Under the pieces are notes generated by a model. The model had not been told where the DNA came from, made no database searches, and was given only the letters and a program-made list of their open reading frames with translations. Positions 1 to 64,000 of a DNA stretch of 64,000 nt are shown one piece after another. Location: positions 62,001 to 126,000 of the forward strand of contig NZ_SLVF01000007.1 in NCBI RefSeq assembly GCF_004345365.1. Direction: 5' to 3'. Position numbers and translations under genes: made by a program. This stretch comes from Kribbella sp. VKM Ac-2568 (GTDB lineage Bacteria; Actinomycetota; Actinomycetes; Propionibacteriales; Kribbellaceae). Each line of letters opens with the position of its first letter. The first letter of the stretch is position 1.

Positions 1-201
1 CTGGCAGACCTGCTGCATGAGACCGCCGAGCGCCACGGCGCGTTCGAGGAGGCTGCCCCACCGCACGACTGGTGGGACTGGTACGCGGCGTATATGCGTG
101 CACGCGAGAACGGGAGTAATGCGGACGAGGCGTCCTCGGCTGCCGACCGGTACATGGCGGAGGTCAAGCACATCGTCGTCACCCCCACTGGCGCAGGCTA
201 G
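1..201 (+). CDS. C-terminal end of a VOC/bleomycin-resistance-like protein (partial)
   Basis: An open frame enters from the left edge and stops with TAG at 199-201, giving 66 residues. The tail has a Trp-rich stretch (HDWWDWYAAYM) followed by a helix ending in RYMAEV. From memory this resembles the C-terminal extension of actinobacterial proteins often labelled glyoxalase/bleomycin resistance, but the VOC core lies outside the window, so the name is tentative. It converges with the LAL regulator that ends at 220. Confidence 0.5.
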   Translation: MADLLHETAERHGAFEEAAPPHDWWDWYAAYMRARENGSNADEASSAADRYMAEVKHIVVTPTGAG

Positions 202-219
202 CGATTGTGGGCATTCGGC

Positions 220-2988
220 TCAGACGGCGTTGGTCGCCTCGAGTGCCTCGCGCAGCTGTTTGCGTGCGGTGATCCCGAGCTTCGCGAACACCTTGCGCAT
301 GTGCCACTCCACAGTGCGAGGGCTGATGAAGAGCTCGGCACCGATCTCGGGGTTGGTGAGGCCCTGCGTCGCCAACCGGGCGATGTGCAACTCCTGCGCG
401 GTGAGGTCCTGACGGGTGTCCACCGTCCGCTTGCGCACCGTCTCGCCGGTGGCGGCGAGCTCCCGCCGGGTCCGCTCGGCGAACGCGTCCATCCCCATCG
501 CCGTGAACGCACCGTGGGCGGCCCGCAGCTGCTCCCGCGCCTCGACGCGTCGGCCTTCGCGCCGCAACCACTCGCCGTACAGCAGCCGCGCCCGGGCCAG
601 CTCGGTGCGCACGTCGGCGCGGCCGAGGCGGTCGATCGCCACCCGGTAGAGGTCCTCGGCCTTGGTGCCCTCGTGCAGCTGCGCTTCGGAGCGCGCCGCC
701 ACTCCGAGCGCCCACGCGGTACCGCTGGCCTGCGTCATCTCGGAGACCTGCTCGAACGCGGCGGCTGCGGTGGGACGATCACCAGCACGCACAGCCGCCT
801 CGATCAGCTCGACCAGTCCCCAGTTCGACACCCCGATCTCCGCGGGGAAGGCGGCGGCCTCGCGGCCGGCGGCGCAGGCCTCCGGGTATCGGCCGAGTCC
901 GTTGTACAGCAACGCTTGGGCCCAGTTCGTGAGAGACACACCGATCCCTTCACCGCGGGCGACGACGTCGTCCTTCGAGGCCGTGATCAGCGGCATCGCC
1001 TGCTCCTCGTGACCACGGAAGGCTGCCAGCCCGATGGCAGCGTACGGCGTCAGCTTGCTTTCGGCTGCCTCGGTGACCGCATTGATCTCCTCGACCAGAG
1101 CGGAAGCGGCGGCCAGCTCGCCGGCGAACAGGTCCACGAAGACGCGCGTGTTCAAGGCCAGCGGCAGCGCGCTGAGCGCACCGGCGTCGCGGACGATCTT
1201 CAGGTGCCGGCGGGTCAACCGGTCCCAGGCGCGCTCGTCCCACAGATCGGAAGCCACGACAGCCGCCAGCCACATGAACCGCACGCCCTCCTCCAGGGAC
1301 AGGTCGTCGCTGTCGAAGGCCTGCGTCGCTCGCCTGAGCAACGGCGCCGCGACGGGGTAGCCGTCGGCGAACAGCATGGCTACGCCCCGCAGCAGAACGT
1401 CTCCTCGTCGCGGATGCGCCGCCGACGTCAGCGCGTTGCGCGCCGCCTGGGCCACCTCCACCGGCCCCGGTCCGGACGCCAGGCGCCCGGCGAACAGGGC
1501 GGCGGTCAGCGCGTCCACGTAGCTGTCGAGAGCTAGCTCGGCGTCGAGAGGTTCCAGCCGGCGAGCGGCGACCAGAAGCAAGGGCAGCGCTTCGTTCCCA
1601 CGCAGGGATGAGAAGCCGATCTGGGCGCGGAGCACATCGATCCGAGCACGTTGCAGGGCACTGAGCGGTCCGTGTTCAGCCACGGCCAGCAGGTTCAGTG
1701 CCGCGTCGAAAGTCCCTCCGTGCAGCATCGCCTGGGCCGCGTTGAGCTGGCGCTCGGCGCGGTCGCCTGCGGCCGGGGTCAGCATGGCCGCGCGCTCCAG
1801 GAACGCAGCCGCCGCGGCCAGTCCGCCATGGGCCAGCGCACGGCCGGCGGAATGCTCGAGCTCTGCCGCGACGGCTTCATCAGGACCTGTGGCCGCATGA
1901 GCGCGATGCCAGGCACGTCGATCCGGATCCAGGTCAGCATTCGTGACCTCCGCGAGCGCGCGGTGCGCTGCCTGTCGTTCCGGCGCTGCCGCGGACCGGT
2001 AAGCCACAGACCGTACCAACGGGTGCCGGAACCGGACCGTCTCACGCAACTCGATCAGTCCGGCCTTCTCCGCCGGGCCGGCGGCCTCCACCCCGATCCC
2101 GGCTCGCTCGGCCGCGCGCCACAGCAGACCGACGTCACCGAGGGGCTCTGCCGCCGCGGTGAGCAGCAGACGGCGCGACTGCTCCGGCAGCGGCTCCAGC
2201 TGACGTCGGAAGCCCTCCTCCATGCGGCTGAGCAGCGTCCGCGGCTGAGCAGTATGCGGACCGAAGGTCAGTTCCGTCGCCGTCAGCCACCGCGGCAACT
2301 CCAGGAGCGCCAGCGGGTTTCCGTGGGCCTCGGCCAGGATCCGGTGCCGGACCCGATCATCCAGCGGACCCATCATGGCCGACTCGAGCAGGCTCTCGGC
2401 GTCTGTGTCCGGCAGGCCACGGACCGTCAACTGCGGCAGGCCGGCCCATCTCTGCTGGTCCACGCTCGTTCTGGCCGCGATGACCAGGACGACGGATTCG
2501 GCTGCCAGCCGGCGGGCCACGAAGGCGAGGACCAGCGCGGAGGCCTGGTCCAGCCACTGCGCATCGTCGACCAGGCAGAGAAGTGGTTGCTCACGGGCGC
2601 CCTCGGCGAGCAGGCTCAGCGCGGCGAGGCCGATCAGGAAACGGTCCGGCGGGGTTCCGGTCCGCAGCCCGAAGGCGGTGCCGAGGGCATCCGCCTGGGG
2701 GGCGGGCAGCCGCTCGAGCCCGCCCAGCAAGGGTTCGCACAACTGCTGCAGACCGGCGAACGCGAGCTCCATCTGCGACTCGACGCCGGCCACGCGCAGG
2801 ATCCGGCTTCCCGACGCAGTGCCCGCCAGGTACTCGAGCAGGGCCGTCTTTCCGATGCCCGGTTCGCCTTGGACGGCCAGTACGGCGCTGCGGCCTGATC
2901 GGGCGGCCTGGATCAGACCGGACAGCGTCTCGCACTCGCTGCGCCGGCCACGTAGCCCCGGCCACTGACTGTTCGGTCGCGGCGACAC
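220..2988 (-). CDS. LuxR-family large ATP-binding (LAL) transcriptional regulator 1
   Basis: MalT-like regulator of about 922 residues. The N-terminal AAA/STAND ATPase has a Walker A loop (GEPGIGKTALL) and a Walker B-type strand (LLCLVDDAQWLD). A long helical TPR-like middle follows, then a C-terminal LuxR helix-turn-helix (LTNPEIGAELFISPRTVEWHMRKVF). I chose the GTG at 2988, just after GGAGGAGG; a TTG at 3000 would add four residues. It is divergent from the hydrolase at 3210 and is a close paralogue of the regulators at 4431 and 14361, all carrying the block MELAFAGL(H/Q)QLC. The inducer is unknown. Confidence 0.9.
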   Translation of the reverse strand: MSPRPNSQWPGLRGRRSECETLSGLIQAARSGRSAVLAVQGEPGIGKTALLEYLAGTASGSRILRVAGVESQMELAFAGLQQLCEPLLGGLERLPAPQADALGTAFGLRTGTPPDRFLIGLAALSLLAEGAREQPLLCLVDDAQWLDQASALVLAFVARRLAAESVVLVIAARTSVDQQRWAGLPQLTVRGLPDTDAESLLESAMMGPLDDRVRHRILAEAHGNPLALLELPRWLTATELTFGPHTAQPRTLLSRMEEGFRRQLEPLPEQSRRLLLTAAAEPLGDVGLLWRAAERAGIGVEAAGPAEKAGLIELRETVRFRHPLVRSVAYRSAAAPERQAAHRALAEVTNADLDPDRRAWHRAHAATGPDEAVAAELEHSAGRALAHGGLAAAAAFLERAAMLTPAAGDRAERQLNAAQAMLHGGTFDAALNLLAVAEHGPLSALQRARIDVLRAQIGFSSLRGNEALPLLLVAARRLEPLDAELALDSYVDALTAALFAGRLASGPGPVEVAQAARNALTSAAHPRRGDVLLRGVAMLFADGYPVAAPLLRRATQAFDSDDLSLEEGVRFMWLAAVVASDLWDERAWDRLTRRHLKIVRDAGALSALPLALNTRVFVDLFAGELAAASALVEEINAVTEAAESKLTPYAAIGLAAFRGHEEQAMPLITASKDDVVARGEGIGVSLTNWAQALLYNGLGRYPEACAAGREAAAFPAEIGVSNWGLVELIEAAVRAGDRPTAAAAFEQVSEMTQASGTAWALGVAARSEAQLHEGTKAEDLYRVAIDRLGRADVRTELARARLLYGEWLRREGRRVEAREQLRAAHGAFTAMGMDAFAERTRRELAATGETVRKRTVDTRQDLTAQELHIARLATQGLTNPEIGAELFISPRTVEWHMRKVFAKLGITARKQLREALEATNAV

Positions 2989-3209
2989 GTCCTCCTCCAA
3001 GCACTAGCTCCCAACGTTCCCATCCCGATTACCGCCACGCAATGGCCCCCCACCGGTCCGTTCGAGCTGACGGACACCAGGCGAACGCCGTACCCGTGGA
3101 CCAGGGAGGGGACCAGGGAAACCCACTGGTGCAAGGGATCGCGGCGATGGCCAGGCTCGATGACATCGACAGAACACCGCGGTTCTGTCCTGTTCGAAGG
3201 AGTTTCGCG

Positions 3210-4316
3210 ATGAGCATCCCTCCCTCAGAGTCGCCCAGCCAGGCCGGTGGCGCCGAAGCGTCTACGCGGCGGTTCTCCCGCCGCGGCTTCGTCGGCACCG
3301 GCGCCGCTGTTGCCGGTGGCTCACTGCTCGGTGGGTGGATGGCGTCTGCCTCAGCTGCCGCCTCGCCCTCGAGGTCGGTGCCGGACGGGTTCGGCTCGGT
3401 CTCCACCGCTCCGAGGCTCCCGGCCGGCTTCACCAAGACCTTCAGGAGCCGGTTCGTCCAGGCCAACGGCATCCGTCAGCACGTGGTGATCGGCGGTGAC
3501 GGTCCACCGCTCCTGCTGGTGCACGGCTGGCCCGAGAACTGGTACGCCTGGCGCTTCATGATGCCCGCCCTGGCTCGGGACTTCACCGTCATCGCCGTCG
3601 ACCAGCGCGGTATCGGGCTGACCGAGAAGACCCGCGACGGGTACGACGCGGGCACCCTCGGCGACGACCTGGCCGCACTGATGACCGAGCTCGGCCACCA
3701 GCGGTTCGCCGTGGTCGGCCACGACACCGGGTACATCATCAGTTACGCGCTGGCAGCCGATCACCGCGACCGGGTCGCCCGCCTGGTCGTCGCCGAGATC
3801 CCCGGACCACCAGGAGTGGTGGACCCCCTGGTCCCGCCCCCGCCCCTGTTCCTCCCCGAGTTCCTCAACAACAAGCTGTGGCACATCCCGTTCAACCGGG
3901 TCGACGACGAACTGATCGTGGACATGGTCAAGAGCAACGCGGACGCCTACTACCGCTACGAGTACTCCATCCAGGCCGGCGGCCCGACGCTGCCGGACTA
4001 CGCCATCGACTACTACGTCGCCCTGTACACCCGCGACCGGAACACGCTGCGCGCCAGCTTCGGCGTCTACCGTGCCTGGGACGCCACCCTGGAGCAGAAC
4101 GGGATGCGTCAGGAGACGAAGCTGACCATCCCGGTTCTCGGGATCGGCGGGGAGAACAGCTGGGGTCCCGCCGCCGCAGGGGGAATCAAGCCCGCCGCGA
4201 CCGACGTACAGACCCTGGTGATCCCCGGCGTCGGCCACTGGGTGGCCGAGCAGGCTCCCGCGGAGATGCTCGAGGCACTGGACACCTTCCTGGCCCCGTA
4301 TCTAAAGGCCGGATAA
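3210..4316 (+). CDS. Tat-exported alpha/beta hydrolase, epoxide-hydrolase-like
   Basis: The protein begins with a twin-arginine signal (RRFSRRGFVG) and a hydrophobic Ala/Gly stretch, so it is probably exported folded. The core shows the oxyanion motif HGWPE and the nucleophile elbow VGHDTG. Aspartate as nucleophile is typical of epoxide hydrolases and haloalkane dehalogenases rather than serine esterases. The distal His is in VGHWVAEQAP near the C terminus. The ATG at 3210 follows a GAAGGAG ribosome site. It lies between two paralogous LAL regulators, which may control it. The substrate is unknown. Confidence 0.85.
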   Translation: MSIPPSESPSQAGGAEASTRRFSRRGFVGTGAAVAGGSLLGGWMASASAAASPSRSVPDGFGSVSTAPRLPAGFTKTFRSRFVQANGIRQHVVIGGDGPPLLLVHGWPENWYAWRFMMPALARDFTVIAVDQRGIGLTEKTRDGYDAGTLGDDLAALMTELGHQRFAVVGHDTGYIISYALAADHRDRVARLVVAEIPGPPGVVDPLVPPPPLFLPEFLNNKLWHIPFNRVDDELIVDMVKSNADAYYRYEYSIQAGGPTLPDYAIDYYVALYTRDRNTLRASFGVYRAWDATLEQNGMRQETKLTIPVLGIGGENSWGPAAAGGIKPAATDVQTLVIPGVGHWVAEQAPAEMLEALDTFLAPYLKAG

Positions 4317-4430
4317 ACGCCCGCGCTGAACGGACGGTGTCTTGCCGGACCCCGGTGCCGGTGGAATGGTGAACAGGACGGCCCCACCATCCCCCTGCCC
4401 CGGGGCCGGTTCTGTCCGGGACGGTGTGCC

Positions 4431-7205
4431 ATGTCGAAGTGGCCAGGTCTGCGTGGCCGTGCCAGCGAGTGCGAAGTGCTGAGCGACCTCGTGACGAATG
4501 CTCGAGCCGGCCGGAGCCAGGTGCTGGTCCTGCGAGGCGAAGCCGGGATCGGGAAGACCGCGATGCTCCGGTTCCTGCTCCAGCATGCCGCGGACTGCCG
4601 GGTGAGCCGTGCGGCCGGCGTGGAGTCGGAGATGGAGCTCGCCTTCGCGGGCCTGCACCAGCTCTGCGCGCCCTTCCTCAACCGGCTGGACGAGCTGCCG
4701 GCCCCGCAGCATGATGCGCTCGCCACCACGTTCGGACTCCAGCCGGGAAATCCACCGGACCGCTTCGTGGTCGGCCTGGCCGTGCTGACCCTCCTGTCCG
4801 ACGTGGCCGAGCAGCAGCCACTGATCTGTGTCATCGACGACGCCCAGTGGCTCGACCAGGCCTCCGCGCAGACGCTCGAGTTCGTCGCCCGCCGCCTCAG
4901 CGCCGAACGGGTGGTGATGGCCTTCGCGGTCCGCACCTCGGATCAGCCAAGACTGACCGGACTCCCCGAGCTGGAGCTACAAGGTCTCGCCGGCCGTGAC
5001 GCGGCCGCGCTGCTGGAATCGGCCGTAGGCCCACTCGATGACCGGGTCCGGGGCCGCGTCCTGGCGGAGGCCCACGGCAATCCGCTGGCTCTGCTCGAGC
5101 TGCCTCGCCAACTGTCCTCGACCGAGCTGGCGTTCGAGCCCGGCCACGGACCGGCGAGCGACACCACCCTCATCAGCCGCCTGGAGGAAGGGTTCCTGCG
5201 CCAGCTGCAGGATCTCCCTGAGCAGTCCCGCCGACTGCTCCTGCTCGCGGCCGTCGAACCGGTCGGTGATGTCGATCTCCTGCGGCGCGCCGCCCAGCGG
5301 ATCGGCCTCGGGTACGACGCAACGGGGGCGGCCGACACGGCAGGTCTGGTCCAGTTGGGCCACCGGGTCGAGTTCCGGCACCCTCTCGTCCGATCGGTCG
5401 TCTACCGCGCGGCCACGGCGGAGGAGCGCCGTACCGCTCACCAAGCCCTCGCGGACGTCATGAACCCGGACAAGGACCCGGACCGGCGGGCCTGGCATCG
5501 CGCCCGCGCGGCGGCCGGCCCCGACGAAACCGTCGCCGCCGAGCTCGAGCAGTCGGCTGACCGCGCTCAACGGCGCGGCGGAGTCGCGGCAGCGGCCGCG
5601 TTCCTGGAAGCGGCCGCGACCCTGACCCCGGACCCGGCCCGGCGGGCCAAGCGCTCCCTGGCGGCCGCCCAGGCGAAGGCGACCGCCGGCGCCTTCGACG
5701 ATGCCATGGCGCTCCTGGCGGTCGCTCAGGCGGGACCGCTCGACGAGGCCGAAGGCGCGCGGGTCCAGCTCCAGCATGCGCAGATCTCCCAATACTCCCA
5801 GCATGGCAACAAGGCGCTGCCGCTCCTCCTTGCCGCGGCCCGACGACTGGAGCCGACCGACCCGAGGCTTGCCCGGGAGACCTACCTCGACGCTCTCGCG
5901 GCGGCCATGTTCGCCGGCCGGCTCGCCTCCGGGACCGACACCGGCATGCGACAGGTCGCCGAGGCGATGCGCCAGGTGCAGTTGCCCACAACACCGAGCA
6001 AATCCGACCTGCTGCTCCAAGGGGCCGCGGTGCTCTACACCGACGGGTACGCCGCGGCGGCGCCCGGTCTGCTCGACACCGTCCGGGCCTTCGGTCACGA
6101 CGACCTGACGGTCGACGAGGCCGTCCGCTTCGCGTGGCTGGCGGCGTGCGCGGCGACAGACCTTTGGGACGACGGCAACTGGGGCGTCCTCACCAGGCGA
6201 CATCTGAACGCGATCCGGGACATCGGTGCGCTCGGCGTACTGCCCGTGGCCCTCAACAGCCGGATCATCTACGACCTGTACAGCGGCGACCTGGCCGAGG
6301 CCGAGGCCCTGGTCGCGGAGTGCGAATGGATCGCTGAGGCCACCGGCGGCCAGAACGCGATGATCCCCTACGGCGAGGTGAGCCTGAACGCCCTGCGCGG
6401 CCGTACCTCACTCGCCGAGGGCCAGTTCAAGAGGCTGCTGGACGACATCACCGCGCGCGGCGAAGGTGTCGGCTTGAACATGATCAGCTGGTTCCAGGCG
6501 ATCATGTGGAACGGCCTCGGCCGGTACGACGATGCGCTGGCGGCCGCCCGAACGGGGGCGGCGTCACCCCTTGAGCTCGGACCGCCCAAGTGGGCCCTGG
6601 CCGAACTGGTCGAGGCAGGCGTGCGCAGCGGGAACACGGACGAGGCCGCGGGCGCGCTCGAGCAGCTCGCTTCCTTCGCGCAGGCCAGTGGCACCGAAGC
6701 GGCACTGGGCGTGCTTGCCGGGCGAAGCGCTCTGCTCCGCACCGGTGACGCCGCAGAGGCCTGCTACCGCGAAGAGATCGAGAGACTCGGGCACACCACA
6801 CTCCGCGTCGAACACGCCAGAGCACGACTCCGCTACGGCGAATGGCTGCGCCGCGAAGACCGCCGTACCGATGCCCGCACACAGCTCCGCACCGCCTACG
6901 AAACCCTGAGTGCGATGGGCGTCGACGGATTCGCCGAGCGCGCCCGCAAGGAGCTCGCGGCGACCGGCGAGGCCGTCCACCATCGCACCGTGGAGACCTC
7001 CGGAGACCTCACCAGCCAAGAGGCCCACATTGCCCGGCTCGCCGCGGAAGGGCTCACGAACCCAGAGATCGGCGCCGCCCTGTTCATCAGCCCACGCACC
7101 GTCGAATGGCACCTGCGCAAGGTGTTCTCCAAGGTCGGCGTCACCACCCGACGCCAACTCAGGCAATCACTGCCGGCCTCCGTCCGAACGCTTCAGCAGA
7201 ACTAG
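4431..7205 (+). CDS. LAL transcriptional regulator 2
   Basis: 924-residue paralogue of regulator 1 with the same architecture: Walker A GEAGIGKTAML, Walker B-type VIDDAQWLDQAS, helical repeats, and a C-terminal LuxR HTH (GLTNPEIGAALFISPRTVEW). The conserved core and tail match regulators 1 and 4 closely, suggesting local duplication around the hydrolase. Its last 39 bases overlap the convergent antiporter gene. Confidence 0.9.
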   Translation: MSKWPGLRGRASECEVLSDLVTNARAGRSQVLVLRGEAGIGKTAMLRFLLQHAADCRVSRAAGVESEMELAFAGLHQLCAPFLNRLDELPAPQHDALATTFGLQPGNPPDRFVVGLAVLTLLSDVAEQQPLICVIDDAQWLDQASAQTLEFVARRLSAERVVMAFAVRTSDQPRLTGLPELELQGLAGRDAAALLESAVGPLDDRVRGRVLAEAHGNPLALLELPRQLSSTELAFEPGHGPASDTTLISRLEEGFLRQLQDLPEQSRRLLLLAAVEPVGDVDLLRRAAQRIGLGYDATGAADTAGLVQLGHRVEFRHPLVRSVVYRAATAEERRTAHQALADVMNPDKDPDRRAWHRARAAAGPDETVAAELEQSADRAQRRGGVAAAAAFLEAAATLTPDPARRAKRSLAAAQAKATAGAFDDAMALLAVAQAGPLDEAEGARVQLQHAQISQYSQHGNKALPLLLAAARRLEPTDPRLARETYLDALAAAMFAGRLASGTDTGMRQVAEAMRQVQLPTTPSKSDLLLQGAAVLYTDGYAAAAPGLLDTVRAFGHDDLTVDEAVRFAWLAACAATDLWDDGNWGVLTRRHLNAIRDIGALGVLPVALNSRIIYDLYSGDLAEAEALVAECEWIAEATGGQNAMIPYGEVSLNALRGRTSLAEGQFKRLLDDITARGEGVGLNMISWFQAIMWNGLGRYDDALAAARTGAASPLELGPPKWALAELVEAGVRSGNTDEAAGALEQLASFAQASGTEAALGVLAGRSALLRTGDAAEACYREEIERLGHTTLRVEHARARLRYGEWLRREDRRTDARTQLRTAYETLSAMGVDGFAERARKELAATGEAVHHRTVETSGDLTSQEAHIARLAAEGLTNPEIGAALFISPRTVEWHLRKVFSKVGVTTRRQLRQSLPASVRTLQQN

Positions 7206-8356
7206 AGCCAGCGCCGGGAACAGCAGGACGGACAGCAGTCCGGCGCACACCAGAGCGGCGGAGGTGACCGAGGACATCAGCCCGGTCGCCACGCCGAGCT
7301 GGGTCGCCGCGACGATGAACGGCAAGGATGTTGCCTGCAGCAACGCCATCGCCGCGGTCGGCCGCGCACCGAGCCGCCGGACCCAGAGCAGCGCGGGTAC
7401 GCCGCGGGCAGCCAGCAACGCCAGCAGGAACAACGGCACGCGCAGGAGCGCGGCGGGATCGTCGAGCAGCCCGCCGAGATCGAGCCGCAGGCCACTGGTG
7501 ATGAAGAAGACCGGGATCAGGAATCCGTAGCCGATCGCCGCCAGCTTGACCCGGAACTGCGGATGCGTGCTGGAGTCCCGATCCACCAGCCCGACCACGG
7601 CGCCGGCCAGGAACGCACCCAGGATCGTCTCGAGCCCGAACTGTTCGGCCAGGACCACGAAGGCGACCAGCAGAACCACAGCCGCCCGGACCCGGATCTG
7701 CGCGGTCGTGTCCTGCAGCCGGAACAGCGTGGCCCCGACCCGCTGCGAACGTCCGGCCGTCAAGACCGCCATGCCGGTGACGGCGACCAGCGACGCGAAC
7801 AGGGCGAGCATCACCAGCCGCTCGCCCGTACTACCGCCCTCGGTCGAGAAGACCAGCGAAAGCACCAGTACCGCGGCGAAGTCCGCGACCGAGGCGGTCG
7901 CGATGGTGGACTGCCCGACCTCGCCCTCCACCCTGCCCGCATCCTTGAGCACGAGAACCACCAGGCCGAGCGAGGTCGCCGAGAGGGTGACCGCCAGCAG
8001 CGAGGGATCCTGCACCCAGCCGGCCACCGAGAATCCCCAGCCCGCAAGGCCCCCGATCACCAGCGTGACGAGGTAGCCGAGCACGGCCAGCCGCAGAACC
8101 CGGCCTCGCAAGCGGTGGACGTCGATCTCCAGCCCGGCAAGGAAGAGCTGGAACCCCAGTCCCAGCAGCGCGACGATCTGCACCGGGAGATCCACCTCGA
8201 CCAGGCCGAGCCCGTACGGTCCGACACGATGCCTGCCACGATCTCCAGCACCACCGCCGGAACCCGAAGTACCGGAGCAAGTCCCAGCAGCAGAGGTGCC
8301 AGCAACGCGATCAGCGTGACGAAGAGCAGGTTGGCGAAATGGACTTCCGGCATCAC
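7167..8356 (-). pseudogene. Cation/proton antiporter (Kef/CPA2-like), frameshifted
   Basis: Two frames together make one monovalent cation:proton antiporter with about 12 hydrophobic segments. The first frame, from GTG 8356, gives the N-terminal membrane helix ending LEIVAGIV. It then runs out of frame at about 8222-8226, where family members read I(V/L)LGPxGLG. The residues GPYGLGLVEVDLPVQ continue in the next frame to the stop at 7167. One base appears to be missing between GTG and GGACCG. Apart from this the sequence is intact, so either a sequencing indel or a very recent inactivation is possible. Confidence 0.8.
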
Positions 8357-8419
8357 GGCCCCTCGATGAGCCTACCTACGCGGCGACTTCAACCAGTTCA
8401 TTGTCACCGACCCCGCCGC

Positions 8420-9586
8420 TCAGCCTGCGAGGTGGTCTCGATGGTTCGAGCTGATCGTCGCCGGCTCTCGGGACCAGCGCTCCTCGATGTTGCCGAAGTG
8501 CCAGATCGCGAGCGCGAGGATCCACGCGGTCACGAAGAGGCCCACGATGCCGTAGCCGGCGTAGTCCAGGGGGATGGCTGCGACCGCGGCGACGGGACCG
8601 GTGGTGATGTTGCCCTGGTCGGCCACGACTCCGATCAGCTCGATCGTGCCGATGACGAGGGCAACCGTCACCGAGATGGTGGTGATGGTGAGGTTGTAGA
8701 AGACCTTGCGGACCGGACGGGCGAAAGCCCAGCTGTAAGCGGCGTTCATGAACACCCCGTCGACGGTGTCCATCAGGCACATGCCTGCGGCGAAGAGGAT
8801 CGGTAGCACGAGGATCGAGTAGAAGGGCAGGCTGAAGACGGCGGCGCCGCCGGCGAGCACCAGGAGACCGACCTCGGTGGCGGTGTCGAAGCCGAGTCCG
8901 AACAGCACCCCGACCGGATAGATGTGCCACGGCTTGCGCACGGAGCGGGTCAGGCCGCCGAGGATTCGGTTCATGAATCCTCGCCTGTCGAGGTGAGCCT
9001 CGAGCTCCTGGTCGTCGTACCGGCCGCGGCGCATGTCGCGAAAGACGCGGAGGATGCCGAGCAGCACTATGGCATTGACGATGCCGAGGATCCAGAGGAA
9101 GGCTCCCGAGACCGATGCGCCGACAACACCGGTGATCGAGTGGAGGCCGGAGTCACCGTCCTCGACCGGCCCCGCCAGGGCTTTCACGCCCGCCGACAGC
9201 AGGAGCGCCAGACCGAAGACGATGGTCGAGTGGCCGAGTGAGAACCAGAAGCCGACCGACAGTGGCTTGGGGGTGCCAGGGGCGACGCCGGCCTGGTCGG
9301 CGAGGAGCTTGCGTGTGGTGTTGTCGACAGCGGCGATGTGATCGGCGTCGAAGGCGTGCCGCAGTCCGAAGGTGTAGGCGAGTACGCCGACTCCGACGGT
9401 GAAGACAGGATGGTCGCCGCCGATGTGGTAGTGCCGCGGGACGACGAGGCCGAACAGGATGCCGAAGCCCAGTACGTGCAGGACCACGATGAACGCGGAC
9501 ATGCCGGCCAGGCTGCGCCAGTCGGTTCGGCCGAGGGAACGGCGGAACCGGGCGAGTCCGGCGGCCTCGGTGCTGGGGGGTGGCAT
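8420..9586 (-). CDS. Nickel/cobalt permease, NiCoT (HoxN/NixA/NhlF) family
   Basis: Polytopic membrane protein of 388 residues with the NiCoT signature RHAFDADHI in the second helix, the motif LGFDTATE and a GMCLMDTxDG segment. The family imports Ni2+ or Co2+; rhodococcal NhlF supplies cobalt to nitrile hydratase. The ATG at 9586 follows AAGGAG. Selectivity cannot be read from sequence alone. Given the cobalt-type nitrile hydratase at 36 kb, cobalt is a reasonable guess, though this gene is far from that cluster and lacks its operator. Confidence 0.92.
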   Translation of the reverse strand: MPPPSTEAAGLARFRRSLGRTDWRSLAGMSAFIVVLHVLGFGILFGLVVPRHYHIGGDHPVFTVGVGVLAYTFGLRHAFDADHIAAVDNTTRKLLADQAGVAPGTPKPLSVGFWFSLGHSTIVFGLALLLSAGVKALAGPVEDGDSGLHSITGVVGASVSGAFLWILGIVNAIVLLGILRVFRDMRRGRYDDQELEAHLDRRGFMNRILGGLTRSVRKPWHIYPVGVLFGLGFDTATEVGLLVLAGGAAVFSLPFYSILVLPILFAAGMCLMDTVDGVFMNAAYSWAFARPVRKVFYNLTITTISVTVALVIGTIELIGVVADQGNITTGPVAAVAAIPLDYAGYGIVGLFVTAWILALAIWHFGNIEERWSREPATISSNHRDHLAG

Positions 9587-9702
9587 CTGAAGTTCTCCTT
9601 GTCTGGTGCGTTGACGAGCAGTTCTGGAGGCCCGCCCGAGCCGGCCGCCGACTCTTGTCGAACAGCAGCCGGCCAGGGCGGAATGAAGGTCCGCGGATCG
9701 GT

Positions 9703-10116
9703 CTACGCGCCGAGGCCGGATGGATAGGCGTCGTCCCAGTCGCGCTGCTCGACATCGAGATCGAAGTCGCCGGCCGCCTCGAACGTCACGTGGGTCATCC
9801 CTTCGCCCGGGACGGCTCCGTGCCAGTGCCATGCGCCTGGCGGATTGCTGATGACGTCGCCAGTGCGTACTACGTGTACGCCGTCGTCGTCGGCAACCAC
9901 GCCGACGCCTTCGACGATGACCAGGTGCTGACCGCCGACATGCTGGTGCGGCACCGTCCTGGCACCGGCACCGAAGTGAACTGCCAGTGAGTCCAGACCA
10001 GGCAGCGCGCAGGGCAGGCCCTGCACTCGTACGTCGTCTGGGTTGTTGAAGAGCGAGCGAAGCTGGTCCGGGACCGGATCGCCTGACTGCCCTGTGGTGT
10101 TGCCGAACGCATCCAT
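9703..10116 (-). CDS. Cupin-domain protein
   Basis: 137 residues forming one small beta-barrel cupin. The first metal-binding motif is partly recognisable (VPHQHVGGQHLVIVEG) and the second appears as NPPGAWHWHGAV. Single-domain cupins of this type act as small dioxygenases, isomerases or sensors. It is upstream of the permease on the same strand with a gap of about 116 bp. No specific reaction can be assigned. Confidence 0.8.
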   Translation of the reverse strand: MDAFGNTTGQSGDPVPDQLRSLFNNPDDVRVQGLPCALPGLDSLAVHFGAGARTVPHQHVGGQHLVIVEGVGVVADDDGVHVVRTGDVISNPPGAWHWHGAVPGEGMTHVTFEAAGDFDLDVEQRDWDDAYPSGLGA

Positions 10117-10385
10117 GATTCTTCCTCTGTCCTCTATGGGTGAGTGGGCGGCCGGATCATCGGTGTGTCCAGGCCGCGCCGAGATGAATCGAAGGTAGGT
10201 CGCGAGCGAGGGCCAGGGCTTGAGTCATCCGACTGCACCTGGCTCGTTGCGACGCGCGGAGTCGAGATCAGCGACGTCGAAGCAGTCGAATGACCCAAGC
10301 CTCGCGCGGCGCGAACGCGTCACTGTGGCGGAGGCGGTTCGACGAGATCGCCGTCGCCACATCCGTTACCTGGAAGGGAACCGAC

Positions 10386-11408
10386 ATGTCCCACCACCTC
10401 GACTCGCCGCTGGCTCGCAAGGACCCGCGGCTGAACATCACCGATCACTACGTCTTCGACTCGGGTGCCGGCACGGTCTTGATCATGAACATCCGGACGT
10501 CGCTCGCCGGCGACCCGGATGGGGACCCGTTCCACCCCGAAGCCCGCTACGAGTTCAAGGTCCACTTGGACGGCGACGAGCGGGAAGCGCTGACCTACCG
10601 CTTGGCCTTCGACCCGACGGAGGACTCTGGACAGCTGTTCACCGTAGAGCTGCTCGCGGGCCCGGCAGCTCTGGACGACGCGGGCAGCGGACCGGTGATC
10701 GCCCGCGGCGTCACCGGCGACATGCTGCAGACGACCGAGGGCGGTCAGGTATGGGCCGGAGAGGCGGTCGAGCCGTTCTTCCTCGACCTCAAGCAGCTCG
10801 ACGTCGTCGATCAGACGGTCCTGCACGGCCAGGATGGTGACTTGACCCGGTGGGTCGCGGGCGTGGCGGAAGACACCTTCGCAGGTGCGACGGTCCGATC
10901 GATAGTGCTCGCGGTGCCGACGGGCGCTGGTGCGTTCACCGCGGGGCGTCGCATAGCCACCTGGTGCACCAGCAAACTGGCGACCGATGCCGGCGGCTGG
11001 CGACAGGTAGGACGGACCGCATTGCCGATGATCTGGCCGATCTTCCGGGACGCCGACTCCGACGAGGCGAGTCACTCCAACCAGACGCATCCCGCCGACG
11101 ACGTCGCGCAGTACGGTCCGGTCATCGCTGACCTGGTGGCTTCGGTGGTTCGTCGTCGAGGAACCTCTGATCGTCCCGAGATCTACGCCGCCGACGTCGT
11201 GAAGCGGATCGTCCCCGACCTGGTCCGGTACGTGGTGGGTACGCCGGCGTTGTTCGGGTTCTCCGGCTTCAACGGCCGCCGGCTCGCCGACAACACAGCG
11301 GAGATCATGTTCTCGCTCGCGACGAACTCGGCCGTGACCAGCGGCCTGACCGCCGATCCGGGTCGCAGCCAGGACGTCTTCCCCTTCGTCGTCCCGGCAG
11401 CGCGCTGA
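10386..11408 (+). CDS. DUF4331 family protein
   Basis: 340-residue protein beginning MSHHLDSPLARKDPRLNITD. The opening SHHLDSP...D(I/V)TD(H/Y)YVF is characteristic of DUF4331. The ATG at 10386 follows GGAAGGGAA; the reading frame is open further upstream but no other start is as well placed. Function is unknown. It ends one base before the stop of the convergent LAL regulator. No signal peptide is evident. Confidence 0.85.
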   Translation: MSHHLDSPLARKDPRLNITDHYVFDSGAGTVLIMNIRTSLAGDPDGDPFHPEARYEFKVHLDGDEREALTYRLAFDPTEDSGQLFTVELLAGPAALDDAGSGPVIARGVTGDMLQTTEGGQVWAGEAVEPFFLDLKQLDVVDQTVLHGQDGDLTRWVAGVAEDTFAGATVRSIVLAVPTGAGAFTAGRRIATWCTSKLATDAGGWRQVGRTALPMIWPIFRDADSDEASHSNQTHPADDVAQYGPVIADLVASVVRRRGTSDRPEIYAADVVKRIVPDLVRYVVGTPALFGFSGFNGRRLADNTAEIMFSLATNSAVTSGLTADPGRSQDVFPFVVPAAR

Positions 11409-14258
11409 TCAGCCCACTTCGTCGGGTACGGCGCTGGACAAGACGCCGGCGAGCTCGGAGCGCGAGCTGATGCCGAGCTTCGGGAAGAGCCGATAGAGGT
11501 GGGAGCCGATCGTGCGGTGCGAGAGGTAGAGACGCCGGCCGATCTCGCGGTTGCTCAATCCTCTCGCGGCGAGCTGCGCGATTTGCAGCTCCTGAGGCGT
11601 CAGGCGATCTCTCGCATCGGGTGTTCGGGGCATGCTCGTCTCCCCCGACGCACGGAGCTCCTGACGCGCCGCCTCAGCCAGTCCGCCGAACGCGAGGGCA
11701 TCGAGGTTCTCCCAGGCGGCTCGAAGCGGCGCGCGGGAGTCGGCGACTCGTCGCTGGTGGCGGAGCCACCGGCCGTAGTTGAGCAGCAGACGTCCTCGGT
11801 AGCCGGGCCAGTCGGACAAGCCGGCGCTCAAGGCCGCTTGGTAGAGCTCCTCGGCCTTGTAGTCCGGCGATAGAAGCGGCCTCGCGTAGCTGAGTGTGGC
11901 CCGCAGGAACGGTCCTGAGGTCGCGGCCGCCAGCGACTCGAGCTGTTCGAGGTACAGCCGTGCCTTGTCGATGTTCCCGGAGCAGGCCGCGGCTTCGACG
12001 AGGTCGGCGAGCGCCCAGGCGCCGACGAAGGGATGGTAGGCGATGTCCCTGGGGTCCAGTATCCGCCTCAGATGATCGAAGCCGATCGAGTACCGCTGCT
12101 GGGCGATGGCGTCGCGGCCACGCGCGAACTGGACCAGCGAGAGCATCGCGTGCGGGCCGATCGGCAGCAGCTCCTTCTCCGCTCGATCGGCCAGGGCGGC
12201 TGCGATCTCGGAGTCACCGCGCTCGCCGGCCAGGACCGAGATGGCAAGGTCAGCGGCCAGCGCCCACCGAGCTTGGCTGGTCTCGCGGGCAAGCCGGGCG
12301 GCTTCGTCGGCCGCCGACAGTGCGAGTGTCTCCTGTGCAAGATGGATCGCCGCCCAGGACTGGGCAACCAGCGCCTGGGCAAGCAACCCGAAGCGGCCTT
12401 GCGCTCGCAGACCGTCGACAGCGCTGGTGAGGAAGCCCAGGGCGAGGTCGAACGCCCACACCGCGGACGCGGCCGCGCCGACGAGATGCAGAGCTACCGG
12501 GTCGCCGGTCGCATCCGGCGTCAGCTGTGAGATCCGGTCGATGACGAACGCACCCTGCTTCACCGGATCGGCCCAGGCGAGAACCGCAAGCCGGGCAGGG
12601 TCATCCTCCGCGACCGGGAGGCGTTCCACCGCGGCGACGACCAGATCGCGGGTTTCTTGCGTGGGCTTCCCCAACCAGCAGCCCAGAGCGACCGTCAGGA
12701 GACACTTCAACGCCGTCGCCGGCCCGTTCGCGGTTGTCAGCTCGCTTGCCAGCTCGGCAAGGGCCGCCAGTCTGTCGGCGCTCGACCAGCTGTCCTGATC
12801 GGACGCGTCGAGCATGAACGTCAGCTGTGTCCGCTCCTCCTGCCCGAGCTCCAACGACTTCGCCTCCGCAACGTGCCTGCGGGCGAGTTCCGAGCGCCCG
12901 AGCTCGAACTCGATCTCGGCGGCACGGACCAGCAGGTGGCCGCGACTGGATGCGAGCTCAGTGAGCTGCGCCGCCCGTTCGAGCGCTGCTGCCGCCCACG
13001 CAGGTGCCCCTTGGCGTAGCGCCCGTTCGGCGACGGCGGTCAGGTCGGCAGCGACTTCCTCATCGGGGCCCGTCAACTCCGCTGCCCGGTGCCAAACGCT
13101 CCGCTCCGGATCCGCAGCGCACGTCTGCGCCAGTGCCTGGTGGGCTGCCCGCCGCACCGAGAGCGCGGCGGTAGAGGAGATCGCCGCCCGCACGAGAGGG
13201 TGCCTGAACCGCGCAGCCTCACGGTTCACCGACACCAGTCCGGCCGCTTCCGCCGGGGCGAGGTCGTCGACCGTGACAGGGCGGTTCTCGACGAGCGACG
13301 CGGCCGCGAGGATCTCGCTGAGACCTGCGCCTTCGTCCAGTGCCGCGACCAGGAGGAGCGAGCGCGTCGCCGTCGGAAGCTCGGCCACCCGACCGGCGAA
13401 GGCTCGCTCCAGCCGCTCTGTCAACGGCAACGGTGCCGTGGCCGACAACTCACCGCGTTCCCTCGTGTCGAGGGCTCGCGGAAGCTCGACGAGCGCGAGC
13501 GGGTTGCCACGGGCTTCGTTGAGCACACGCCGTCGAAGGTCGGAACGAAGTCCGGGAGCGCCGGCGTCGAGCAGGGCCTTCGCACTTGCGTCGTCCAGCG
13601 TTTCGAGTCGGAGCTCTCGCAGCCCTGCGTCGTCGAGAAAGGTGGCGTACCCGTCCCGGACCGCGAGGAGGAAGACGATCGGCGCCATCTCCACCCGTCG
13701 TGCCATGAAGGCGAGGACATCCCGGGTGGCGGCATCGAGCCAGCGCACGTTCTCGATGACGAGAAGAAGCGGGGCTTCACCCGCTCGGTCCGCGACCAGG
13801 TTCAGTGCTGCCAGCGCGACCAGGAAGGTGTCCGGCGTCGGCCCGCCACTCACACCAAAGGCGACCGACAGGGCCTCACGCTGAGGCTCCGGGAGTGCGG
13901 TGACCTCCTGCATGCGAGGTCGCAGCAGTCGTTGCAGGCCGGCGAACGGCATCTGCGCCTCGAGGGGCGCTCCGGAAGTGCTGAGCACCGACATACCGAG
14001 CTGCTCCGCGCGTCTCCTCGCCTCGGCGACCAGAGCGGACTTGCCGATACCGGCCTCGCCCGTGATCAAGAGCGCTCCGCCATGACCGCCGAGGTTTTCG
14101 AAGAGCTCGCTCAGCACCGCGAGCTCGCGCTCGCGACCGAACAGCTGACTGACATGACGTTCGGCCACGACGGGTCCGGTACCGCCGGTACCGATCGCAG
14201 CGACAGGGACCGAGGCTCGATCTACGAGGGTGACCATCGCCTGTCTGCCGGTATGCAT
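11409..14258 (-). CDS. LAL transcriptional regulator 3 (more divergent)
   Basis: 949 residues with a Walker A loop ITGEAGIGKSAL after an N-terminal extension of about 45 residues, helical repeats, and a LuxR HTH (GLSNREIGRRLYLSHRTIGSHLYRLFPKLG) at the C terminus. It is clearly a LAL protein but diverges from the other three, for example in the ATPase (PLLLVIENVRWLD). The ATG at 14258 is the first start; ATG 14237 is possible. Confidence 0.9.
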   Translation of the reverse strand: MHTGRQAMVTLVDRASVPVAAIGTGGTGPVVAERHVSQLFGRERELAVLSELFENLGGHGGALLITGEAGIGKSALVAEARRRAEQLGMSVLSTSGAPLEAQMPFAGLQRLLRPRMQEVTALPEPQREALSVAFGVSGGPTPDTFLVALAALNLVADRAGEAPLLLVIENVRWLDAATRDVLAFMARRVEMAPIVFLLAVRDGYATFLDDAGLRELRLETLDDASAKALLDAGAPGLRSDLRRRVLNEARGNPLALVELPRALDTRERGELSATAPLPLTERLERAFAGRVAELPTATRSLLLVAALDEGAGLSEILAAASLVENRPVTVDDLAPAEAAGLVSVNREAARFRHPLVRAAISSTAALSVRRAAHQALAQTCAADPERSVWHRAAELTGPDEEVAADLTAVAERALRQGAPAWAAAALERAAQLTELASSRGHLLVRAAEIEFELGRSELARRHVAEAKSLELGQEERTQLTFMLDASDQDSWSSADRLAALAELASELTTANGPATALKCLLTVALGCWLGKPTQETRDLVVAAVERLPVAEDDPARLAVLAWADPVKQGAFVIDRISQLTPDATGDPVALHLVGAAASAVWAFDLALGFLTSAVDGLRAQGRFGLLAQALVAQSWAAIHLAQETLALSAADEAARLARETSQARWALAADLAISVLAGERGDSEIAAALADRAEKELLPIGPHAMLSLVQFARGRDAIAQQRYSIGFDHLRRILDPRDIAYHPFVGAWALADLVEAAACSGNIDKARLYLEQLESLAAATSGPFLRATLSYARPLLSPDYKAEELYQAALSAGLSDWPGYRGRLLLNYGRWLRHQRRVADSRAPLRAAWENLDALAFGGLAEAARQELRASGETSMPRTPDARDRLTPQELQIAQLAARGLSNREIGRRLYLSHRTIGSHLYRLFPKLGISSRSELAGVLSSAVPDEVG

Positions 14259-14360
14259 GCGGACCTCGCAAGATTTTATGGGTGTGGCTGTGTGACGACC
14301 TCACTGTCACCTTTGAGCGGTCCGCATCGCCCCCGGGGGGCCCCGGGATCGACCCCTGGT

Positions 14361-17138
14361 CTACGCCGACGAGGTGGGAGGGCTCGGATCCGGCAGGGCG
14401 CGGCGCAGTTGTCTGCGGGAGGTGATGTCGAGCTTGGCGAACACGTGGCCGAGGTGCCACTCGACGGTGCGAGGACTGATGAACAGGTGGGCGCCGATCT
14501 CGGAATTCGTGAGATCGTCGCGAGCCAGCCGGGCGATCTGCGCTTCCTGTGCGGTCAGCTCCTCGGACGTCTCGGCCTGCCGCTTGCGCACGGACTCACC
14601 AGTGGCCAGCAGCTCGCGGCGGGCACGCTCCGCGAAGCCCTCGGCCCCGGCTCTGCTGAACATGTCATTGGCCCGGTGGAGCTGCCAGCGAGCGTCCAGA
14701 CGCCGGTTCTCGCGACGCAACCATTCGCCGTACAGGAGGTGGGCTCGGGCGAGGTGCACGGCGATACGGCTCCGGGTGAGGCGCTCGATCGCCTCCCGGT
14801 ACAGCGCGTCGGCGGCGTGGCCGTCGCTCAGCAACGCCCGTGAGCGGGCCTCCATTCCGAGCGCCCAGTCCGTGCCCACGGCGCCTGTTCGTTCTTCGAG
14901 TCGTCGCAGGGCGCCACTGCCGATCTCCAGATTGCCGCTTCGCGCGGCCGCCTCGATCAATTCGACCAGGCCCCAGCCGAAGAGACCCAGATCATCCTGC
15001 TCGCAGGCCCGTTGGGCGGCCGCGAGCGAATCCTGGTAGCGGCCGAGACCGTTGTACAGCACCGCGGTCGCGTATTCCGCCAAGGCGATCGCCCTTCCCT
15101 CACCCCTGCCGGTCGCATCCTCGACACTGGCCCGAACCAGCGCCAATGCCTGGGCCTCCTGACCACGCCAGGCGGCGAGCACCAGGGAGGTGTACATCAG
15201 GGGGACGCCGGCGGTTGCCTCGGTGATCGCATCGGCCTCGTCGATCAGCTCCGCCGCGGCAGAGAACTCACCGGCATGCACGTGCACGCCGGCACGGTAG
15301 GTGAGCGCGATCGGCAGGACGGCCAGCGCGCCGGCATCGCGGGCGAGCCGCACCTGGCGGGTAGCCAGCTCATGCCATGACTCGTCGTCCCAAAGATCCG
15401 CGGCAATGCGGCACCCGAGCCAGAGCCGGCGGATCTGGTCGAAGCTACGGCCCTCCTCTCGGAGAAGTGCGTGCAGCCCTTCTTTGAGCGGTTGCACGCC
15501 TGCCGCGTAGCCCTCGGTGAAGCGTGACACCAGACCATCGAGGAGGAGATCGATCGGCCGTGGCTGCTGCGGTGCGGGCGGCGCGGCGCGGGCGGCCTCG
15601 GCCGCCTCGATCACTCCGCGGCCGCTGCTGAGACGGCCCGCGAAGATCATTGCTCCGAGCGCCTCGAGGTACGTCTCACGCGCCAGCTCCGGGTCCAGCG
15701 CCTCGAGTCGCCGAGCGGCGTCGAGCAGCAGCGGCGGAGCGTCGTTGCCGCGTCTCAGTGAGAACGCCACCTCCGCGCGCAGCCGCTCCAGCCCGGCGCG
15801 CCGGAGGTCGTCGAGCGGTCCCAGCTCGGCCGTTGCCAGCAACACCTCGGCCTCATTCGGCGCGCCTGCATCGAACTTGGCCTGAGCGGCGGAGAGCGCA
15901 CGCGCTCCCCGGCGCGCAGGGTCCGGCGTGAGCTCGGTCGCTCGCTCCAGGAACGCGGCCGCCGCGGCCGCGCCGCCGCGGGCCCGCGCCCGGCCGGCAG
16001 AGCGCTCCAATTCGTCGGCCACCGCCTCGTCAGGCCCCGACGCCGCCCGGGCACGATGCCACGCGCGACGATCGGGATCGACCTCCGGATCGGTCGCCTC
16101 GGCCAAGACCCGATGCACCGCTTGCCGGTCCGCCAAGGACGCCGGCCGGTAGACCGCCGAGCGGACGAGCGGATGACGGAACCTGACCCGGGCGCCGAGT
16201 TCGACCAACCCCACGGCCACGGCCGGCGCGGCCGCGCCGGCTCCGATCCCCTGCAGTTCGGCCGCCCGCCACAACAGCGTCGCATCGCCGATCGGCTCAG
16301 CGGCCGCGGTGAGCAGAAGCCGTTGCGTGTCGCGCGGAAGTGATTCGAACTGCCGGTGGAAGCTCTGTTCGATCCGACTCTCTACTGGCTCCGTGGCCGG
16401 CAGACCGAAGCCGCCTGCCAGCTCCGCCGGCGTCAGCCCGCGGGGCAACTGCAGCAACGCCAACGGGTTACCGCGCGTCTCGGCCACGATCCGGTCCCGC
16501 ACCTGGTAGTCGAGGCGTCCGCGAATCGCTGATGCCAGGACCAGGCGGGCGTCGCCTTCGCCGAGCCCGTGGATCTTCAGCTCTGGCAGGCCCGTCAGCT
16601 CGGGTTCGTTGCTGGACTCACGCACGGCGAACACCAAGGCCACGGGATCGGCTTCCACGCGTCGCGCAACGAACGCAAGAGTCTGTACTGAGGCCCTGTC
16701 GAGCCACTGCACGTCGTCGATCAGACAAGCCAGTGGCTGTCCTTCCGCCACACCGGCCAGCAGACTCAGGACGGCTAGGCCGACAAGGAAGCGATCCGGA
16801 GCGTCGCCCCGTTGCAGCCCGAAGGCGACGCGCACCGCATCCCGTTGTGGCACCGGTAGCTCCCCGACACGATCGAGCATCGGCGCACAGAGCTGGTGCA
16901 GGCCGGCAAACGCGAGTTCCATCTCCGACTCGACGCCGACGACTCGTGCGACGCGGAAACCCGACGCGCGCTCGACCATGAAGTCAAGCAGCGCCGACTT
17001 GCCGCAGCCGGCCTCGCCGCGCAGAACCAGCACGGAACTCCGGCCCGCATGCACCTGGTCCAGCAGCCCGGCCAGCGCCTCGCACTCGCCGCGCCGACCA
17101 TGTAGGACGGAACGCGGGTGATCCCTGGACGCGCCCAT
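14361..17138 (-). CDS. LAL transcriptional regulator 4
   Basis: 925-residue paralogue of regulators 1 and 2: Walker A GEAGCGKSALL, Walker B-type CLIDDVQWLDRAS, helical repeats and LuxR HTH (LTNSEIGAHLFISPRTVEWHLGHVF). The frame is open further upstream, but that would run into the globin gene, and the protein alignment with its paralogues starts near GRRGECEAL, so ATG 17138 is preferred. It is the last of four LAL genes within 17 kb. Confidence 0.88.
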   Translation of the reverse strand: MGASRDHPRSVLHGRRGECEALAGLLDQVHAGRSSVLVLRGEAGCGKSALLDFMVERASGFRVARVVGVESEMELAFAGLHQLCAPMLDRVGELPVPQRDAVRVAFGLQRGDAPDRFLVGLAVLSLLAGVAEGQPLACLIDDVQWLDRASVQTLAFVARRVEADPVALVFAVRESSNEPELTGLPELKIHGLGEGDARLVLASAIRGRLDYQVRDRIVAETRGNPLALLQLPRGLTPAELAGGFGLPATEPVESRIEQSFHRQFESLPRDTQRLLLTAAAEPIGDATLLWRAAELQGIGAGAAAPAVAVGLVELGARVRFRHPLVRSAVYRPASLADRQAVHRVLAEATDPEVDPDRRAWHRARAASGPDEAVADELERSAGRARARGGAAAAAAFLERATELTPDPARRGARALSAAQAKFDAGAPNEAEVLLATAELGPLDDLRRAGLERLRAEVAFSLRRGNDAPPLLLDAARRLEALDPELARETYLEALGAMIFAGRLSSGRGVIEAAEAARAAPPAPQQPRPIDLLLDGLVSRFTEGYAAGVQPLKEGLHALLREEGRSFDQIRRLWLGCRIAADLWDDESWHELATRQVRLARDAGALAVLPIALTYRAGVHVHAGEFSAAAELIDEADAITEATAGVPLMYTSLVLAAWRGQEAQALALVRASVEDATGRGEGRAIALAEYATAVLYNGLGRYQDSLAAAQRACEQDDLGLFGWGLVELIEAAARSGNLEIGSGALRRLEERTGAVGTDWALGMEARSRALLSDGHAADALYREAIERLTRSRIAVHLARAHLLYGEWLRRENRRLDARWQLHRANDMFSRAGAEGFAERARRELLATGESVRKRQAETSEELTAQEAQIARLARDDLTNSEIGAHLFISPRTVEWHLGHVFAKLDITSRRQLRRALPDPSPPTSSA

Positions 17139-17224
17139 GATCGATGGTAGGGATCGCGTCCACTCGATCGGCAAGGCGCCGCAGCCTCCGCGCTCCGCTG
17201 CGGTGACGGGAGAGGCCCCAGTTG

Positions 17225-17642
17225 TCAGGCGGGGTCCTCGGGGGTGTTGATCATCGCCGCGGCTGTGGTGGTGAGGGAGTTCCACAGTTCCTGTTCGATG
17301 GGCGGGGGCAGGTGCAGCGCGTCGAGGGCGGTGCGCATGTGGTGGAGCCACGCGTCGTGGGCGGCGCGGTCGACGCGGAAGGGTGCGTGGCGCAGGCGCA
17401 GGCGGGGATGGCCGCGGCGTTCGCTGTAGCTGCGCGGGCCACCCCAGAACTGGATGAGGAAGAGGGCCATGCGTTCCTCTGCCGGGCCGAGGTCCTCCTC
17501 CGGGTACATGGCACGCAGTAGCGGGTCCTCCGCCACCCCTTGGTAGAAGAGGTGAACCAGTCGGCGGATGGGTTCCTCACCGCCGACTGCTGCGAAGACG
17601 GTCCCCGGGTTGCTGGTGATGTCGATCTCGATTTCGTGCCAC
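17225..17642 (-). pseudogene. Truncated hemoglobin (GlbO-like), 5' end apparently frameshifted
   Basis: The frame encodes a group II truncated globin: FAAVGGEEPIRRLVHLFYQGVAEDPLL, LYPEEDL-like MYPEEDLGPAEER, FWGGPRSYSERRGHPRLRLRHAPF with the proximal His, and a C-terminal helix. These proteins bind O2/NO. The globin frame has no ATG, GTG or TTG upstream of the conserved N terminus; it closes with TGA at 17657-17659. A GTG at 17640-17642 lies just upstream in another frame and would give a normal N terminus (EIEIDIT) if one base were removed. The only in-frame GTG, at 17536, would delete helix A and part of B. Confidence 0.75.
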
Positions 17643-17742
17643 CGCCTCGGCCGGTCTCATCATTCGTCCGGGCTCGGCGATGCCGCCCGGCTCGTGGTTT
17701 GATCGTACACGAATGATTTGTGCCCTAACTATAGGGGGAACC

Positions 17743-19419
17743 GTGACGGAGAGCGTTGGATCGGCTCAGCGGAAGGTGCGCTCGGAGGGCCAGTGGGCGG
17801 CTGGTGACCGCCTGCCGCTCAACGACAACGAGCGGATCAAGCAGGAGGACGACGGGCTGAACGTCCGGCGCCGCATCGAGGAGGTGTACAGCAGGATCGG
17901 CATCGCCGGTGTCGACCTCACCGATCGGCGCAGCCGGTTCCGCTGGTGGGGCATGTACACCCAGCGGAAGCCTGGGATCCCCGGCAGCAGCATCGGGTCG
18001 ATCGCGCCGGAGGATCTCGAGGACGACTGCTTCATGATGCGGGTGCGGATCGACGGTGGCGCGCTGACCACCGGGCAACTCCGCGTGCTGGGCGAGGTCT
18101 CCCGCGAGTTCGCCCGGGACACCGCCGACCTGACCGACCGGCAGAACGTCCAGCTGCACTGGGTGTACGTCGAGAACGTTCCGGAGATCTGGCGGCGGAT
18201 CGAGGAGGTCGGTCTGACCACCGTCGAGTCCGCGGGCGACACACCACGGGTCGTGCTCGGCTCGCCGCTGGCCGGGATCGCCGAGGACGAGGTCCTCGAC
18301 ATCACCCCAGCCGTCGCCGACATCACCGGACGGCTGCTCAGCAACCCCGAGTACTCCAACCTGCCCCGCAAGTTCAAGACAGCCATCTCCGGGTTGCAGG
18401 ACGTGGCCCACGAGATCAACGACGTCGCGTTCGTCGGCGTGGACCATCCCGAGCACGGGCGGGGCCTGGACGTGTGGGTCGGCGGCGGACTGTCGACCAA
18501 TCCGAAGATCGCCCAGCGGCTCGGTGCGTGGGTGCCGCTGGCCGAAGTCGGCGAGGTGTGGGAAGCGGTGGTCGCACTGTTCCGCGACCACGGCTACCGC
18601 CGGTTGCGGAACAAGGCGCGGCTGAAGTTCCTGGTGGCCGACTGGGGTGTGGAGAAGTTCCGGGCAGTCCTCGAGGAGCAGTACCTGCAGCGCAGGCTGA
18701 TCGACGGACCACCTCCGCCGCAGTTGTCACGCCCCCGCGATCACGTCGGGGTGCAGCGGCAGAAGAACGGGCTCAACGCCGTCGGTGTCGCCCCGGTCGC
18801 CGGCCGGGTCGGCGGGACCCGGCTGGTCGCGGCGGCCGCGGCGGCCGAACGAGCAGGTTCGCGACGGGTCCGGATCACTCCCCTGCAGAAACTCGTCGTG
18901 CTCGACGTCCCCGATGCGCACGTCGAGGAGCTCATCGCCGAGCTCGGCGCGATCGGCCTGCCCGCGCGCCCGTCGCCGTGGCGACGCGCCACCATGGCGT
19001 GCACCGGAGACGAGTTCTGCAAGTTCGGGATCGTCGAGACGAAGGCACGCGCCGCCCGGCTCATCGACGAACTGGAGGAACGGCTCGCGGACGTCCAGGA
19101 CACGCTCGAGTCGCCGATCAGCATCCACCTCAACGGCTGCCCGAACTCCTGCGTGCGGATCCAGGTCGCCGACATCGGCCTGAAGGGCATGGCCCTCCCG
19201 GCCGCCGACGGCAGCCAGGAAGACGGCTTCCAGGTACACCTCGGCGGTGCCCTCGGATTCGACGGCGCCTTCGGCCGAAAGGTCCGCGGCAACAAGGTCC
19301 GCTCGGCCGACGCCGCCGACTACATCGAGCAGGTCGTACGCCGCTACGCCGATCAGCGCACGGCGGGAGAATCCTTCTCACAGTGGGTGGCGCGCGCCAG
19401 CGACGCGGATCTCGCCTGA
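17743..19419 (+). CDS. Ferredoxin-dependent sulfite/nitrite reductase (siroheme, 4Fe-4S)
   Basis: 558 residues with two ferredoxin-like half domains (LTDRQNVQLHWV, GLQDVAHEINDVAFVG) and the cluster-binding cysteines ACTGDEFCKFG and NGCPNSC that hold the coupled 4Fe-4S/siroheme centre. It reduces sulfite to sulfide or nitrite to ammonia by six electrons. Actinobacterial NirA and SirA are hard to separate by eye, and no CysH or nitrate reductase gene is adjacent. The GTG at 17743 follows AGGGGGAACC. If it is a sulfite reductase it would draw on the same sulfite pool that the ComA-type enzyme at 43.7 kb uses. Confidence 0.9.
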   Translation: MTESVGSAQRKVRSEGQWAAGDRLPLNDNERIKQEDDGLNVRRRIEEVYSRIGIAGVDLTDRRSRFRWWGMYTQRKPGIPGSSIGSIAPEDLEDDCFMMRVRIDGGALTTGQLRVLGEVSREFARDTADLTDRQNVQLHWVYVENVPEIWRRIEEVGLTTVESAGDTPRVVLGSPLAGIAEDEVLDITPAVADITGRLLSNPEYSNLPRKFKTAISGLQDVAHEINDVAFVGVDHPEHGRGLDVWVGGGLSTNPKIAQRLGAWVPLAEVGEVWEAVVALFRDHGYRRLRNKARLKFLVADWGVEKFRAVLEEQYLQRRLIDGPPPPQLSRPRDHVGVQRQKNGLNAVGVAPVAGRVGGTRLVAAAAAAERAGSRRVRITPLQKLVVLDVPDAHVEELIAELGAIGLPARPSPWRRATMACTGDEFCKFGIVETKARAARLIDELEERLADVQDTLESPISIHLNGCPNSCVRIQVADIGLKGMALPAADGSQEDGFQVHLGGALGFDGAFGRKVRGNKVRSADAADYIEQVVRRYADQRTAGESFSQWVARASDADLA

Positions 19420-19427
19420 GAGGGGCC

Positions 19428-19919
19428 CTACGGAGCAGATGCCTGTCCGCGCGTGGCCCGGTGGGAGGTGTTGGCCTCGTTGGCGGCGGCGATCACCCGG
19501 GTGAGCACCTGATGCAGGTGCTGGAGTTCGCTCACTTCCATTCCCAGGCGTCCCACGATCGCCGCCGGGATCTTCTCGGCTTCGTTGCGCAACCGCCATC
19601 CCGCGGGGGTGAGGGTGACCGCGAGAGCGCGCTCGTCCTCACTGGCGCGCGGGCGATGGACGAACCCACTGGCCTCGAGGCGTTTGAGCAGTGGCGACAA
19701 CGTGGCGGGCTCGAGCTGCAGCAACCGGCTGAGGTCCTTGACCGAAAGCGGTGCGTGCTGCCACAGCGCCAGCATCACCAGGTACTGCGGATGCGTCAGC
19801 CCCATCGGCTCCAGCAGCGGGCGGTAGACCGCGATCACGCCGCGCGAGGCGACCGCCAGGGCGAAGCACACCTGGTTCTCCAGGTCCAGCGGGTCGGCAT
19901 TCTCGCCGAAGTCGACCAA
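19428..19919 (-). CDS. MarR-family regulator, OhrR-like
   Basis: 163-residue winged-helix protein. The N-terminal helix DLENQVCFALAVASR carries a single cysteine where OhrR has its peroxide-sensing Cys. The recognition region is LSVKDLSRLLQLEPATLSPLLKRLEASG with a wing RPRASEDERALAVTLT. I chose the TTG at 19919 because GGAGGTG lies just upstream. It is divergent from the rhodanese, with operator-like repeats between them, so it probably represses the rhodanese and itself. An organic-peroxide or reactive-sulfur signal is inferred, not shown. Confidence 0.88.
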   Translation of the reverse strand: MVDFGENADPLDLENQVCFALAVASRGVIAVYRPLLEPMGLTHPQYLVMLALWQHAPLSVKDLSRLLQLEPATLSPLLKRLEASGFVHRPRASEDERALAVTLTPAGWRLRNEAEKIPAAIVGRLGMEVSELQHLHQVLTRVIAAANEANTSHRATRGQASAP

Positions 19920-19966
19920 GGGGCACCTCCGTGAGACGTCAGAAGCCCACGGTACAACAACTGGCA

Positions 19967-19991
19967 TACTAATCATTAGTGTACTAATCAT
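19967..19991. promoter_or_regulatory. Candidate MarR/OhrR operator between regulator and rhodanese
   Basis: ACTAATCATTAGT at 19968-19980 is an inverted repeat (6-1-6). The 10-mer TACTAATCAT occurs at 19967 and again at 19982, a 15-bp repeat. This AT-rich island stands out from the 70% GC surroundings and sits between the divergent genes, as expected for MarR-family control. Confidence 0.7.
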
Positions 19992-20053
19992 CTGGTGGAG
20001 TCCGGGGACAAGGCATAGCTCCCGACGCCACCCCCATTTGCCCGGGAGAAGCT

Positions 20054-20896
20054 ATGAGCCGCTCGAACGTACTTGTCGACGCCGACTGGATTCTGGAACA
20101 CCTCGACGACTCAGGCGTCGTCCTGGTCGAGGTCGACGAAGACGCCAGTGCCTACGACGAGAACCACCTCCGCGGTGCCGTGAAGATCGACTGGAGGGAG
20201 GACCTGCAGGATCCGCTCCGCCGCGACTTCATCGACAAGGCCGGCTTCGAGGCCCTGCTGTCCCGCAAGGGCATCGCGAACGATGACACCGTCATCCTCT
20301 ACGGCGGCAACAACAACTGGTTCGCCGCCTACGCCTACTGGTACTTCAAGGTCTACGGCCACCGCGACGTCCGCCTGCTCGACGGAGGACGCAAGAAGTG
20401 GGAGCTCGACGGTCGTGAGCTGTCCGCCGAAGCGGTGAGTCGACCCGCCACGCAGTACCGCGCCCAGGAGCCTGACGCTTCGGTCCGCGCCTACCGCGAC
20501 GAGGTGATCGCCTCCATCGGCACCAAGCCCATCGTCGACGTCCGATCGCCCGATGAGTTCTCCGGCAAGATCCTCGCCCCGGCACACTTTCCCCAGGAGC
20601 AGCCTCAGGTGGCCGGTCACGTGCCCACGGCCAGGAACGTCCCCTGGTCCACGGCCGCCAACGACGACGGCACGTTCAAGTCGGACGAGCAGCTATGCAG
20701 CCTGTATGGCGAGGCGGCGGTCGATCCGGACGCGAGCGAGACCATCGTCTACTGCCGCATCGGCGAGCGCAGCGCTCACACCTGGTTCGTGCTCAGCGAG
20801 TTGCTCGACCGACCGGGCGTCAAGAACTACGACGGTTCCTGGGTCGAGTACGGCTCGCTGGTCGGCGTCCCCGTCGAGCGCGGGTCCGCCGCCTAG
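20054..20896 (+). CDS. Thiosulfate/3-mercaptopyruvate sulfurtransferase (tandem rhodanese)
   Basis: 280 residues with two rhodanese domains. The second has the active-site loop YCRIGERSAHTWF; the loop sequence CRIGER is typical of actinobacterial CysA/SseA-type thiosulfate sulfurtransferases. The enzyme moves sulfane sulfur from thiosulfate to acceptors such as cyanide or protein thiols and releases sulfite. It is divergent from an OhrR-like gene with a candidate operator between. Sulfite release and cyanide acceptance could both matter for the 32-58 kb cluster, but there is no direct link. Confidence 0.9.
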   Translation: MSRSNVLVDADWILEHLDDSGVVLVEVDEDASAYDENHLRGAVKIDWREDLQDPLRRDFIDKAGFEALLSRKGIANDDTVILYGGNNNWFAAYAYWYFKVYGHRDVRLLDGGRKKWELDGRELSAEAVSRPATQYRAQEPDASVRAYRDEVIASIGTKPIVDVRSPDEFSGKILAPAHFPQEQPQVAGHVPTARNVPWSTAANDDGTFKSDEQLCSLYGEAAVDPDASETIVYCRIGERSAHTWFVLSELLDRPGVKNYDGSWVEYGSLVGVPVERGSAA

Positions 20897-21337
20897 TCAC
20901 ATCCGGTCGCCGGGGTGCTCCTGAAGCGCACGCAGGAGCGCCTCGGCATCGGCCGGCGACATCTGCTCGACGAACCGCAGCAGAGTTCTGGCGTTGTCCC
21001 CACTGCCGTCGAGGGCCTGCCGCATCAAGCGGGCGCAGTACTCCGGCCTGGTCGACTCCGGCCGGTAGCGATACGCGCGGCCGTCGAGCTGCCGGCTCAG
21101 CCAGCCCTTCCGGTGCAGGTTGTCCATCACCGTCATGACCGTCGTGTAGGCGAGCTCGCGGACCCGGCGCAGGTCGTCGAGAACCTCCCGCACCGTGGCG
21201 GGATCGTCGCGAGACCAGAGCCGGTCCATCACAGCGGCCTCCAGATCGCCGAACCCGCGCACGCCACCCTCCTCGTGTCGGCCTGTCAGGCCCGCTGTCG
21301 CCTCCGAAGGTCCGAGGTGACCCGTCTTCGCGGTCAT
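20897..21337 (-). CDS. BlaI/MecI/CopY-type penicillinase-repressor-family regulator
   Basis: 146 residues: winged-helix segment GDLEAAVMDRLWSRDDPATVREVLDDL followed by ELAYTTVMTVMDNLHRKGWLSRQLDGRAYRY, the usual BlaI core, and a C-terminal dimerisation tail. The ATG at 21337 follows AGGAGGTG. No BlaR-type protease gene is adjacent; in actinobacteria such proteins also control copper or respiratory genes. It converges with the rhodanese with no gap. Confidence 0.88.
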   Translation of the reverse strand: MTAKTGHLGPSEATAGLTGRHEEGGVRGFGDLEAAVMDRLWSRDDPATVREVLDDLRRVRELAYTTVMTVMDNLHRKGWLSRQLDGRAYRYRPESTRPEYCARLMRQALDGSGDNARTLLRFVEQMSPADAEALLRALQEHPGDRM

Positions 21338-21466
21338 TCCACGACACCTCCTCTGTTCTGGGATCGACCGGAGGGGTGAGGCGGTGGGTGAGGGCAAGTT
21401 CAACCTTGTGCGATTGTGAAAACACTCTGGACACTCAGAGCACGTCCCGACCCCGGAGGTGCTCCG

Positions 21467-22165
21467 ATGCAGATCCTGTTGAGTGAAGTCGAGGAACGAC
21501 ACGCGGCCCTGGTGGGGCTGCTGCAGCGGGCGGCCTGCCGCCAGAACAGCGCGGCGATCCCCGGCGAGGTGCGCGACAACACCGACAGGTTCCTCGCCGC
21601 GGCCAGTCGTCACGGGGCCGCGACGGCGCGGGTCCTGCTCCCCGCGGTGAAGAAACACCTCCACGGAGGACGGGCCGAGGTTCGCGACTTCGTCCGGCTG
21701 TCCCGCCGGCTCGAGCGGATGCTGATCCGCGCGAAGGCGAAGCAGTACGGCGGCGCCCAGACCGTCCACCATTCGTGGAGTTCGGTCTGGAACGGTGTGC
21801 GCAGCCTGCTCACCCAGACCCTCGCCGCCGAGCGCCGCCTGGTGGCGATGCTCAGGCGGCACCTCGGCCCCGATGACGAGCGGCGTCTGCGCAACCACTT
21901 CACCCTGGCCATCGCGGCAGCACCGACCCGTCCGCATCCGTGCCTCCCGCGCACGGGTCCCGCGGGGCACCTGACCAGGCTGATCTGCGCCCGCTTCGAC
22001 GCCGTCTGGGATGAGCTGGAGGGACGGGTGACCTCACCCGCTCTTGTCAGTCGAGTCCTCGAACACGCTGCTCCCGTAGATGTCGTCGGCCGTCAGCGTC
22101 ACAAGGTCCTCCTTGCGCAGCGGCCGCCGCAGTTCGACCAGCCGGCGAGCCTGCCGCAGACGTGA
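21467..22165 (+). CDS. Hypothetical helical protein, possibly hemerythrin (HHE)-like
   Basis: 232 residues, mostly helical, with spaced histidines ([38 protein letters not shown]) that recall an HHE cation-binding fold, though the canonical iron ligands are not clearly all present. The ATG at 21467 follows GGAGGT. The last 132 bases overlap the 3' end of cbbX on the opposite strand, so its C-terminal 44 residues are antisense to coding sequence. The gene is probable; the function is unassigned. Confidence 0.6.
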
Positions 22166-23026
22166 CCGCTCGATCGCGTTGCGCACGCTCCGCGCGTTGG
22201 AGAACCGAGGCTGCTCCATCCGCCGGCTCAAGTACTCGGAGAAGGCCTGGTGGGCCGCCTCGTCGAACCGGAAGTTCTCCGACGCGACCATCAGGCCGGC
22301 GATCTGCAGGAGCTCCGGGTAGCTGTAGTCGTCGAACGCGATGTGATGAGGAACCCGTGAGCTGAGCCCCGGGTTCGCCGAGAAGAACGTCGCCATCCGG
22401 TCGGGGTACCCCGCGAAGATCACCACCAGGTCGCCGCGCTCGTTCTCCATCTCGGTGAGCAGGATCTCGATCACCTCCTGCCCGTAGTCCCGCTCGTTCT
22501 CGGGGCGGAACAGGTAGTAGGCCTCGTCGATGAACAGCACTCCCCCGGCGGCGCGAGCGATCGCCTCCTTGGTCTTCGGTGCCGTGTGGCCGATGAACTG
22601 GCCGACCAGGTCGTCGCGGGTGACGGTGTGCACGCGCGGCGCACGGATGTAGCCCAGCGCATGGAGAATCGCCGCCATCCGCAGGGCGACCGTGGTCTTG
22701 CCGGTACCCGGCCCACCGGTGAAGCTCATGTGCAGGGTGGGCCGCGACGAGGTCAGCCCGAACCGACGACGGGCGCGGTCCACCTGCAGCAGCGAGGCGA
22801 TCTCGCGGACCCGGCGCTTGACCGGCGCGAGGCCGACCAGCTCCGCGTCGAGCGAGGCGAGGGTCTGCTCGACGCGGGCGGCGGCCTCGTCCGCGGACAG
22901 GTCGAGCTCCGCGTCGTCGGCGAGGGTGACCGATTTCGCCGGCTGCTCCTCGGGCTCCGATCCAGCCGGGCCGGTGGCGGATGGACGCGGATAGCCGAAC
23001 CCGTTGGGCGTGTCCATGACGGTCAT
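22034..23026 (-). CDS. cbbX: CbbX, red-type RuBisCO activase (AAA+)
   Basis: About 330 residues with Walker [15 protein letters not shown], Walker [14 protein letters not shown], sensor region [27 protein letters not shown] and the CbbX core. CbbX is the ring-shaped AAA+ activase that threads the RbcL C terminus to remove inhibitory sugar phosphates from red-type RuBisCO. The ATG at 23026 overlaps the rbcS stop (ATGA), so translation is coupled; ATG 23017 is an alternative. It is the last gene of rbcL-rbcS-cbbX. Confidence 0.95.
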
Positions 23027-23448
23027 CCGCTCACATACCGAGACCCGGCCGGGCGGCTCGTGGCGTACGACGTGACGGCGTACTGCTGGGTCCGGTCCAC
23101 GCCCTCGATCCGGGTGAGGAGGAAGCCGGGCTCGTCGGCCGGGCGCTGGACCAGGAACTGCATGGCGGTGGTCTGCCGGCCGAGGCTCGCGTCGTACGCG
23201 AGCACGCGCACGTAGTGGTTCGGGAAGGTGGCCCTGCACTCGTTGATCTGGGCAAGCACCCCGTCCGGCTCGGCGAGGTCGAACATCGGCAGACCCCACA
23301 TCTCCCAGTAGATGTTGCGCGGGTGAGGGTCGTCGGTGTGCTCGACCGAGACGGGCCAGCCGCGCTGCAGGGCGTAGCGGATCTGCGCAGCGATCTCCTC
23401 GTCGGTGAGGTCCGGCAGGTAGGAGAAGGTTCCGTGGCGGAGTTTCAT
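23023..23448 (-). CDS. rbcS: RuBisCO small subunit (form IC, red type)
   Basis: 141 residues: [19 protein letters not shown], then [33 protein letters not shown], the conserved small-subunit core, and a C-terminal extension (QQYAVTSYA) typical of red-type small subunits that assemble without dedicated chaperones. It lies 25 bp after rbcL and overlaps cbbX by four bases. Confidence 0.96.
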
Positions 23449-23473
23449 GGCGTGCTCCTGTCGGTGGCTCGGG

Positions 23474-24994
<1,521 letters not shown>

Positions 24995-25043
24995 TCACCT
25001 ACAATTGAATCTTTACTTGCTATAGATAAGGCATCGGTGAACT

Positions 25044-25961
25044 ATGAAGATCGCCGGAAGCACCGATCTGCCGGCCGCGGCGACCTGGGGACGCCTCCAG
25101 ACCTTCCTGGCGGTCTATGACGCCGGCAGCGTGCGAGTGGCCGCGGAAACGCTGCATGTGACGCCGCCCGCGGTATCCGCGGCGATCGCTGCGTTGGAGT
25201 CGGCACTCGGCACCACCCTGTTCAGCAAAGCCGGCCGCGGCATCGTCCCGACCGACTCGGGCGAGACGTTCGCGTCGTACGTCCGCAAGCTCCTCGGTCT
25301 GCTCACCGAGGCGGCCGGCGCCGTGCGGGAGGCCGGGCGGGGACGGTTGAGGGTCGGCACGGTCGCGACGGCGAGCGAGTACGTGCTGCCACCGCTCATC
25401 GCCTCGTTCGCCGAGGAACACCCCCACGTCGAGCTGTCGCTCTCCGTTCTGCCCCGGGACGAGCTGTTCTCCCTCGCTGTCGACCACGCCGTGGACGTGG
25501 TGCTGGCCGGGCGTCCACCCCGTGGTTCGGGGCTGCTGACCAGGGCCCGACGGGCGAACCAGCTCGTGCTGGTTGGTCGCCCGGGCCTTCGTGCGGATCC
25601 ACTGACGACGACGTGGTTGCTCACCGGACAGGGGTCGGGCACCCGGGACACCACGCTGTCGCTGCTGACCCGCCTGCAGGCCTCACCTCCGCTCCTCACG
25701 CTGGGTACGTCGGGAGCCGCGGTCGCCTCCGCACGTCAGGGACTCGGCGTCACGCTGGTGCACGAGGAGGCCGTCCGGGACCAGCTGGACGCCGGCCACC
25801 TCGCGCAGTACGCCGTCCAGGGCACTCCCGTGGACCGACCGTGGCATCTGTGCACGACTGCCGAGCCGACAGCGGCGACCCGGCTGTTCCTGCGGCACGT
25901 GTGCGACCCGGAGCTGGTGGGGGCGGCGGCATTTCACACCCGGCTTCGCCCGACGGGGTGA
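25044..25961 (+). CDS. cbbR: LysR-family regulator, CbbR type
   Basis: 305 residues with the LysR HTH (LQTFLAVYDAGSVRVAAETLHVTPPAVSAAIAALE) and an effector-binding domain (GRLRVGTVATASEYVLPPLIASFAEEHPHVELSL). Its position, divergent from rbcL with about 110 bp between, is classical for CbbR. The intergenic strip has an AT-rich patch around 25008-25030 (TTGAATC, CTATAG) likely to hold the promoters; I could not delimit a LysR box. Confidence 0.88.
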   Translation: MKIAGSTDLPAAATWGRLQTFLAVYDAGSVRVAAETLHVTPPAVSAAIAALESALGTTLFSKAGRGIVPTDSGETFASYVRKLLGLLTEAAGAVREAGRGRLRVGTVATASEYVLPPLIASFAEEHPHVELSLSVLPRDELFSLAVDHAVDVVLAGRPPRGSGLLTRARRANQLVLVGRPGLRADPLTTTWLLTGQGSGTRDTTLSLLTRLQASPPLLTLGTSGAAVASARQGLGVTLVHEEAVRDQLDAGHLAQYAVQGTPVDRPWHLCTTAEPTAATRLFLRHVCDPELVGAAAFHTRLRPTG

Positions 25962-25985
25962 GGCCAAGGCACGCAGTACGGTCAG

Positions 25986-26993
25986 ATGCTGCTCACCATG
26001 ACCACAACGCTGCCAGCTGACCTCGCGACACTCTCCGACACCGCCCGCCGGTTGACCCAGGCCGGCCGCGGCATCCTCGCAGCCGACGAATCCATCAGGA
26101 CCATGTCGGCCCGCCTCGAGAACGAGGACATCCCGCCGAGCGTGACCACGCGTCGGGACTACCGCGAGCTCCTCGTCACCGCCGAAGGCCTGTCGGAATC
26201 GGTGAGTGGAGTCATCTGGTGCGACGAGACGTTCGGGCAGGCGCTCAGTGACGACCGGCCCTTCCCGGTGGCCGCGCGCGAGCTGGACATCCTTCCCGGC
26301 ATCAAGGTCGACACCGGGACGAAGAAACTGCCCGGCCGCGACGGCGCCCTCATCACCGAGGGACTCGATGGCCTCGACGACCGGCTCGCGTCGTACGCCG
26401 AACGTGGCGCGGCGTTCGCGAAGTGGCGGGCGGTCTTCGACGTCGCCACGATCACGCCGTACACCGCTCGGGCCAACGGTCACGCACTCGCCCGCTATGC
26501 GGCCGCGTGCCAGGCGCACGGCATCGTCCCGATCGTCGAACCCGAGGTGCTCTGCACCGGCGGCCATTCCCTCGGCGAGTCCGCCCAGGCGTCGCGCCTG
26601 GCCCTGAACGTCGTCTTCGACGAACTCGCGCAGGCGGGCGTCGAGCTGTCCGGCATCGTGCTCAAGCCGAACTTCGTGACGCCTGGCCTCGCGGCGCGGG
26701 CGGCGACCGCGCGCACGGTCGCCGCCGCGACCTTCGACGTCCTCCACGACGAGGTTCCGGACGCTGTGGCGGGGATCGCCTTTCTGTCCGGAGGGCACCC
26801 GACCGCAGCCGCGTGCGCGTTCCTCGATGAGCTGAAAGCCGTGCCGGAACGCCCGTGGCCGGTGACCTTCTCCTTCGGCCGCGCGCTCGTCAGCGAAGCC
26901 CTCGGTGTCTGGGGCGGCGACCCCGGCAAGGTGAAGGCTGCCCAGGAGGCTCTGCTCGCCAACTGCCGCCGGGCCGCGCGTACAACCCGGTGA
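25986..26993 (+). CDS. Fructose-bisphosphate aldolase, class I
   Basis: 335-residue Schiff-base aldolase with all key residues: AADESIRTM (Asp33-type), ILPGIKVD (Lys107-type), AKWRAVFD (Lys146-type), VEPEVL, GIVLKPNFV (the Schiff-base Lys229-type), FLSGGHP and FSFGRAL (Arg303-type). It makes fructose 1,6-bisphosphate (and possibly sedoheptulose 1,7-bisphosphate) for RuBP regeneration. It lies 24 bp after cbbR on the same strand. A degenerate relative sits at 61646. Confidence 0.95.
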   Translation: MLLTMTTTLPADLATLSDTARRLTQAGRGILAADESIRTMSARLENEDIPPSVTTRRDYRELLVTAEGLSESVSGVIWCDETFGQALSDDRPFPVAARELDILPGIKVDTGTKKLPGRDGALITEGLDGLDDRLASYAERGAAFAKWRAVFDVATITPYTARANGHALARYAAACQAHGIVPIVEPEVLCTGGHSLGESAQASRLALNVVFDELAQAGVELSGIVLKPNFVTPGLAARAATARTVAAATFDVLHDEVPDAVAGIAFLSGGHPTAAACAFLDELKAVPERPWPVTFSFGRALVSEALGVWGGDPGKVKAAQEALLANCRRAARTTR

Positions 26994-26999
26994 CGATGG

Positions 27000-28172
27000 T
27001 CAGAGCGGGAGCTCGACCAGCAGCGTCGTACCGCGACCGGGCACCGACTCGATCCGCAGGGAGGCCTCGATCAGCGCGCAGCGCTCGGCGATGGAGCTGA
27101 GCCCGAAGTGTTGCGCACCGTCGGCGTCACCGGCCCGGGCGGTGCGGCGTTCCGCTGGATCGAAGCCCAGACCGTCGTCGGCACACCCGAGCACGATCGA
27201 GTCGCCGACCCGTCGCAGCGAGAGCACGACGCGGTCGGCCTCGGCGTGCTTGACGGCGTTGGCCAGCGCCTCCTGGGCGATCCGGTACAGCGCCGCGGCC
27301 GCGTGGTCGGCGATGTCGTCCAGGGCCGCCTCGGGATCCACCAGCAGGTCGATCGACGGACCGTCGTCGCCGCCCGCTGCCGTCTGCACGAGGGACTCCA
27401 TCGCCGCCACGAGACCGAGATCGTCGAGGACCAGGCTGTGCAGTCCGGAGATCGCGGCTCTCGTCTGGTCGTAGGCCAGGTCGGCCAGCTTCGCGGCGCT
27501 CACCAGCTCCGCCCGCGCCCGCTCGAACTCCTGGTGCGACGGCGGCCCGGCCAGAAGATCCCGTGCCGCGAGCTCGGAAACGGTCAGATCGGCGGCGGAC
27601 AGATGGAACGACATGGACGCCAGCGCTGTGGTGACACCGTCGTGCAGGTCGAAGGCGATGCGCCGGCGTTCGGCTTCCTGGGCCGAGATCGCCTGCTTGA
27701 TCAGCCGGTCCCGCTCTGTGCGATGACGGTTGACCGCCCGCCACAGCTGCTCGGCGTGCAGCCTGAGACCGAGCACAGTGGTGTACGGCGCCGCCGCGGC
27801 GAGGTCGTCGGACCCGAAAGGCCTGCGGGGACTGCGATGCGCGGCCAGGACACCGACGATGCGATCCTCGAGGCCCGGCAGCGGCAGGCACATGCGGGCG
27901 ACGGTCCCCTGCGGCTCCAGCCCGAGCAGTTGACGGTGCAGGACGTTGCGCGGGGAGTCGGCGTCGAGCAGTACAGGTTTGCCGTTGCGGGCGACGAGTC
28001 CGGTGACGCCGAACCCGACCGGCAGGCTCAGCGCGGCGGCCGCGGGATGCGCCGGCCAGATGTCCGCGACGGTGAGGTCCTGGCCGTCGCTGGCGAACAG
28101 CAGCACCCCGTCGGCGTCGAGCAGCGGCGCGAGTTCCTCCGCGCCCGGAACCGTCCCCGCGTCGGTGGTCAA
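27000..28172 (-). CDS. GAF-domain sensor histidine kinase, NarX/DesK-type
   Basis: 390 residues. An N-terminal GAF domain (about 10-140) is followed by a HisKA_3 helix with the phospho-accepting His (EAERRRIAFDLHDGV) and an HATPase domain (YRIAQEALANAVKHAEA as N box, CADDGLGFDP as G1 box). No membrane helix is evident, so it is a soluble sensor. The TTG at 28172 overlaps the response-regulator stop (TTGA), giving tight coupling. A redox or metabolite signal for carbon fixation is plausible from context only. Confidence 0.88.
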   Translation of the reverse strand: MTTDAGTVPGAEELAPLLDADGVLLFASDGQDLTVADIWPAHPAAAALSLPVGFGVTGLVARNGKPVLLDADSPRNVLHRQLLGLEPQGTVARMCLPLPGLEDRIVGVLAAHRSPRRPFGSDDLAAAAPYTTVLGLRLHAEQLWRAVNRHRTERDRLIKQAISAQEAERRRIAFDLHDGVTTALASMSFHLSAADLTVSELAARDLLAGPPSHQEFERARAELVSAAKLADLAYDQTRAAISGLHSLVLDDLGLVAAMESLVQTAAGGDDGPSIDLLVDPEAALDDIADHAAAALYRIAQEALANAVKHAEADRVVLSLRRVGDSIVLGCADDGLGFDPAERRTARAGDADGAQHFGLSSIAERCALIEASLRIESVPGRGTTLLVELPL

Positions 28173-28837
28173 CGGAACAACCCCTCGCGCAATGCGACGG
28201 CGATCGCGCCGCTGCGGTCGGAGACTCCGAGCTTTCGGTAGAGACCCCGGATGTGCGTCTTCACCGTGTCCTCGCTGACGACCAGCTTGCTCGCGACCCC
28301 CTTGTTCGAATGACCGGAGACCAGCAGCTCCAGTACCTCCGACTCGCGCTGGGTGAGCCCGAGGTGCGCGCCCGGCCAGAACTCCCCGGCACTGAGCCGT
28401 GCGGCCGACAGGGCCACCCGCCCCGCCAGCGCGTGGTCGATGACGGTCTCGCCCTCGCGGACCCTGCGCAGATGGCCGACCAGCTCCTGGCCGTCGATGC
28501 GTTTGAGGATGTAGCCGGAGGCACCGACCCGGAGCGCCTGGTAGAGGTAGTGCTCGTCGTCGTAGACGGTCAGCAGCACGACCTTGGTCCCGGGGTACTG
28601 CGCGGTGATCTGGCGGCAGAGGTCGAGGCCGCTCTCCTTCCCGATCCGCACGTCGCACAGCACCACGTCGGGTCGCTCCTCCGCCACGATCGTGAGGGCC
28701 GCCGACGCGGTGGTCGCCTGTCCCACGATCGCCACCTGCTCGGGGAAGTGACCGAGCATGGCGACGAGGCCGTGCAGCACCATCTCGTGGTCGTCGACCA
28801 GGACAAGGCGCAGAGGCGTCGCTGAGGGTGGCCGCAT
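28169..28837 (-). CDS. NarL/FixJ-family response regulator
   Basis: 222 residues: receiver domain with VLVDDHEM and the phospho-Asp in DVVLCDVRIGKESG, conserved VVLLTVYDDE and GASGYILKR, then a LuxR-type HTH (LTQRESEVLELLVSGHSNKGVASKLVVSEDTVKTHI). It forms an operon with the downstream kinase and is divergent from the epimerase-transketolase-CbbY operon, which is its most likely target. Confidence 0.93.
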   Translation of the reverse strand: MRPPSATPLRLVLVDDHEMVLHGLVAMLGHFPEQVAIVGQATTASAALTIVAEERPDVVLCDVRIGKESGLDLCRQITAQYPGTKVVLLTVYDDEHYLYQALRVGASGYILKRIDGQELVGHLRRVREGETVIDHALAGRVALSAARLSAGEFWPGAHLGLTQRESEVLELLVSGHSNKGVASKLVVSEDTVKTHIRGLYRKLGVSDRSGAIAVALREGLFR

Positions 28838-28854
28838 ACAGGCAAGAGTAGGGC

Positions 28855-28867
28855 CATCCACCCCTGC
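28855..28867. promoter_or_regulatory. Motif shared by the two CBB promoter regions (first copy)
   Basis: CATCCACCCCTGC lies in the divergent promoter region between the response regulator and the epimerase. CATCCACCCC recurs at 61481 and CCACCCCTGC is the exact reverse complement of 61501-61510, both in the FBPase/aldolase-like divergent promoter. It may be a response-regulator or CbbR site. GC-rich 10-mers can recur by chance, so this is tentative. Confidence 0.35.
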
Positions 28868-28974
28868 GCGCCTTTACCCACAGGGAATCTCACCCACTGC
28901 GCCACCCACTCGGGTGAGTGCGCGATCGGCGCGGCGCGGTGTGCTGGAGCACCCCGACAGGAAGGCCTCTGCCC

Positions 28975-29679
28975 ATGACCAGGTCCCCCCGTCTCCGGCG
29001 GCCCCTCATCGTGCCCTCGGTGTTGCCCGCGGACTTCGACCGCCTCGGCGAGGAGGTTCGCGAGCTGTGCGACGCCGGCGTGGACCGGATCCAGTGGGAC
29101 GTGATGGACGGCGCCTTCGTGCCCAACCTCACCTTCGGGCCGGACGTGATCGCGGCGGCCCGCCCGCACAGCGACGTCCCCTTCGAGGCACATCTGATGG
29201 TGATCAACCCGGACGAGCTGCTGCCGCGGTACGTCGCCGCCGGGTGTGAGCTGATCATCGTGCACGCCGAGGCATGCACCCACCTCCACCGCACCCTCGG
29301 CCGGATCCGCGATCTCGGCGCGCGCAGCGGTGTCGCGCTGAATCCGCACACTCCGGCCGATGTGGTCGAGAACGTCCTGAGCGAGACCGATCTGGTGCTC
29401 GCCATGACCGTCAACCCGGGGTTCGGCGGACAGGCCTACATCCCGACTGTGGAACGGAAGGTCGCGCGGCTGCGCCGGCTGATCGACGACTCGGGCCTGC
29501 CGGTCGAGCTCGAGGTGGACGGTGGCATCACCACCGAGACCATCCCCGGCGCGGCCGCCTCGGGCGCGGACGTCTTCATCTCCGGCTCGTGGCTGTACGC
29601 GCATCCGGACGGAAAGCCGGCCGCTGTCAGGCAGCTCCGCGCCGCCGCGGCAGGCCGGTACCAGGGAGAGGCAGCCTGA
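28975..29679 (+). CDS. rpe: Ribulose-phosphate 3-epimerase
   Basis: 234-residue TIM barrel with family motifs [29 protein letters not shown] (metal-binding His replaced by the Asp/Met pattern usual for RPE), [17 protein letters not shown] and VDGGI. It interconverts ribulose 5-phosphate and xylulose 5-phosphate. The ATG at 28975 follows AGGAAGG. It is the first gene of an rpe-tkt-cbbY operon. Confidence 0.95.
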
Positions 29680-31604
29680 TGACCGACGTTCTGCAGCGCG
29701 AGTCCGCCCTGTCCGTCGAGGTCGACCGGCTGGCCGTGGACACGTTGCGCTTCCTGGCCGCGGACATGGTGCAGGCGGCGAACTCGGGACACCCGGGCAT
29801 GCCGATGGGTGCCGCACCGATGGCCTGGGCCCTGTGGAGCCGCCACCTGCGGCACGATCCCTCCGCCCCGGACTGGGCCGATCGCGACCGCTTCGTGCTC
29901 TCCGCCGGCCACGGCTCGGCCCTCCTGTACGGGCTGCTGCACATCTTCGGCTACGACCTCCCCCAGGAGGAGTTGCGCAGGTTCCGTCAGCTGGGCTCGC
30001 GCACACCCGGCCATCCCGAATTCGGGCACACTCCCGGGGTCGAGTGCACGACCGGACCGCTCGGTCAGGGCCTCGGCATGGCGGTCGGCATGGCCCTCGC
30101 CGAGCGCATGACTCATGCGCGCCATCCGGAACTCACCGACCACCACACGTACGCGATCGTCGGCGACGGCTGCCTGATGGAGGGCATCAGCCACGAGGCC
30201 GCCTCGTTCGCCGGGCACCTGGGGCTCGGCCGGCTGATCGTCTTGTGGGACGACAACTCGATCACCATCGACGGCGCCGTGGACCGGTCCTGCAGCGACG
30301 ACCAGCCGGCCCGCTTCGCGGCGTACGGCTGGCACACGCAGACCATCGAGGACGGCACCGACGTCGAGGCGATCGACGCCGCCATCTCCCGCGCGAAGGC
30401 GGACCCGCGGCCCAGTTTCATCGCGGTGCGCACCGTCATCGGTCACGGCGCCCCCGGCGTGGAAGGCACTCCCAAGGCCCACGGGTCGCCACTCGGGGAA
30501 AGCGTACTGGCGCACGCCATGCAGCAAGCGGGCTGGGAATATCCCCCGTTCGCGGTACCGGAGCAGGTCCGCGCGACCTGTACTGCGCTAGCCGCTGCCG
30601 GCGCCCAGGAGCACGCCGACTGGCGGGCGGCGTACTCCGCGTTGGAGGCCGGGGCACCGGAGCGCGTGGCGGAGATCCGCCGTGTCCATGACCGGGCACT
30701 GCCGGACGGCCTGGGTGATGGGCTCGCAAAGGTCATCGGCGATGCGCCCCGGGCCACCCGGCAGTCCTCGCAGGCCTGCTTGACCGAGCTGACCCGCCTG
30801 ATGCCAGAGCTCGTGGGCGGATCGGCAGATCTCTCCGGTTCGACCGGTACCGCGATCGGCGGCGCCATCGTGACGCGCGCCGACTACCGAGGCTCCAGCA
30901 TTGCCTTTGGCATCAGGGAGTTCGCGATGGCGGCGATCATGAACGGCATCAGCCTGCACGGGGGGTTCCGCGTCTACGGCAGCACGTTCCTGGTGTTCGT
31001 CGACTACCTGCGCCCTGCCCTGCGGCTGGCGGCGCTGATGCGGCAACCCGTCATCCACGTCCTCACCCACGACTCCATCGCGGTCGGTGAGGACGGACCG
31101 ACCCATCAGCCGGTCGAGCAGCTCGAGTCCCTGCGAGTGATTCCGGGACTGCAGGTGCTGCGGCCCGCCGACGACGACCAGACCGCCGAGGCATGGAGAC
31201 TCGCGCTCGAGCGGACCGACGGGCCGACCGCACTGATCCTGTCCCGCCAGGCGCTGCCTCAGCTCCCGGCCTGGAAGGCGGGCGACCACCCGGCCACGAT
31301 CGAGCTCGTCGCAACAGGGTCGGAGGCGTCGCTTGCCGCGGCAGTCGGTGACCGGCTGACGGTGGAAGGCCACGTCGTCCGAACGGTGTCCGTCCTGGAC
31401 AGGTCGCAGTACTCGCCCGATCCTCAGGCGACCACGATCAGCATCGAAGCCGGAAGTACGGCGGGATGGCGTGGTCTCGTGGATCTCGCGATCGGTATCG
31501 ACGAATTCGGCACCTGCGGCCCCGGGGACGAGGTCCTCGCTCACCACGGCTTCACGGTCGACTCCGTGCTGGCCCGGGTCCGCGAGCACCTCGATCGGTC
31601 ATGA
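29679..31604 (+). CDS. tkt: Transketolase
   Basis: 641 residues. Thiamine-diphosphate motif [14 protein letters not shown]...[10 protein letters not shown]-terminal [31 protein letters not shown], and pyrimidine-domain motifs [20 protein letters not shown] and [18 protein letters not shown]. It performs the two-carbon transfers of the CBB/pentose phosphate network. The ATG shares one base with the rpe stop (TGATG). It is slightly shorter than the usual 660-700 residues, mainly at the C-terminal domain. Confidence 0.96.
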
Positions 31605-32287
31605 CCCGGCTCGCCGCGGTCGTCTTCGACGTCGACGGAACGCTGGTCGACAGCGAGCGCGACGGACACCGGGTCGCCTTCAACGCCGCCTTCGCGGAAG
31701 CGGGGCTGCCCGACCACTGGGACGTCACGACGTACGGCGGGCTGCTCCCGATCGCCGGGGGTGCGCGGCGCCTGGCGTCCTGGTTCGAGAGCACCGGCCG
31801 GACGCCCGTAGAGGCCCGGAGTCTCGCTGAGCGGTTGCACGCCCGTAAGACGGAGATCATGCGCGACCTCATCGCGGACGGACGGGTGCAGGCTCAGCCC
31901 GGGGTTCATCGGCTGCTCGACGAACTCGATGCGGCCTCCATCCCTGTGCACGTGGCCACGACCGGCACGCGCGCGTGGGTCGAACCGCTGCTCGAGCGTG
32001 TCTTCGGGCCCCGGTTCCAGACTGTTGTCACAGGCACCGAAGTGCCCGAGCTGAAGCCCAGCCCCGAGGTCTACCTCGAGGTGCTCCGCCGGACCGGCTG
32101 CCCGGCTGACCGGACCGTCGCAGTGGAAGACTCCACCAACGGCGTCCGGGCGGCCGTGGCCGCCGGCCTGCGCTGCGTCGCGGCGTACAACCCCTACACC
32201 CGCGACGACGACCTCTCCGGAGCGACGCTCGTCACCGGCGGACTCGACGATCCCGCACTGGTGGCCTGGTTCCGACTGCACAACTGA
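31601..32287 (+). CDS. cbbY: HAD phosphatase CbbY (xylulose-1,5-bisphosphate phosphatase)
   Basis: 228-residue HAD-IA hydrolase: nucleophile [10 protein letters not shown] near the N terminus, Thr motif VHVATTGT, Lys in [11 protein letters not shown], and [11 protein letters not shown]. CbbY removes xylulose 1,5-bisphosphate, a misfire inhibitor of red-type RuBisCO, and works alongside CbbX. The ATG overlaps the tkt stop (ATGA). It ends before a strong bidirectional hairpin. Confidence 0.93.
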
Positions 32288-32314
32288 ACCTGAGCAAAGG
32301 GAACCGGACACGAG

Positions 32315-32344
32315 GATGCCCCGCAGCGTCGCCTGCGGGGCATC
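32315..32344. terminator. Bidirectional terminator-like hairpin
   Basis: A perfect 12-bp stem (GATGCCCCGCAG / CTGCGGGGCATC) with a 6-base loop lies between the convergent cbbY and Sll0783-family genes. It has no U-tract, as is usual in actinobacteria. It separates the CBB block from the nitrile-hydratase block. Confidence 0.8.
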
Positions 32345-32370
32345 AGTTCGTGGTGACCGATTCGTCGCGG

Positions 32371-32859
32371 CTAGACCGTCCAGGTCGCGAAGACGATGGC
32401 CCGCTCACGCCAGGCCTGGATGTTGGCGTCGAGCACGTCCAGGGGGTTGAACGGGATGACGCCCTTGATCAGGTCGTCCTCGCGCATGCCGTACAGCGCA
32501 CCCATCGCGAAGCGACAGGCATACACCTTGGCGCCCTCGTCGATGAGCGTCCTCAGCTGCTTGTTGTAGCCGAGGTTGCCCGGGAAGCCCTCGTTGCCGA
32601 CTGCCGGGTACCCCCGGGCGGCGGACGCCATCAGGACGCCCGGGCCGTAGAGGATGAAGGTGAGCTCGAAACCCTTGCGCTGCAGGCGGGTCGCGGTGAG
32701 CATGTTCACCAGGCCGACGGACCCCTCGAAGGGCACGGTGTGCATGAAGACGTACGCCTTGTCGCCTTCGTTTGCCTTGTAGTCGGGGAAGATCTTCTCT
32801 TCGACGTCGAAGAGGATGTCGCCTTCCTTGGGCGGCTCGATGGTGACCGTCTTCGGCAT
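32371..32859 (-). CDS. DsrE-fold protein of the MSMEG_0572/Sll0783 nitrogen-starvation family
   Basis: 162 residues with a DsrE-like alpha/beta fold (KAYVFMHTVPFEGSVGLVNMLTATRLQRKGFELTFILYGPG) and the closing NPLDVLDA...TWTV that I associate with Sll0783/MSMEG_0572 proteins. A lone cysteine (VYACRFAM) may be functional. Sll0783 is nitrogen-starvation induced in Synechocystis and belongs to the Nit1C cluster. Here it is the last gene of a minus-strand run, behind a long hairpin. Biochemical role unknown. Confidence 0.78.
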   Translation of the reverse strand: MPKTVTIEPPKEGDILFDVEEKIFPDYKANEGDKAYVFMHTVPFEGSVGLVNMLTATRLQRKGFELTFILYGPGVLMASAARGYPAVGNEGFPGNLGYNKQLRTLIDEGAKVYACRFAMGALYGMREDDLIKGVIPFNPLDVLDANIQAWRERAIVFATWTV

Positions 32860-32900
32860 GTGCTGACTCCTTGGTGGTGTGGATGATGCGGCCGTGCTGT

Positions 32901-32928
32901 CCTGCCTCGCCCGGCCGGGCGAGGCAGG
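32901..32928. terminator. 28-bp perfect palindrome between operon genes
   Basis: CCTGCCTCGCCC, GGCC, GGGCGAGGCAGG: a 12-bp stem with a 4-base loop (fully self-complementary). It lies between the 88-residue protein gene and the Sll0783-family gene, so it could attenuate or stabilise the transcript rather than end it. Confidence 0.6.
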
Positions 32929-32932
32929 TGGT

Positions 32933-33199
32933 TCACTGGTCGTTCGGCGAGATGTACTCCGGCTTCGGCCACCCCTTGCGGTGGCTGCCCGGGATCCGTT
33001 GCATCAGCACCCGCCGCAGGCCCCAGGGGAGCAGCCGGTAGACCGGCGCGAAGACCTGGCGCCACCAGCGGTCCCTGACGGCGTGCGGACGGGCCGGCGG
33101 ATTCGCGTCGTACTTCGCGGCCATGCGGCGCTGCGCGTCCCGCAGCAACGCGTGCTCGGAGTTCGACCGCAGCCATCGGGAAAAGGTCACGGCAGCCAC
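32933..33199 (-). CDS. Small conserved-looking protein, 88 residues
   Basis: Basic protein (MAAVTFSRWLRSNSEHALL ... RIPGSHRKGWPKPEYISPND) with Arg/Trp-rich helices and a Pro-rich tail. I do not recognise a family. It starts just after the flavoprotein stop; GTG 33199 or GTG 33190 could be used, the latter with GAGGTGG upstream. Its place between the flavoprotein and the DsrE-fold protein suggests a shared role. Confidence 0.6.
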   Translation of the reverse strand: MAAVTFSRWLRSNSEHALLRDAQRRMAAKYDANPPARPHAVRDRWWRQVFAPVYRLLPWGLRRVLMQRIPGSHRKGWPKPEYISPNDQ

Positions 33200-33200
33200 C

Positions 33201-34523
33201 TCAGAGCTTCGCCACGAGCGCTTGCGCCGCCATGGCGATGGGTTCGTTCAACGCCCCGATGGCGGGCGAGTACACGTTCTCCATCGTGGCCAGCGTTTCG
33301 ATGGTGATGCCCGTCCTGGCCACGATGCCGAGGAAGTCCGCCCGCTCCTTGATCCCTTCGCCACCGACCATCTGGGCCCCGATCAGCCGCCGGGTGTTGG
33401 GATCGGCGAGCAGCTTGACGGTGATCGGCTTCACGCCCGGGTAGTAGCGCGCCCTGGTGATGCCGTTGGCGACGCCGGTCACGAAGGGCAGCCCGAGAGC
33501 CGTTGCGAGGGTCTCGCCGAAGGAGACTCCGCCGATCATCCAGGAGCCGGCCAGCATCCCCCACGGGACGTACACGGGATTGTGCGTGCGCGTCCCGCCG
33601 GCGGCGTTGATGCCCGCGGTCTTGCCCTGCGCGTAGGCGTGGCTGCCGGAAAGGCCCTGGAGGGGGACGTTCGACACTCCGTGCGGGATCTCGGCGCAGT
33701 CGCCCGCGGCGAAGACGTCCGGGTCGGAGCTGCGAAGGTCCGGGCCGACGACGACGCCACCCGTGCTGCCGAGCTTGATCCCCGCCGACTGCGCCAGCGC
33801 GCTGTTCGGCACCTTGTGACTGCCGATCACGGCGATCTCCGCCGGCACGTCACCGAAGCTCGTGCTCACGTGCGTGAGCGTGTCCGCGCCGTTGAAGGCG
33901 GTGACGTGTTCGCCGAACTTGAGGCTCACGCCGGCCTCCTCCCAGTCCTTGCGGACCGGCTCGACGATGTCGGGATCGATCACGTCGGCCATCGGCCACG
34001 GACCCGGGTCGACCAGGGTCACCTCGATGTCGCGATGCCGCAGCGCGGAGACCATCTCCATCGCGATCGGACCCGACTCGACGACGACCGCCGACCGTAC
34101 GTCGTCGAGCCGGCGGTCCCACTCCATCGCCGCCCGGATGTTCTTGACGTGGTAGATGCCACCGAGCTCGGCGCCCGGGATGTCGGGGGTGTCGTAGTTC
34201 CAGCCGGTGGCGAGCACCAGCTTGTCGTAGCCGACCTCGCCCTCACCGCGGACCTTGATCGTCTTCGACCTGGTGTCGATGCTCTCGACGGTGGTCTCGT
34301 AGTGCACGTCGATGCCCTGGGCAACGTACTGCTCCTTGGTGGCGAGGAACAGCTTCTCGAAGGACTCGATCTCCCGGCCGTGCACGAACGGGATGCCGCA
34401 CGGGCTGTAGGCGACGTCCTCGTACTCGGTGTACACCACGACCTGTGCCGACGGGTCCTGCCCCTTCGCGGCGCCCGCGGCGCCGAGTCCGGCGGCTCCG
34501 CCGCCAATCACAACAATCTTCAC
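33201..34523 (-). CDS. FAD/NAD(P)-dependent disulfide oxidoreductase, CoA-disulfide-reductase-like
   Basis: 440 residues: N-terminal FAD-binding VVIGGGAAGLGAAGAAK, single redox cysteine C42 in YSPCGIPF as in CoA-disulfide reductase and persulfide reductases, central NAD(P) domain (VVVESGPIAMEMVSAL), FAD motif DVFAAGDCAEIPH and a C-terminal dimerisation domain. It reduces a small-molecule disulfide or persulfide. Next to a CoM-type operon a CoM disulfide or mixed disulfide is an attractive substrate, but that is inference. A copy of the cluster operator lies about 45 bp upstream. Confidence 0.88.
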   Translation of the reverse strand: MKIVVIGGGAAGLGAAGAAKGQDPSAQVVVYTEYEDVAYSPCGIPFVHGREIESFEKLFLATKEQYVAQGIDVHYETTVESIDTRSKTIKVRGEGEVGYDKLVLATGWNYDTPDIPGAELGGIYHVKNIRAAMEWDRRLDDVRSAVVVESGPIAMEMVSALRHRDIEVTLVDPGPWPMADVIDPDIVEPVRKDWEEAGVSLKFGEHVTAFNGADTLTHVSTSFGDVPAEIAVIGSHKVPNSALAQSAGIKLGSTGGVVVGPDLRSSDPDVFAAGDCAEIPHGVSNVPLQGLSGSHAYAQGKTAGINAAGGTRTHNPVYVPWGMLAGSWMIGGVSFGETLATALGLPFVTGVANGITRARYYPGVKPITVKLLADPNTRRLIGAQMVGGEGIKERADFLGIVARTGITIETLATMENVYSPAIGALNEPIAMAAQALVAKL

Positions 34524-34546
34524 GAGAAGCGCCCACTCTCCGCTGT

Positions 34547-34583
34547 ACGTCTTAAGTTCAATGAGTGTTTCCGATAGTAAACA
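34547..34583 (+). promoter_or_regulatory. Cluster operator, site A (weak tandem pair)
   Basis: GTTTCCGATAGTAAACA begins at 34567 and matches the 17-bp cluster motif; 20 bp before it, ACGTCTTAAGTTCAATG (34547) matches more weakly. It lies upstream of the flavoprotein gene (start 34523) but in the opposite orientation to that gene. Confidence 0.55.
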
Positions 34584-34598
34584 GAGCCGGCGCGCCGG

Positions 34599-35021
34599 TC
34601 AATGCTCGACGGCGATCGCCTCGGTGGTCAGCTCGACGCCGGCGCGCAATGTGTTGGTCACGTAGCAGACGCGCTCGGCAGCCCGGACCAGCTGATCCAG
34701 CTCGGCCTCCGGCACACCGACGCGGGCCTGCACGTGGATCGCACTGAACCGCTGACCGTCGTAGCTGCCGGTCACGTCGACCGACAGGTCGGACAGCTCG
34801 ATCTCCCGCTTGCGAGCCGCATAGCTGAGTGCCATCAGGAAGCAGGAGGCGACCGACGCCAGGAACAGATCGGTCGGTTGCGGCCCCAGATCGGTCCCGC
34901 CGACCCGCACCGGCTCGTCGACCTCGATCGTGAACGACCCTGCTCGCACCGAGCAGTGGTACCCGGATCTCCACTTGCCCGTGACGGTTCGCCCGGCCGC
35001 GACGCGAGCGTCAGTGGTCAT
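34599..35021 (-). CDS. OsmC/Ohr-family peroxiredoxin-like protein
   Basis: 140 residues with the two OsmC cysteines: ASVASCFLMALSYAA and RAAERVCYVTNTL. The family reduces organic hydroperoxides or handles reactive sulfur. ATG 35021 overlaps the stop of the nitrile hydratase activator; ATGs at 35030 and 35039 are alternatives. It is the fourth gene of the nitrile hydratase operon. Confidence 0.88.
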   Translation of the reverse strand: MTTDARVAAGRTVTGKWRSGYHCSVRAGSFTIEVDEPVRVGGTDLGPQPTDLFLASVASCFLMALSYAARKREIELSDLSVDVTGSYDGQRFSAIHVQARVGVPEAELDQLVRAAERVCYVTNTLRAGVELTTEAIAVEH

Positions 35022-35370
35022 GGAGGCCATGCTCGTCATCACGATGGTCATGGCCCGCCGGCCGATGACAGAGAACGTCCGCACGGTCGTCGACGTCCTC
35101 CAGCGAGACGACGCCCCGCTGGAAGAGCAGTGACTCGAGGGCGCCGACCCAGCGGTCGTAGTAGCGATACTCCCCGGGCCCGGACTCGTCCGCGGCGACC
35201 TCGGCGATCAACCCGGTCTGGAAGTCCCGCCACGAGAACAACCCCTGGTCGGCCAGCGCGGCCGCCAGGCCGAACGCCCGGCTCTCCCAGGGCTCGTCGA
35301 AGACCAGCTCGCCGTTCGCGCGAGGCAGCGCCGTGGCGCCGACGGCGTCGAGGGCCTCGGCCCCGGTCAT
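35011..35370 (-). CDS. Nitrile hydratase accessory/activator protein with His-rich tail
   Basis: 119 residues resembling the small beta-subunit-like activators (p14K/NhlE type) that deliver cobalt by subunit exchange: [34 protein letters not shown]. The C-terminal end [14 protein letters not shown] is unusually rich in His/Asp and could bind Co2+. The start overlaps the alpha-subunit stop (ATGA). Gene order beta-alpha-activator is that of cobalt-type nitrile hydratases. Confidence 0.88.
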
Positions 35371-35969
35371 GAGGCGACCTTCACGTCGGCGACGCCCACC
35401 ATGGCATCCCGGCTGACCAGGGCGGTCAGCTCCTCCTCGGACAGGTTCTCACTGCCGGCCGGGCGGCGCGGCAGCACGAAGTACCGGTTCTCCGCACTCG
35501 AGTCCCACACCTTGATCTCGACGGCGCCGTCGACGACGAGGCCCATCTCCGCGAGCAGCGCCCTCGGCTCCCGGACGACCCTGGCGCGATAGGCCGGGTC
35601 CTTGTACCAGTTCGGAGGCAGGCCGAGCACCGGCCACGGGTAGCAGGAACACAGCGTGCAGACCACCACGTTGTGAACCTCGTCGGTGTTCTCGACCACG
35701 ACGATGTGCTCGCCCTGCGGTCCGCCGAAGCCGAGTTCCTTGATGGCGCCGGTGCCGTCGGCGAGCAGGCGGGCGCGGTAGTCCGGGTCCACCCAGGCCT
35801 TGGCGACGACCTTGGCTCCGTTGAGCGGGCCGACGTCGTTCACGTAACGGTTGATGAACCCGTCCAGGACGTCGGTCTTGACCAGGCCTCGCTCGGTCAG
35901 CAGCGCCTCGAGTGCCTCGGCGCGCAGCGCGGCGGGAGGCCGGTCTGCAGTGCGGGAATCGGCGGTCAC
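35367..35969 (-). CDS. nthA: Nitrile hydratase alpha subunit (cobalt type)
   Basis: 200 residues. The metal-binding claw is [14 protein letters not shown] (C104, C107, C109); Thr in the second position indicates non-corrin cobalt, whereas iron enzymes have Ser. [17 protein letters not shown] follows as usual. The enzyme hydrates nitriles to amides. It overlaps the beta-subunit gene by four bases. The separate full-length alpha and beta chains argue against thiocyanate hydrolase, whose beta part is split in two. Confidence 0.96.
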
Positions 35970-36628
35970 AGTGTCTTCTCCAGGTAGCTCTCGAACAGGT
36001 CGATGTAGACGGTCGAGACCTCGGCGTCGGAGCCCCAGAGATCGGTCGACTCGAAGCGGACGGTGTAGACGTGCTGCGCGTCCTCACCGGTGAAGTGAGC
36101 CGTGCTGTCAGGCAGGACGGCCGCCGGCCGCCGGGCATCGACCACACCGGTCCGCCCGCGGACGTAGGCCGGCATCCTGGTGTGGCCTCGCTTGCGGAGA
36201 TCGCGGGCACGCACCTGCTGCCCCACCTCGAAGGCGGGCTCGTCGTCGATCTGGCGTAGCGAACCAGGACCGCCACGCTCGTACGACGGCTTGCACACCT
36301 CGACATCCGCGGGCTCGACGACATCTTCACCACCCAGGCGGCGGGCTCGGGCCTCGACAGCTCCGGGCGCGAGCACACCGCTGTCGACCAGCAACAGCTC
36401 AGCAGCCGCGAGCCACCTTCCGTAGTAGCCGTCGGCGAGGTACTCCACCGGGTGGAGCCGCTCGAGCGCGTGCCGGAACGCGTCGAGGTTGGTCCCCGAT
36501 GCGCCCATCGACGCCAGCCCGAGGGCGAAGGTCCGGGCGTGCCACTGCTCCTCGAACACCGGCTCGTCCGGCTGGATGGCGACCGTGCCCCAGCCGTGGG
36601 TGCCACCCATGTCGTGGATCCCGTCCAT
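35966..36628 (-). CDS. nthB: Nitrile hydratase beta subunit
   Basis: 220 residues beginning [14 protein letters not shown], the hallmark of the beta subunit, with [19 protein letters not shown] and the SH3-like C-terminal domain ([25 protein letters not shown]). The ATG at 36628 follows GGAGGAGG. It is the first gene of the operon nthB-nthA-activator-osmC. The tandem cluster operator begins 30 bp upstream. Confidence 0.96.
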
Positions 36629-36657
36629 CCGCGGCCTCCTCCGGTTGCGCTGCGCAA

Positions 36658-36694
36658 CATCTCCTATCCGATACGGCAAAACACTATGTGAGAC
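36658..36694 (-). promoter_or_regulatory. Cluster operator, site E (tandem 20-bp repeat) with overlapping palindrome
   Basis: On the minus strand GTCTCACATAGTGTTTT (from 36694) and GTATCGGATAGGAGATG (from 36674) are two copies of the cluster motif, 20 bp apart, in the promoter of the nitrile hydratase operon. A 6-3-6 palindrome CTATGTGAGACATAG (36684-36698) overlaps the first copy and could serve the divergent XRE regulator. Confidence 0.75.
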
Positions 36695-36765
36695 ATAGCG
36701 GGCCGTCAACTATCAGAGCTAGGCTGTCGGCTACTCAACGGCGCGTTCCCGACGAAGGAGAGAGC

Positions 36766-37422
36766 ATGTCCCCCTCAGCCACCAGCTCCGGTGGCGTTCG
36801 CGACGACGCAGCGGCCGACCGGCTCGCCGCGGCGCCGCTGCCGGAGACCGAGGTCTCAGCGGTGGTGTCCGGTATCGGTCCACGGCTGCGCTCGCTGCGC
36901 ACGCGACACGGCCTGTCGCTGCAGCAGCTCTCGGACCGCTCGGACGTCTCGCCGGCCGCGATCCACAAGGTGGAGCAGGGCACGATGGTGCCCACCATCA
37001 CCACGCTGCTGAAACTCGCGGCCACCTTCCAGGTCCCGGTGGCCCACTTCATCGGCGAGGTCGAGGCCCCCGACTCGCCGGTCGTCTACACCCCGGCCAA
37101 GCAACGCCGGACCCGCACGGAGGGCGACGGCGACGTCGTGGTGGGATCCATCTCCGCGGAGTCCGGCCCCTTCGACCTCGCGGCGAGCGTCACCGAGATC
37201 GGTGCCGGCGCCCGGTCCGCCGAGGACAACCGGCACCCGGCCGGCGAGTCCCTGGTGCACGTGCAGTCGGGGACGTTGGAGCTCACCGTCGGCCGCCAGG
37301 TCTTCCGGCTGACCGCCGGTGACTCGCTCCACTTCCGCTCGGAGGAGAGCCACTCCTGGCGTAACCCGTCCGGCCGCACCGCCAAGGTGCTGTGGGTGTC
37401 ACTTCCCGAACGCCGCGCCTGA
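36766..37422 (+). CDS. XRE-family regulator with C-terminal cupin
   Basis: 218 residues: HTH_3 domain (GPRLRSLRTRHGLSLQQLSDRSDVSPAAIHKVEQG, about 40-95) and a cupin sensor domain (HPAGESLVHVQSGTLELTVGRQVFRLTAGDSLHFRSEESHSW, about 140-212). Such proteins usually control the adjacent divergent operon in response to a small molecule. The ATG at 36766 follows GAAGGAG. It probably regulates nitrile hydratase through the palindrome at 36684-36698. Its 3' end overlaps the convergent GAPDH-like gene by 24 bp. Confidence 0.9.
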   Translation: MSPSATSSGGVRDDAAADRLAAAPLPETEVSAVVSGIGPRLRSLRTRHGLSLQQLSDRSDVSPAAIHKVEQGTMVPTITTLLKLAATFQVPVAHFIGEVEAPDSPVVYTPAKQRRTRTEGDGDVVVGSISAESGPFDLAASVTEIGAGARSAEDNRHPAGESLVHVQSGTLELTVGRQVFRLTAGDSLHFRSEESHSWRNPSGRTAKVLWVSLPERRA

Positions 37423-38484
37423 GCCGATCAAGGCCGGCTGCGGAACCAGCTCGTTCGCCGGTGGCCTGACGTTGCTGCGGGCGGACACCATCTCGACCAG
37501 GTCGAGGAGCCGGTTGGCGTAACCCCACTCGTTGTCGTACCAGCCGAACAGGCGTACGGCGGTACCGTGCGACTCGATGTCCTGGAGTGAGATCACGCAG
37601 GAACGCGGGTCGCCGAGGATGTCCGACGACACCAACGGCACGTCGGTGACGCCGACGATGCCGGACCAGCGGTCCGAGCGGGCTGCCTCGATGAAGGCCT
37701 CGCGCACCTGCTCGGCCGTGGCGCGCTCCCGGAGCATGGCCACCACGTTGCTCAGGGACCCGTCGGGAACCGGAACGCGCACCGCGACGCTGTGGACCCG
37801 GTCCTTCAGCTGCGGGAGCACCAGCGCCAGGGCGCGGTCCGCCCCGGTGCCCGTCGGCACGATGTTCTGGCCCGCGGCCCGCGAGCGCCGCAGGTCGTGG
37901 TGCGGCAGGTCGAGGAGCTGCTGGTCGTTGGTGAAGGCGTGCACGGTGTCGACCCAGCCGCCGTCGACCCCGAAAGCCTCGTCGAGGATGGCGAACATCG
38001 GCGCCACGCAGTTGGTCGTGCAGGAGGCGTTGGAGATGATCCGGTGGACGGCCGGGTCGAGGGCCGCCTCGTTGACCCCGACGCAGATCGTCACCTCGGC
38101 CGAGTCGGTCGGCGTGGAGATGATCACCCGCTTGGCGCCGGCCAGGAGATGACCCGCGGCCCGTTCCCGGGTGGTGTACTGGCCGCTGCACTCGGCGACG
38201 ACGTCGACTCCGAGGGCGGACCACGGCAGGTTCGCCGGATGGTTCGACCGCAGTACCTGGATCCGCCGCTCCCCCACCCGCAGCTCGTCGCCGGCCACCT
38301 CGATGGGCACGCCCAGCCGGCCGTGCACCGAGTCGTACTCCAGCAGGTAGGCCAGCGTCGAAGCAGGCGTCAGGTCGTGGACCGCGACGACGTCGACCGC
38401 CGACTCGCGGGCGAGGATGGCGCGGAGGAAGGCCCGTCCGATCCTGCCGAGGCCGTTGATCGCGATGCGGGGCGCGTCGGTCAT
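37399..38484 (-). CDS. Glyceraldehyde-3-phosphate dehydrogenase paralogue
   Basis: 361 residues with GRIGRAFLRA, catalytic [16 protein letters not shown] and [11 protein letters not shown], so active-site Cys and His are present. It differs from the CBB-linked GAPDH at 58.4 kb: VPTGTGADRA replaces the usual [10 protein letters not shown], the coenzyme region reads AVHDLTP, and there is a C-terminal extension. It could be a GAPDH with different coenzyme use, an erythrose-4-phosphate dehydrogenase, or act on another phospho-aldehyde. It follows the lyase genes on the same strand. Confidence 0.88.
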   Translation of the reverse strand: MTDAPRIAINGLGRIGRAFLRAILARESAVDVVAVHDLTPASTLAYLLEYDSVHGRLGVPIEVAGDELRVGERRIQVLRSNHPANLPWSALGVDVVAECSGQYTTRERAAGHLLAGAKRVIISTPTDSAEVTICVGVNEAALDPAVHRIISNASCTTNCVAPMFAILDEAFGVDGGWVDTVHAFTNDQQLLDLPHHDLRRSRAAGQNIVPTGTGADRALALVLPQLKDRVHSVAVRVPVPDGSLSNVVAMLRERATAEQVREAFIEAARSDRWSGIVGVTDVPLVSSDILGDPRSCVISLQDIESHGTAVRLFGWYDNEWGYANRLLDLVEMVSARSNVRPPANELVPQPALIGSGAAFGK

Positions 38485-38501
38485 GGGGTCACTCCCGCCT
38501 G

Positions 38502-38861
38502 TCAGACCGTCGCCAGGGCACGCGGTACGGCGTCCGCTGCGGTCTTCTGCAGCGAGGTCACCGCCGCCAGCCGCCGGGAACGGGAGGGGAAGGCCACGGA
38601 CGCCAACGCCACCAGGGCGTCGAAGACACGATCGCCGTCCATCCACGCGTGGTCCTCGGCGAAGGCGATCCACTCGGTCGGAGGGATCACCGGCTCGGTC
38701 TCGCCGTACTCGATCTCGTCCCAGGTCGCGGCCATCTCGATCAGCTCGACCAGGGCGGTCATCGGCTCTCGCTCGAGCGAGACCAGGCGGCGGTGGTGGG
38801 CGGGCGCGTGCTGCTCGAAGCGGCAACCGCAACGGTCGGGTTCAACACTGAACGTCTCCAT
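38502..38861 (-). CDS. Small protein of unknown function, CxC motif
   Basis: 119 residues from ATG 38861 (METFSVEPDRCGCRFEQHAP); a GTG at 38936 would add 25. It has a CGC motif with nearby His residues in the first 25 positions, then an acidic helical segment (ATWDEIEYGETEPVIPPTEWIAFAEDHAWMDG). I recognise no family. It sits between the lyase gene and the GAPDH paralogue on the same strand with short gaps. Confidence 0.55.
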   Translation of the reverse strand: METFSVEPDRCGCRFEQHAPAHHRRLVSLEREPMTALVELIEMAATWDEIEYGETEPVIPPTEWIAFAEDHAWMDGDRVFDALVALASVAFPSRSRRLAAVTSLQKTAADAVPRALATV

Positions 38862-38939
38862 GAACGGATGGTGGCCGCCGCTGTTGCACAGCCGTTGCAC
38901 GGCCGTTTGCCGGCCCGGCACGACAGCTTGCGGCACCTG

Positions 38940-40454
38940 TCAGCGATGCTGGTCCCCCGCGACCTGCTCGGCCTCGGCGATCAGCCGCGCCTCCGCCGCG
39001 GCGTACTTCTCGAGCTCTCGCTTCGCCCGGTAGCCCAGGTCCACGGCCTTCGCGAGGTACTCCTCGGTCATGGCATCGACCGCCTCGGGTGCCGCCCCAC
39101 CGAGGGCGCTCCGCGTCGCGACGATGGCACGGGGGTCGAGGACGGCTCTGACCTCGTCGGCTTCCAGCTCCAGCGATCGCCCGATCACGCGCTGGGCGGC
39201 GACGTCGAGATCCTCCGGGCTGATGTCCACGCCGCGGATCCCGCGCCTGCTCGCAGCGCCCACCACCTCCCCGACGATCAGGTACGCCGCCCGGTAGTCG
39301 ACCCCGCAGCGGAGCATGACGAACTCCGCCAGGTCCGTGGCCTGCGTGAAGCCCTCCTCCAGCCGTTCCCACATGCGACTCTCGTTGACCGTCAGCGTGT
39401 CGACCACCCCCTCCATCAGCGCGGTGATCCGGGTGGCGAACTCGACCGCCCGGGGAATCTCGCCGTACGCGAAGATCAGGTTGTCGCTGCGGGCCGAAGG
39501 GCTCTTCACCACGGCCAGGAAGCCGGTGAGCCGTCCGATCAGGACTCCCCCGGCGCCGCGGACGATCGACAGCGCATAGGGATTGCGCTTCTGCGGCATC
39601 AGCACCGAGGCGCGCGTGTACGGGCCGGCCAGGTCGACGTAGTCGAACTCCTGGCTGGACCAGATCTCGAGGTCCTCCGCGAGCTTCGACTGGTTCGACA
39701 GCAGGCTGACACCGGTGGCAAGGACGTCGATGAAGGTGTCGGTCTGCCACATCGCGTCGCGGGTGTGGGTGATGACATCGTCGAAGCCCAGCAGGTCCGC
39801 GATCACCCGGCGGTCGTCGAGCAACCGGCTGCCGTTGACACACCCCGCGCCACCCGGGCTGCTGTTCAGCTGTGCGAGCGCTGCCACCAGCCGCTCACAG
39901 TCGCGGATCGCCGGCGGCACGAAGCCGAGCAGGTAGTGCCCGAACGTCGACGGTTGCGCCTGCTGGAGATAGGTCTGGTCCGGCATGAAGACCTCGCGGT
40001 ACCGCGCTGCCGTGCGAGACGAGGTGGCCGCGAACTCGGCGGCGCCCGCGGCGAGCTCGGCGGTGAGCCCGCGGAGCAGGATGCGCAGCGCGACCCGCGC
40101 CGCCTCGCGCCGCGGCCGGCCGGCGTGCAACCAGCCGGCGTCGTCACCGATCGTGGCGACGAAGTGCCGCTCGCGCGAGTTGTAGGGCTCGCCGTACGCC
40201 GCGTCGTACGGGAAGTCCTCGGGCCTGGTCCGATACGCCTCCAGGAGTACGCCGAGCAGTGCGGCAGCCGCTCGCTCGGGGATGATCCGGCGGTGGCGCA
40301 GATCGAGCACGTGCGCGATGTCGGCGAGGTTGAGGCCGTGGTGGAGCAGCGGGGCGTCCGCGATCTCCCAGGCGAACCCAGCGTCGATGAGCTGCTGGGC
40401 CGGCCGATCCTTGGACGGGCCCTCGACCCGGCGTCCCGCGTTGACCGCTGTCAT
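38940..40454 (-). CDS. Aspartase/fumarase-superfamily lyase, argininosuccinate-lyase-like
   Basis: 504 residues. The superfamily signature appears as RASVLMPQKRNPYALSI, with HTRDAMWQTDTFIDVL and QQAQPSTFGHYLLG typical of the argininosuccinate lyase branch. Such enzymes eliminate across a C-N, C-O or similar bond through a carbanion. No arginine-biosynthesis neighbour is present, and it is coupled (ATGA) to the PLP gene in the ComA-type operon. A step in coenzyme M synthesis, such as phosphate elimination from phosphosulfolactate, is therefore more likely than arginine synthesis. Confidence 0.88.
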   Translation of the reverse strand: MTAVNAGRRVEGPSKDRPAQQLIDAGFAWEIADAPLLHHGLNLADIAHVLDLRHRRIIPERAAAALLGVLLEAYRTRPEDFPYDAAYGEPYNSRERHFVATIGDDAGWLHAGRPRREAARVALRILLRGLTAELAAGAAEFAATSSRTAARYREVFMPDQTYLQQAQPSTFGHYLLGFVPPAIRDCERLVAALAQLNSSPGGAGCVNGSRLLDDRRVIADLLGFDDVITHTRDAMWQTDTFIDVLATGVSLLSNQSKLAEDLEIWSSQEFDYVDLAGPYTRASVLMPQKRNPYALSIVRGAGGVLIGRLTGFLAVVKSPSARSDNLIFAYGEIPRAVEFATRITALMEGVVDTLTVNESRMWERLEEGFTQATDLAEFVMLRCGVDYRAAYLIVGEVVGAASRRGIRGVDISPEDLDVAAQRVIGRSLELEADEVRAVLDPRAIVATRSALGGAAPEAVDAMTEEYLAKAVDLGYRAKRELEKYAAAEARLIAEAEQVAGDQHR

Positions 40455-41449
40455 GGGTTTGCCTCCGCGCCGACGGCCCCGGATCCAATCCCAGCCTCGG
40501 CGAACGTAGTGATGAGTGTGTCGGCGGCCGCGAGTGCGCCGCCGGTGCTCCAGTAGACGGTCGGCTCCCGCAACTCGGCGCGGTGGTCGGCCAGCCAAAG
40601 GAGGGCCTTCACGTTGTAGACCGGGTCTGCGACGAGACCGCTGTGCCGGAGTGCGTCCCGGGTCAACCGATCGGCCTCCGGACCGGGACCGCCGGCCCTG
40701 CCGTCGACCAGCCGCCAGCGGGTCGACGGTTCGCCGCCGCCTAGCAGTCGTGCGGTCTCCAGGGCGCAGGCGGCGATGCGGGGCTCGACTTCATCCGGAG
40801 GACGCGAGACAGAGACTCCGACGATGTCGACCCGGTCGGCGTGACCGTTGGCACCGAGGCCCGCGAGCAGCCCGGCAATGCTGCCGCCTGACCCGACGGG
40901 GAGGACGACCGTGGCCCGGGGAAGGTTGCGCTCGGCAAGCTGCGAGACCAGCTCGGCCGCTGCTCCGGCAAAGCCACAGGCGCCCACCGGCGTAGCACCG
41001 CCCCGCGGTACGGCGTACGCGAGGGCTCCCTCTGCGTTCAGACGTTCGACGAGCTCGCGGGCGCCGATCTCCATGCTCTGGCGGTCGTCGGAGCCGGTGA
41101 AGACCACCTCCGCGCCGGCCCTTCTCGACACCTCGAGCGCCGCGGCGCCACGCGGCGAGCCGTAGCAGACCTGTCTGATCGCCACTCCCTTCGCGGCGGC
41201 CGCGACGGCCAGCAGGGCGGCGAAGTTGGAACCCGGTCCACCGGCGACGACGAGCGTGTCTGAACCGCGCTCCAGGGCGTCGCCAAGCACGAACTCGACG
41301 GTCCGGACCTTGTTGCCGCCCCACGCGAAACCGGTGAGGTCGTCCCGTTTGAGCAGTAGGTCCTGCAGGCCCGGAGCGAGGTCGGCGACGTACTGCATCG
41401 GAGTGGGGAACAGTCCGAGCTGTACCCGCGGGAGGTGGTCTAGCGCCAT
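40451..41449 (-). CDS. PLP-dependent enzyme, D-cysteine desulfhydrase/ACC deaminase family
   Basis: 332-residue fold-type-II PLP enzyme: LLLKRDDLTGFAWGGNKVR with Schiff-base lysine K47, GGPGSNFAALLAVAAAA, and phosphate loop VLPVGSGGSIAGLLAGL. The family includes D-cysteine desulfhydrase, ACC deaminase and cysteate sulfo-lyase. The published bacterial CoM pathway uses a PLP enzyme in the thiolation step, and this gene is translationally coupled on both sides to lyase genes of the ComA-type operon. Confidence 0.88.
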   Translation of the reverse strand: MALDHLPRVQLGLFPTPMQYVADLAPGLQDLLLKRDDLTGFAWGGNKVRTVEFVLGDALERGSDTLVVAGGPGSNFAALLAVAAAAKGVAIRQVCYGSPRGAAALEVSRRAGAEVVFTGSDDRQSMEIGARELVERLNAEGALAYAVPRGGATPVGACGFAGAAAELVSQLAERNLPRATVVLPVGSGGSIAGLLAGLGANGHADRVDIVGVSVSRPPDEVEPRIAACALETARLLGGGEPSTRWRLVDGRAGGPGPEADRLTRDALRHSGLVADPVYNVKALLWLADHRAELREPTVYWSTGGALAAADTLITTFAEAGIGSGAVGAEANP

Positions 41450-42789
41450 GAGGTGCTCTCTTTCTCGCGCCGGCGGCGGGCGCGGGCGACCACCTCGTCA
41501 GCCATCGCGGCGGCCGCTCCGGTGTGCACGCGGTCCAGCTCGGCGAACTCGTCGGCTTCGACACGACCCTCGAGCACCGCCTTCAGGGTTCGGCCGGACT
41601 CGCTTGCCTCGCGGTAGGCCTCGTGGAGGGCGGCCTGAGCATGGTGCTTGCCGAGCCGTTCGGACATCGCACTCAGCAGGCGCTCCGACGTGGCCGAGCC
41701 GGTCGCCTCGAGGTTGGCACGCATCCTCGTCGGGTCGACCTCGAGAGAACTGATCAGCGAACGCGTCATGCCGGTCGCGGTAAGGGCGTAGTGGCACAGC
41801 TCCGGCAGCACGACCCATTCCGTCTTCCACGATCGGCCGTCTCGCTCATGCTCGCCGACCATGGTGTCGTTGAGGACGCCGGACAGGGAACGGACCAGCC
41901 GCGCGAGGGTGACGACCTGCTCACTCACCTCGGGGTTGCGCTTGTGGGGCATGGAGATGCTGCCGACCGTGGCCGCCGAGGTGGGCTCGCGGAGCTCACC
42001 GAGCTCTGCGCGCGCGAGCACGTAGACCTCGTTCGCGATCCGCGCCGCCGACGTCGTCAGGCTCGCCACCACCTGTGCGAACTCGGCGAGCCGGTCCCGT
42101 GTGGTCAACCAGGAGATCGCGGGTTCGGCGAGCCCCAGCCGCCGGCAGTACGCCGTCCGCAGGGGCATGGCCCTCGAGCCGAAGAAACCCAGTACTCCGA
42201 CGGCGCCACCGAGCTGCCCGACCAGCCAGCGGTCGCGGCCCGAACGGAGGCGTTCGAGGTTGCGTCCGGTCTCGTCCGCCCAGGTCGCCGCCTTGAATCC
42301 GAAGGTGATCGGTGCGCCGGGCTGACCGTGCGTACGTCCCACCATCGCCGTCTCGCGATGCGTGGAGGCCAGGGCGAGCAGCTCCGCCTCGATCGCCCAC
42401 AGGTCCCGCCACAGCAGGTCCGCCACGGCCCCGATTTCCAGCACCTGAGCGGTGTCGGAGATGTCTTGGACGGTCGTGCCGTAGTACACGTGCTCGGCGG
42501 CGTCGGCCGGCAGCAGGGTGCGCAGTACCTGGATCATCCCCAGGGTCGAGTGCGACGTGGCGCGGGTGCTCTCGCCGATCGCGGCGACGTCCAGCTCACG
42601 GTCGCGCAGTCCCGCGATGGCAGCGGCGGAGCGGGCCGGAATGATCCCGACCTCGGCCTGGGCCTGCGCCAGCGCGATGACCACCTCGAGCCAGCGCCTG
42701 ACCCGCGACGGCTCGGCGAAGATCGCGTGGCTCTCCGGCGTGCTCCACTGGTGGCCGAAGATCTCGGAGTCGATCAGATGTGCGTCCAC
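41440..42789 (-). CDS. Aspartase/fumarase-superfamily lyase, adenylosuccinate-lyase/PcaB-like
   Basis: 449 residues: GRTHGQPGAPITFGFKAATWADE, GSISMPHKRNPEVSEQV (superfamily signature with the catalytic Ser loop) and YYGTTVQDISDTAQVL. It groups by eye with adenylosuccinate lyase and carboxymuconate cycloisomerase, but the context is neither purine nor protocatechuate metabolism. The GTG at 42789 overlaps the upstream gene by 16 bp, with GGAGGTGAC just before it. Two lyases of this superfamily in one operon suggest two successive eliminations. Confidence 0.88.
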   Translation of the reverse strand: MDAHLIDSEIFGHQWSTPESHAIFAEPSRVRRWLEVVIALAQAQAEVGIIPARSAAAIAGLRDRELDVAAIGESTRATSHSTLGMIQVLRTLLPADAAEHVYYGTTVQDISDTAQVLEIGAVADLLWRDLWAIEAELLALASTHRETAMVGRTHGQPGAPITFGFKAATWADETGRNLERLRSGRDRWLVGQLGGAVGVLGFFGSRAMPLRTAYCRRLGLAEPAISWLTTRDRLAEFAQVVASLTTSAARIANEVYVLARAELGELREPTSAATVGSISMPHKRNPEVSEQVVTLARLVRSLSGVLNDTMVGEHERDGRSWKTEWVVLPELCHYALTATGMTRSLISSLEVDPTRMRANLEATGSATSERLLSAMSERLGKHHAQAALHEAYREASESGRTLKAVLEGRVEADEFAELDRVHTGAAAAMADEVVARARRRREKESTSWR

Positions 42790-43703
42790 GTCACCTCCGA
42801 CGTTTCGACCAGGAGCTCGATCGCGGCCCGTACTTCGGCCAGGGAGGCGCCCCACGGCACCAACCGGGCCGGCCCGTCGGCCTCGATCCCCTCCTGGATC
42901 AGGCAGCAGCGGGTGAGCGTCGGCCGTCCTTCCGAGGCCAGCCACTGCCGGGGGCAGATGTCGACCCGGTCGGGCGTGCTGCCGTAGAACCAGCGATGGA
43001 TCTGGTTGGACCGCTCGCACCCGAGCAGCGTCCACTCGCGCTCGGGCGGGCGCTCGTCCAGGAAGGAGACCTTGCTGCCGGGGAAGTCCATCCCGGAGCC
43101 GCGACACGGGATCAGCAACTCGGCCGGCTGCTCGTCGTACTGGTCGGCGAGGAGGTCACGGCTGTCGACGATGTCGGGGACGACGACGACCGGCGGCAGG
43201 TCCTCCGCTGCGCTGAGCACCCGCTGGACCTGGTCGAGCAGTTTGGGCGGCCCGGGTGGATAGACGTCGACCAGCCGGATCCGCAGCGGGGCGGGGTTGA
43301 GGATGAAGCTCACGTGGGAGTACAGGCCTTCGACGATGACGCACCGGGCGCCGGAGCGCTCGGCCGCGGCGGCAAGCTGCGAGGGCACCGCGGTGTCGAG
43401 AGACTCGTCCACGACGAGGGCACAGTCCTCCGGCCCGGCGAGCACTCGCGCGGACCGGGTCATGGTGAACAGCTCGGTCGTCGGGAGCCGGTCCACCTCG
43501 ACCAACGCCGCCCTGCTCCCCTGACGAGCGACCACGAACCGGGTCCGGAAGTACACCTCACGGCCGGTGAAGTGCTCGGCCAGCCAGTCCGGGTCGAGGC
43601 TCGGGACCGAGGCCACGGCGACCTGGCGGTAGCGCGAGGGCACTACGTTCGGCGCCAGCGGATCCGTGGCCCGGTCGGCGGCACGTGCCGGCTCAGCGAG
43701 CAC
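42774..43703 (-). CDS. Uncharacterised protein (possibly DUF7714), second gene of the ComA-type operon
   Basis: 309 residues beginning MLAEPARAADRATD. The core reads AEHFTGREVYFRTRFVVARQG...ALVEVDRLPT, then CVIVEGLYSHVSFILNP and LIRLVDVYPPGPPKLLDQV-like IRLVDVYPPGPPKLLDQV. It may belong to the actinobacterial DUF7714 group, from memory only. No catalytic motif is recognised. The GTG start overlaps the ComA-like stop by 11 bases, so it is surely expressed with it and may supply one of the five CoM-type steps or handle an intermediate. Confidence 0.8.
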   Translation of the reverse strand: MLAEPARAADRATDPLAPNVVPSRYRQVAVASVPSLDPDWLAEHFTGREVYFRTRFVVARQGSRAALVEVDRLPTTELFTMTRSARVLAGPEDCALVVDESLDTAVPSQLAAAAERSGARCVIVEGLYSHVSFILNPAPLRIRLVDVYPPGPPKLLDQVQRVLSAAEDLPPVVVVPDIVDSRDLLADQYDEQPAELLIPCRGSGMDFPGSKVSFLDERPPEREWTLLGCERSNQIHRWFYGSTPDRVDICPRQWLASEGRPTLTRCCLIQEGIEADGPARLVPWGASLAEVRAAIELLVETSEVTWTHI

Positions 43704-44487
43704 GGACCGGCTCCCCGATCTCGATCCCCAGCCCGATGGTGTCCGAGCGCAGGCCGAGGCGGAGCGTCTCCAGTCCCATCACGTCCTCGAGCGCGACGTT
43801 CCCGAGGTTCACCCCTGGTCCGAGCCGGCGCAGCAAGTGCGCCTGCTGCGACCGTTGCGGAGCCTCGTAGATGATCCTGCCGGCCGCGCCGGAAGACGCC
43901 AGCTCGTCGAGCAGGGATTCCCGGACCGAGCCGTCCGCGTCGTACAGGCCGACGGTGCCGCTCTCCCGTCCCTCCGCCACGATCCAGGTCGCGCCGGCGT
44001 CCAGGTCGCCCTGCAGCTCGGCGATCCAGTCGACCGCCGAGACGAGTTCGAGCGGATCCTTGCTGCCGACCTCGGCGAAGACCTCGAACCCGAGCGACCT
44101 CGCCAGCTGGATGAGCTCGCGCTTCTCGGTCGGCGGCAGCTCCGTGGCGCCGCGGGACACCTCGACGCACTCGAAGCCGGCCCAGGTCGCGAAGTCGAAG
44201 AACTCCGCCACCCGGTCCTGGAGCCAGGCGATCTCGAGCAGCGTGCCGCCGGTGCACGGCTTGACCTGATGGTCACGGAGCAGGCGGATCTTCTGCGCGA
44301 GCGCGGGCTCGACGTACGCCGTACCCCAGCCCAGCTTCCAGACGTCGATCCAGCCGGAGTAGGCCTTCAGCACCGACCGCACCGGGTCGAGGGAATACCC
44401 TTTGTCCAACACATGGGTGATGCCGGCGGATCGTGGCTTGGCGGGCCGTTCCGGCACCGTGAGGAAGCTGGGAGGTGCCGCGTCCAT
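43693..44487 (-). CDS. Phosphosulfolactate synthase (ComA/XcbB family)
   Basis: 264-residue TIM barrel aligning well with archaeal ComA: GITHVLDKG, DVWKLGWGTAYV, GGTLLEIAW, GFECVEVSRGATELP, GFEVFAEVGSKD, GATWIVAEGRESG, RIIYEAPQRSQQ, VNLGNVALEDVMGLETLRLGLRSDT. ComA adds sulfite to phosphoenolpyruvate to give phosphosulfolactate, the first step of coenzyme M synthesis in methanogens and in bacteria such as Xanthobacter. The ATG at 44487 follows AAAGGAA. It heads a five-gene operon with overlapping ends, divergent from the SARP regulator across the tandem operator. Confidence 0.92.
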   Translation of the reverse strand: MDAAPPSFLTVPERPAKPRSAGITHVLDKGYSLDPVRSVLKAYSGWIDVWKLGWGTAYVEPALAQKIRLLRDHQVKPCTGGTLLEIAWLQDRVAEFFDFATWAGFECVEVSRGATELPPTEKRELIQLARSLGFEVFAEVGSKDPLELVSAVDWIAELQGDLDAGATWIVAEGRESGTVGLYDADGSVRESLLDELASSGAAGRIIYEAPQRSQQAHLLRRLGPGVNLGNVALEDVMGLETLRLGLRSDTIGLGIEIGEPVRAR

Positions 44488-44532
44488 CGCACCCGTTCCT
44501 TTCCGCTCGGCTCGACTGCGGGACCGAAGTCC

Positions 44533-44569
44533 CTCTACGATAGGTGACGATTCTACACTATAGGAGATG
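44533..44569 (+). promoter_or_regulatory. Cluster operator, site D (tandem 20-bp repeat)
   Basis: CTCTACGATAGGTGACG (44533) and CTACACTATAGGAGATG (44553) are two copies of the cluster motif exactly 20 bp apart, between the ComA-type operon and the SARP regulator. The ATAGGAGATG end is identical to the one at site E. Confidence 0.75.
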
Positions 44570-44605
44570 GCCGAAGTAATTCCTGGAGAGGAGCGGTGTC
44601 TCACG

Positions 44606-47600
44606 ATGTCCACCAGTCCTCCGCCCTCGACGGTGTTCGTCCTCGGCGGTCTGCGCGTCACCGACGCGCAGGGTCATCCGCTCGGCCCCGTTCCCGCGGG
44701 CAGGGCGGGCATCCTGCTGCGCAGGCTCGTCGCCGGCGGCGGCGCCGTCGTCGAGACGGACGCACTGATGGATGCGTTGTGGGACGACGACGCCCCGGCG
44801 ACGGCGGATCGCGTGATCGCCTCGCTGGTCAGCCGGGTGAGACGGGCCATCGGATCCGACGTCATCACCGGTTCGGTGTCCACCGGCTACCGCTTCAACG
44901 CGGGCCGGACCTGGACGAGTGACCTCGCCCAACTGGAGGAACTGACCAAGTCGGCGCAGGCGCGAGCCGCGCTGAGCCCGGCCGTGACGGTGACCGCGGC
45001 GCGGCGCGCCTTCGCGCTGCTGGCCGGCGGCAACCCGCAACTGCCTCCCGCGTTCGCCCAGCACAGCTGGGCCGAGGAACAGCAACGTCATGTCGACGCA
45101 CTCACCCGTCGCCTGAACCGCGCGCGGTGGGATGCCGAGGCTCGCCTCGGCATGTGGAGCGACATCGCGAGCCAGGCCGAGGCGGTTCTCCGGCACATCC
45201 CGCACGACGAGCTGGCGGGCTGCGCGCTGATGGACGCGTACTGGCATCTCGGCGACCGGGTGGCCGCTCTGCGTGTGTACGAAGAGCTCCGGCTGCAGCT
45301 CGGCAACGAGCTCGACGTCGAGCCGAGCCCGCAGAGCGACGCCCTGTTCAGCGCGATCGTGAGCGGGGCCGAACCAGGACCGGTGTCGGTTCCCGGTCCG
45401 GCCGCGACCGGGACCTCCGAGCTGATCGGCCGGGCGGAGGATTTCACCTCGATCGTCGGCCGCTGGCACGATGCCGCCGCTGGTCACGCCGGCTCGGTGG
45501 TGATCACGGGAACCCCCGGCTCCGGGCGCTCGTCGCTCGCCCAGGCTCTCGCCGACAACGCCGACGGCAGTGGCGCCCGGGCGATCCGGGTCGACTGCTT
45601 CGAGGGCGAGCGCTCCTCCCCGCTCCAGCCGCTCGTCACCGTGCTGAGCCGGATCCTGCTGTCGACCGCGCCCGAAGACCTGCCGGCTCTGCTCGGGTCC
45701 TGGACGGACACGGCGGTCGAGCTGGTGCCCGACCTGCGTGATGTCGTCGGTACGCCCGACTACCAGCGGGCAAGCCCGGAGATCGAACACCGGCGCGTGC
45801 TCAACACCATGCGCCACGTCCTCGCGACCGCGGCCGAGGAGCAACCGCTGCTGCTCTTCTTCGACGACCTGCACCTGGCCGGCACCGCCACCGTCGAGGC
45901 GCTCCAGTGGCTCCTCCACTCCTTCGGCGAGGTGCCGCTCCTGGTGGTCGCCACGGTGCCGTCCGACCGCTTGGACGCGGAACTGGGCTCCCTGGCCGAC
46001 AGCAGCCTGCTGGTCGAGCTCGGTTCGCTGACCGAGTCGGAGGTCGCCCAGCTGGCGGCCCAGGCCCGAGTCCCCGACGAGGCGGCCTTCGTCTGGGAGC
46101 TGACCCAGGGCCGGCTCATGTTCGTGGTCGAGGTGCTCGCGGCGCTGCGCCGCGGGGAGGACCGCTCGGACATTCCCGGCACGCTGAGATCGATGGTCCT
46201 CAACCGGGTACGCCGCAGCGGCCGCGGGGTCGAGGACCTGCTTCAGTCCGCCTCGGTGATCGGTACCGCCTTCGAGCTCGAAACGCTGGAGCGCCTGGTC
46301 GGACGTCCGGCGGTCGACTTCATGCCGGCCGTGCAGCAGGCGATGGCGGCCGGCCTGCTGGCGTCCCGCAACGACCTGTTCGTCTTCTCGCCGCCGATCC
46401 TGGGGCAGACCCTGTACGACAACCTGCCCGGACCGATCCGGGTACTGCGCCACCGGCAACTGGCGGAGATCTTCTCGGCGAGGCCGGAGCTGCGGGCACT
46501 CCACCAGGAGCGCTCCGGGCTGACACCGGCCGCGGCCAGGTCGTGGTACGAGGCGGCCGTGCTGGCCCGTCGCTCGTTCGCGAACGCCGATGCCGTTCGG
46601 CTGTTCTCCTCCGCCCTCGACTGCGCCCGGAAGGCAGCCGACCAGGAGCTGGAAGGCCTGGCCCTGATCGGCCGGGGTGCTGCTCACGAGGAGCTCGGCC
46701 AGTTCGACCTGGCGACCGACGACCATCAGGAGGCGGAGTCCCTCGCGGTCGCGACCGGGCAGCATTCGCTCCGGGCGACCGCGGTCGAGCGCCTCGGCTG
46801 GACGGCGTACTACCGCCGCGACGTCGAGGAGGCCGTCGCCCGTGCCGAGGAGGCATCGCGGATGCCCGGCGCGGGGCCGAGCGCCTGGAACCTGCTGGGC
46901 CGGACCAAGCACTGGGCCGGCGACTTCGACGCGGCGTACCGGGCGTACGAACGAGCCCTCGACGGGCTCGGCGACGAGGAGGAAGCGGTCCGGGTCTCGG
47001 TACTCAGCTGCCTCGGCGCCCTGCTGGCCCACGCCGACCGCTACGGCGAGGCGATCGACGTCCTGGACGAGGCGGTCGGGGCCGCGCACCGGATCGGCGC
47101 GTTCCACCCGCTGCTGCGCGGCCTGTTCTTCGCCGGTCTGGCGCGCGCAAACGCCGGAGACCTCTCCGGAGCGTTGACGGCCCTGCAGACGAAGGCCGCG
47201 ATCCTGGAGCGCTACGACGTCTCGTTCTACCGAGCGCGGACGAACACCTCGCTCGCGTGGGTCTGGCGCGAGCTCGGCGAGCCGACCCGGGCCCACGACC
47301 TGTCCGAACTGGCGCTCGAGCAGTCGCGGGAGGTGGACGCGGGCAGTCTGCAGATCGAGCAGGAGCTCCACGCCCTCTGCTCATTGGCCGACTCCGAGCG
47401 TCTGGACGGCCAGCTCGACCGCGCGGCGGAGCGGCTCGAGGTTGCGTCCGAGCTGATCGAGCACTGGCTGCCGTTCAAGTGGCGCGCCGACCTGCGGATC
47501 CGCGAGGTGCGTTCGAGGTTGCGGCTCGAGGATCCCGAGGCCCTGCTCGAGGCTGCGCGGGCGGCCGGCTCGGTCAAGTACCAGGCCCTGGCTCTCCACC

Positions 47601-47782
47601 TGCAGGGCCGTGGTGAGGACGCCGCCGTCCTGGCTCGGCAGACCGGCTCACTGCTGCTCCTGGGCGAGGTGGGCGCACCTGACGAGGCGCGAGATGCCCT
47701 CCGCCGCCTCGAGGCGAGGCTGCCGCGCCAGCTCAGGCCGAACTTCTCGCAGGCGGGACGCCTTCCGGCCGGACGAGGTTGA
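44606..47782 (+). CDS. SARP-type regulator with STAND ATPase and TPR repeats (AfsR-like)
   Basis: 1058 residues: winged-helix DNA-binding domain (about 5-95; VFVLGGLRVTDAQGHPL...YRFNAG), bacterial transcriptional activation domain (about 100-245), ATPase with Walker A GTPGSGRSSLAQ near 300 and Walker B-type LLLFFDDLHLAG near 415, then helical/TPR repeats to the end. SARP domains bind tandem direct repeats, which is the form of the cluster operator. Being encoded in the middle of the cluster, it is the best candidate for its activator. ATG 44606 follows GAGAGGAG. Confidence 0.9.
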   Translation: MSTSPPPSTVFVLGGLRVTDAQGHPLGPVPAGRAGILLRRLVAGGGAVVETDALMDALWDDDAPATADRVIASLVSRVRRAIGSDVITGSVSTGYRFNAGRTWTSDLAQLEELTKSAQARAALSPAVTVTAARRAFALLAGGNPQLPPAFAQHSWAEEQQRHVDALTRRLNRARWDAEARLGMWSDIASQAEAVLRHIPHDELAGCALMDAYWHLGDRVAALRVYEELRLQLGNELDVEPSPQSDALFSAIVSGAEPGPVSVPGPAATGTSELIGRAEDFTSIVGRWHDAAAGHAGSVVITGTPGSGRSSLAQALADNADGSGARAIRVDCFEGERSSPLQPLVTVLSRILLSTAPEDLPALLGSWTDTAVELVPDLRDVVGTPDYQRASPEIEHRRVLNTMRHVLATAAEEQPLLLFFDDLHLAGTATVEALQWLLHSFGEVPLLVVATVPSDRLDAELGSLADSSLLVELGSLTESEVAQLAAQARVPDEAAFVWELTQGRLMFVVEVLAALRRGEDRSDIPGTLRSMVLNRVRRSGRGVEDLLQSASVIGTAFELETLERLVGRPAVDFMPAVQQAMAAGLLASRNDLFVFSPPILGQTLYDNLPGPIRVLRHRQLAEIFSARPELRALHQERSGLTPAAARSWYEAAVLARRSFANADAVRLFSSALDCARKAADQELEGLALIGRGAAHEELGQFDLATDDHQEAESLAVATGQHSLRATAVERLGWTAYYRRDVEEAVARAEEASRMPGAGPSAWNLLGRTKHWAGDFDAAYRAYERALDGLGDEEEAVRVSVLSCLGALLAHADRYGEAIDVLDEAVGAAHRIGAFHPLLRGLFFAGLARANAGDLSGALTALQTKAAILERYDVSFYRARTNTSLAWVWRELGEPTRAHDLSELALEQSREVDAGSLQIEQELHALCSLADSERLDGQLDRAAERLEVASELIEHWLPFKWRADLRIREVRSRLRLEDPEALLEAARAAGSVKYQALALHLQGRGEDAAVLARQTGSLLLLGEVGAPDEARDALRRLEARLPRQLRPNFSQAGRLPAGRG

Positions 47783-48539
47783 CGCTCGCGGCGGTTGCGA
47801 GGCCGATCCCCCACAGGAGCGCGATGCCCGACGAGCCGCCGATGGCCGAGACGGTCGTGACCGCGTGGTCGAACGCCGGGCGGTCGTAGGCGGCCGCGCA
47901 GGCGACCAGGTCGTGCACCGGCGCCACGCTCTGACCTCGGGCAGCCCAGGCCAGGAAGGATCGGCTGAGGTTCGTGGTGGCGGTATCCCGCGCGACGCGC
48001 AGCAGAGTGTCCTCGTCCTCGCCGCGCCACGCGTGCACGAGCAGGAGACCGGCGAGTACGTCGTCGCCGGTGGGCGTCAGACCTCCCCCGCGGCCTTCGA
48101 GCAGCTCGCGCGACGCGACGAGATCGCCGGCCGCCACGGCACGTCGTACCGAGTGCCATCCTCGCGCCAGGTCGGCGGGGACAGCCAGCGACTCGAGCAT
48201 CGATCCGAGTGCCGCCTCGGCGTGCAGCAGGTCCGCGCGAGCGGGCTGCCACGGTGCGAAGAAAGCTGCTTCACCGAGCTCGACCTGCCAATGCGACGAA
48301 CGCAGCCGGGTGCCGTCGCGCCAGACGGCCAACCCCTCGGTGGCGCGAGCGGGCGGCGCGGCCACGATCAGATGGATCGGCCCGGGCGCGACGGCGGGAC
48401 CCGCGATGGCGTAGACCTCGCCGCCCACCTGCACATAACAACCGTGCCGGAAGATCCCGACCACGGTTCCGTGGGCACCGTCGACGTGGGCGGCATCGAC
48501 CCCCGAGCCCACGACGAGAGGCCGCAGGTGCGCGGGCAT
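47733..48539 (-). CDS. DUF2877 protein (AllH-like, oxamate carbamoyltransferase subunit family)
   Basis: 268 residues with the DUF2877 motif GRGGGLTPTGDDVLAGLLL, a C-terminal NLSRSFLAWAARG and a Gly/Ser-rich SAIGGSSGIALLWGIG. In E. coli the related AllH (YlbF) works with AllF (FdrA) and AllG (YlbE) as oxamate carbamoyltransferase. It follows the DUF1116 gene by a few bases and overlaps the convergent SARP gene end by 50 bp. Confidence 0.85.
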   Translation of the reverse strand: MPAHLRPLVVGSGVDAAHVDGAHGTVVGIFRHGCYVQVGGEVYAIAGPAVAPGPIHLIVAAPPARATEGLAVWRDGTRLRSSHWQVELGEAAFFAPWQPARADLLHAEAALGSMLESLAVPADLARGWHSVRRAVAAGDLVASRELLEGRGGGLTPTGDDVLAGLLLVHAWRGEDEDTLLRVARDTATTNLSRSFLAWAARGQSVAPVHDLVACAAAYDRPAFDHAVTTVSAIGGSSGIALLWGIGLATAASVNLVRPEGVPPARSSA

Positions 48540-48543
48540 CGCG

Positions 48544-49959
48544 TCAGGCCAGACGACGGTCGAGGTCGAGCAGGGCGTCGATGAAGCAGGCGATCGGAGC
48601 CCAGGCCACGCCGGCACCCACCTGGCCGCTGCCGTCCGACGCGTGGATGACGCCGGTGTTGACCGCCGGGGTGATACCCAGCTCGACCACCTTGCGAACG
48701 TCCACGCCGACGGGCGTGCCGATGTTGTCCAGGATGGGCAGCCGGAAGCGAGGACTCTCCCCCGCGCAGATCCGTTGCATGCTGCGCGTCGCGGCGATCG
48801 CGTCGGACATCCGGCCACCGAGGAAGCCCGCGACAGCAGGCGAGTTGGCCGCGGCGGGACCACCGAGCCCCACCAGCTCGAGCACGGCGCTGTCACCGAT
48901 GTCCGGCGCGCTCGTCTCCGGCCCGTATCCCGGGTAGTACAACGCATCCTGGATCGGCGGTGACGGCGCGAGGAACCAGTCGCCGCCGCCGGCGAGGCGC
49001 ACGCCGTACGTCGAACCGTTGCGCGACATGGTGGTGACGATGCTGGACTCCGGCACGTCACGGGCCCACTCCACCAAGGACTTGGCGGCGGCCATGGCCA
49101 CGTTGAGGAACATCAGGTGGTTGCCACTGAGGAAGGTCGCCACCTCCGGCGCCGCGGGGTGGGTACTGCGGACCAGGTAGGGAAGCAGGTCACGCAGGAA
49201 GAGGTTGGTGGTCGCCTGGACCCGCATGTGGACGTCGTCGCCCATCGGGACACCCTGGGCGGCAAGGGCGAACACGTCGACCGGACCGCGCGACGCCAGC
49301 GCCTCGGCCAGCACCGGTCCGACCGCGTCCCGGACGAACCGCAGCCGCTCGATGGCGTGATCGTTGTCGACCCCGAACCACTGCACGGCACCTGAGCCCT
49401 GGTTGATGCTCGAGTACGCCGTGGTACCCCCGGCCTCGTTCTGCACGACGTACACCGGTGCGGACGGGCCGATCGACGTGGCCATCGGTACGACGGTGCT
49501 GTGCTCGTTGGCCGGCTTCAGCCGTACCTGGCCGGACTCGACGAGCGCCCCGGCGGCGGCCACATCCTCGGCCCAGCCCTCCGCGACCACGGCGGCGCGC
49601 ACCGAACGCTGCAACGGGTCCGGCATGTCCTGCCAGGCGATGGCCGGACCGCAGTGCAGGACGTCCCGCCCACCGAAGCCCGGGATGACGTCGCCGGCGC
49701 GATCGATGCCGACCAGCATCGGCACGCCTTCGTTGAGCCGGCGGATCACCTCCGCGTTCGCACGCTCGATCCGGTCCGCCCGCGGGCCGAGGAGCCGGGC
49801 CAGCGCAGCCACCGCCTCGGAGTCGCCACCGGCCGGGATCCGCCAGTCCACCCCGATGACCGCTTGTTCCTGGGCGCGCAGCGCCGTCTCGAACAACGGC
49901 AGCCCGATGTTGACCACGTCCACGACGTTCGGCAGTTCGACGACAGGGGGCACACTCAT
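48544..49959 (-). CDS. DUF1116 protein (AllG/YlbE-like, carbamoyltransferase subunit family)
   Basis: 471 residues spanning the DUF1116 family: NVVDVVNIGLPLFETALRAQ, GFGGRDVLHCGPAI, HSTVVPMATSIGPSAPVYVV, FSGNHLMFLNVAMA-like FLSGNHLMFLNVAMAAA, and RNGSTYGVRLAG. With DUF2877 and FdrA it should form a carbamoyl-transfer complex producing carbamoyl phosphate from a ureido-type substrate (oxalurate in E. coli). ATG 49959. It is divergent from the Sll0787-family gene across operator site B. Confidence 0.86.
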   Translation of the reverse strand: MSVPPVVELPNVVDVVNIGLPLFETALRAQEQAVIGVDWRIPAGGDSEAVAALARLLGPRADRIERANAEVIRRLNEGVPMLVGIDRAGDVIPGFGGRDVLHCGPAIAWQDMPDPLQRSVRAAVVAEGWAEDVAAAGALVESGQVRLKPANEHSTVVPMATSIGPSAPVYVVQNEAGGTTAYSSINQGSGAVQWFGVDNDHAIERLRFVRDAVGPVLAEALASRGPVDVFALAAQGVPMGDDVHMRVQATTNLFLRDLLPYLVRSTHPAAPEVATFLSGNHLMFLNVAMAAAKSLVEWARDVPESSIVTTMSRNGSTYGVRLAGGGDWFLAPSPPIQDALYYPGYGPETSAPDIGDSAVLELVGLGGPAAANSPAVAGFLGGRMSDAIAATRSMQRICAGESPRFRLPILDNIGTPVGVDVRKVVELGITPAVNTGVIHASDGSGQVGAGVAWAPIACFIDALLDLDRRLA

Positions 49960-49995
49960 CAGGAAGCCTTTCGACGGTTGATCCGGCCGGGCTGA

Positions 49996-50032
49996 CATCT
50001 CTCGACCGATATGGGCATTTACTATAAGATAC
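49996..50032 (-). promoter_or_regulatory. Cluster operator, site B (tandem 20-bp repeat)
   Basis: On the minus strand GTATCTTATAGTAAATG starts at 50032 and ATATCGGTCGAGAGATG at 50012, 20 bp apart. The second copy has lost the ATAG core but keeps both flanks. It lies between the divergent DUF1116 and Sll0787-family genes and ends only 5 bp before the ATG of the latter. Confidence 0.7.
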
Positions 50033-50037
50033 GCGAC

Positions 50038-51012
50038 ATGACCAGTCCACCCCTGCTCCGCACCGAACCTCCGCTGGACGACCTGGTGGCGGCGGTGCGT
50101 TCGCACGCCGGCGTCTCGGGCAAGTCCGCCATCGCCCGGGTCCGGACCTTCGTCGACACCAGCGACCCCGTGCACGGTCCGGGCGACGACGGCGCGGTGG
50201 TGGAGCTCGACGGAGCCAGCGCGGTCGTCTGCGGTGAGGCGATCGCCCCCGCCTTCGTGCGCAAGGACCCGTACGGCGCCGGCATCGCCGCGGTACTGGC
50301 CAACGTCAACGACGTCGCCGCGATGGGTGGCATCCCGAAGGCCATCGTCAACACGGTCGTCGGTCGCGACGCGGACGTCTCGGAGGTACTGCGCGGCATG
50401 CGCGACGCGGCCTTGATGTACGACGTGCCGATCGTCGGGGGACACCTGACCCGGGCGGACTCCGACGCGTCGCTGTCCGCCTTCGCGCTCGGACAGGTGC
50501 GGCGTCCGTTGTCGATGGCAAATGTCCGGCCGGGCCAGACCGTGCTGTTCGCCGCCTGCCTGGACGGCACCCTGCGCGCGGACTTCCCCTTCTTCACCTC
50601 GATCGACCAGCAGTCCGCGACCCTCGCCCGCGACGTGCGCCTGCTCGCCGAGGTCGCCGGCACCGGGGCCGCGGTGGCCGCCAAGGACGTCTCCATGGCC
50701 GGGGCTCTCGGCTCGCTGGCCATGCTGCTCGAATTCACCCGGCACGGCGCGCGGGTAGACCTCGACCTGATGCCATACCCCACGGAGACGGATCCGCTCC
50801 GATGGCTGCTCGCCTTTCCTACCTACGGATTCTGGCTCACCACGACGGCGGACCGGGTCGCTGACTGTCAGACCGTGTTCCATCGGCACGGCCTGACGTG
50901 CGAGCCGGTGGGCGAGGTGACCGGGGCCAGCCAACTGACCTTGGCGCGCGGCGGAAGCGAGGCAATCATGGTGGACCTCGCCACCGAGGCCGTGACCGGT
51001 CTGTGGATCTAG
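50038..51012 (+). CDS. AIR-synthase-related protein, Sll0787 family (Nit1C cluster)
   Basis: 324 residues of the PurM/ThiL/HypE fold: GPGDDGAVVELDG, ATP/metal-binding ANVNDVAAMGGIPKAIVNTV, GGHLTRADSDASLSAFALG, AAKDVSMAGALGSLAMLLE. These proteins usually activate a carboxylate, carbamoyl or carbonyl oxygen with ATP. The Sll0787 branch occurs with Nit1 nitrilase, GNAT and radical SAM proteins. TACTAT at 50020-50025, 13 bp before the ATG, and no Shine-Dalgarno suggest a leaderless or nearly leaderless message. Confidence 0.85.
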   Translation: MTSPPLLRTEPPLDDLVAAVRSHAGVSGKSAIARVRTFVDTSDPVHGPGDDGAVVELDGASAVVCGEAIAPAFVRKDPYGAGIAAVLANVNDVAAMGGIPKAIVNTVVGRDADVSEVLRGMRDAALMYDVPIVGGHLTRADSDASLSAFALGQVRRPLSMANVRPGQTVLFAACLDGTLRADFPFFTSIDQQSATLARDVRLLAEVAGTGAAVAAKDVSMAGALGSLAMLLEFTRHGARVDLDLMPYPTETDPLRWLLAFPTYGFWLTTTADRVADCQTVFHRHGLTCEPVGEVTGASQLTLARGGSEAIMVDLATEAVTGLWI

Positions 51013-51036
51013 CTGCCAGGATCTAGCTGTCGGGAT

Positions 51037-51570
51037 CTAGCCTGCCCGCAGGCTCGGCGTCTCCATCGCGTCCTCGAGCAGCACCTGGTCTGGCCGGCCG
51101 AGGTGCTGCGGTGCGAGCGCCTCAGCCAGGTCGAAGAGCATCGGCTGGTGGTCGAACCCGCAGTACGGCTCGGGATCGCCGGAGCGGACCCAGCCGAGCC
51201 GCTCGAAGAACCGCACGTTGGGCAGCTGGATCTGCGCCCGCATCCAGCCACCGCCGTTGGCGGCGGCGGTCGCGACCGCGAAGCGGACGAGCTCGGCGCC
51301 GATCAGGGACGAGCGGTGTGAGGGAAGCACGGCGAGCCGGTCTCCCTGCCAAAGACCGTTCTCCAGGGGATAGACGCGCACCGTGCCGGCGGCCCGTGCT
51401 CCCCGGGCGGCCAGCACGTGGATCGTGCTCGGCTCGATGTCACGCAGGTCGATGTCGGTCAGCATCATCACGTGCTGCTCGAGCACGAAGACCTGGTGAC
51501 GGATCGAGTAGTGCACCGTGAGATCCGGCCCGGCCGCGCGCCAGATACCGATGTCCGCCGAGCGGTTCAC
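51037..51570 (-). CDS. GNAT acetyltransferase, MSMEG_0567/Sll0786 family (Nit1C cluster)
   Basis: 177 residues with a GNAT fold: YSIRHQVFVLEQHVM...DIDLRDIEPSTIHVLAARG, GTVRVYPLENGLWQGDRLAV, acetyl-CoA loop HRSSLIGAELVRFAV and FFERLGWVR. It probably acylates an amine intermediate. The GTG start overlaps the radical SAM stop (GTGA). It is paired with the radical SAM gene here as in other Nit1C clusters. Confidence 0.84.
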   Translation of the reverse strand: MNRSADIGIWRAAGPDLTVHYSIRHQVFVLEQHVMMLTDIDLRDIEPSTIHVLAARGARAAGTVRVYPLENGLWQGDRLAVLPSHRSSLIGAELVRFAVATAAANGGGWMRAQIQLPNVRFFERLGWVRSGDPEPYCGFDHQPMLFDLAEALAPQHLGRPDQVLLEDAMETPSLRAG

Positions 51571-52724
51571 GACGCACGCCCCGGCAGAGCGCCCCCAAGC
51601 TTGGGCATTCCCAGCTGAATGGTCCGCTCCAGCGACCCGAGAGCGGAGCACGCCTGGCACCTCGCGCAGCCCGCCGAGACCTTGTCTGCAGTCAGCCCGC
51701 GCTTGACGAGCTCCGGCGCCACCGCCCGGGCGATCCTCTCGGTGTACGCCCGGCTCGGCGGGGTCGCATCCGCCATCAGACTGCCCGGGACCGGCCGGAG
51801 CGGGACGATGAACGGGTAGACACCGATGTCGATGGCCCGCTTGCACCCGGCCAGGGTCACCTCGGGATCCTCGCCCATCCCGAGGATGACATAGGTCGAG
51901 ACCTGCCCCTCGCCGAACCGCTCGACCGCGTACTCCCAGGTCTCGAAGTACCGCTCGATGCCGGTCCTTGCCTTGGGCGGCGCGACTCTCGCCAGCACGT
52001 CGGGGTCGAACGACTCGACGTGGATGCCGAGCGAGTCGATGCCGAGGTCGTGCACCCTGTCGATGACGGCGAGATCCGTCGGCGGCTCGAACTGCACCTC
52101 GACCGGCAGACCCGAGGCCTCCTTCATGGCATGACCACACTTGCTGACGTAGTAGGCGCCGCGGTCCCTGCCCAAGGTCGAGCCGGTGGTCAGCGTGATG
52201 TCCACTGCGCCGTCGAGGTCACGAGCCGCGACGGCGACCTCCGCGAGCTGCTCGGGCCGCTTCACCTTGACCGTGTTGCCCGACGAGAGCGAGACACCGA
52301 TCCCGCAGAACGTGCACTGGTCGTCGTTGCCCCAGTAGGCACAGGTCTGCAGGACAGTGCTCGCGAGAGAATCCAGGTGCATCAGGGCGAGCTTCCAGTA
52401 CGGCGTCCCGTCGGCGGTCGTGAGGTCGTAGAACCGCGGCCGACCGGCCGGCGTGGCGGAGGCGAGCCTGACCCCGTCGCGGTAGATCGCGTGACCGGAA
52501 TCCTCGGCCACCAGGGACAACGGCGTACTCGCAACGTATTCGGCATCGACCGGAACGGTGACCGGCGTGCCCTCCACCCAGATCATGCCGGCGTCCGAGG
52601 GTCCGGCACCGCCGGGCCTTCGCTCCAACGGGCCGGTGACCTTGAGCCCCTTCTCCTGAAGCTCGAGGATCAGATCGCTCAGTCGACTACCGTCGTCGAT
52701 GGTGGCAATGGCTGTCCGGTTCAC
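51567..52724 (-). CDS. Radical SAM protein, MSMEG_0568/Sll0785 family (Nit1C cluster)
   Basis: 385 residues. The cluster cysteines are spaced unusually: TCAYWGNDDQCTFCGIG, C128-x8-C137-x2-C140, instead of Cx3Cx2C, which fits the MSMEG_0568 branch as I recall it. A barrel follows (VEVQFEPPTDLAVIDRVHDLGIDSLGIHVES), and the C terminus has CARCQAC, perhaps an auxiliary cluster. The GTG at 52724 follows GGAGCCC. Reaction unknown. Operator site F lies upstream, inside the end of the next gene. Confidence 0.87.
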   Translation of the reverse strand: MNRTAIATIDDGSRLSDLILELQEKGLKVTGPLERRPGGAGPSDAGMIWVEGTPVTVPVDAEYVASTPLSLVAEDSGHAIYRDGVRLASATPAGRPRFYDLTTADGTPYWKLALMHLDSLASTVLQTCAYWGNDDQCTFCGIGVSLSSGNTVKVKRPEQLAEVAVAARDLDGAVDITLTTGSTLGRDRGAYYVSKCGHAMKEASGLPVEVQFEPPTDLAVIDRVHDLGIDSLGIHVESFDPDVLARVAPPKARTGIERYFETWEYAVERFGEGQVSTYVILGMGEDPEVTLAGCKRAIDIGVYPFIVPLRPVPGSLMADATPPSRAYTERIARAVAPELVKRGLTADKVSAGCARCQACSALGSLERTIQLGMPKLGGALPGRAS

Positions 52725-52777
52725 GAGGGCTCCTTCCGAGCGCGCCACGCTGTCCGCGAGGCGGGCAGGTCAATGAC

Positions 52778-53467
52778 TCACCATACTTCATATACGACAC
52801 AATCGTCCATTATCCGACACGTTCCTTGAGTGGCGACCTCTTCGACGAGTCCGCGCAGCGCGACCTCGCCGCTGCGGAACGAGGTGCAGTCGGAGTACGT
52901 CAGGTCCGCGATCCCCGGATCGTCGTCGACCAGCTCGCCGTTGAGCGGATCCAGGCCGACCACGGTGAGGGTGTGGGCGACGGCCCCGGTGGCCGGGTCC
53001 GGCTGTACGCCGGCCACGATCGCCAACCCGGAGGTGAGGTGCAGCCGGATCGAGCCGTAAGGGTCCGCGAACCCGGCGAGCGGGTCGCCTGTCTCGTGCA
53101 GGGCGACCCACTCCGCACCCTCGGCCCGCGCGGCGGCGATGAGCTCGGCCCGCGCGCGCCGGGTCTCCGCCTCGCGCAACGCGGCATGGCGGAGCGCGAA
53201 GCCGGCGCCGGCGACCTGATCGACAGGCAGCGACCCGAGCCCCAGCCCGGCGCGCTCCGCGGCAGCCGCCACGATCGCGCCGGCGTCCGGCCACCTGTCG
53301 ACCAGAGTGGCCGTCGACTCCGTCTCGCGCAGTTCGTCGAAGACCGCCCGCACCAGCATGACAGCGCGTTCGTAGCGCCCGACGTCGCCTCCACCCATCG
53401 AGTAGAGGGTTTGCTCCGCGGCTTGCCAGGAGGAGCGAAGCGCACGTGCGGTCATCTCGTCGGTCAT
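52778..53467 (-). CDS. Protein of unknown function, 229 residues
   Basis: Soluble, largely helical in the first 100 residues (SWQAAEQTLYSMGGGDVGRYERAVMLVRAVFDELR), then a beta-rich half (YGSIRLHLTSGLAIVAGVQ) with two late cysteines (TCRIMDDCVVYEVW). I recognise no family. ATG 53467. Its promoter shares site C with carbamate kinase, and its last 14 codons carry operator site F for the radical SAM gene, so it is embedded in the regulon. Confidence 0.75.
   Translation of the reverse strand: MTDEMTARALRSSWQAAEQTLYSMGGGDVGRYERAVMLVRAVFDELRETESTATLVDRWPDAGAIVAAAAERAGLGLGSLPVDQVAGAGFALRHAALREAETRRARAELIAAARAEGAEWVALHETGDPLAGFADPYGSIRLHLTSGLAIVAGVQPDPATGAVAHTLTVVGLDPLNGELVDDDPGIADLTYSDCTSFRSGEVALRGLVEEVATQGTCRIMDDCVVYEVW
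52784..52820 (-). promoter_or_regulatory. Cluster operator, site F (tandem 20-bp repeat, inside coding sequence)
   Basis: On the minus strand GTGTCGGATAATGGACG starts at 52820 and GTGTCGTATATGAAGTA at 52800, 20 bp apart. They lie in the final codons of the 229-residue protein and upstream of the radical SAM start at 52724. Confidence 0.65.
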
Positions 53468-53497
53468 GGCACATCTCCGTCGGTCAGGCGGCTCTTT

Positions 53498-53534
53498 CAT
53501 CTACTATACGACACGTCCGTCTGCTATGTTCTAG
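53498..53534 (-). promoter_or_regulatory. Cluster operator, site C (tandem 20-bp repeat)
   Basis: On the minus strand CTAGAACATAGCAGACG starts at 53534 and GTGTCGTATAGTAGATG at 53514, 20 bp apart, between the divergent 229-residue protein gene (start 53467) and carbamate kinase (start 53571). The second copy is one of the best matches to the consensus. Confidence 0.75.
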
Positions 53535-53570
53535 TCGCTGGCGCAGATTCGTCCGACAGTGGAGCTGTTC

Positions 53571-54581
53571 ATGAGTGATATCGCGGTCATCGCCCTCGGC
53601 GGCAACGCCCTCACCCGCGAGGATCAGCGGGGAACCCTCGACGAGCAGTACCGGAACGCTCTGGCGATGGCCAGATCGGTCCGGTCCCTGCTGCGCAAGG
53701 GCTGGCAGGTCATCATCGTCCACGGCAACGGGCCGCAGGTCGGGAACCTCGCCATCCAGCACGAGGAGGGCGCCCGGCTGGTCCCGGCGCTTCCGCTGTT
53801 CTCCCTCGGCGCGATGACACAGGGCGCCCTCGGCAGCCTGATCTGCCTTGCTCTGCACGAGGTTTGCGGCGCGGAGGTCTCAGGTGCGGTCTCCGTGGTC
53901 ACCCACATCGTGGTGGACAAGGACGACCCGGCCTTTGCGAACCCGAGCAAACCCATCGGGCCGTTCTTCCCCGAGGCCGAGGCCGCCAAGTTCGCCGAGA
54001 GCCGCGGCTGGACGATGGTTCCGGACGCCGGCCGGGGGTACCGGCGAGTCGTCCCCTCCCCCACGCCGCAGGCGATCCTCGAGGCCGACGCCATCGCGGC
54101 ACTGACCCGGTCGGGTCACATCGTCGTCGCGGCCGGCGGCGGCGGTATCCCGGTGGTCGACGACCACGGCGTACTCCGGGGCGTGGATGCCGTCATCGAC
54201 AAGGACTTCGCGGCCGAACGCATCGCGGTGGCGGCGCATGCCAATGCTCTGGTCATGGTCACCGGCGTCCCGTCGGTCAAGCTCGACTTCGGGACTCCGC
54301 GGGAACGGTCCGTCGAGGACCTGACGGCGCGCGAAGCCCGGCAGCACCTCGCGGACGGCCAGTTCCCCGCCGGGAGCATGGGTCCCAAGATCAGCGCGGC
54401 GATCAAGTTCGTCGAGGGTTCGACCTCGGCGGAGCGGCCGCGCTTCGCGGCCATCACGACCCCTGAACTCGTCTACGCCACCCTCGACGAACCACACGGC
54501 GTCGTGGAGGGAAACCGTGGCACCCGAATCCTGGCTGCTGATGTTCCCACCTCTGTCGACACCAAGGAGCTTGTCGGATGA
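53571..54581 (+). CDS. Carbamate kinase
   Basis: 336 residues of the amino-acid kinase fold: IAVIALGGNALTRED, IIVHGNGPQVGNLAIQ, VVAAGGGGIPVVDD, VIDKDFAAERIAV. It transfers phosphate from carbamoyl phosphate to ADP, releasing NH3 and CO2; in E. coli this is AllK next to AllFGH. It is coupled to the FdrA gene (ATGA) and heads a run continuing to the glycosyltransferase and CbtBA. It is slightly longer than the usual 310 residues at the C terminus. Confidence 0.94.
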   Translation: MSDIAVIALGGNALTREDQRGTLDEQYRNALAMARSVRSLLRKGWQVIIVHGNGPQVGNLAIQHEEGARLVPALPLFSLGAMTQGALGSLICLALHEVCGAEVSGAVSVVTHIVVDKDDPAFANPSKPIGPFFPEAEAAKFAESRGWTMVPDAGRGYRRVVPSPTPQAILEADAIAALTRSGHIVVAAGGGGIPVVDDHGVLRGVDAVIDKDFAAERIAVAAHANALVMVTGVPSVKLDFGTPRERSVEDLTAREARQHLADGQFPAGSMGPKISAAIKFVEGSTSAERPRFAAITTPELVYATLDEPHGVVEGNRGTRILAADVPTSVDTKELVG

Positions 54582-56107
54582 GCACCCGCGTCACCGTACG
54601 CAAGAACTCTTACAAGGACAGCGTTCGTCTCCTCGAGGCGACCCGCGCCATCCTCGGATCGCCCGGCGTCTCGTGGGGCTGGGCCCTGATGGCCACGCCG
54701 GCGAACCTCGCGACCCTCGAGGAGCAGGGCATCGCGGGCGATTCCGGTGAAGCCGCGGCGAACGATCTGGTGCTCGCTGTCCGGGCCGACGACGACGCGG
54801 CGGCGACCGCCGCCCTCGAGAGCGCCGAGGCCACTCTCTTCGCCGCGAACACCGGCGAGGACGAGGTCGCCGCGCAGAGCACCACAGATCTCGCCGGAGC
54901 GGTTGCCGAGCACCCCGACGCCAACGTGGCCATCGTGTCGGTACCAGGCGCCTACGCGGCGCTGGAGACCCACAAGGCGCTCAGCGCGGGTCTCGACGTC
55001 CTGCTGTTCAGCGACAACGTGCCGCTCGCCGACGAGATCGAACTCAAGGAGCGGGCCCGCGACCTCGGCCGGCTGGTGATGGGACCCGGAGCAGGTACCG
55101 CGATGATCGCCGGTGCCGGGCTCGGGTTCGCGAACCGGGTGGCGGCCGGGCCGGTCGGCATCGTCGCCGCGGCCGGGACCGGCGCCCAGGAGGTGATGAG
55201 CCTGCTGGACCGCTGGGGGGTCGGGGTGTCCCACGTCATCGGCGTCGGCGGCCGCGACCTCTCGCCGGAGGTCGGCGGGCTGATGGCCGAGTCCGCGATC
55301 CGGGCCCTCGACGCCGACGACCGGACCCAGGCGATCCTGCTGGTCTCGAAGCCACCGGCCCGCGATGTCGCCGAGCGGCTGCTCAAGGTGCCGTCCAAGC
55401 CGACGGTCGCGGCGCTGATGGGTCTGCGCGACAAGCTCTCGACCGCCGACAACGTCACCGTCGTGAACACACTCGAGCAGGGCGCAATCCGGACCCTCGG
55501 CCTGATCGGCGGCTCCGCCCCCGACCTGGTGCAGGACCTGGCCGAGCAGGTGGCGGGCCTGATCACCGGCCTGGATTCCACCCGCCGCAAGGTCGTCGGT
55601 CTCTATAGCGGGGGCACGCTCTGCTACGAGGCTCTGACGATCGCGACCGACCACCTCGGCCCGATCCACTCCAACGTGCCGCTGGACAAGTCGTTGACCG
55701 TCGACACCGCGGCGCCGGATGCCCACCTGTTCCTCGACCTCGGCGAGGAGGAGTACACCAAGGGCCGCCCGCACCCGATGATCGATCCGCAGGCCCGCAT
55801 CGAGTTCCTCGAGCGCCAGGTCGACGACAACCGCGTCGCGGCCGTCCTGCTCGACGTCGTCATCGGCGACGGCGCACACGACGACCCGGCCGGCACGCTC
55901 GCCGCCGCGATCGAGAAGGTCACCGCCTCCGGCGCGGCGGTCGTCGCCTACGTGCTCGGCACGGAGCGCGACCCGCAGGGCTTCGCGGCCCAGCAGGAGA
56001 CGCTGCGACAGGCGGGCTGCATCGTGACAGAGACGGCCGCGCGGGCAGCCCTGGCGGCATCGGCGATCGCCCTGCGCGACCCGGCCCTCGTCGCCACCGA
56101 GCTGTAG
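54578..56107 (+). CDS. fdrA: FdrA/AllF-like protein (carbamoyltransferase subunit, acyl-CoA-synthetase fold)
   Basis: 509 residues: two succinyl-CoA-synthetase-like halves, with MGPGAGTAMIAGAGLGFAN, GPVGIVAAAGTGAQEVMSLLDRWGVGVSHVIGVGGRDLS and GLYSGGTLCYEAL. FdrA/AllF is the third subunit of oxamate carbamoyltransferase in E. coli. It lies next to carbamate kinase here, while its DUF1116 and DUF2877 partners are 5 kb away on the other strand under the same type of operator. Confidence 0.88.
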   Translation: MSTRVTVRKNSYKDSVRLLEATRAILGSPGVSWGWALMATPANLATLEEQGIAGDSGEAAANDLVLAVRADDDAAATAALESAEATLFAANTGEDEVAAQSTTDLAGAVAEHPDANVAIVSVPGAYAALETHKALSAGLDVLLFSDNVPLADEIELKERARDLGRLVMGPGAGTAMIAGAGLGFANRVAAGPVGIVAAAGTGAQEVMSLLDRWGVGVSHVIGVGGRDLSPEVGGLMAESAIRALDADDRTQAILLVSKPPARDVAERLLKVPSKPTVAALMGLRDKLSTADNVTVVNTLEQGAIRTLGLIGGSAPDLVQDLAEQVAGLITGLDSTRRKVVGLYSGGTLCYEALTIATDHLGPIHSNVPLDKSLTVDTAAPDAHLFLDLGEEEYTKGRPHPMIDPQARIEFLERQVDDNRVAAVLLDVVIGDGAHDDPAGTLAAAIEKVTASGAAVVAYVLGTERDPQGFAAQQETLRQAGCIVTETAARAALAASAIALRDPALVATEL

Positions 56108-56117
56108 GGGGCGCCCG

Positions 56118-57311
56118 ATGGGATCACCCCTGCGCCTCGCGCTCACGACGTACTCCGTCAAGCCACGCGGTGGCGTCGTCCACACCCTTGAGCTGGCGGA
56201 GGCGTTGCAGGCCGAGGGAGTCGACGTCACCGTGGTGGCGCTGTCCGAGAACGGCCGCGGGTTCTTCCGCGAGGTGGACGTGCCGGTGCACCTGGTCGAC
56301 GCACCGGAGCCGGCGGCCACGCTAGAGGAGCGCGTGTTCGACTCGATCGCGGCGCTCACCACCGCGCTCGGCGAGATCGGCGACCGGTTCGACATCGTGC
56401 ACAGCCAGGACTGCATCTCGGCCCGGGCCGCGGCCAGGGTGCGGGACGCCGGTACGCCGTACCGGGTGATCCGCACGGTGCACCACGTCGACGACTTCAC
56501 CACCCAGGCCCTGATCGACTGTCAGCGCAACGCGATCCTCGAGCCTGACGACGTCCTCGTCGTGAGTCGGGGCTGGCAGCAACAACTGCTGGACGACTAC
56601 GGAGTCAAGGCCGACATCGTCACCAACGGGGTACGCACCGACCGGTTCGGCGCCGGTATCACCGAGCAACGCCGGCAGGAACTCCGTGATCGCATCGGTG
56701 CCGGTGACCGGTTCCTCTACCTGACCGTGGGCGGCATCGAGCCCCGCAAGGGCACCGCCCATCTGATCGATGCGATGGCGCAGTTGAAGGCGACGCACCC
56801 GCACCCACCCATGCTGGCGATCGTCGGCGGCCACTCGTTCCAGGATTACCGGGCGTACCGCCAAGGAGTGCTCGACTCGCTGGAATCGAACGGGCTGCGG
56901 CTCGACGAGGACGTCGTACTCCTCGGCACTGTCTCCCACGACGAACTGCCGGAGTGGTTCGCCGCCGCGGACGGCTTCGCCTTCCCGTCGATCAAGGAGG
57001 GCTGGGGCCTGGTCGTCCTCGAAGCCATGGCTGCCGGTCTCCCTGTCGTCACTTCCGACATCGACGTCTTCCACGAGTTCCTCACGCACGAGCGGGACGC
57101 GCTCATGACCAGGGCCGGCGACTCCGACTCCCTGTCCCGGGGCCTGGCTCGGCTGGTCGACGATGCGGCCACGCGGCAGCGGCTCGCCGAGCGCGGGCCG
57201 AAGGTCGCCGCCTCTTACTCGTGGGCCGGCACCGCCGCGCAACACCTCGACGTCTACCGGCGCGCGCTCGACAACGCGTCGCCGGAACCCGTCCGTCCAT
57301 CAACCAGTTAA
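56118..57311 (+). CDS. Glycosyltransferase, MSMEG_0565 family (Nit1C cluster)
   Basis: 397-residue GT-B glycosyltransferase (GT4 type): LRLALTTYSVKPRGGVVHTLELAEAL at the N terminus, HSQDCISARAA, VTNGVRTDRF, and the donor-binding C half YLTVGGIEPRKGT...FPSIKEGWGLVVLEAMAAGLPVVTSD. The opening and the GFFREV segment are those of the MSMEG_0565 group found with Nit1 nitrilases. It starts 10 bp after fdrA. The acceptor is unknown; glycosylation may cap or export a product. Confidence 0.87.
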   Translation: MGSPLRLALTTYSVKPRGGVVHTLELAEALQAEGVDVTVVALSENGRGFFREVDVPVHLVDAPEPAATLEERVFDSIAALTTALGEIGDRFDIVHSQDCISARAAARVRDAGTPYRVIRTVHHVDDFTTQALIDCQRNAILEPDDVLVVSRGWQQQLLDDYGVKADIVTNGVRTDRFGAGITEQRRQELRDRIGAGDRFLYLTVGGIEPRKGTAHLIDAMAQLKATHPHPPMLAIVGGHSFQDYRAYRQGVLDSLESNGLRLDEDVVLLGTVSHDELPEWFAAADGFAFPSIKEGWGLVVLEAMAAGLPVVTSDIDVFHEFLTHERDALMTRAGDSDSLSRGLARLVDDAATRQRLAERGPKVAASYSWAGTAAQHLDVYRRALDNASPEPVRPSTS

Positions 57312-57323
57312 GGAGACACGACC

Positions 57324-57512
57324 ATGTCGAGCACCGTCACGCCAGCAGCAGCTCAGCGGGTCCCTGCCTGGGCCTATCTCACCGCCCTGCTGGCCATGCT
57401 GCTGCTGTACCTGATGCTCCAGGACAACGGCGCCCTGCTGTCAGGCATCGCGCCGTACGTCCACGAGTTCACCCACGACGGCCGTCACGCGCTCGGCGTG
57501 CCGTGCCACTAG
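57324..57512 (+). CDS. cbtB: Cobalt transporter subunit CbtB
   Basis: 62 residues: one transmembrane helix (WAYLTALLAMLLLYLML) and the diagnostic C terminus HEFTHDGRHALGVPCH with metal-binding His/Cys. CbtB pairs with CbtA in cobalt import and is often under a B12 riboswitch; none is present here because it lies 12 bp after the glycosyltransferase in the cluster operon. A role in supplying cobalt to nitrile hydratase is likely. Confidence 0.92.
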   Translation: MSSTVTPAAAQRVPAWAYLTALLAMLLLYLMLQDNGALLSGIAPYVHEFTHDGRHALGVPCH

Positions 57513-57523
57513 GCAGTGACCCG

Positions 57524-58285
57524 ATGAGCCTGTGGCCAACCACGCTTCGAGCCTCACTCATGGGCGGAGCCGCGGCGGGTGGCGCCGCCGCGGTCTTCTC
57601 CCTGCTCGTCGTCGAGCCGACGATCCGGATCGCGCTGGCGGTGGAGGAGGGCCGTGCGACGGCCGAGCACTCGCACAGCGGCCCCACCCCCGAACACACC
57701 CACGACGCAGAACTCGTCGGCCGTGGCCTGCAGCAGGTGGGAGGCGCGCTCGCGGTGATCGCCGCGGCGCTGCTGCTCTCGCTCGTGTACGCCGTCGTCC
57801 TGGCCCGCGTCCGCCGTACCTGGGACCTGGGCGAGCTGCGCAGCGCCCTGCTGGTCGCGGTGGCATGCTTCGCCGTCCTGGCCCTCGGGCCCGGTCTCAA
57901 GTACCCGGCCAACCCGCCGGCCGTGGGTGACCCGGACACGGTCACCCAGCGCACGACTCTCTACGTCACGTCGATCGTGGTTTCGGCACTGATCGCCGCG
58001 GCTGTCGTCACCGTCGTCCGCACCGGCCACCGGCGGAGCTGGTCGTCCACGCGCATCTCCTGGGCCGCCGCAGGGATTCTGGCCGTGGGCTGCGTGCTGC
58101 TGTTCGCCGGTCTGCCGGCTGCTCCCGACGCGATCCCCTCCGACGTCGGCGCAGCGCTCGTCTGGCGATTCCGGGTCCAGTCGTTAGGCCTGCTCGCCCT
58201 GCTGTGGGCGACCCTGGGGCTGGTGGCCGGCTCGGTGTTGTCACGAGCCGGCCGGCGCCCTCCGGTCACCACCACCGTCGCTTGA
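57524..58285 (+). CDS. cbtA: Cobalt transporter subunit CbtA
   Basis: 253 residues with about five transmembrane segments, an N-terminal RASLMGGAAAGGAAAVFSLLVVEP, and a His-rich periplasmic loop (EHSHSGPTPEHTHDAE) usual for CbtA. ATG 57524, 11 bp after cbtB. It closes the carbamate kinase-fdrA-glycosyltransferase-cbtBA run. Confidence 0.9.
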   Translation: MSLWPTTLRASLMGGAAAGGAAAVFSLLVVEPTIRIALAVEEGRATAEHSHSGPTPEHTHDAELVGRGLQQVGGALAVIAAALLLSLVYAVVLARVRRTWDLGELRSALLVAVACFAVLALGPGLKYPANPPAVGDPDTVTQRTTLYVTSIVVSALIAAAVVTVVRTGHRRSWSSTRISWAAAGILAVGCVLLFAGLPAAPDAIPSDVGAALVWRFRVQSLGLLALLWATLGLVAGSVLSRAGRRPPVTTTVA

Positions 58286-58361
58286 ACGATCGGTGACCCT
58301 CCTGCCTGCTTGCGGTGGACGACGCCGAAGCCGTCACTCACGAACGCATCAGCGAGCGCCC

Positions 58362-58377
58362 AGCTCGGTACCGAGCT
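58362..58377. terminator. Possible terminator hairpin between convergent genes
   Basis: AGCTCGGTACCGAGCT is a perfect 16-bp palindrome in the short gap between cbtA and gapdh, which converge. The stem is only 6 bp with a 4-base loop, so the call is weak. Confidence 0.35.
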
Positions 58378-58397
58378 CGTCGATCGTGGTCACCGGC

Positions 58398-59441
<1,044 letters not shown>

Positions 59442-59452
59442 TCAGGGCGGGT

Positions 59453-60328
59453 TCAGGGCGTCTTCGGACGGCGCTCGAGCAGCCGCCACAGCATCGGCGT
59501 GAAGATCAGCTGCATCGCCAGATCCATCTTTCCGCCGGGGCAGACGATGGTGTTCGGCCTCGACATGAACGAGTCGTGCAGCATCGACAGCAGGTAGGGG
59601 AAGTCGATCCCCTGCGGATCCTTGAAACGGATCACGAGCATCGACTCGTCCGGCGCCGGGATCGTCCTGGCGATGAAGGGATTGGACGTGTCCACCACCG
59701 GGACGCGCTGGAAGTTGACGTGGGTCCGGGAGAACTGTGGGCACATGTAGGTCACGTAGTCGTGCATCCGCCGCAGGATCGTCTCCGTCACGGCCTCGGT
59801 GGAGTAGCCGCGCTTGGCCTTGTCCCGGTGCAGCTTCTGCGTCCACTCGAGGTTGATCACGGGGACGACGCCGATCAGCAGGTCGGCGTGCCGGGCGACG
59901 TCGACCCCCTCGGTGACGACGGCACCGTGCAGCCCTTCGTAGAACAGCAGGTCGGTACCCGTCGCGAGATCCTCCCAGGGCGTGAACGTCCCGGGCTCCT
60001 GCCGGTACGGCGCGGCCTCCCCCTCGTCGTGCAGGTACCTGCGCACCCGCCCGCCACCCGTCTCGCCGTACTCGCGGAACAGCGACTCAAGTTCCTCGAA
60101 CAGGTTGGCCTCGGGGCCGAAGTGGCTGAAGGTGTGGTCACCACAGGCCAGAGCCTTCTCCATCTGCTCCTTCATGCCCATCCGGTCGTAGCGGTGGAAG
60201 CTGTCGCCCTCCACGAAGGCGGCGTTCACCTTCTCCCGCCGGAAGATCTGCTCGAAGGTGCGCATCACCGAGGTGGTGCCGGCGCCGGACGACCCGGTGA
60301 TCGCGACGACAGGGTGCTGGGTGGTCAT
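59453..60328 (-). CDS. prk: Phosphoribulokinase (proteobacterial class)
   Basis: 291 residues with P-loop AITGSSGAGTTSVMRTF and the class I PRK core (FVEGDSFHRYDR, FSHFGPEANLFEELE, WEDL...LLFYEGLHGAVV, GVVPVINLEWTQKLHRDKAKRGYS). It phosphorylates ribulose 5-phosphate to RuBP. It starts 10 bp after FBPase on the same strand. Confidence 0.97.
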   Translation of the reverse strand: MTTQHPVVAITGSSGAGTTSVMRTFEQIFRREKVNAAFVEGDSFHRYDRMGMKEQMEKALACGDHTFSHFGPEANLFEELESLFREYGETGGGRVRRYLHDEGEAAPYRQEPGTFTPWEDLATGTDLLFYEGLHGAVVTEGVDVARHADLLIGVVPVINLEWTQKLHRDKAKRGYSTEAVTETILRRMHDYVTYMCPQFSRTHVNFQRVPVVDTSNPFIARTIPAPDESMLVIRFKDPQGIDFPYLLSMLHDSFMSRPNTIVCPGGKMDLAMQLIFTPMLWRLLERRPKTP

Positions 60329-60337
60329 GGGCGCTCC

Positions 60338-61417
60338 TCAGCTGGCGGACCGGTAGAGGCCGCGGAAGCCGTACAGGGGGTGGTCCTGCTCCTCGGCGTC
60401 ACCGCCGGAGTGCTCGGCGTGGTAGCGCTCGATGCGCTCGACTTCCTCACGCGCACCGAAGATGAATCCGATCCGCTGGTGCAGCTGCGCCGGCCTGACG
60501 TCGAGCACCCGCCCGTGTCCGGTCGACGCCAGGCCGCCCGCCTGCTCGATCAGGAACGCGATCGGGTTCGCCTCGTAGAGCAGGCGCAACCTGCCTTCCT
60601 TCGCCGGGTCCTTCGAGTCGCGCGGATACAGGAACACGCCACCGCGGGTCAGGATCCGGTGGGTCTCGGCCACCAGCGAGGCGACCCAGCGCATGTTGAA
60701 GTCCTTCTGCCGAGGACCCGAGGTCCCGGCCAGACACTCGTCGACGTACCGCGCCACGGCCGGCTGCCAGAACCGCCGGTTCGAGGTGTTGATCGCGAAC
60801 TCCGCCGTCGAGGCCGGCAGCTTGATGTCCTGCCGGGTCAGCAGGAACTCGCCGACGCTCGGGTCGAGCGTGAAGGCGTGGACGCCGGTGCCCACGGTGA
60901 GGACCAGGACGGTCGACGGACCGTAGATCGCATAGCCGCCGGCAACCTGCTCGGTGCCCGGTTGCAGGAAGTCGCCGGGCTGGGCGTGGGCGCCGGGCAC
61001 CGGTGCGCGGAGGATCGAGAAGATGCTGCCGACCGACACGTTGACGTCGATGTTCGACGACCCGTCGAGCGGGTCGAACGTCAGCAGGTACTGCCCCCGC
61101 GGATGGCGCGACGGGATGGCGTAGGGCAGGTCGAGCTCTTCGGACGCCATGCCGGTGAGCATCCCGCCGCCCTCGTTCGTCCGCAGGAAGATGTCGTTGG
61201 CCAGCACGTCGAGCTTCTGCTGCTGCTCGCCCTGGACGTTGACGACGTCGTTGCCTCCGAGCACACCGGTGAGGGCGCCGGTGGTGATCCGGTGCGAGAT
61301 CGCCTTGCAGGCAAGGGCGACGTCGGCGATCAGTGAGCTGAGGTCCGCGCACAGGCCGGGATGACGTCGCCGCTCCTCGGCCAGGAACTGGGTCAACGTC
61401 GAGCGTTCGGTCGGCAT
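60338..61417 (-). CDS. fbp: Fructose-1,6-bisphosphatase, class I
   Basis: 359 residues: metal-binding [34 protein letters not shown], and substrate loop [40 protein letters not shown] 61417 follows AGGAG; GTG 61423 is possible. It heads the fbp-prk-gap operon and is divergent from the aldolase-like gene. Confidence 0.97.
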
Positions 61418-61480
61418 CGGCACTCCTCGCGTGGATTAGTGGGCTGGCCCGTCCAGCACACCTCGCGCCGGAGCTGCGGG

Positions 61481-61510
61481 CATCCACCCCAGGGGTGACC
61501 GCAGGGGTGG
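61481..61510. promoter_or_regulatory. Motif shared by the two CBB promoter regions (second location)
   Basis: CATCCACCCC (61481) and the two-part repeat AGGGGTGACC / GCAGGGGTGG lie in the divergent fbp/aldolase-like promoter region, with a further GCAGGGGTGA at 61569-61578. CACCCCAGGGGTG (61485-61497) is itself a palindrome. The same 10-mers occur in the response regulator/epimerase promoter at 28855-28867. Confidence 0.35.
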
Positions 61511-61645
61511 TCGCAGGGTTCGCTCGGGACAGGTGGTCAACGGGCAAAGGTCACCCGCGACCTCAGCCGCAGGGGTGAGGGGCCCAGCGGCGTTGACTCG
61601 TAGCGTCGAACGGGACACCGCCACCCTTCGTTGCAAGGAGTCCTG

Positions 61646-62557
61646 ATGCGCACGATCGAGGAGACCGCGGCGGCGATCCTGGCACCGCCCAAGGGGATGC
61701 TGGTCGCCGACGAGTACGCCGAGGCGCTCGTCCCGAGCACGGCAGAGCTGGCGCTGCGCGAAACAGCGCTGACAGACCACATCTCTGCCCTGCTCCTGAC
61801 AGCGGAGACGTTCGCGGCGACACTGCCGCTGCGCCGGCAGCTGTCCGAGTCGCCGGCCGCGCCGCCACTGGTCGGAGTACGGATGGCGCCGACCGGGACC
61901 GGCGTCCGAGACCGGCTTGTCGAGGCGGCGCGGGACGGCGCCTCGTTCGTGGAATGGCGCGCCCACCTCTCTCCCCTGGACGTGCCCCACGGCGCCACCC
62001 ACATCGAGGCCGACAAGCTCGCTTCCGCTGCGGCAGCAACCCAGGCGGCGGGTCTCCTGCCGGTCCTGACGATCGCCATGCCGGATCTCGGCTCGTCCAG
62101 CATCACCGTGAACCAGGCCACGACCACCAACGCCCTGCTGGCCCTGCGCGACCAGCTCCAGCGGACCGGCGTCGATGCCCGACAGCTTCTGATCCGGGTC
62201 AACATGGTTGTCGCCGGGCTGTCGCACCCGTCCCCCGCCGCTCCGGACCAGGTGGCCCGACAGACCCTGCAGCTGCTGGAGTGGGCCCTGCCGAGCGGTA
62301 CGCCCGGCGTACTCCTGCTGTCCGGCGGGCAGTCGCTCGACCAAGCCTGCGCGAACCTCGGTGCGGTCAGCGCGCTCGCCGCAGAGCAGGGCGTGCCGTG
62401 GCGGGTGACCTTCGGGTTCTCGCGGGCTCTGGTGGCCGCGGCGAGCGGTGCTCCTGGCGATGACGATGCCGCCGCGCGTCAGTTGCTCGTGCAGAGTGCT
62501 CGCCGGGCGAGCGAGTCGACGACGGCTGCTCGCGTCCCCGAGAAGGCGGGTTCGTGA
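61646..62557 (+). CDS. Degenerate class I fructose-bisphosphate aldolase-like protein (probable pseudoenzyme)
   Basis: 303 residues, recognisably the aldolase fold: GMLVADEYAEAL, GVLLLSGGQS and VTFGFSRALVAAA keep the Asp33-, Ser271- and Arg303-type positions. The active-site lysines are gone: GIKVD has become GVRMA, AKWRAVF has become VEWRAHL, and the Schiff-base VLKPNFV has become LIRVNMV. The VEPEVL glutamates are lost too. It cannot do Schiff-base chemistry at the normal site but could still bind sugar phosphates. ATG 61646 follows AAGGAG; its stop overlaps the HAD start (GTGA). Confidence 0.85.
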   Translation: MRTIEETAAAILAPPKGMLVADEYAEALVPSTAELALRETALTDHISALLLTAETFAATLPLRRQLSESPAAPPLVGVRMAPTGTGVRDRLVEAARDGASFVEWRAHLSPLDVPHGATHIEADKLASAAAATQAAGLLPVLTIAMPDLGSSSITVNQATTTNALLALRDQLQRTGVDARQLLIRVNMVVAGLSHPSPAAPDQVARQTLQLLEWALPSGTPGVLLLSGGQSLDQACANLGAVSALAAEQGVPWRVTFGFSRALVAAASGAPGDDDAAARQLLVQSARRASESTTAARVPEKAGS

Positions 62558-63576
62558 GCGCAGCCCGCAGGCCGTTGGTGGCGAACTACCGCGGAGTGAT
62601 CTGCGACCTGGATGGTGTCGTATACCGGGGGTCGAAGGAGGTGCCCGGCGCGATCGCGGACCTCAACACCGTGGTCGCCGGCATGCCGGTGGCGTTCGCG
62701 ACGAACAACGCGTCCAGGCCGCCGGCCGCGGTCGCCCACCATCTCCGGCGGTTGGGACTGGAACCTGCCGCCTGGTCCGTCGTCACGAGCGCGCAGGCCG
62801 CGGCGGCATACCTGGCAGGCCGGCTGTCGCCGGGCACCCCGGTGCTCGCGGTCGGTGGTCCGGGCGTCGCCGAGGGGCTGACCGAGGCTGGTCTGACTCC
62901 GCTCGGCGTAGCGGAGCTTTCCGGTACGACGGCTGTCGAAGCCGTGGTTCAGGGGGCCGGTCAGGAGGTGAGCTGGCGCGAGCTCGCGGAAGTGGGCTAT
63001 CTCGTTCAGGCAGGTGCGATCTGGGTTGCGACCAACCTGGATGCGACTATCCCGACCTCGCGGGGACAGGCTCCCGGCAACGGAGCTCTCGTCGGGGCGG
63101 TGCGGACGACGACCCCGGCCGTCCCCCACGTCACCGGCAAGCCGGAAGCGGCGTTGTTCGACTTCGCGCGTTCCCGGCTCGGCACCGAGCGGGACGCGAC
63201 CATCGTGGTGGGCGACCGGCTCGAGACCGACATCGCCGGTGCGCGCTCGGCGGGACTCGACTCGATGTTCGTGCTGGGCGGGTCCAGCACCCTGCAGGAT
63301 CTCGCCTTCGCCGAAAAGAACTCCCGGCCGACGTACTTCGCGTTCGGTCTCAGCGGTCTACTCCAGCCGGGGCTGTGCCGCCTCGAGCAGACCGACGGGA
63401 TCGTGGACCTCACGCCGACTGGTGCGCTCGCAGTACTCGAGGCAGTCGAACCAGTACGACTCCTGCAAGCCGTGATCACGCTCGCTTGGGACGCCCTCGA
63501 CCGCGGCAGGGCACTGCTCGACGACGAGGCGATGTGGACGGATCTCGAGTGCCGCATGGGCGTTATCCGTCCCTGA
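62554..63576 (+). CDS. HAD-IIA phosphatase (phosphoglycolate/p-nitrophenyl-phosphatase-like)
   Basis: 340 residues: nucleophile VICDLDGVVYRG, Thr/Asn motif AFATNNASRPP, cap domain, Lys in VTGKPEAALFDFA and VVGDRLETDIAGA. Members dephosphorylate 2-phosphoglycolate, glycerol phosphate or similar. Beside CBB genes, removal of 2-phosphoglycolate from RuBisCO oxygenation is the natural proposal. An extra 60-residue C-terminal helix pair (LLQAVITLAWDALDRGRALL) is not part of the HAD core. It is coupled to the aldolase-like protein. Confidence 0.88.
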   Translation: MSAARRPLVANYRGVICDLDGVVYRGSKEVPGAIADLNTVVAGMPVAFATNNASRPPAAVAHHLRRLGLEPAAWSVVTSAQAAAAYLAGRLSPGTPVLAVGGPGVAEGLTEAGLTPLGVAELSGTTAVEAVVQGAGQEVSWRELAEVGYLVQAGAIWVATNLDATIPTSRGQAPGNGALVGAVRTTTPAVPHVTGKPEAALFDFARSRLGTERDATIVVGDRLETDIAGARSAGLDSMFVLGGSSTLQDLAFAEKNSRPTYFAFGLSGLLQPGLCRLEQTDGIVDLTPTGALAVLEAVEPVRLLQAVITLAWDALDRGRALLDDEAMWTDLECRMGVIRP

Positions 63577-64000
63577 GGGCACCCTCGACGGCGCGACCCA
63601 GCCCGAGGAGCGGACCGTCGGTTCCTGGCCGGCCGAGCAGCTCCAGTCCGACCGGCAGCCCGGCGTCCGTCGTACCGGCGGGCAGGGTCAGCGCCGGTAG
63701 ATCGGCCTGCGACGCGATCAACGTGTTGACAGGAAGGAGCCGGCTGGGGAGCGACTCGCGGTTGCGGTCTCGAAGGGGTGCCGGCACCCGCACGGTCGGG
63801 TAGACAAGGGCGTCCAGGCGGAGACTCCTCATCTCGCGCACGACTGCGTCCTGCAGCCGGCGTCGGTTCGCCAGTCGCTCGGCACGCAGCTGGACGCTGG
63901 ACTGGCTGCGCGTCGCGAGCAGCTCGGCCAGGTCGAGCGATTCGGGGAACACCTCGGCGTAGTACAGGTCGAGGAAGGAGCTGCTGCCGAGCTCGGGGCG
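63563..64000 (-). CDS. Amidase (amidase-signature family), C-terminal part
   Basis: The frame runs off the right edge; only about 145 C-terminal residues are present, so the catalytic Ser-Ser-Lys region is outside. DALVYPTVRVPAP, LIASQADLPALTLPAG and GLPVGLELLGRPGTDGPLL are typical of the end of amidase-signature enzymes. With nitrile hydratase in the window, an amidase is a natural next step, but it is about 27 kb away, carries no visible operator here and may be unrelated. It overlaps the HAD stop by 14 bp. Confidence 0.82.
   Translation of the reverse strand, partial: RPELGSSSFLDLYYAEVFPESLDLAELLATRSQSSVQLRAERLANRRRLQDAVVREMRSLRLDALVYPTVRVPAPLRDRNRESLPSRLLPVNTLIASQADLPALTLPAGTTDAGLPVGLELLGRPGTDGPLLGLGRAVEGALRDG

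Follow-up and report, generated by a model that had tools for sequence, protein, structure and literature searches.

In the 64,000-nucleotide stretch of Kribbella sp. VKM Ac-2568 DNA analysed here (the window), homologues of ComA/XcbB, XcbA, XcbC, XcbD and XcbE, i.e., the full bacterial gene set for coenzyme M (CoM), lie within one operon at the centre of a conserved cluster of ~25 kb (32371-57311). The locus very probably represents a second class of bacterial CoM locus, separate from the alkene loci, and our preferred reading, to which we assign a probability of about 0.5 on the basis of gene content, is that CoM is made here and used in nitrile or cyanide metabolism. CoM is known from methane makers and alkene-eating bacteria. 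If the preferred reading is correct, nitrogen use from nitriles or cyanide would be a third role of CoM, alongside its part in archaeal methyl transfer and in the opening of epoxides by bacteria, which would alter the picture of what the cofactor serves and give Nit1C-type genes a chemical frame.

The operon comprises the following genes:
38940..40454, minus strand: xcbC-like lyase of the aspartase/fumarase superfamily (ATG start, 504 aa)
40451..41449, minus strand: xcbE-like fold-type-II PLP enzyme with a GGNK lysine motif (ATG start, 332 aa)
41440..42789, minus strand: xcbD-like lyase of the aspartase/fumarase superfamily (GTG start, 449 aa)
42774..43703, minus strand: xcbA family protein, DUF7714 (GTG start, 309 aa)
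43693..44487, minus strand: xcbB/comA, a predicted phosphosulfolactate synthase family member that would act on PEP and sulfite (ATG start, 264 aa)

The five genes with overlapping ends described by the initial annotation across 38940-44487 are present, all on the minus strand, with overlaps of 11, 16, 10 and 4 bases between successive genes from ComA to XcbC. Its assignment of a ComA-family protein, two aspartase/fumarase-superfamily lyases and a fold-type-II PLP enzyme is borne out by Pfam (ComA, 260 bits; Lyase_1, 128 bits for XcbD and 101 for XcbC; PALP, 105 bits) and NCBIfam matches. The fifth protein, which it called uncharacterised, is indeed encoded but is not without a family: it matches DUF7714 (312 bits) and scores 397 bits against NCBIfam CoM_XcbA_fam (curated cut-off 150), the sole operon protein to pass such a cut-off. 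XcbC (428 bits, cut-off 575; ArgH model 262), XcbD (530 bits, cut-off 600; PurB model 250) and XcbE (190 bits, best among 11 families, cut-off 450) score below those of their NCBIfam "exception" models, as does ComA with the archaeal model arch_ComA (255 bits, cut-off 280). ComA residues 9-254 align with the solved ComA protein 1u83 and residues 21-252 with 1qwg, and the predicted XcbA model is confident (pLDDT 95), with no convincing match in the PDB comparison. A tblastn search of a plasmid collection with XcbA returned six records only, from Xanthobacter Py2, Nocardioides JS614, Mycolicibacterium NBB4 (2) and Methylocystis iwaonis (2), those of the first three strains being CoM loci of alkene degraders. 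Since only 10 genomes in an even sample of 396 from the Actinomycetota encode DUF7714 (Kribbella included) and other bacteria carry this gene set too, the operon is well beyond a chance assembly. With the fifth protein assigned to the XcbA family, the CoM-operon reading is right at the gene-family level, and stronger than originally put; the operon quite likely makes CoM. Synthesis would follow the Xanthobacter type, from PEP and sulfite via phosphosulfolactate, sulfoacrylate and a cysteine adduct to CoM, the later steps being those implied by the NCBIfam names.

Phylogeny of the two lyases, the check proposed by the initial annotation, places XcbC and XcbD with CoM-pathway enzymes, apart from true ArgH and PurB. 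In the XcbC tree, class-2 XcbC proteins (those of the nitrile-context loci) form one clade with support 97, and six true ArgH sequences fall on one side with support 100. In the XcbD tree with six PurB rows included, PurB does not occupy one clean side; when the long-branch PurB row L199, two paralogues and the PurB-like row L085 are left out, it does, with support 100. Lyase loop signatures are common to class-2 and alkene-type proteins in most rows. Both lyases fall outside true ArgH and PurB, and the Kribbella genome encodes its own true argH and purB separate from the operon; the placement that would have spoken against the CoM reading was not found.

The separation of the two classes is seen in a midpoint-rooted XcbA tree of 86 loci, where the 21 nitrile-context (class-2) loci form one clade (SH-aLRT 98) against 65 others, and none of the 86 mixes nitrile and alkene contexts. 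The XcbC and XcbD trees agree, with class 2 on one side of a branch (support 97 and 98-99, respectively). Among the 396 Actinomycetota genomes, the CoA-disulfide-reductase-like flavoprotein of the cluster (FADred; E<=1e-100) is found in 12 and coincides with XcbA in 8 (hypergeometric P 1.6e-12), the flavoprotein of the new context thus accompanying the CoM marker in 8 of the 10 genomes that have it; in 7 of these 8 the pair lies <=15 kb apart on one contig. Whole or in part, the cluster also occurs in Nocardioides, Pseudonocardia, Acidimicrobiales, Ruegeria, Nitrobacter, Paraburkholderia and Methylocystis, which points to a widespread class of bacterial CoM loci without epoxide enzymes.

Gene retention within class 2 bears on whether the operon yields CoM itself or, for use by this nitrile cluster, another sulfonate thiol or an adduct of the cysteine-sulfonate type. 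XcbE, which would be expected to act on the cysteine adduct (a substrate implied by the NCBIfam name for XcbD), is the operon protein most diverged relative to its own cut-off; it is present at 16 of the 21 class-2 loci and missing at four (G002, G006, G014 and G015), the contig of G018 ending before its position, and it is also missing at the G207 locus of the phylum sample. Against a different product, XcbA and XcbD are kept throughout class 2, XcbC everywhere except at the truncated G018 and ComA everywhere except at G014. Moreover, Pseudonocardia OFTM178 (G031) has only ComA and XcbC in its class-2 cluster and XcbB, A, D and E in an alkene-type locus, a split that suggests one product common to both loci. 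We consider a product other than CoM quite improbable.

The same five protein families make up the CoM loci of alkene degraders (Xanthobacter Py2 pXAUT01 xcb, Nocardioides JS614 and Mycolicibacterium NBB4), and the window shares its gene order, ComA-XcbA-XcbD-XcbE-XcbC, with Nocardioides JS614 and NBB4 but not with Xanthobacter. In contrast to these loci, the window operon has no epoxyalkane:CoM transferase or 2-ketopropyl-CoM carboxylase nearby and is surrounded by nitrile and transcarbamoylase genes. The operon might still be an ordinary alkene/epoxide locus whose transferase was lost or is kept elsewhere, as known bacterial CoM loci serve alkenes or epoxides (PMC11507031), soluble di-iron monooxygenases are encoded in the Kribbella genome, and a Methylocystis iwaonis plasmid carries broken transferase-like pieces. 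However, the absence of a visible transferase noted in the initial annotation holds genome-wide in Kribbella: the best match to XecA, named methionine synthase-like, reaches 31% over part of its length, as against 71-77% in 4/4 alkene-type control genomes. Among 19 other class-2 genomes, a transferase reaches control level only in Methylocystis Sn-Cys (76%), whose genome also holds a distinct alkene locus (L086); G015 has a relative of 38% over full length, four genomes have no match, and the rest have short or low-identity ones. A 2-ketopropyl-CoM carboxylase-type protein was found near the operon in 0 of 20 class-2 loci. Together with the separate class-2 clades, these results make an alkene/epoxide function highly improbable.

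The conserved ~25 kb cluster around the operon, which the initial annotation left unmentioned, contains the following genes:
32371..32859, minus strand: MSMEG_0572/Sll0783 family protein, DsrE-like (NCBIfam 212 bits, cut-off 110)
32933..33199, minus strand: small protein p88, no family match, conserved beside FADred
33201..34523, minus strand: FADred (NCBIfam CoA-disulfide reductase 240 bits, below cut-off 579)
34599..35084, minus strand: OsmC-like protein (Pfam OsmC 78 bits)
35011..35370, minus strand: nitrile hydratase accessory protein (NCBIfam nitrile_acc 66 bits, cut-off 46; Pfam NHase_beta_N)
35367..35969, minus strand: nitrile hydratase alpha subunit (NCBIfam nitrile_alph 295 bits, cut-off 250)
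35966..36709, minus strand: nitrile hydratase beta subunit (NCBIfam nitrile_beta 212 bits, cut-off 152)
36766..37422, plus strand: HTH-cupin regulator, XRE type (Pfam HTH_3, Cupin_2)
37399..38484, minus strand: GAPDH paralogue (Pfam Gp_dh_N/C)
38502..38861, minus strand: small ORF without a match to Pfam, NCBIfam or PADLOC families; several class-2 loci have homologues
44567..47782, plus strand: BTAD-AAA-TPR transcriptional regulator, divergent from the operon (Pfam BTAD, AAA_16, TPR, Trans_reg_C)
47733..48539, minus strand: AllH, DUF2877 (Pfam AllH 67 bits, scored on the longer frame 47733-49061; no NCBIfam family)
48544..49959, minus strand: AllG, DUF1116 (Pfam AllG 228 bits, scored on the longer frame 48544-50934; no NCBIfam family)
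50011..51012, plus strand: AIR-synthase-like protein, sll0787 type (NCBIfam 255 bits, below cut-off 321)
51037..51570, minus strand: MSMEG_0567 family GNAT acetyltransferase (NCBIfam MSMEG_0567_GNAT 82 bits, cut-off 68; Pfam Acetyltransf_1)
51567..52748, minus strand: MSMEG_0568 family radical SAM protein (NCBIfam 367 bits, cut-off 304)
52778..53500, minus strand: conserved protein u240, no family match (nine-row alignment; model pLDDT 88)
53559..54581, plus strand: carbamate kinase, ArcC/AllK (NCBIfam arcC 324 bits, cut-off 358; PRK12352 290 bits, cut-off 266)
54578..56107, plus strand: AllF, FdrA (NCBIfam FdrA 422 bits, just under cut-off 433)
56118..57311, plus strand: MSMEG_0565 family glycosyltransferase (NCBIfam 398 bits, cut-off 260)

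AllF, AllG and AllH are thus all encoded in the cluster, AllG and AllH above their Pfam cut-offs (their start sites were chosen, giving frames shorter than those scored) and AllF starting 4.6 kb from AllG. Homologues of the HTH-cupin regulator occur in 18 of 21 class-2 loci, the window counted, and Cys115 of the DsrE-like protein is conserved in 15/15 rows. The GAPDH paralogue is only a possible member of the conserved cluster, as a scan of the other stretches gave it no match of more than 120 bits, and the u240 model has no PDB match at E<=0.001. The nitrile hydratase (NHase) alpha subunit carries the Co-type motif CTLCSC (CxLCxC), and its closest solved relatives are Co nitrile hydratases; as a group, the cluster NHases are not monophyletic. 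Assignment of the window enzyme as a thiocyanate hydrolase was rejected, as it scores as an ordinary nitrile hydratase and reaches 184 bits against the thiocyanate hydrolase gamma model (cut-off 291); this and the lack of monophyly weigh against the preferred reading. The "autotrophy/nitrile context" initially proposed holds in part: the nitrile genes are a conserved part of the cluster, while across the locus stretches examined Calvin-cycle genes flank the window cluster and elsewhere only that of Paraburkholderia.

For 20 of the 21 class-2 loci the associated hydrolase is one of three unrelated kinds, namely nitrile hydratase (12), nitrilase (4) or amidohydrolase (4), and the close nitrilases (73-99%) accompany four class-2 loci, all in Pseudomonadota. 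Neither NHase nor a close nitrilase turned up anywhere in the G009 genome. Cluster-type carbamate kinase is present in 13/13 NHase genomes and 0/3 nitrilase genomes; the amidohydrolase genomes G012 and G082 lack it, and G426 has a fragment only. In G003, whose locus is truncated, the missing kinase together with the tree position led us to expect a nitrilase, and one of 75% identity was found on the same contig. The correlation may nonetheless reflect a single event, because the nitrilase loci form one clade. Two genomes encode NHases besides the hydrolase type assigned to them: three in G003 (assigned to nitrilase) and one in G015 (assigned to amidohydrolase), the latter on another contig, outside the stretch examined.

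The hydrolase pattern also weighs against CoM being a general low-molecular-weight redox thiol like mycothiol, kept reduced by FADred and used by OsmC against peroxide or electrophiles, with the nitrile genes as neighbours from a nitrogen-starvation regulon. Such a role would fit the conservation of FADred Cys42 in 16/16 class-2 rows, which lines up with the region of the active-site cysteine in the NADH oxidase/CoA-disulfide reductase family, the naming of FADred relatives as CoA disulfide or persulfide reductases, and the conservation of OsmC cysteines C81 and C140 in 18/18 rows. It would also fit the presence in alkene loci of a FADred-related protein (28% identity), termed CoADR in PMC8727900. 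Yet it leaves unexplained both the association of 20/21 loci with one of three unrelated hydrolases and the tracking of NHase by carbamate kinase. Other thiols are, moreover, expected in class-2 organisms, and we hold the redox-thiol explanation to be unlikely.

A nitrile/cyanide function of the cluster, judged from its genes, is slightly favoured, and in the preferred reading CoM would serve not epoxides but nitrogen gain from nitriles or cyanide. In a possible but doubtful mechanism, the CoM thiol would first trap cyanide as a thiocyanate, CoM-S-CN, via a CoM disulfide or persulfide handled by FADred, OsmC and the DsrE-like protein. Nitrile hydratase (nitrilase or amidohydrolase in other bacteria) would then hydrate CoM-S-CN to S-carbamoyl-CoM, whose carbamoyl group an AllFGH-type complex would phosphorolyse to carbamoyl phosphate and free CoM, and carbamate kinase would convert carbamoyl phosphate into ATP, NH3 and CO2. 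CoM synthesis, a nitrile or cyanide as the substrate and all four chemical steps are inferences from gene content. In the boldest form of this scheme, which we regard as improbable, CoM would carry cyanide in a nitrogen pathway that conserves energy and has not been described before, running from CoM-S-CN through S-carbamoyl-CoM and carbamoyl phosphate to ATP, ammonia and CO2. The nitrilase-type loci W01, G004 and G005 retain AllF and AllG, which the mechanism leaves unexplained.

Precedents exist for its parts. According to PMC11326118, AllFGH releases carbamoyl phosphate by phosphorolysis of a carbamoyl compound, which for the E. coli complex is the N-carbamoyl compound oxalurate. All components of the E. 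coli oxamic transcarbamylase and AllK of the allantoin pathway (AllF/FdrA, AllG, AllH and carbamate kinase) are in the window, where they differ in adjoining NHase and CoM genes. Thiol-bound carbamoyl-to-thiocyanate chemistry is known from HypE/HypF cyanide-ligand synthesis (PMC4506123); the proposed cluster reaction would run the opposite way, on a small-molecule rather than a protein thiol, and the likeness is an analogy only. A PurM/AIR-synthase superfamily protein takes part in the Hyp system, and the AIR-synthase-like protein at 50011-51012 has a weak hypE match (27 bits).

The oxalurate precedent also suits a cluster that uses NHase and AllFGH on N-cyano/ureido compounds, turning cyanamides into ureas, with CoM only an activating or reducing cofactor elsewhere, e.g., in the radical SAM/AIR-synthase part. 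In G118, G183 and G369 (40, 35 and 20 kb examined), where DUF7714 is absent genome-wide, FADred, OsmC, AllF, ArcC, DsrE, rSAM and GNAT are present, which suggests that the transcarbamoylase module can do without CoM in places. However, these stretches lack NHase as well as CoM genes, and the N-cyano/ureido explanation gives CoM no defined role despite its genes lying inside the cluster; we rate it as quite improbable.

Nit1C (nitBCDEFGH) is a nitrilase cluster for cyanide assimilation in Pseudomonas. The window cluster resembles it in its MSMEG_0572 (NitB-like), MSMEG_0568 radical SAM (NitD), MSMEG_0567 GNAT (NitE) and AIR-synthase-like (NitF) proteins, the first three scoring above the cut-offs of the Nit1C-type models and the last below. 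It differs in that nitrile hydratase replaces nitrilase and in its additional CoM genes, AllFGH, carbamate kinase, OsmC and CoADR-like protein. No subfamily 1 (Nit6803-type) nitrilase was seen in the window cluster, the best Kribbella relative being 41% identical, at C3, whereas a nitrilase accompanies the Methylocystis, Nitrobacter and Paraburkholderia versions. Carriers of the cluster include soil, marine and methane-eating bacteria.

The five genes of the coenzyme M (CoM) operon lie on the minus strand at 44487-38940 with overlapping ends, and Pfam and NCBIfam assign their products to ComA/XcbB, DUF7714 (the XcbA family), XcbD, XcbE and XcbC, bearing out the CoM operon proposed in the initial annotation. 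Among the five proteins only XcbA exceeds its NCBIfam cut-off; the XcbC, XcbD and XcbE models are "exception" models with cut-offs set high, and each is the top-scoring NCBIfam family for its window protein despite a sub-cut-off score. The protein previously called uncharacterised was rightly counted as an operon member, but it is not uncharacterised: it belongs to the XcbA family and is part of the pathway set, the bacterial route reportedly treated by Wu (2022) and Partovi (2018). Searched by tblastn, the window XcbA matches only 6 of 72,556 plasmid records, two each from Mycolicibacterium NBB4 and Methylocystis iwaonis and one each from Xanthobacter Py2 and Nocardioides JS614, and judged from sequence it is a specific marker of the CoM pathway set. 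Its predicted structure is a confident model; Foldseek returned low-TM matches only and the best VIA-align Z was 6.4; we claim neither a function nor a new fold from it.

To place the operon among its relatives, a GTDB genome collection was scanned with an XcbA alignment, yielding 135 relatives, the best 80 of which, with five plasmid loci and the window, make up 86 loci; these were annotated by comparison with reference proteins, and eight loci that matched within the own genome (L001, L007-L013) were excluded. Among the 86 (best 80 of 135 relatives plus 6), 45 have alkene/epoxide genes nearby (class 1), 20, the window included, have a nitrile/transcarbamoylase context (class 2), 21 show neither context within the stretch examined, and none shows both. 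In the XcbA tree, a quick search rooted at the midpoint, the class-2 loci group with the truncated locus L022 in a single 21-member clade (SH-aLRT 98), with 65 rows on the opposite side. In two class-1 genomes, G031 and G033, a separate contig carries a whole or partial class-2 cluster. In the first of these (G031, Pseudonocardia sp. OFTM178), the alkene-type locus L062 carries XcbB, A, D and E, and contig C131 (L155, L156) carries a class-2 cluster with only ComA and XcbC as CoM genes, so the two sets may complement each other. Another class-1 genome, G022, has a nitrile hydratase (NHase) 13 kb from XcbA without other class-2 genes. Within the 21 class-2 loci, XcbE is absent from the locus in G002, G006, G014 and G015 (the contig of G018 ends first), as it is in G207 of the phylum sample, and ComA is absent from the locus in G014. 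Ruegeria sp. THAF57 is one bearer of a locus lacking XcbE.

The initial annotation named, among the results that would contradict it, a placement of the two lyases among true ArgH and PurB; the lyases do not fall there. In quick tree searches, the window XcbC groups with CoM-pathway relatives (77 rows), six true ArgH proteins standing on their own side with support 100. The first XcbD tree (85 rows) placed class 2 on one side (98) and did not unite six PurB rows, owing to one very long branch (L199); in a second tree of 81 rows, from which L199, two paralogues and the row L085 with its PurB-like loop had been dropped, the five remaining PurB rows fall on one side (100) and class 2 on one side (99). 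A signature loop, which we take to lie near the catalytic serine, also separates the families. The XcbC pattern R[AST]S..MP occurs in 19/19 class-2, 33/39 class-1 and 12/13 context-free rows, the seven misses, Xanthobacter L003 included, fitting neither the XcbC nor the ArgH pattern, and all six ArgH rows carry TGSS.MP. The XcbD pattern [GS]SI[ST]MP occurs in 21/21 class-2, 42/42 class-1 and 13/14 context-free rows, and the six PurB rows carry GSS.MP, three of them displayed without the pattern end. True ArgH (576 bits) and PurB (409 bits) are encoded elsewhere in the same genome. The trees, the loop patterns and the presence of distinct housekeeping genes together rule out an ordinary ArgH/PurB identity and place both lyases among CoM-pathway enzymes.

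A further alternative, an alkene/epoxide locus whose epoxyalkane:CoM transferase is hidden elsewhere, was addressed by searching 25 genomes or records with the Xanthobacter transferase XecA. Close relatives (71-77% identity) were found in four alkene-type controls, and Methylocystis Sn-Cys has a 76% relative together with a separate alkene locus (L086) in the same genome. Among class-2 genomes, G015 has a full-length relative at 38%, G001, G006, G008 and G012 give no match, and the rest give distant or partial matches at most. The best match in the Kribbella genome is 31% over part of the length and is named methionine synthase-like, which extends the earlier remark that no transferase is visible to the whole genome; on these genome-wide searches the alternative was rejected. 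Soluble di-iron monooxygenases are present in this genome, so an oxygenase alone is possible there. On the Methylocystis iwaonis plasmid NZ_AP027143.1, broken transferase-like pieces (203664-204007; 51% and 61% identity, with an internal stop) lie about 20 kb from the class-2 CoM locus.

The operon forms the centre of a cluster of about 25 kb (32371-57311), ordered as follows:
From one end inward: glycosyltransferase (MSMEG_0565), AllF, carbamate kinase, u240 (a conserved family-less protein), radical SAM protein (MSMEG_0568)
Next: GNAT protein (MSMEG_0567), AIR-synthase-like protein, AllG, AllH, BTAD regulator
44487-38940, minus strand: CoM operon
Next: small ORF, GAPDH, HTH-cupin regulator, NHase beta, alpha and accessory protein
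Last: OsmC, FADred (a CoA-disulfide-reductase-like flavoprotein), p88 (also conserved and family-less), MSMEG_0572 DsrE-like protein

The gene order is near-identical in Nocardioides soli and Acidimicrobiales, except for GAPDH and, in Nocardioides, NHase, and is rearranged in Pseudonocardia, Ruegeria, Nitrobacter and Methylocystis. FADred accompanies 17 of the 21 class-2 loci, in one (G013) on another contig; in the four misses (G003, G007, G009, G018) the contigs end near the operon, and of the G003 contig some 25 kb lie outside the stretch examined. The u240 model has no PDB match at E<=0.001, PADLOC gives no match for XcbA, u240, p88 or the small ORF, and the 64,000-nt window contains no Rfam family or tRNA. 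The cluster has Calvin-cycle genes to either side (22034-31604 and 58398-61423): Pfam identifies RuBisCO large subunit, phosphoribulokinase and FBPase, and reading of the sequence adds CbbX, aldolase, Rpe, transketolase and GAPDH. A Paraburkholderia locus (L098) likewise has RbcL and CbbX nearby. A sulfite/nitrite reductase (NIR_SIR) and a protein with a rhodanese domain, encoded at 17680-20896 upstream of the window's Calvin genes, offer a possible sulfite or sulfane-sulfur link.

Among 396 Actinomycetota genomes, XcbA occurs in 10, FADred (E<=1e-100) in 12 and both in 8 (P 1.6e-12, treating related genomes as independent and counting G229, probably identical with G014, whose coordinates it shares). 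In seven of the eight the two genes share a contig and lie no more than 15 kb apart; in G164 they are on two contigs. XcbA without FADred is seen in G110, on a contig of 3.4 kb, and in G293 (partial, 81% complete), and FADred without XcbA in G143 (a 4.4 kb contig) and in three genomes of one Actinomycetota family (f22: G118, G183, G369), which have no DUF7714 genome-wide. Over the 40, 35 and 20 kb covered, the f22 loci show neither CoM genes nor NHase and retain a large share of the cluster. Where the missing genes would lie, G183 encodes an amidohydrolase together with a PLP decarboxylase, an SsuD-like monooxygenase and an aminotransferase, and the other two genomes have similar ORFs for most of the four. 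Loci L161-L165 are a CoM-gene-free version of the cluster with amidohydrolase.

Three unrelated hydrolases accompany the class-2 loci: NHase in 12 of 21 (nine on the same contig, three on another contig bearing further class-2 genes), nitrilase in four and a PF04909 amidohydrolase in four. The remaining locus, G009, is assigned to none, with no NHase or close nitrilase genome-wide and no amidohydrolase on its 7.5 kb contig. In the stretches examined, the amidohydrolase occurs only where NHase and nitrilase are absent (G001, G012, G014, G015, the three f22 loci, and G082 and G426, further genomes of the phylum sample outside the 21 loci); contigs outside these stretches hold one NHase in G015 and three in G003. 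If these unrelated enzymes serve a single step, that step is probably essential.

Carbamate kinase goes with NHase and not with nitrilase. Each of the 12 genomes of the NHase type other than our own, the 13th, has a cluster-type enzyme 54-72% identical to the window's (11 belong to the 21 loci, and the twelfth is G207 of the phylum sample); G009 has one as well (70%). At E<=1e-20 none is found in the nitrilase genomes G003, G004 and G005, nor in Methylocystis iwaonis, for which the search covered the plasmid (13/13 versus 0/3 genomes, Fisher P 0.0018, the nitrilase loci being one clade). Amidohydrolase-type genomes vary: G001 (80%), G014 (57%) and G015 (51%) have the kinase, G012 and G082 have relatives only on other contigs (43-46%), and G426 has a fragment. 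From the missing kinase and its tree position, a nitrilase was expected in G003, whose locus is cut off; one with 75% identity was located on that contig at a distance of 38 kb, and it is one of four copies in the genome that are close or fairly close. The nitrilase loci W01, G004 and G005 retain AllF and AllG.

The window NHase resembles a normal cobalt nitrile hydratase and falls in a clade of five with Ruegeria and three Acidimicrobiales (99/98). A single dedicated monophyletic family of cluster NHases was rejected: the tree requires 6 label changes versus 8.5 when shuffled, with blurred labels, as 5 of 20 "elsewhere" rows (L139, L140, L142, L144, L146) adjoin class-2 genes on another contig and "cluster" was also given to a second Ruegeria NHase (L133), 12.7 kb from XcbA.

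By chemical reasoning, an AllFGH-type complex would take the NHase product only if its carbamoyl group sat on a heteroatom. Because of this need, and because the cluster would make the thiol CoM, we propose CoM as carrier: CoM-S-CN would be hydrated to S-carbamoyl-CoM, which would yield carbamoyl phosphate and CoM, and carbamoyl phosphate would then give ATP, NH3 and CO2. We infer every chemical step of this pathway, and regard the cluster with CoM as carrier as a bold reading. A nitrilase would free ammonia directly, making carbamate kinase needless, as seen. Several results given above weigh against this reading: the lack of XcbE at some class-2 loci, the f22 clusters without CoM genes, the AllF and AllG retained beside nitrilase, the ordinary look of the window NHase, the class-2 clusters of the class-1 genomes G031 and G033, and the isolated NHase near XcbA in G022. 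Earlier work offers precedents in AllFGH of E. coli (PMC11326118), thiol-bound carbamoyl and (iso)thiocyanate in HypEF (PMC4506123) and Nit1C in cyanide assimilation (PMC11049912, PMC1199592). In the portions of the open-licence literature covered, no link of CoM genes to Nit1C, nitrile hydratase or MSMEG_0572 was found, and a 2024 paper describes CoM genes as known only from methanogens and alkene users (PMC11507031). Although the protein families themselves are known, their assembly into such a system appears undescribed.

DUF7714/XcbA also gives a match above cut-off in the control genome Methanosarcina acetivorans, a methanogen that makes CoM by another route. In four Chloroflexota/Anaerolineales loci (L038, L058, L063, L090), xcb genes stand beside MtaA/MtbA-type URO-D methyltransferases, a corrinoid protein and a RACo-type corrinoid activator, with family matches below NCBIfam cut-offs and representatives searched from L038, L058 and L063. 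These loci are a possible third bacterial CoM context, and their gene content suggests corrinoid-dependent methyl transfer to CoM in bacteria.
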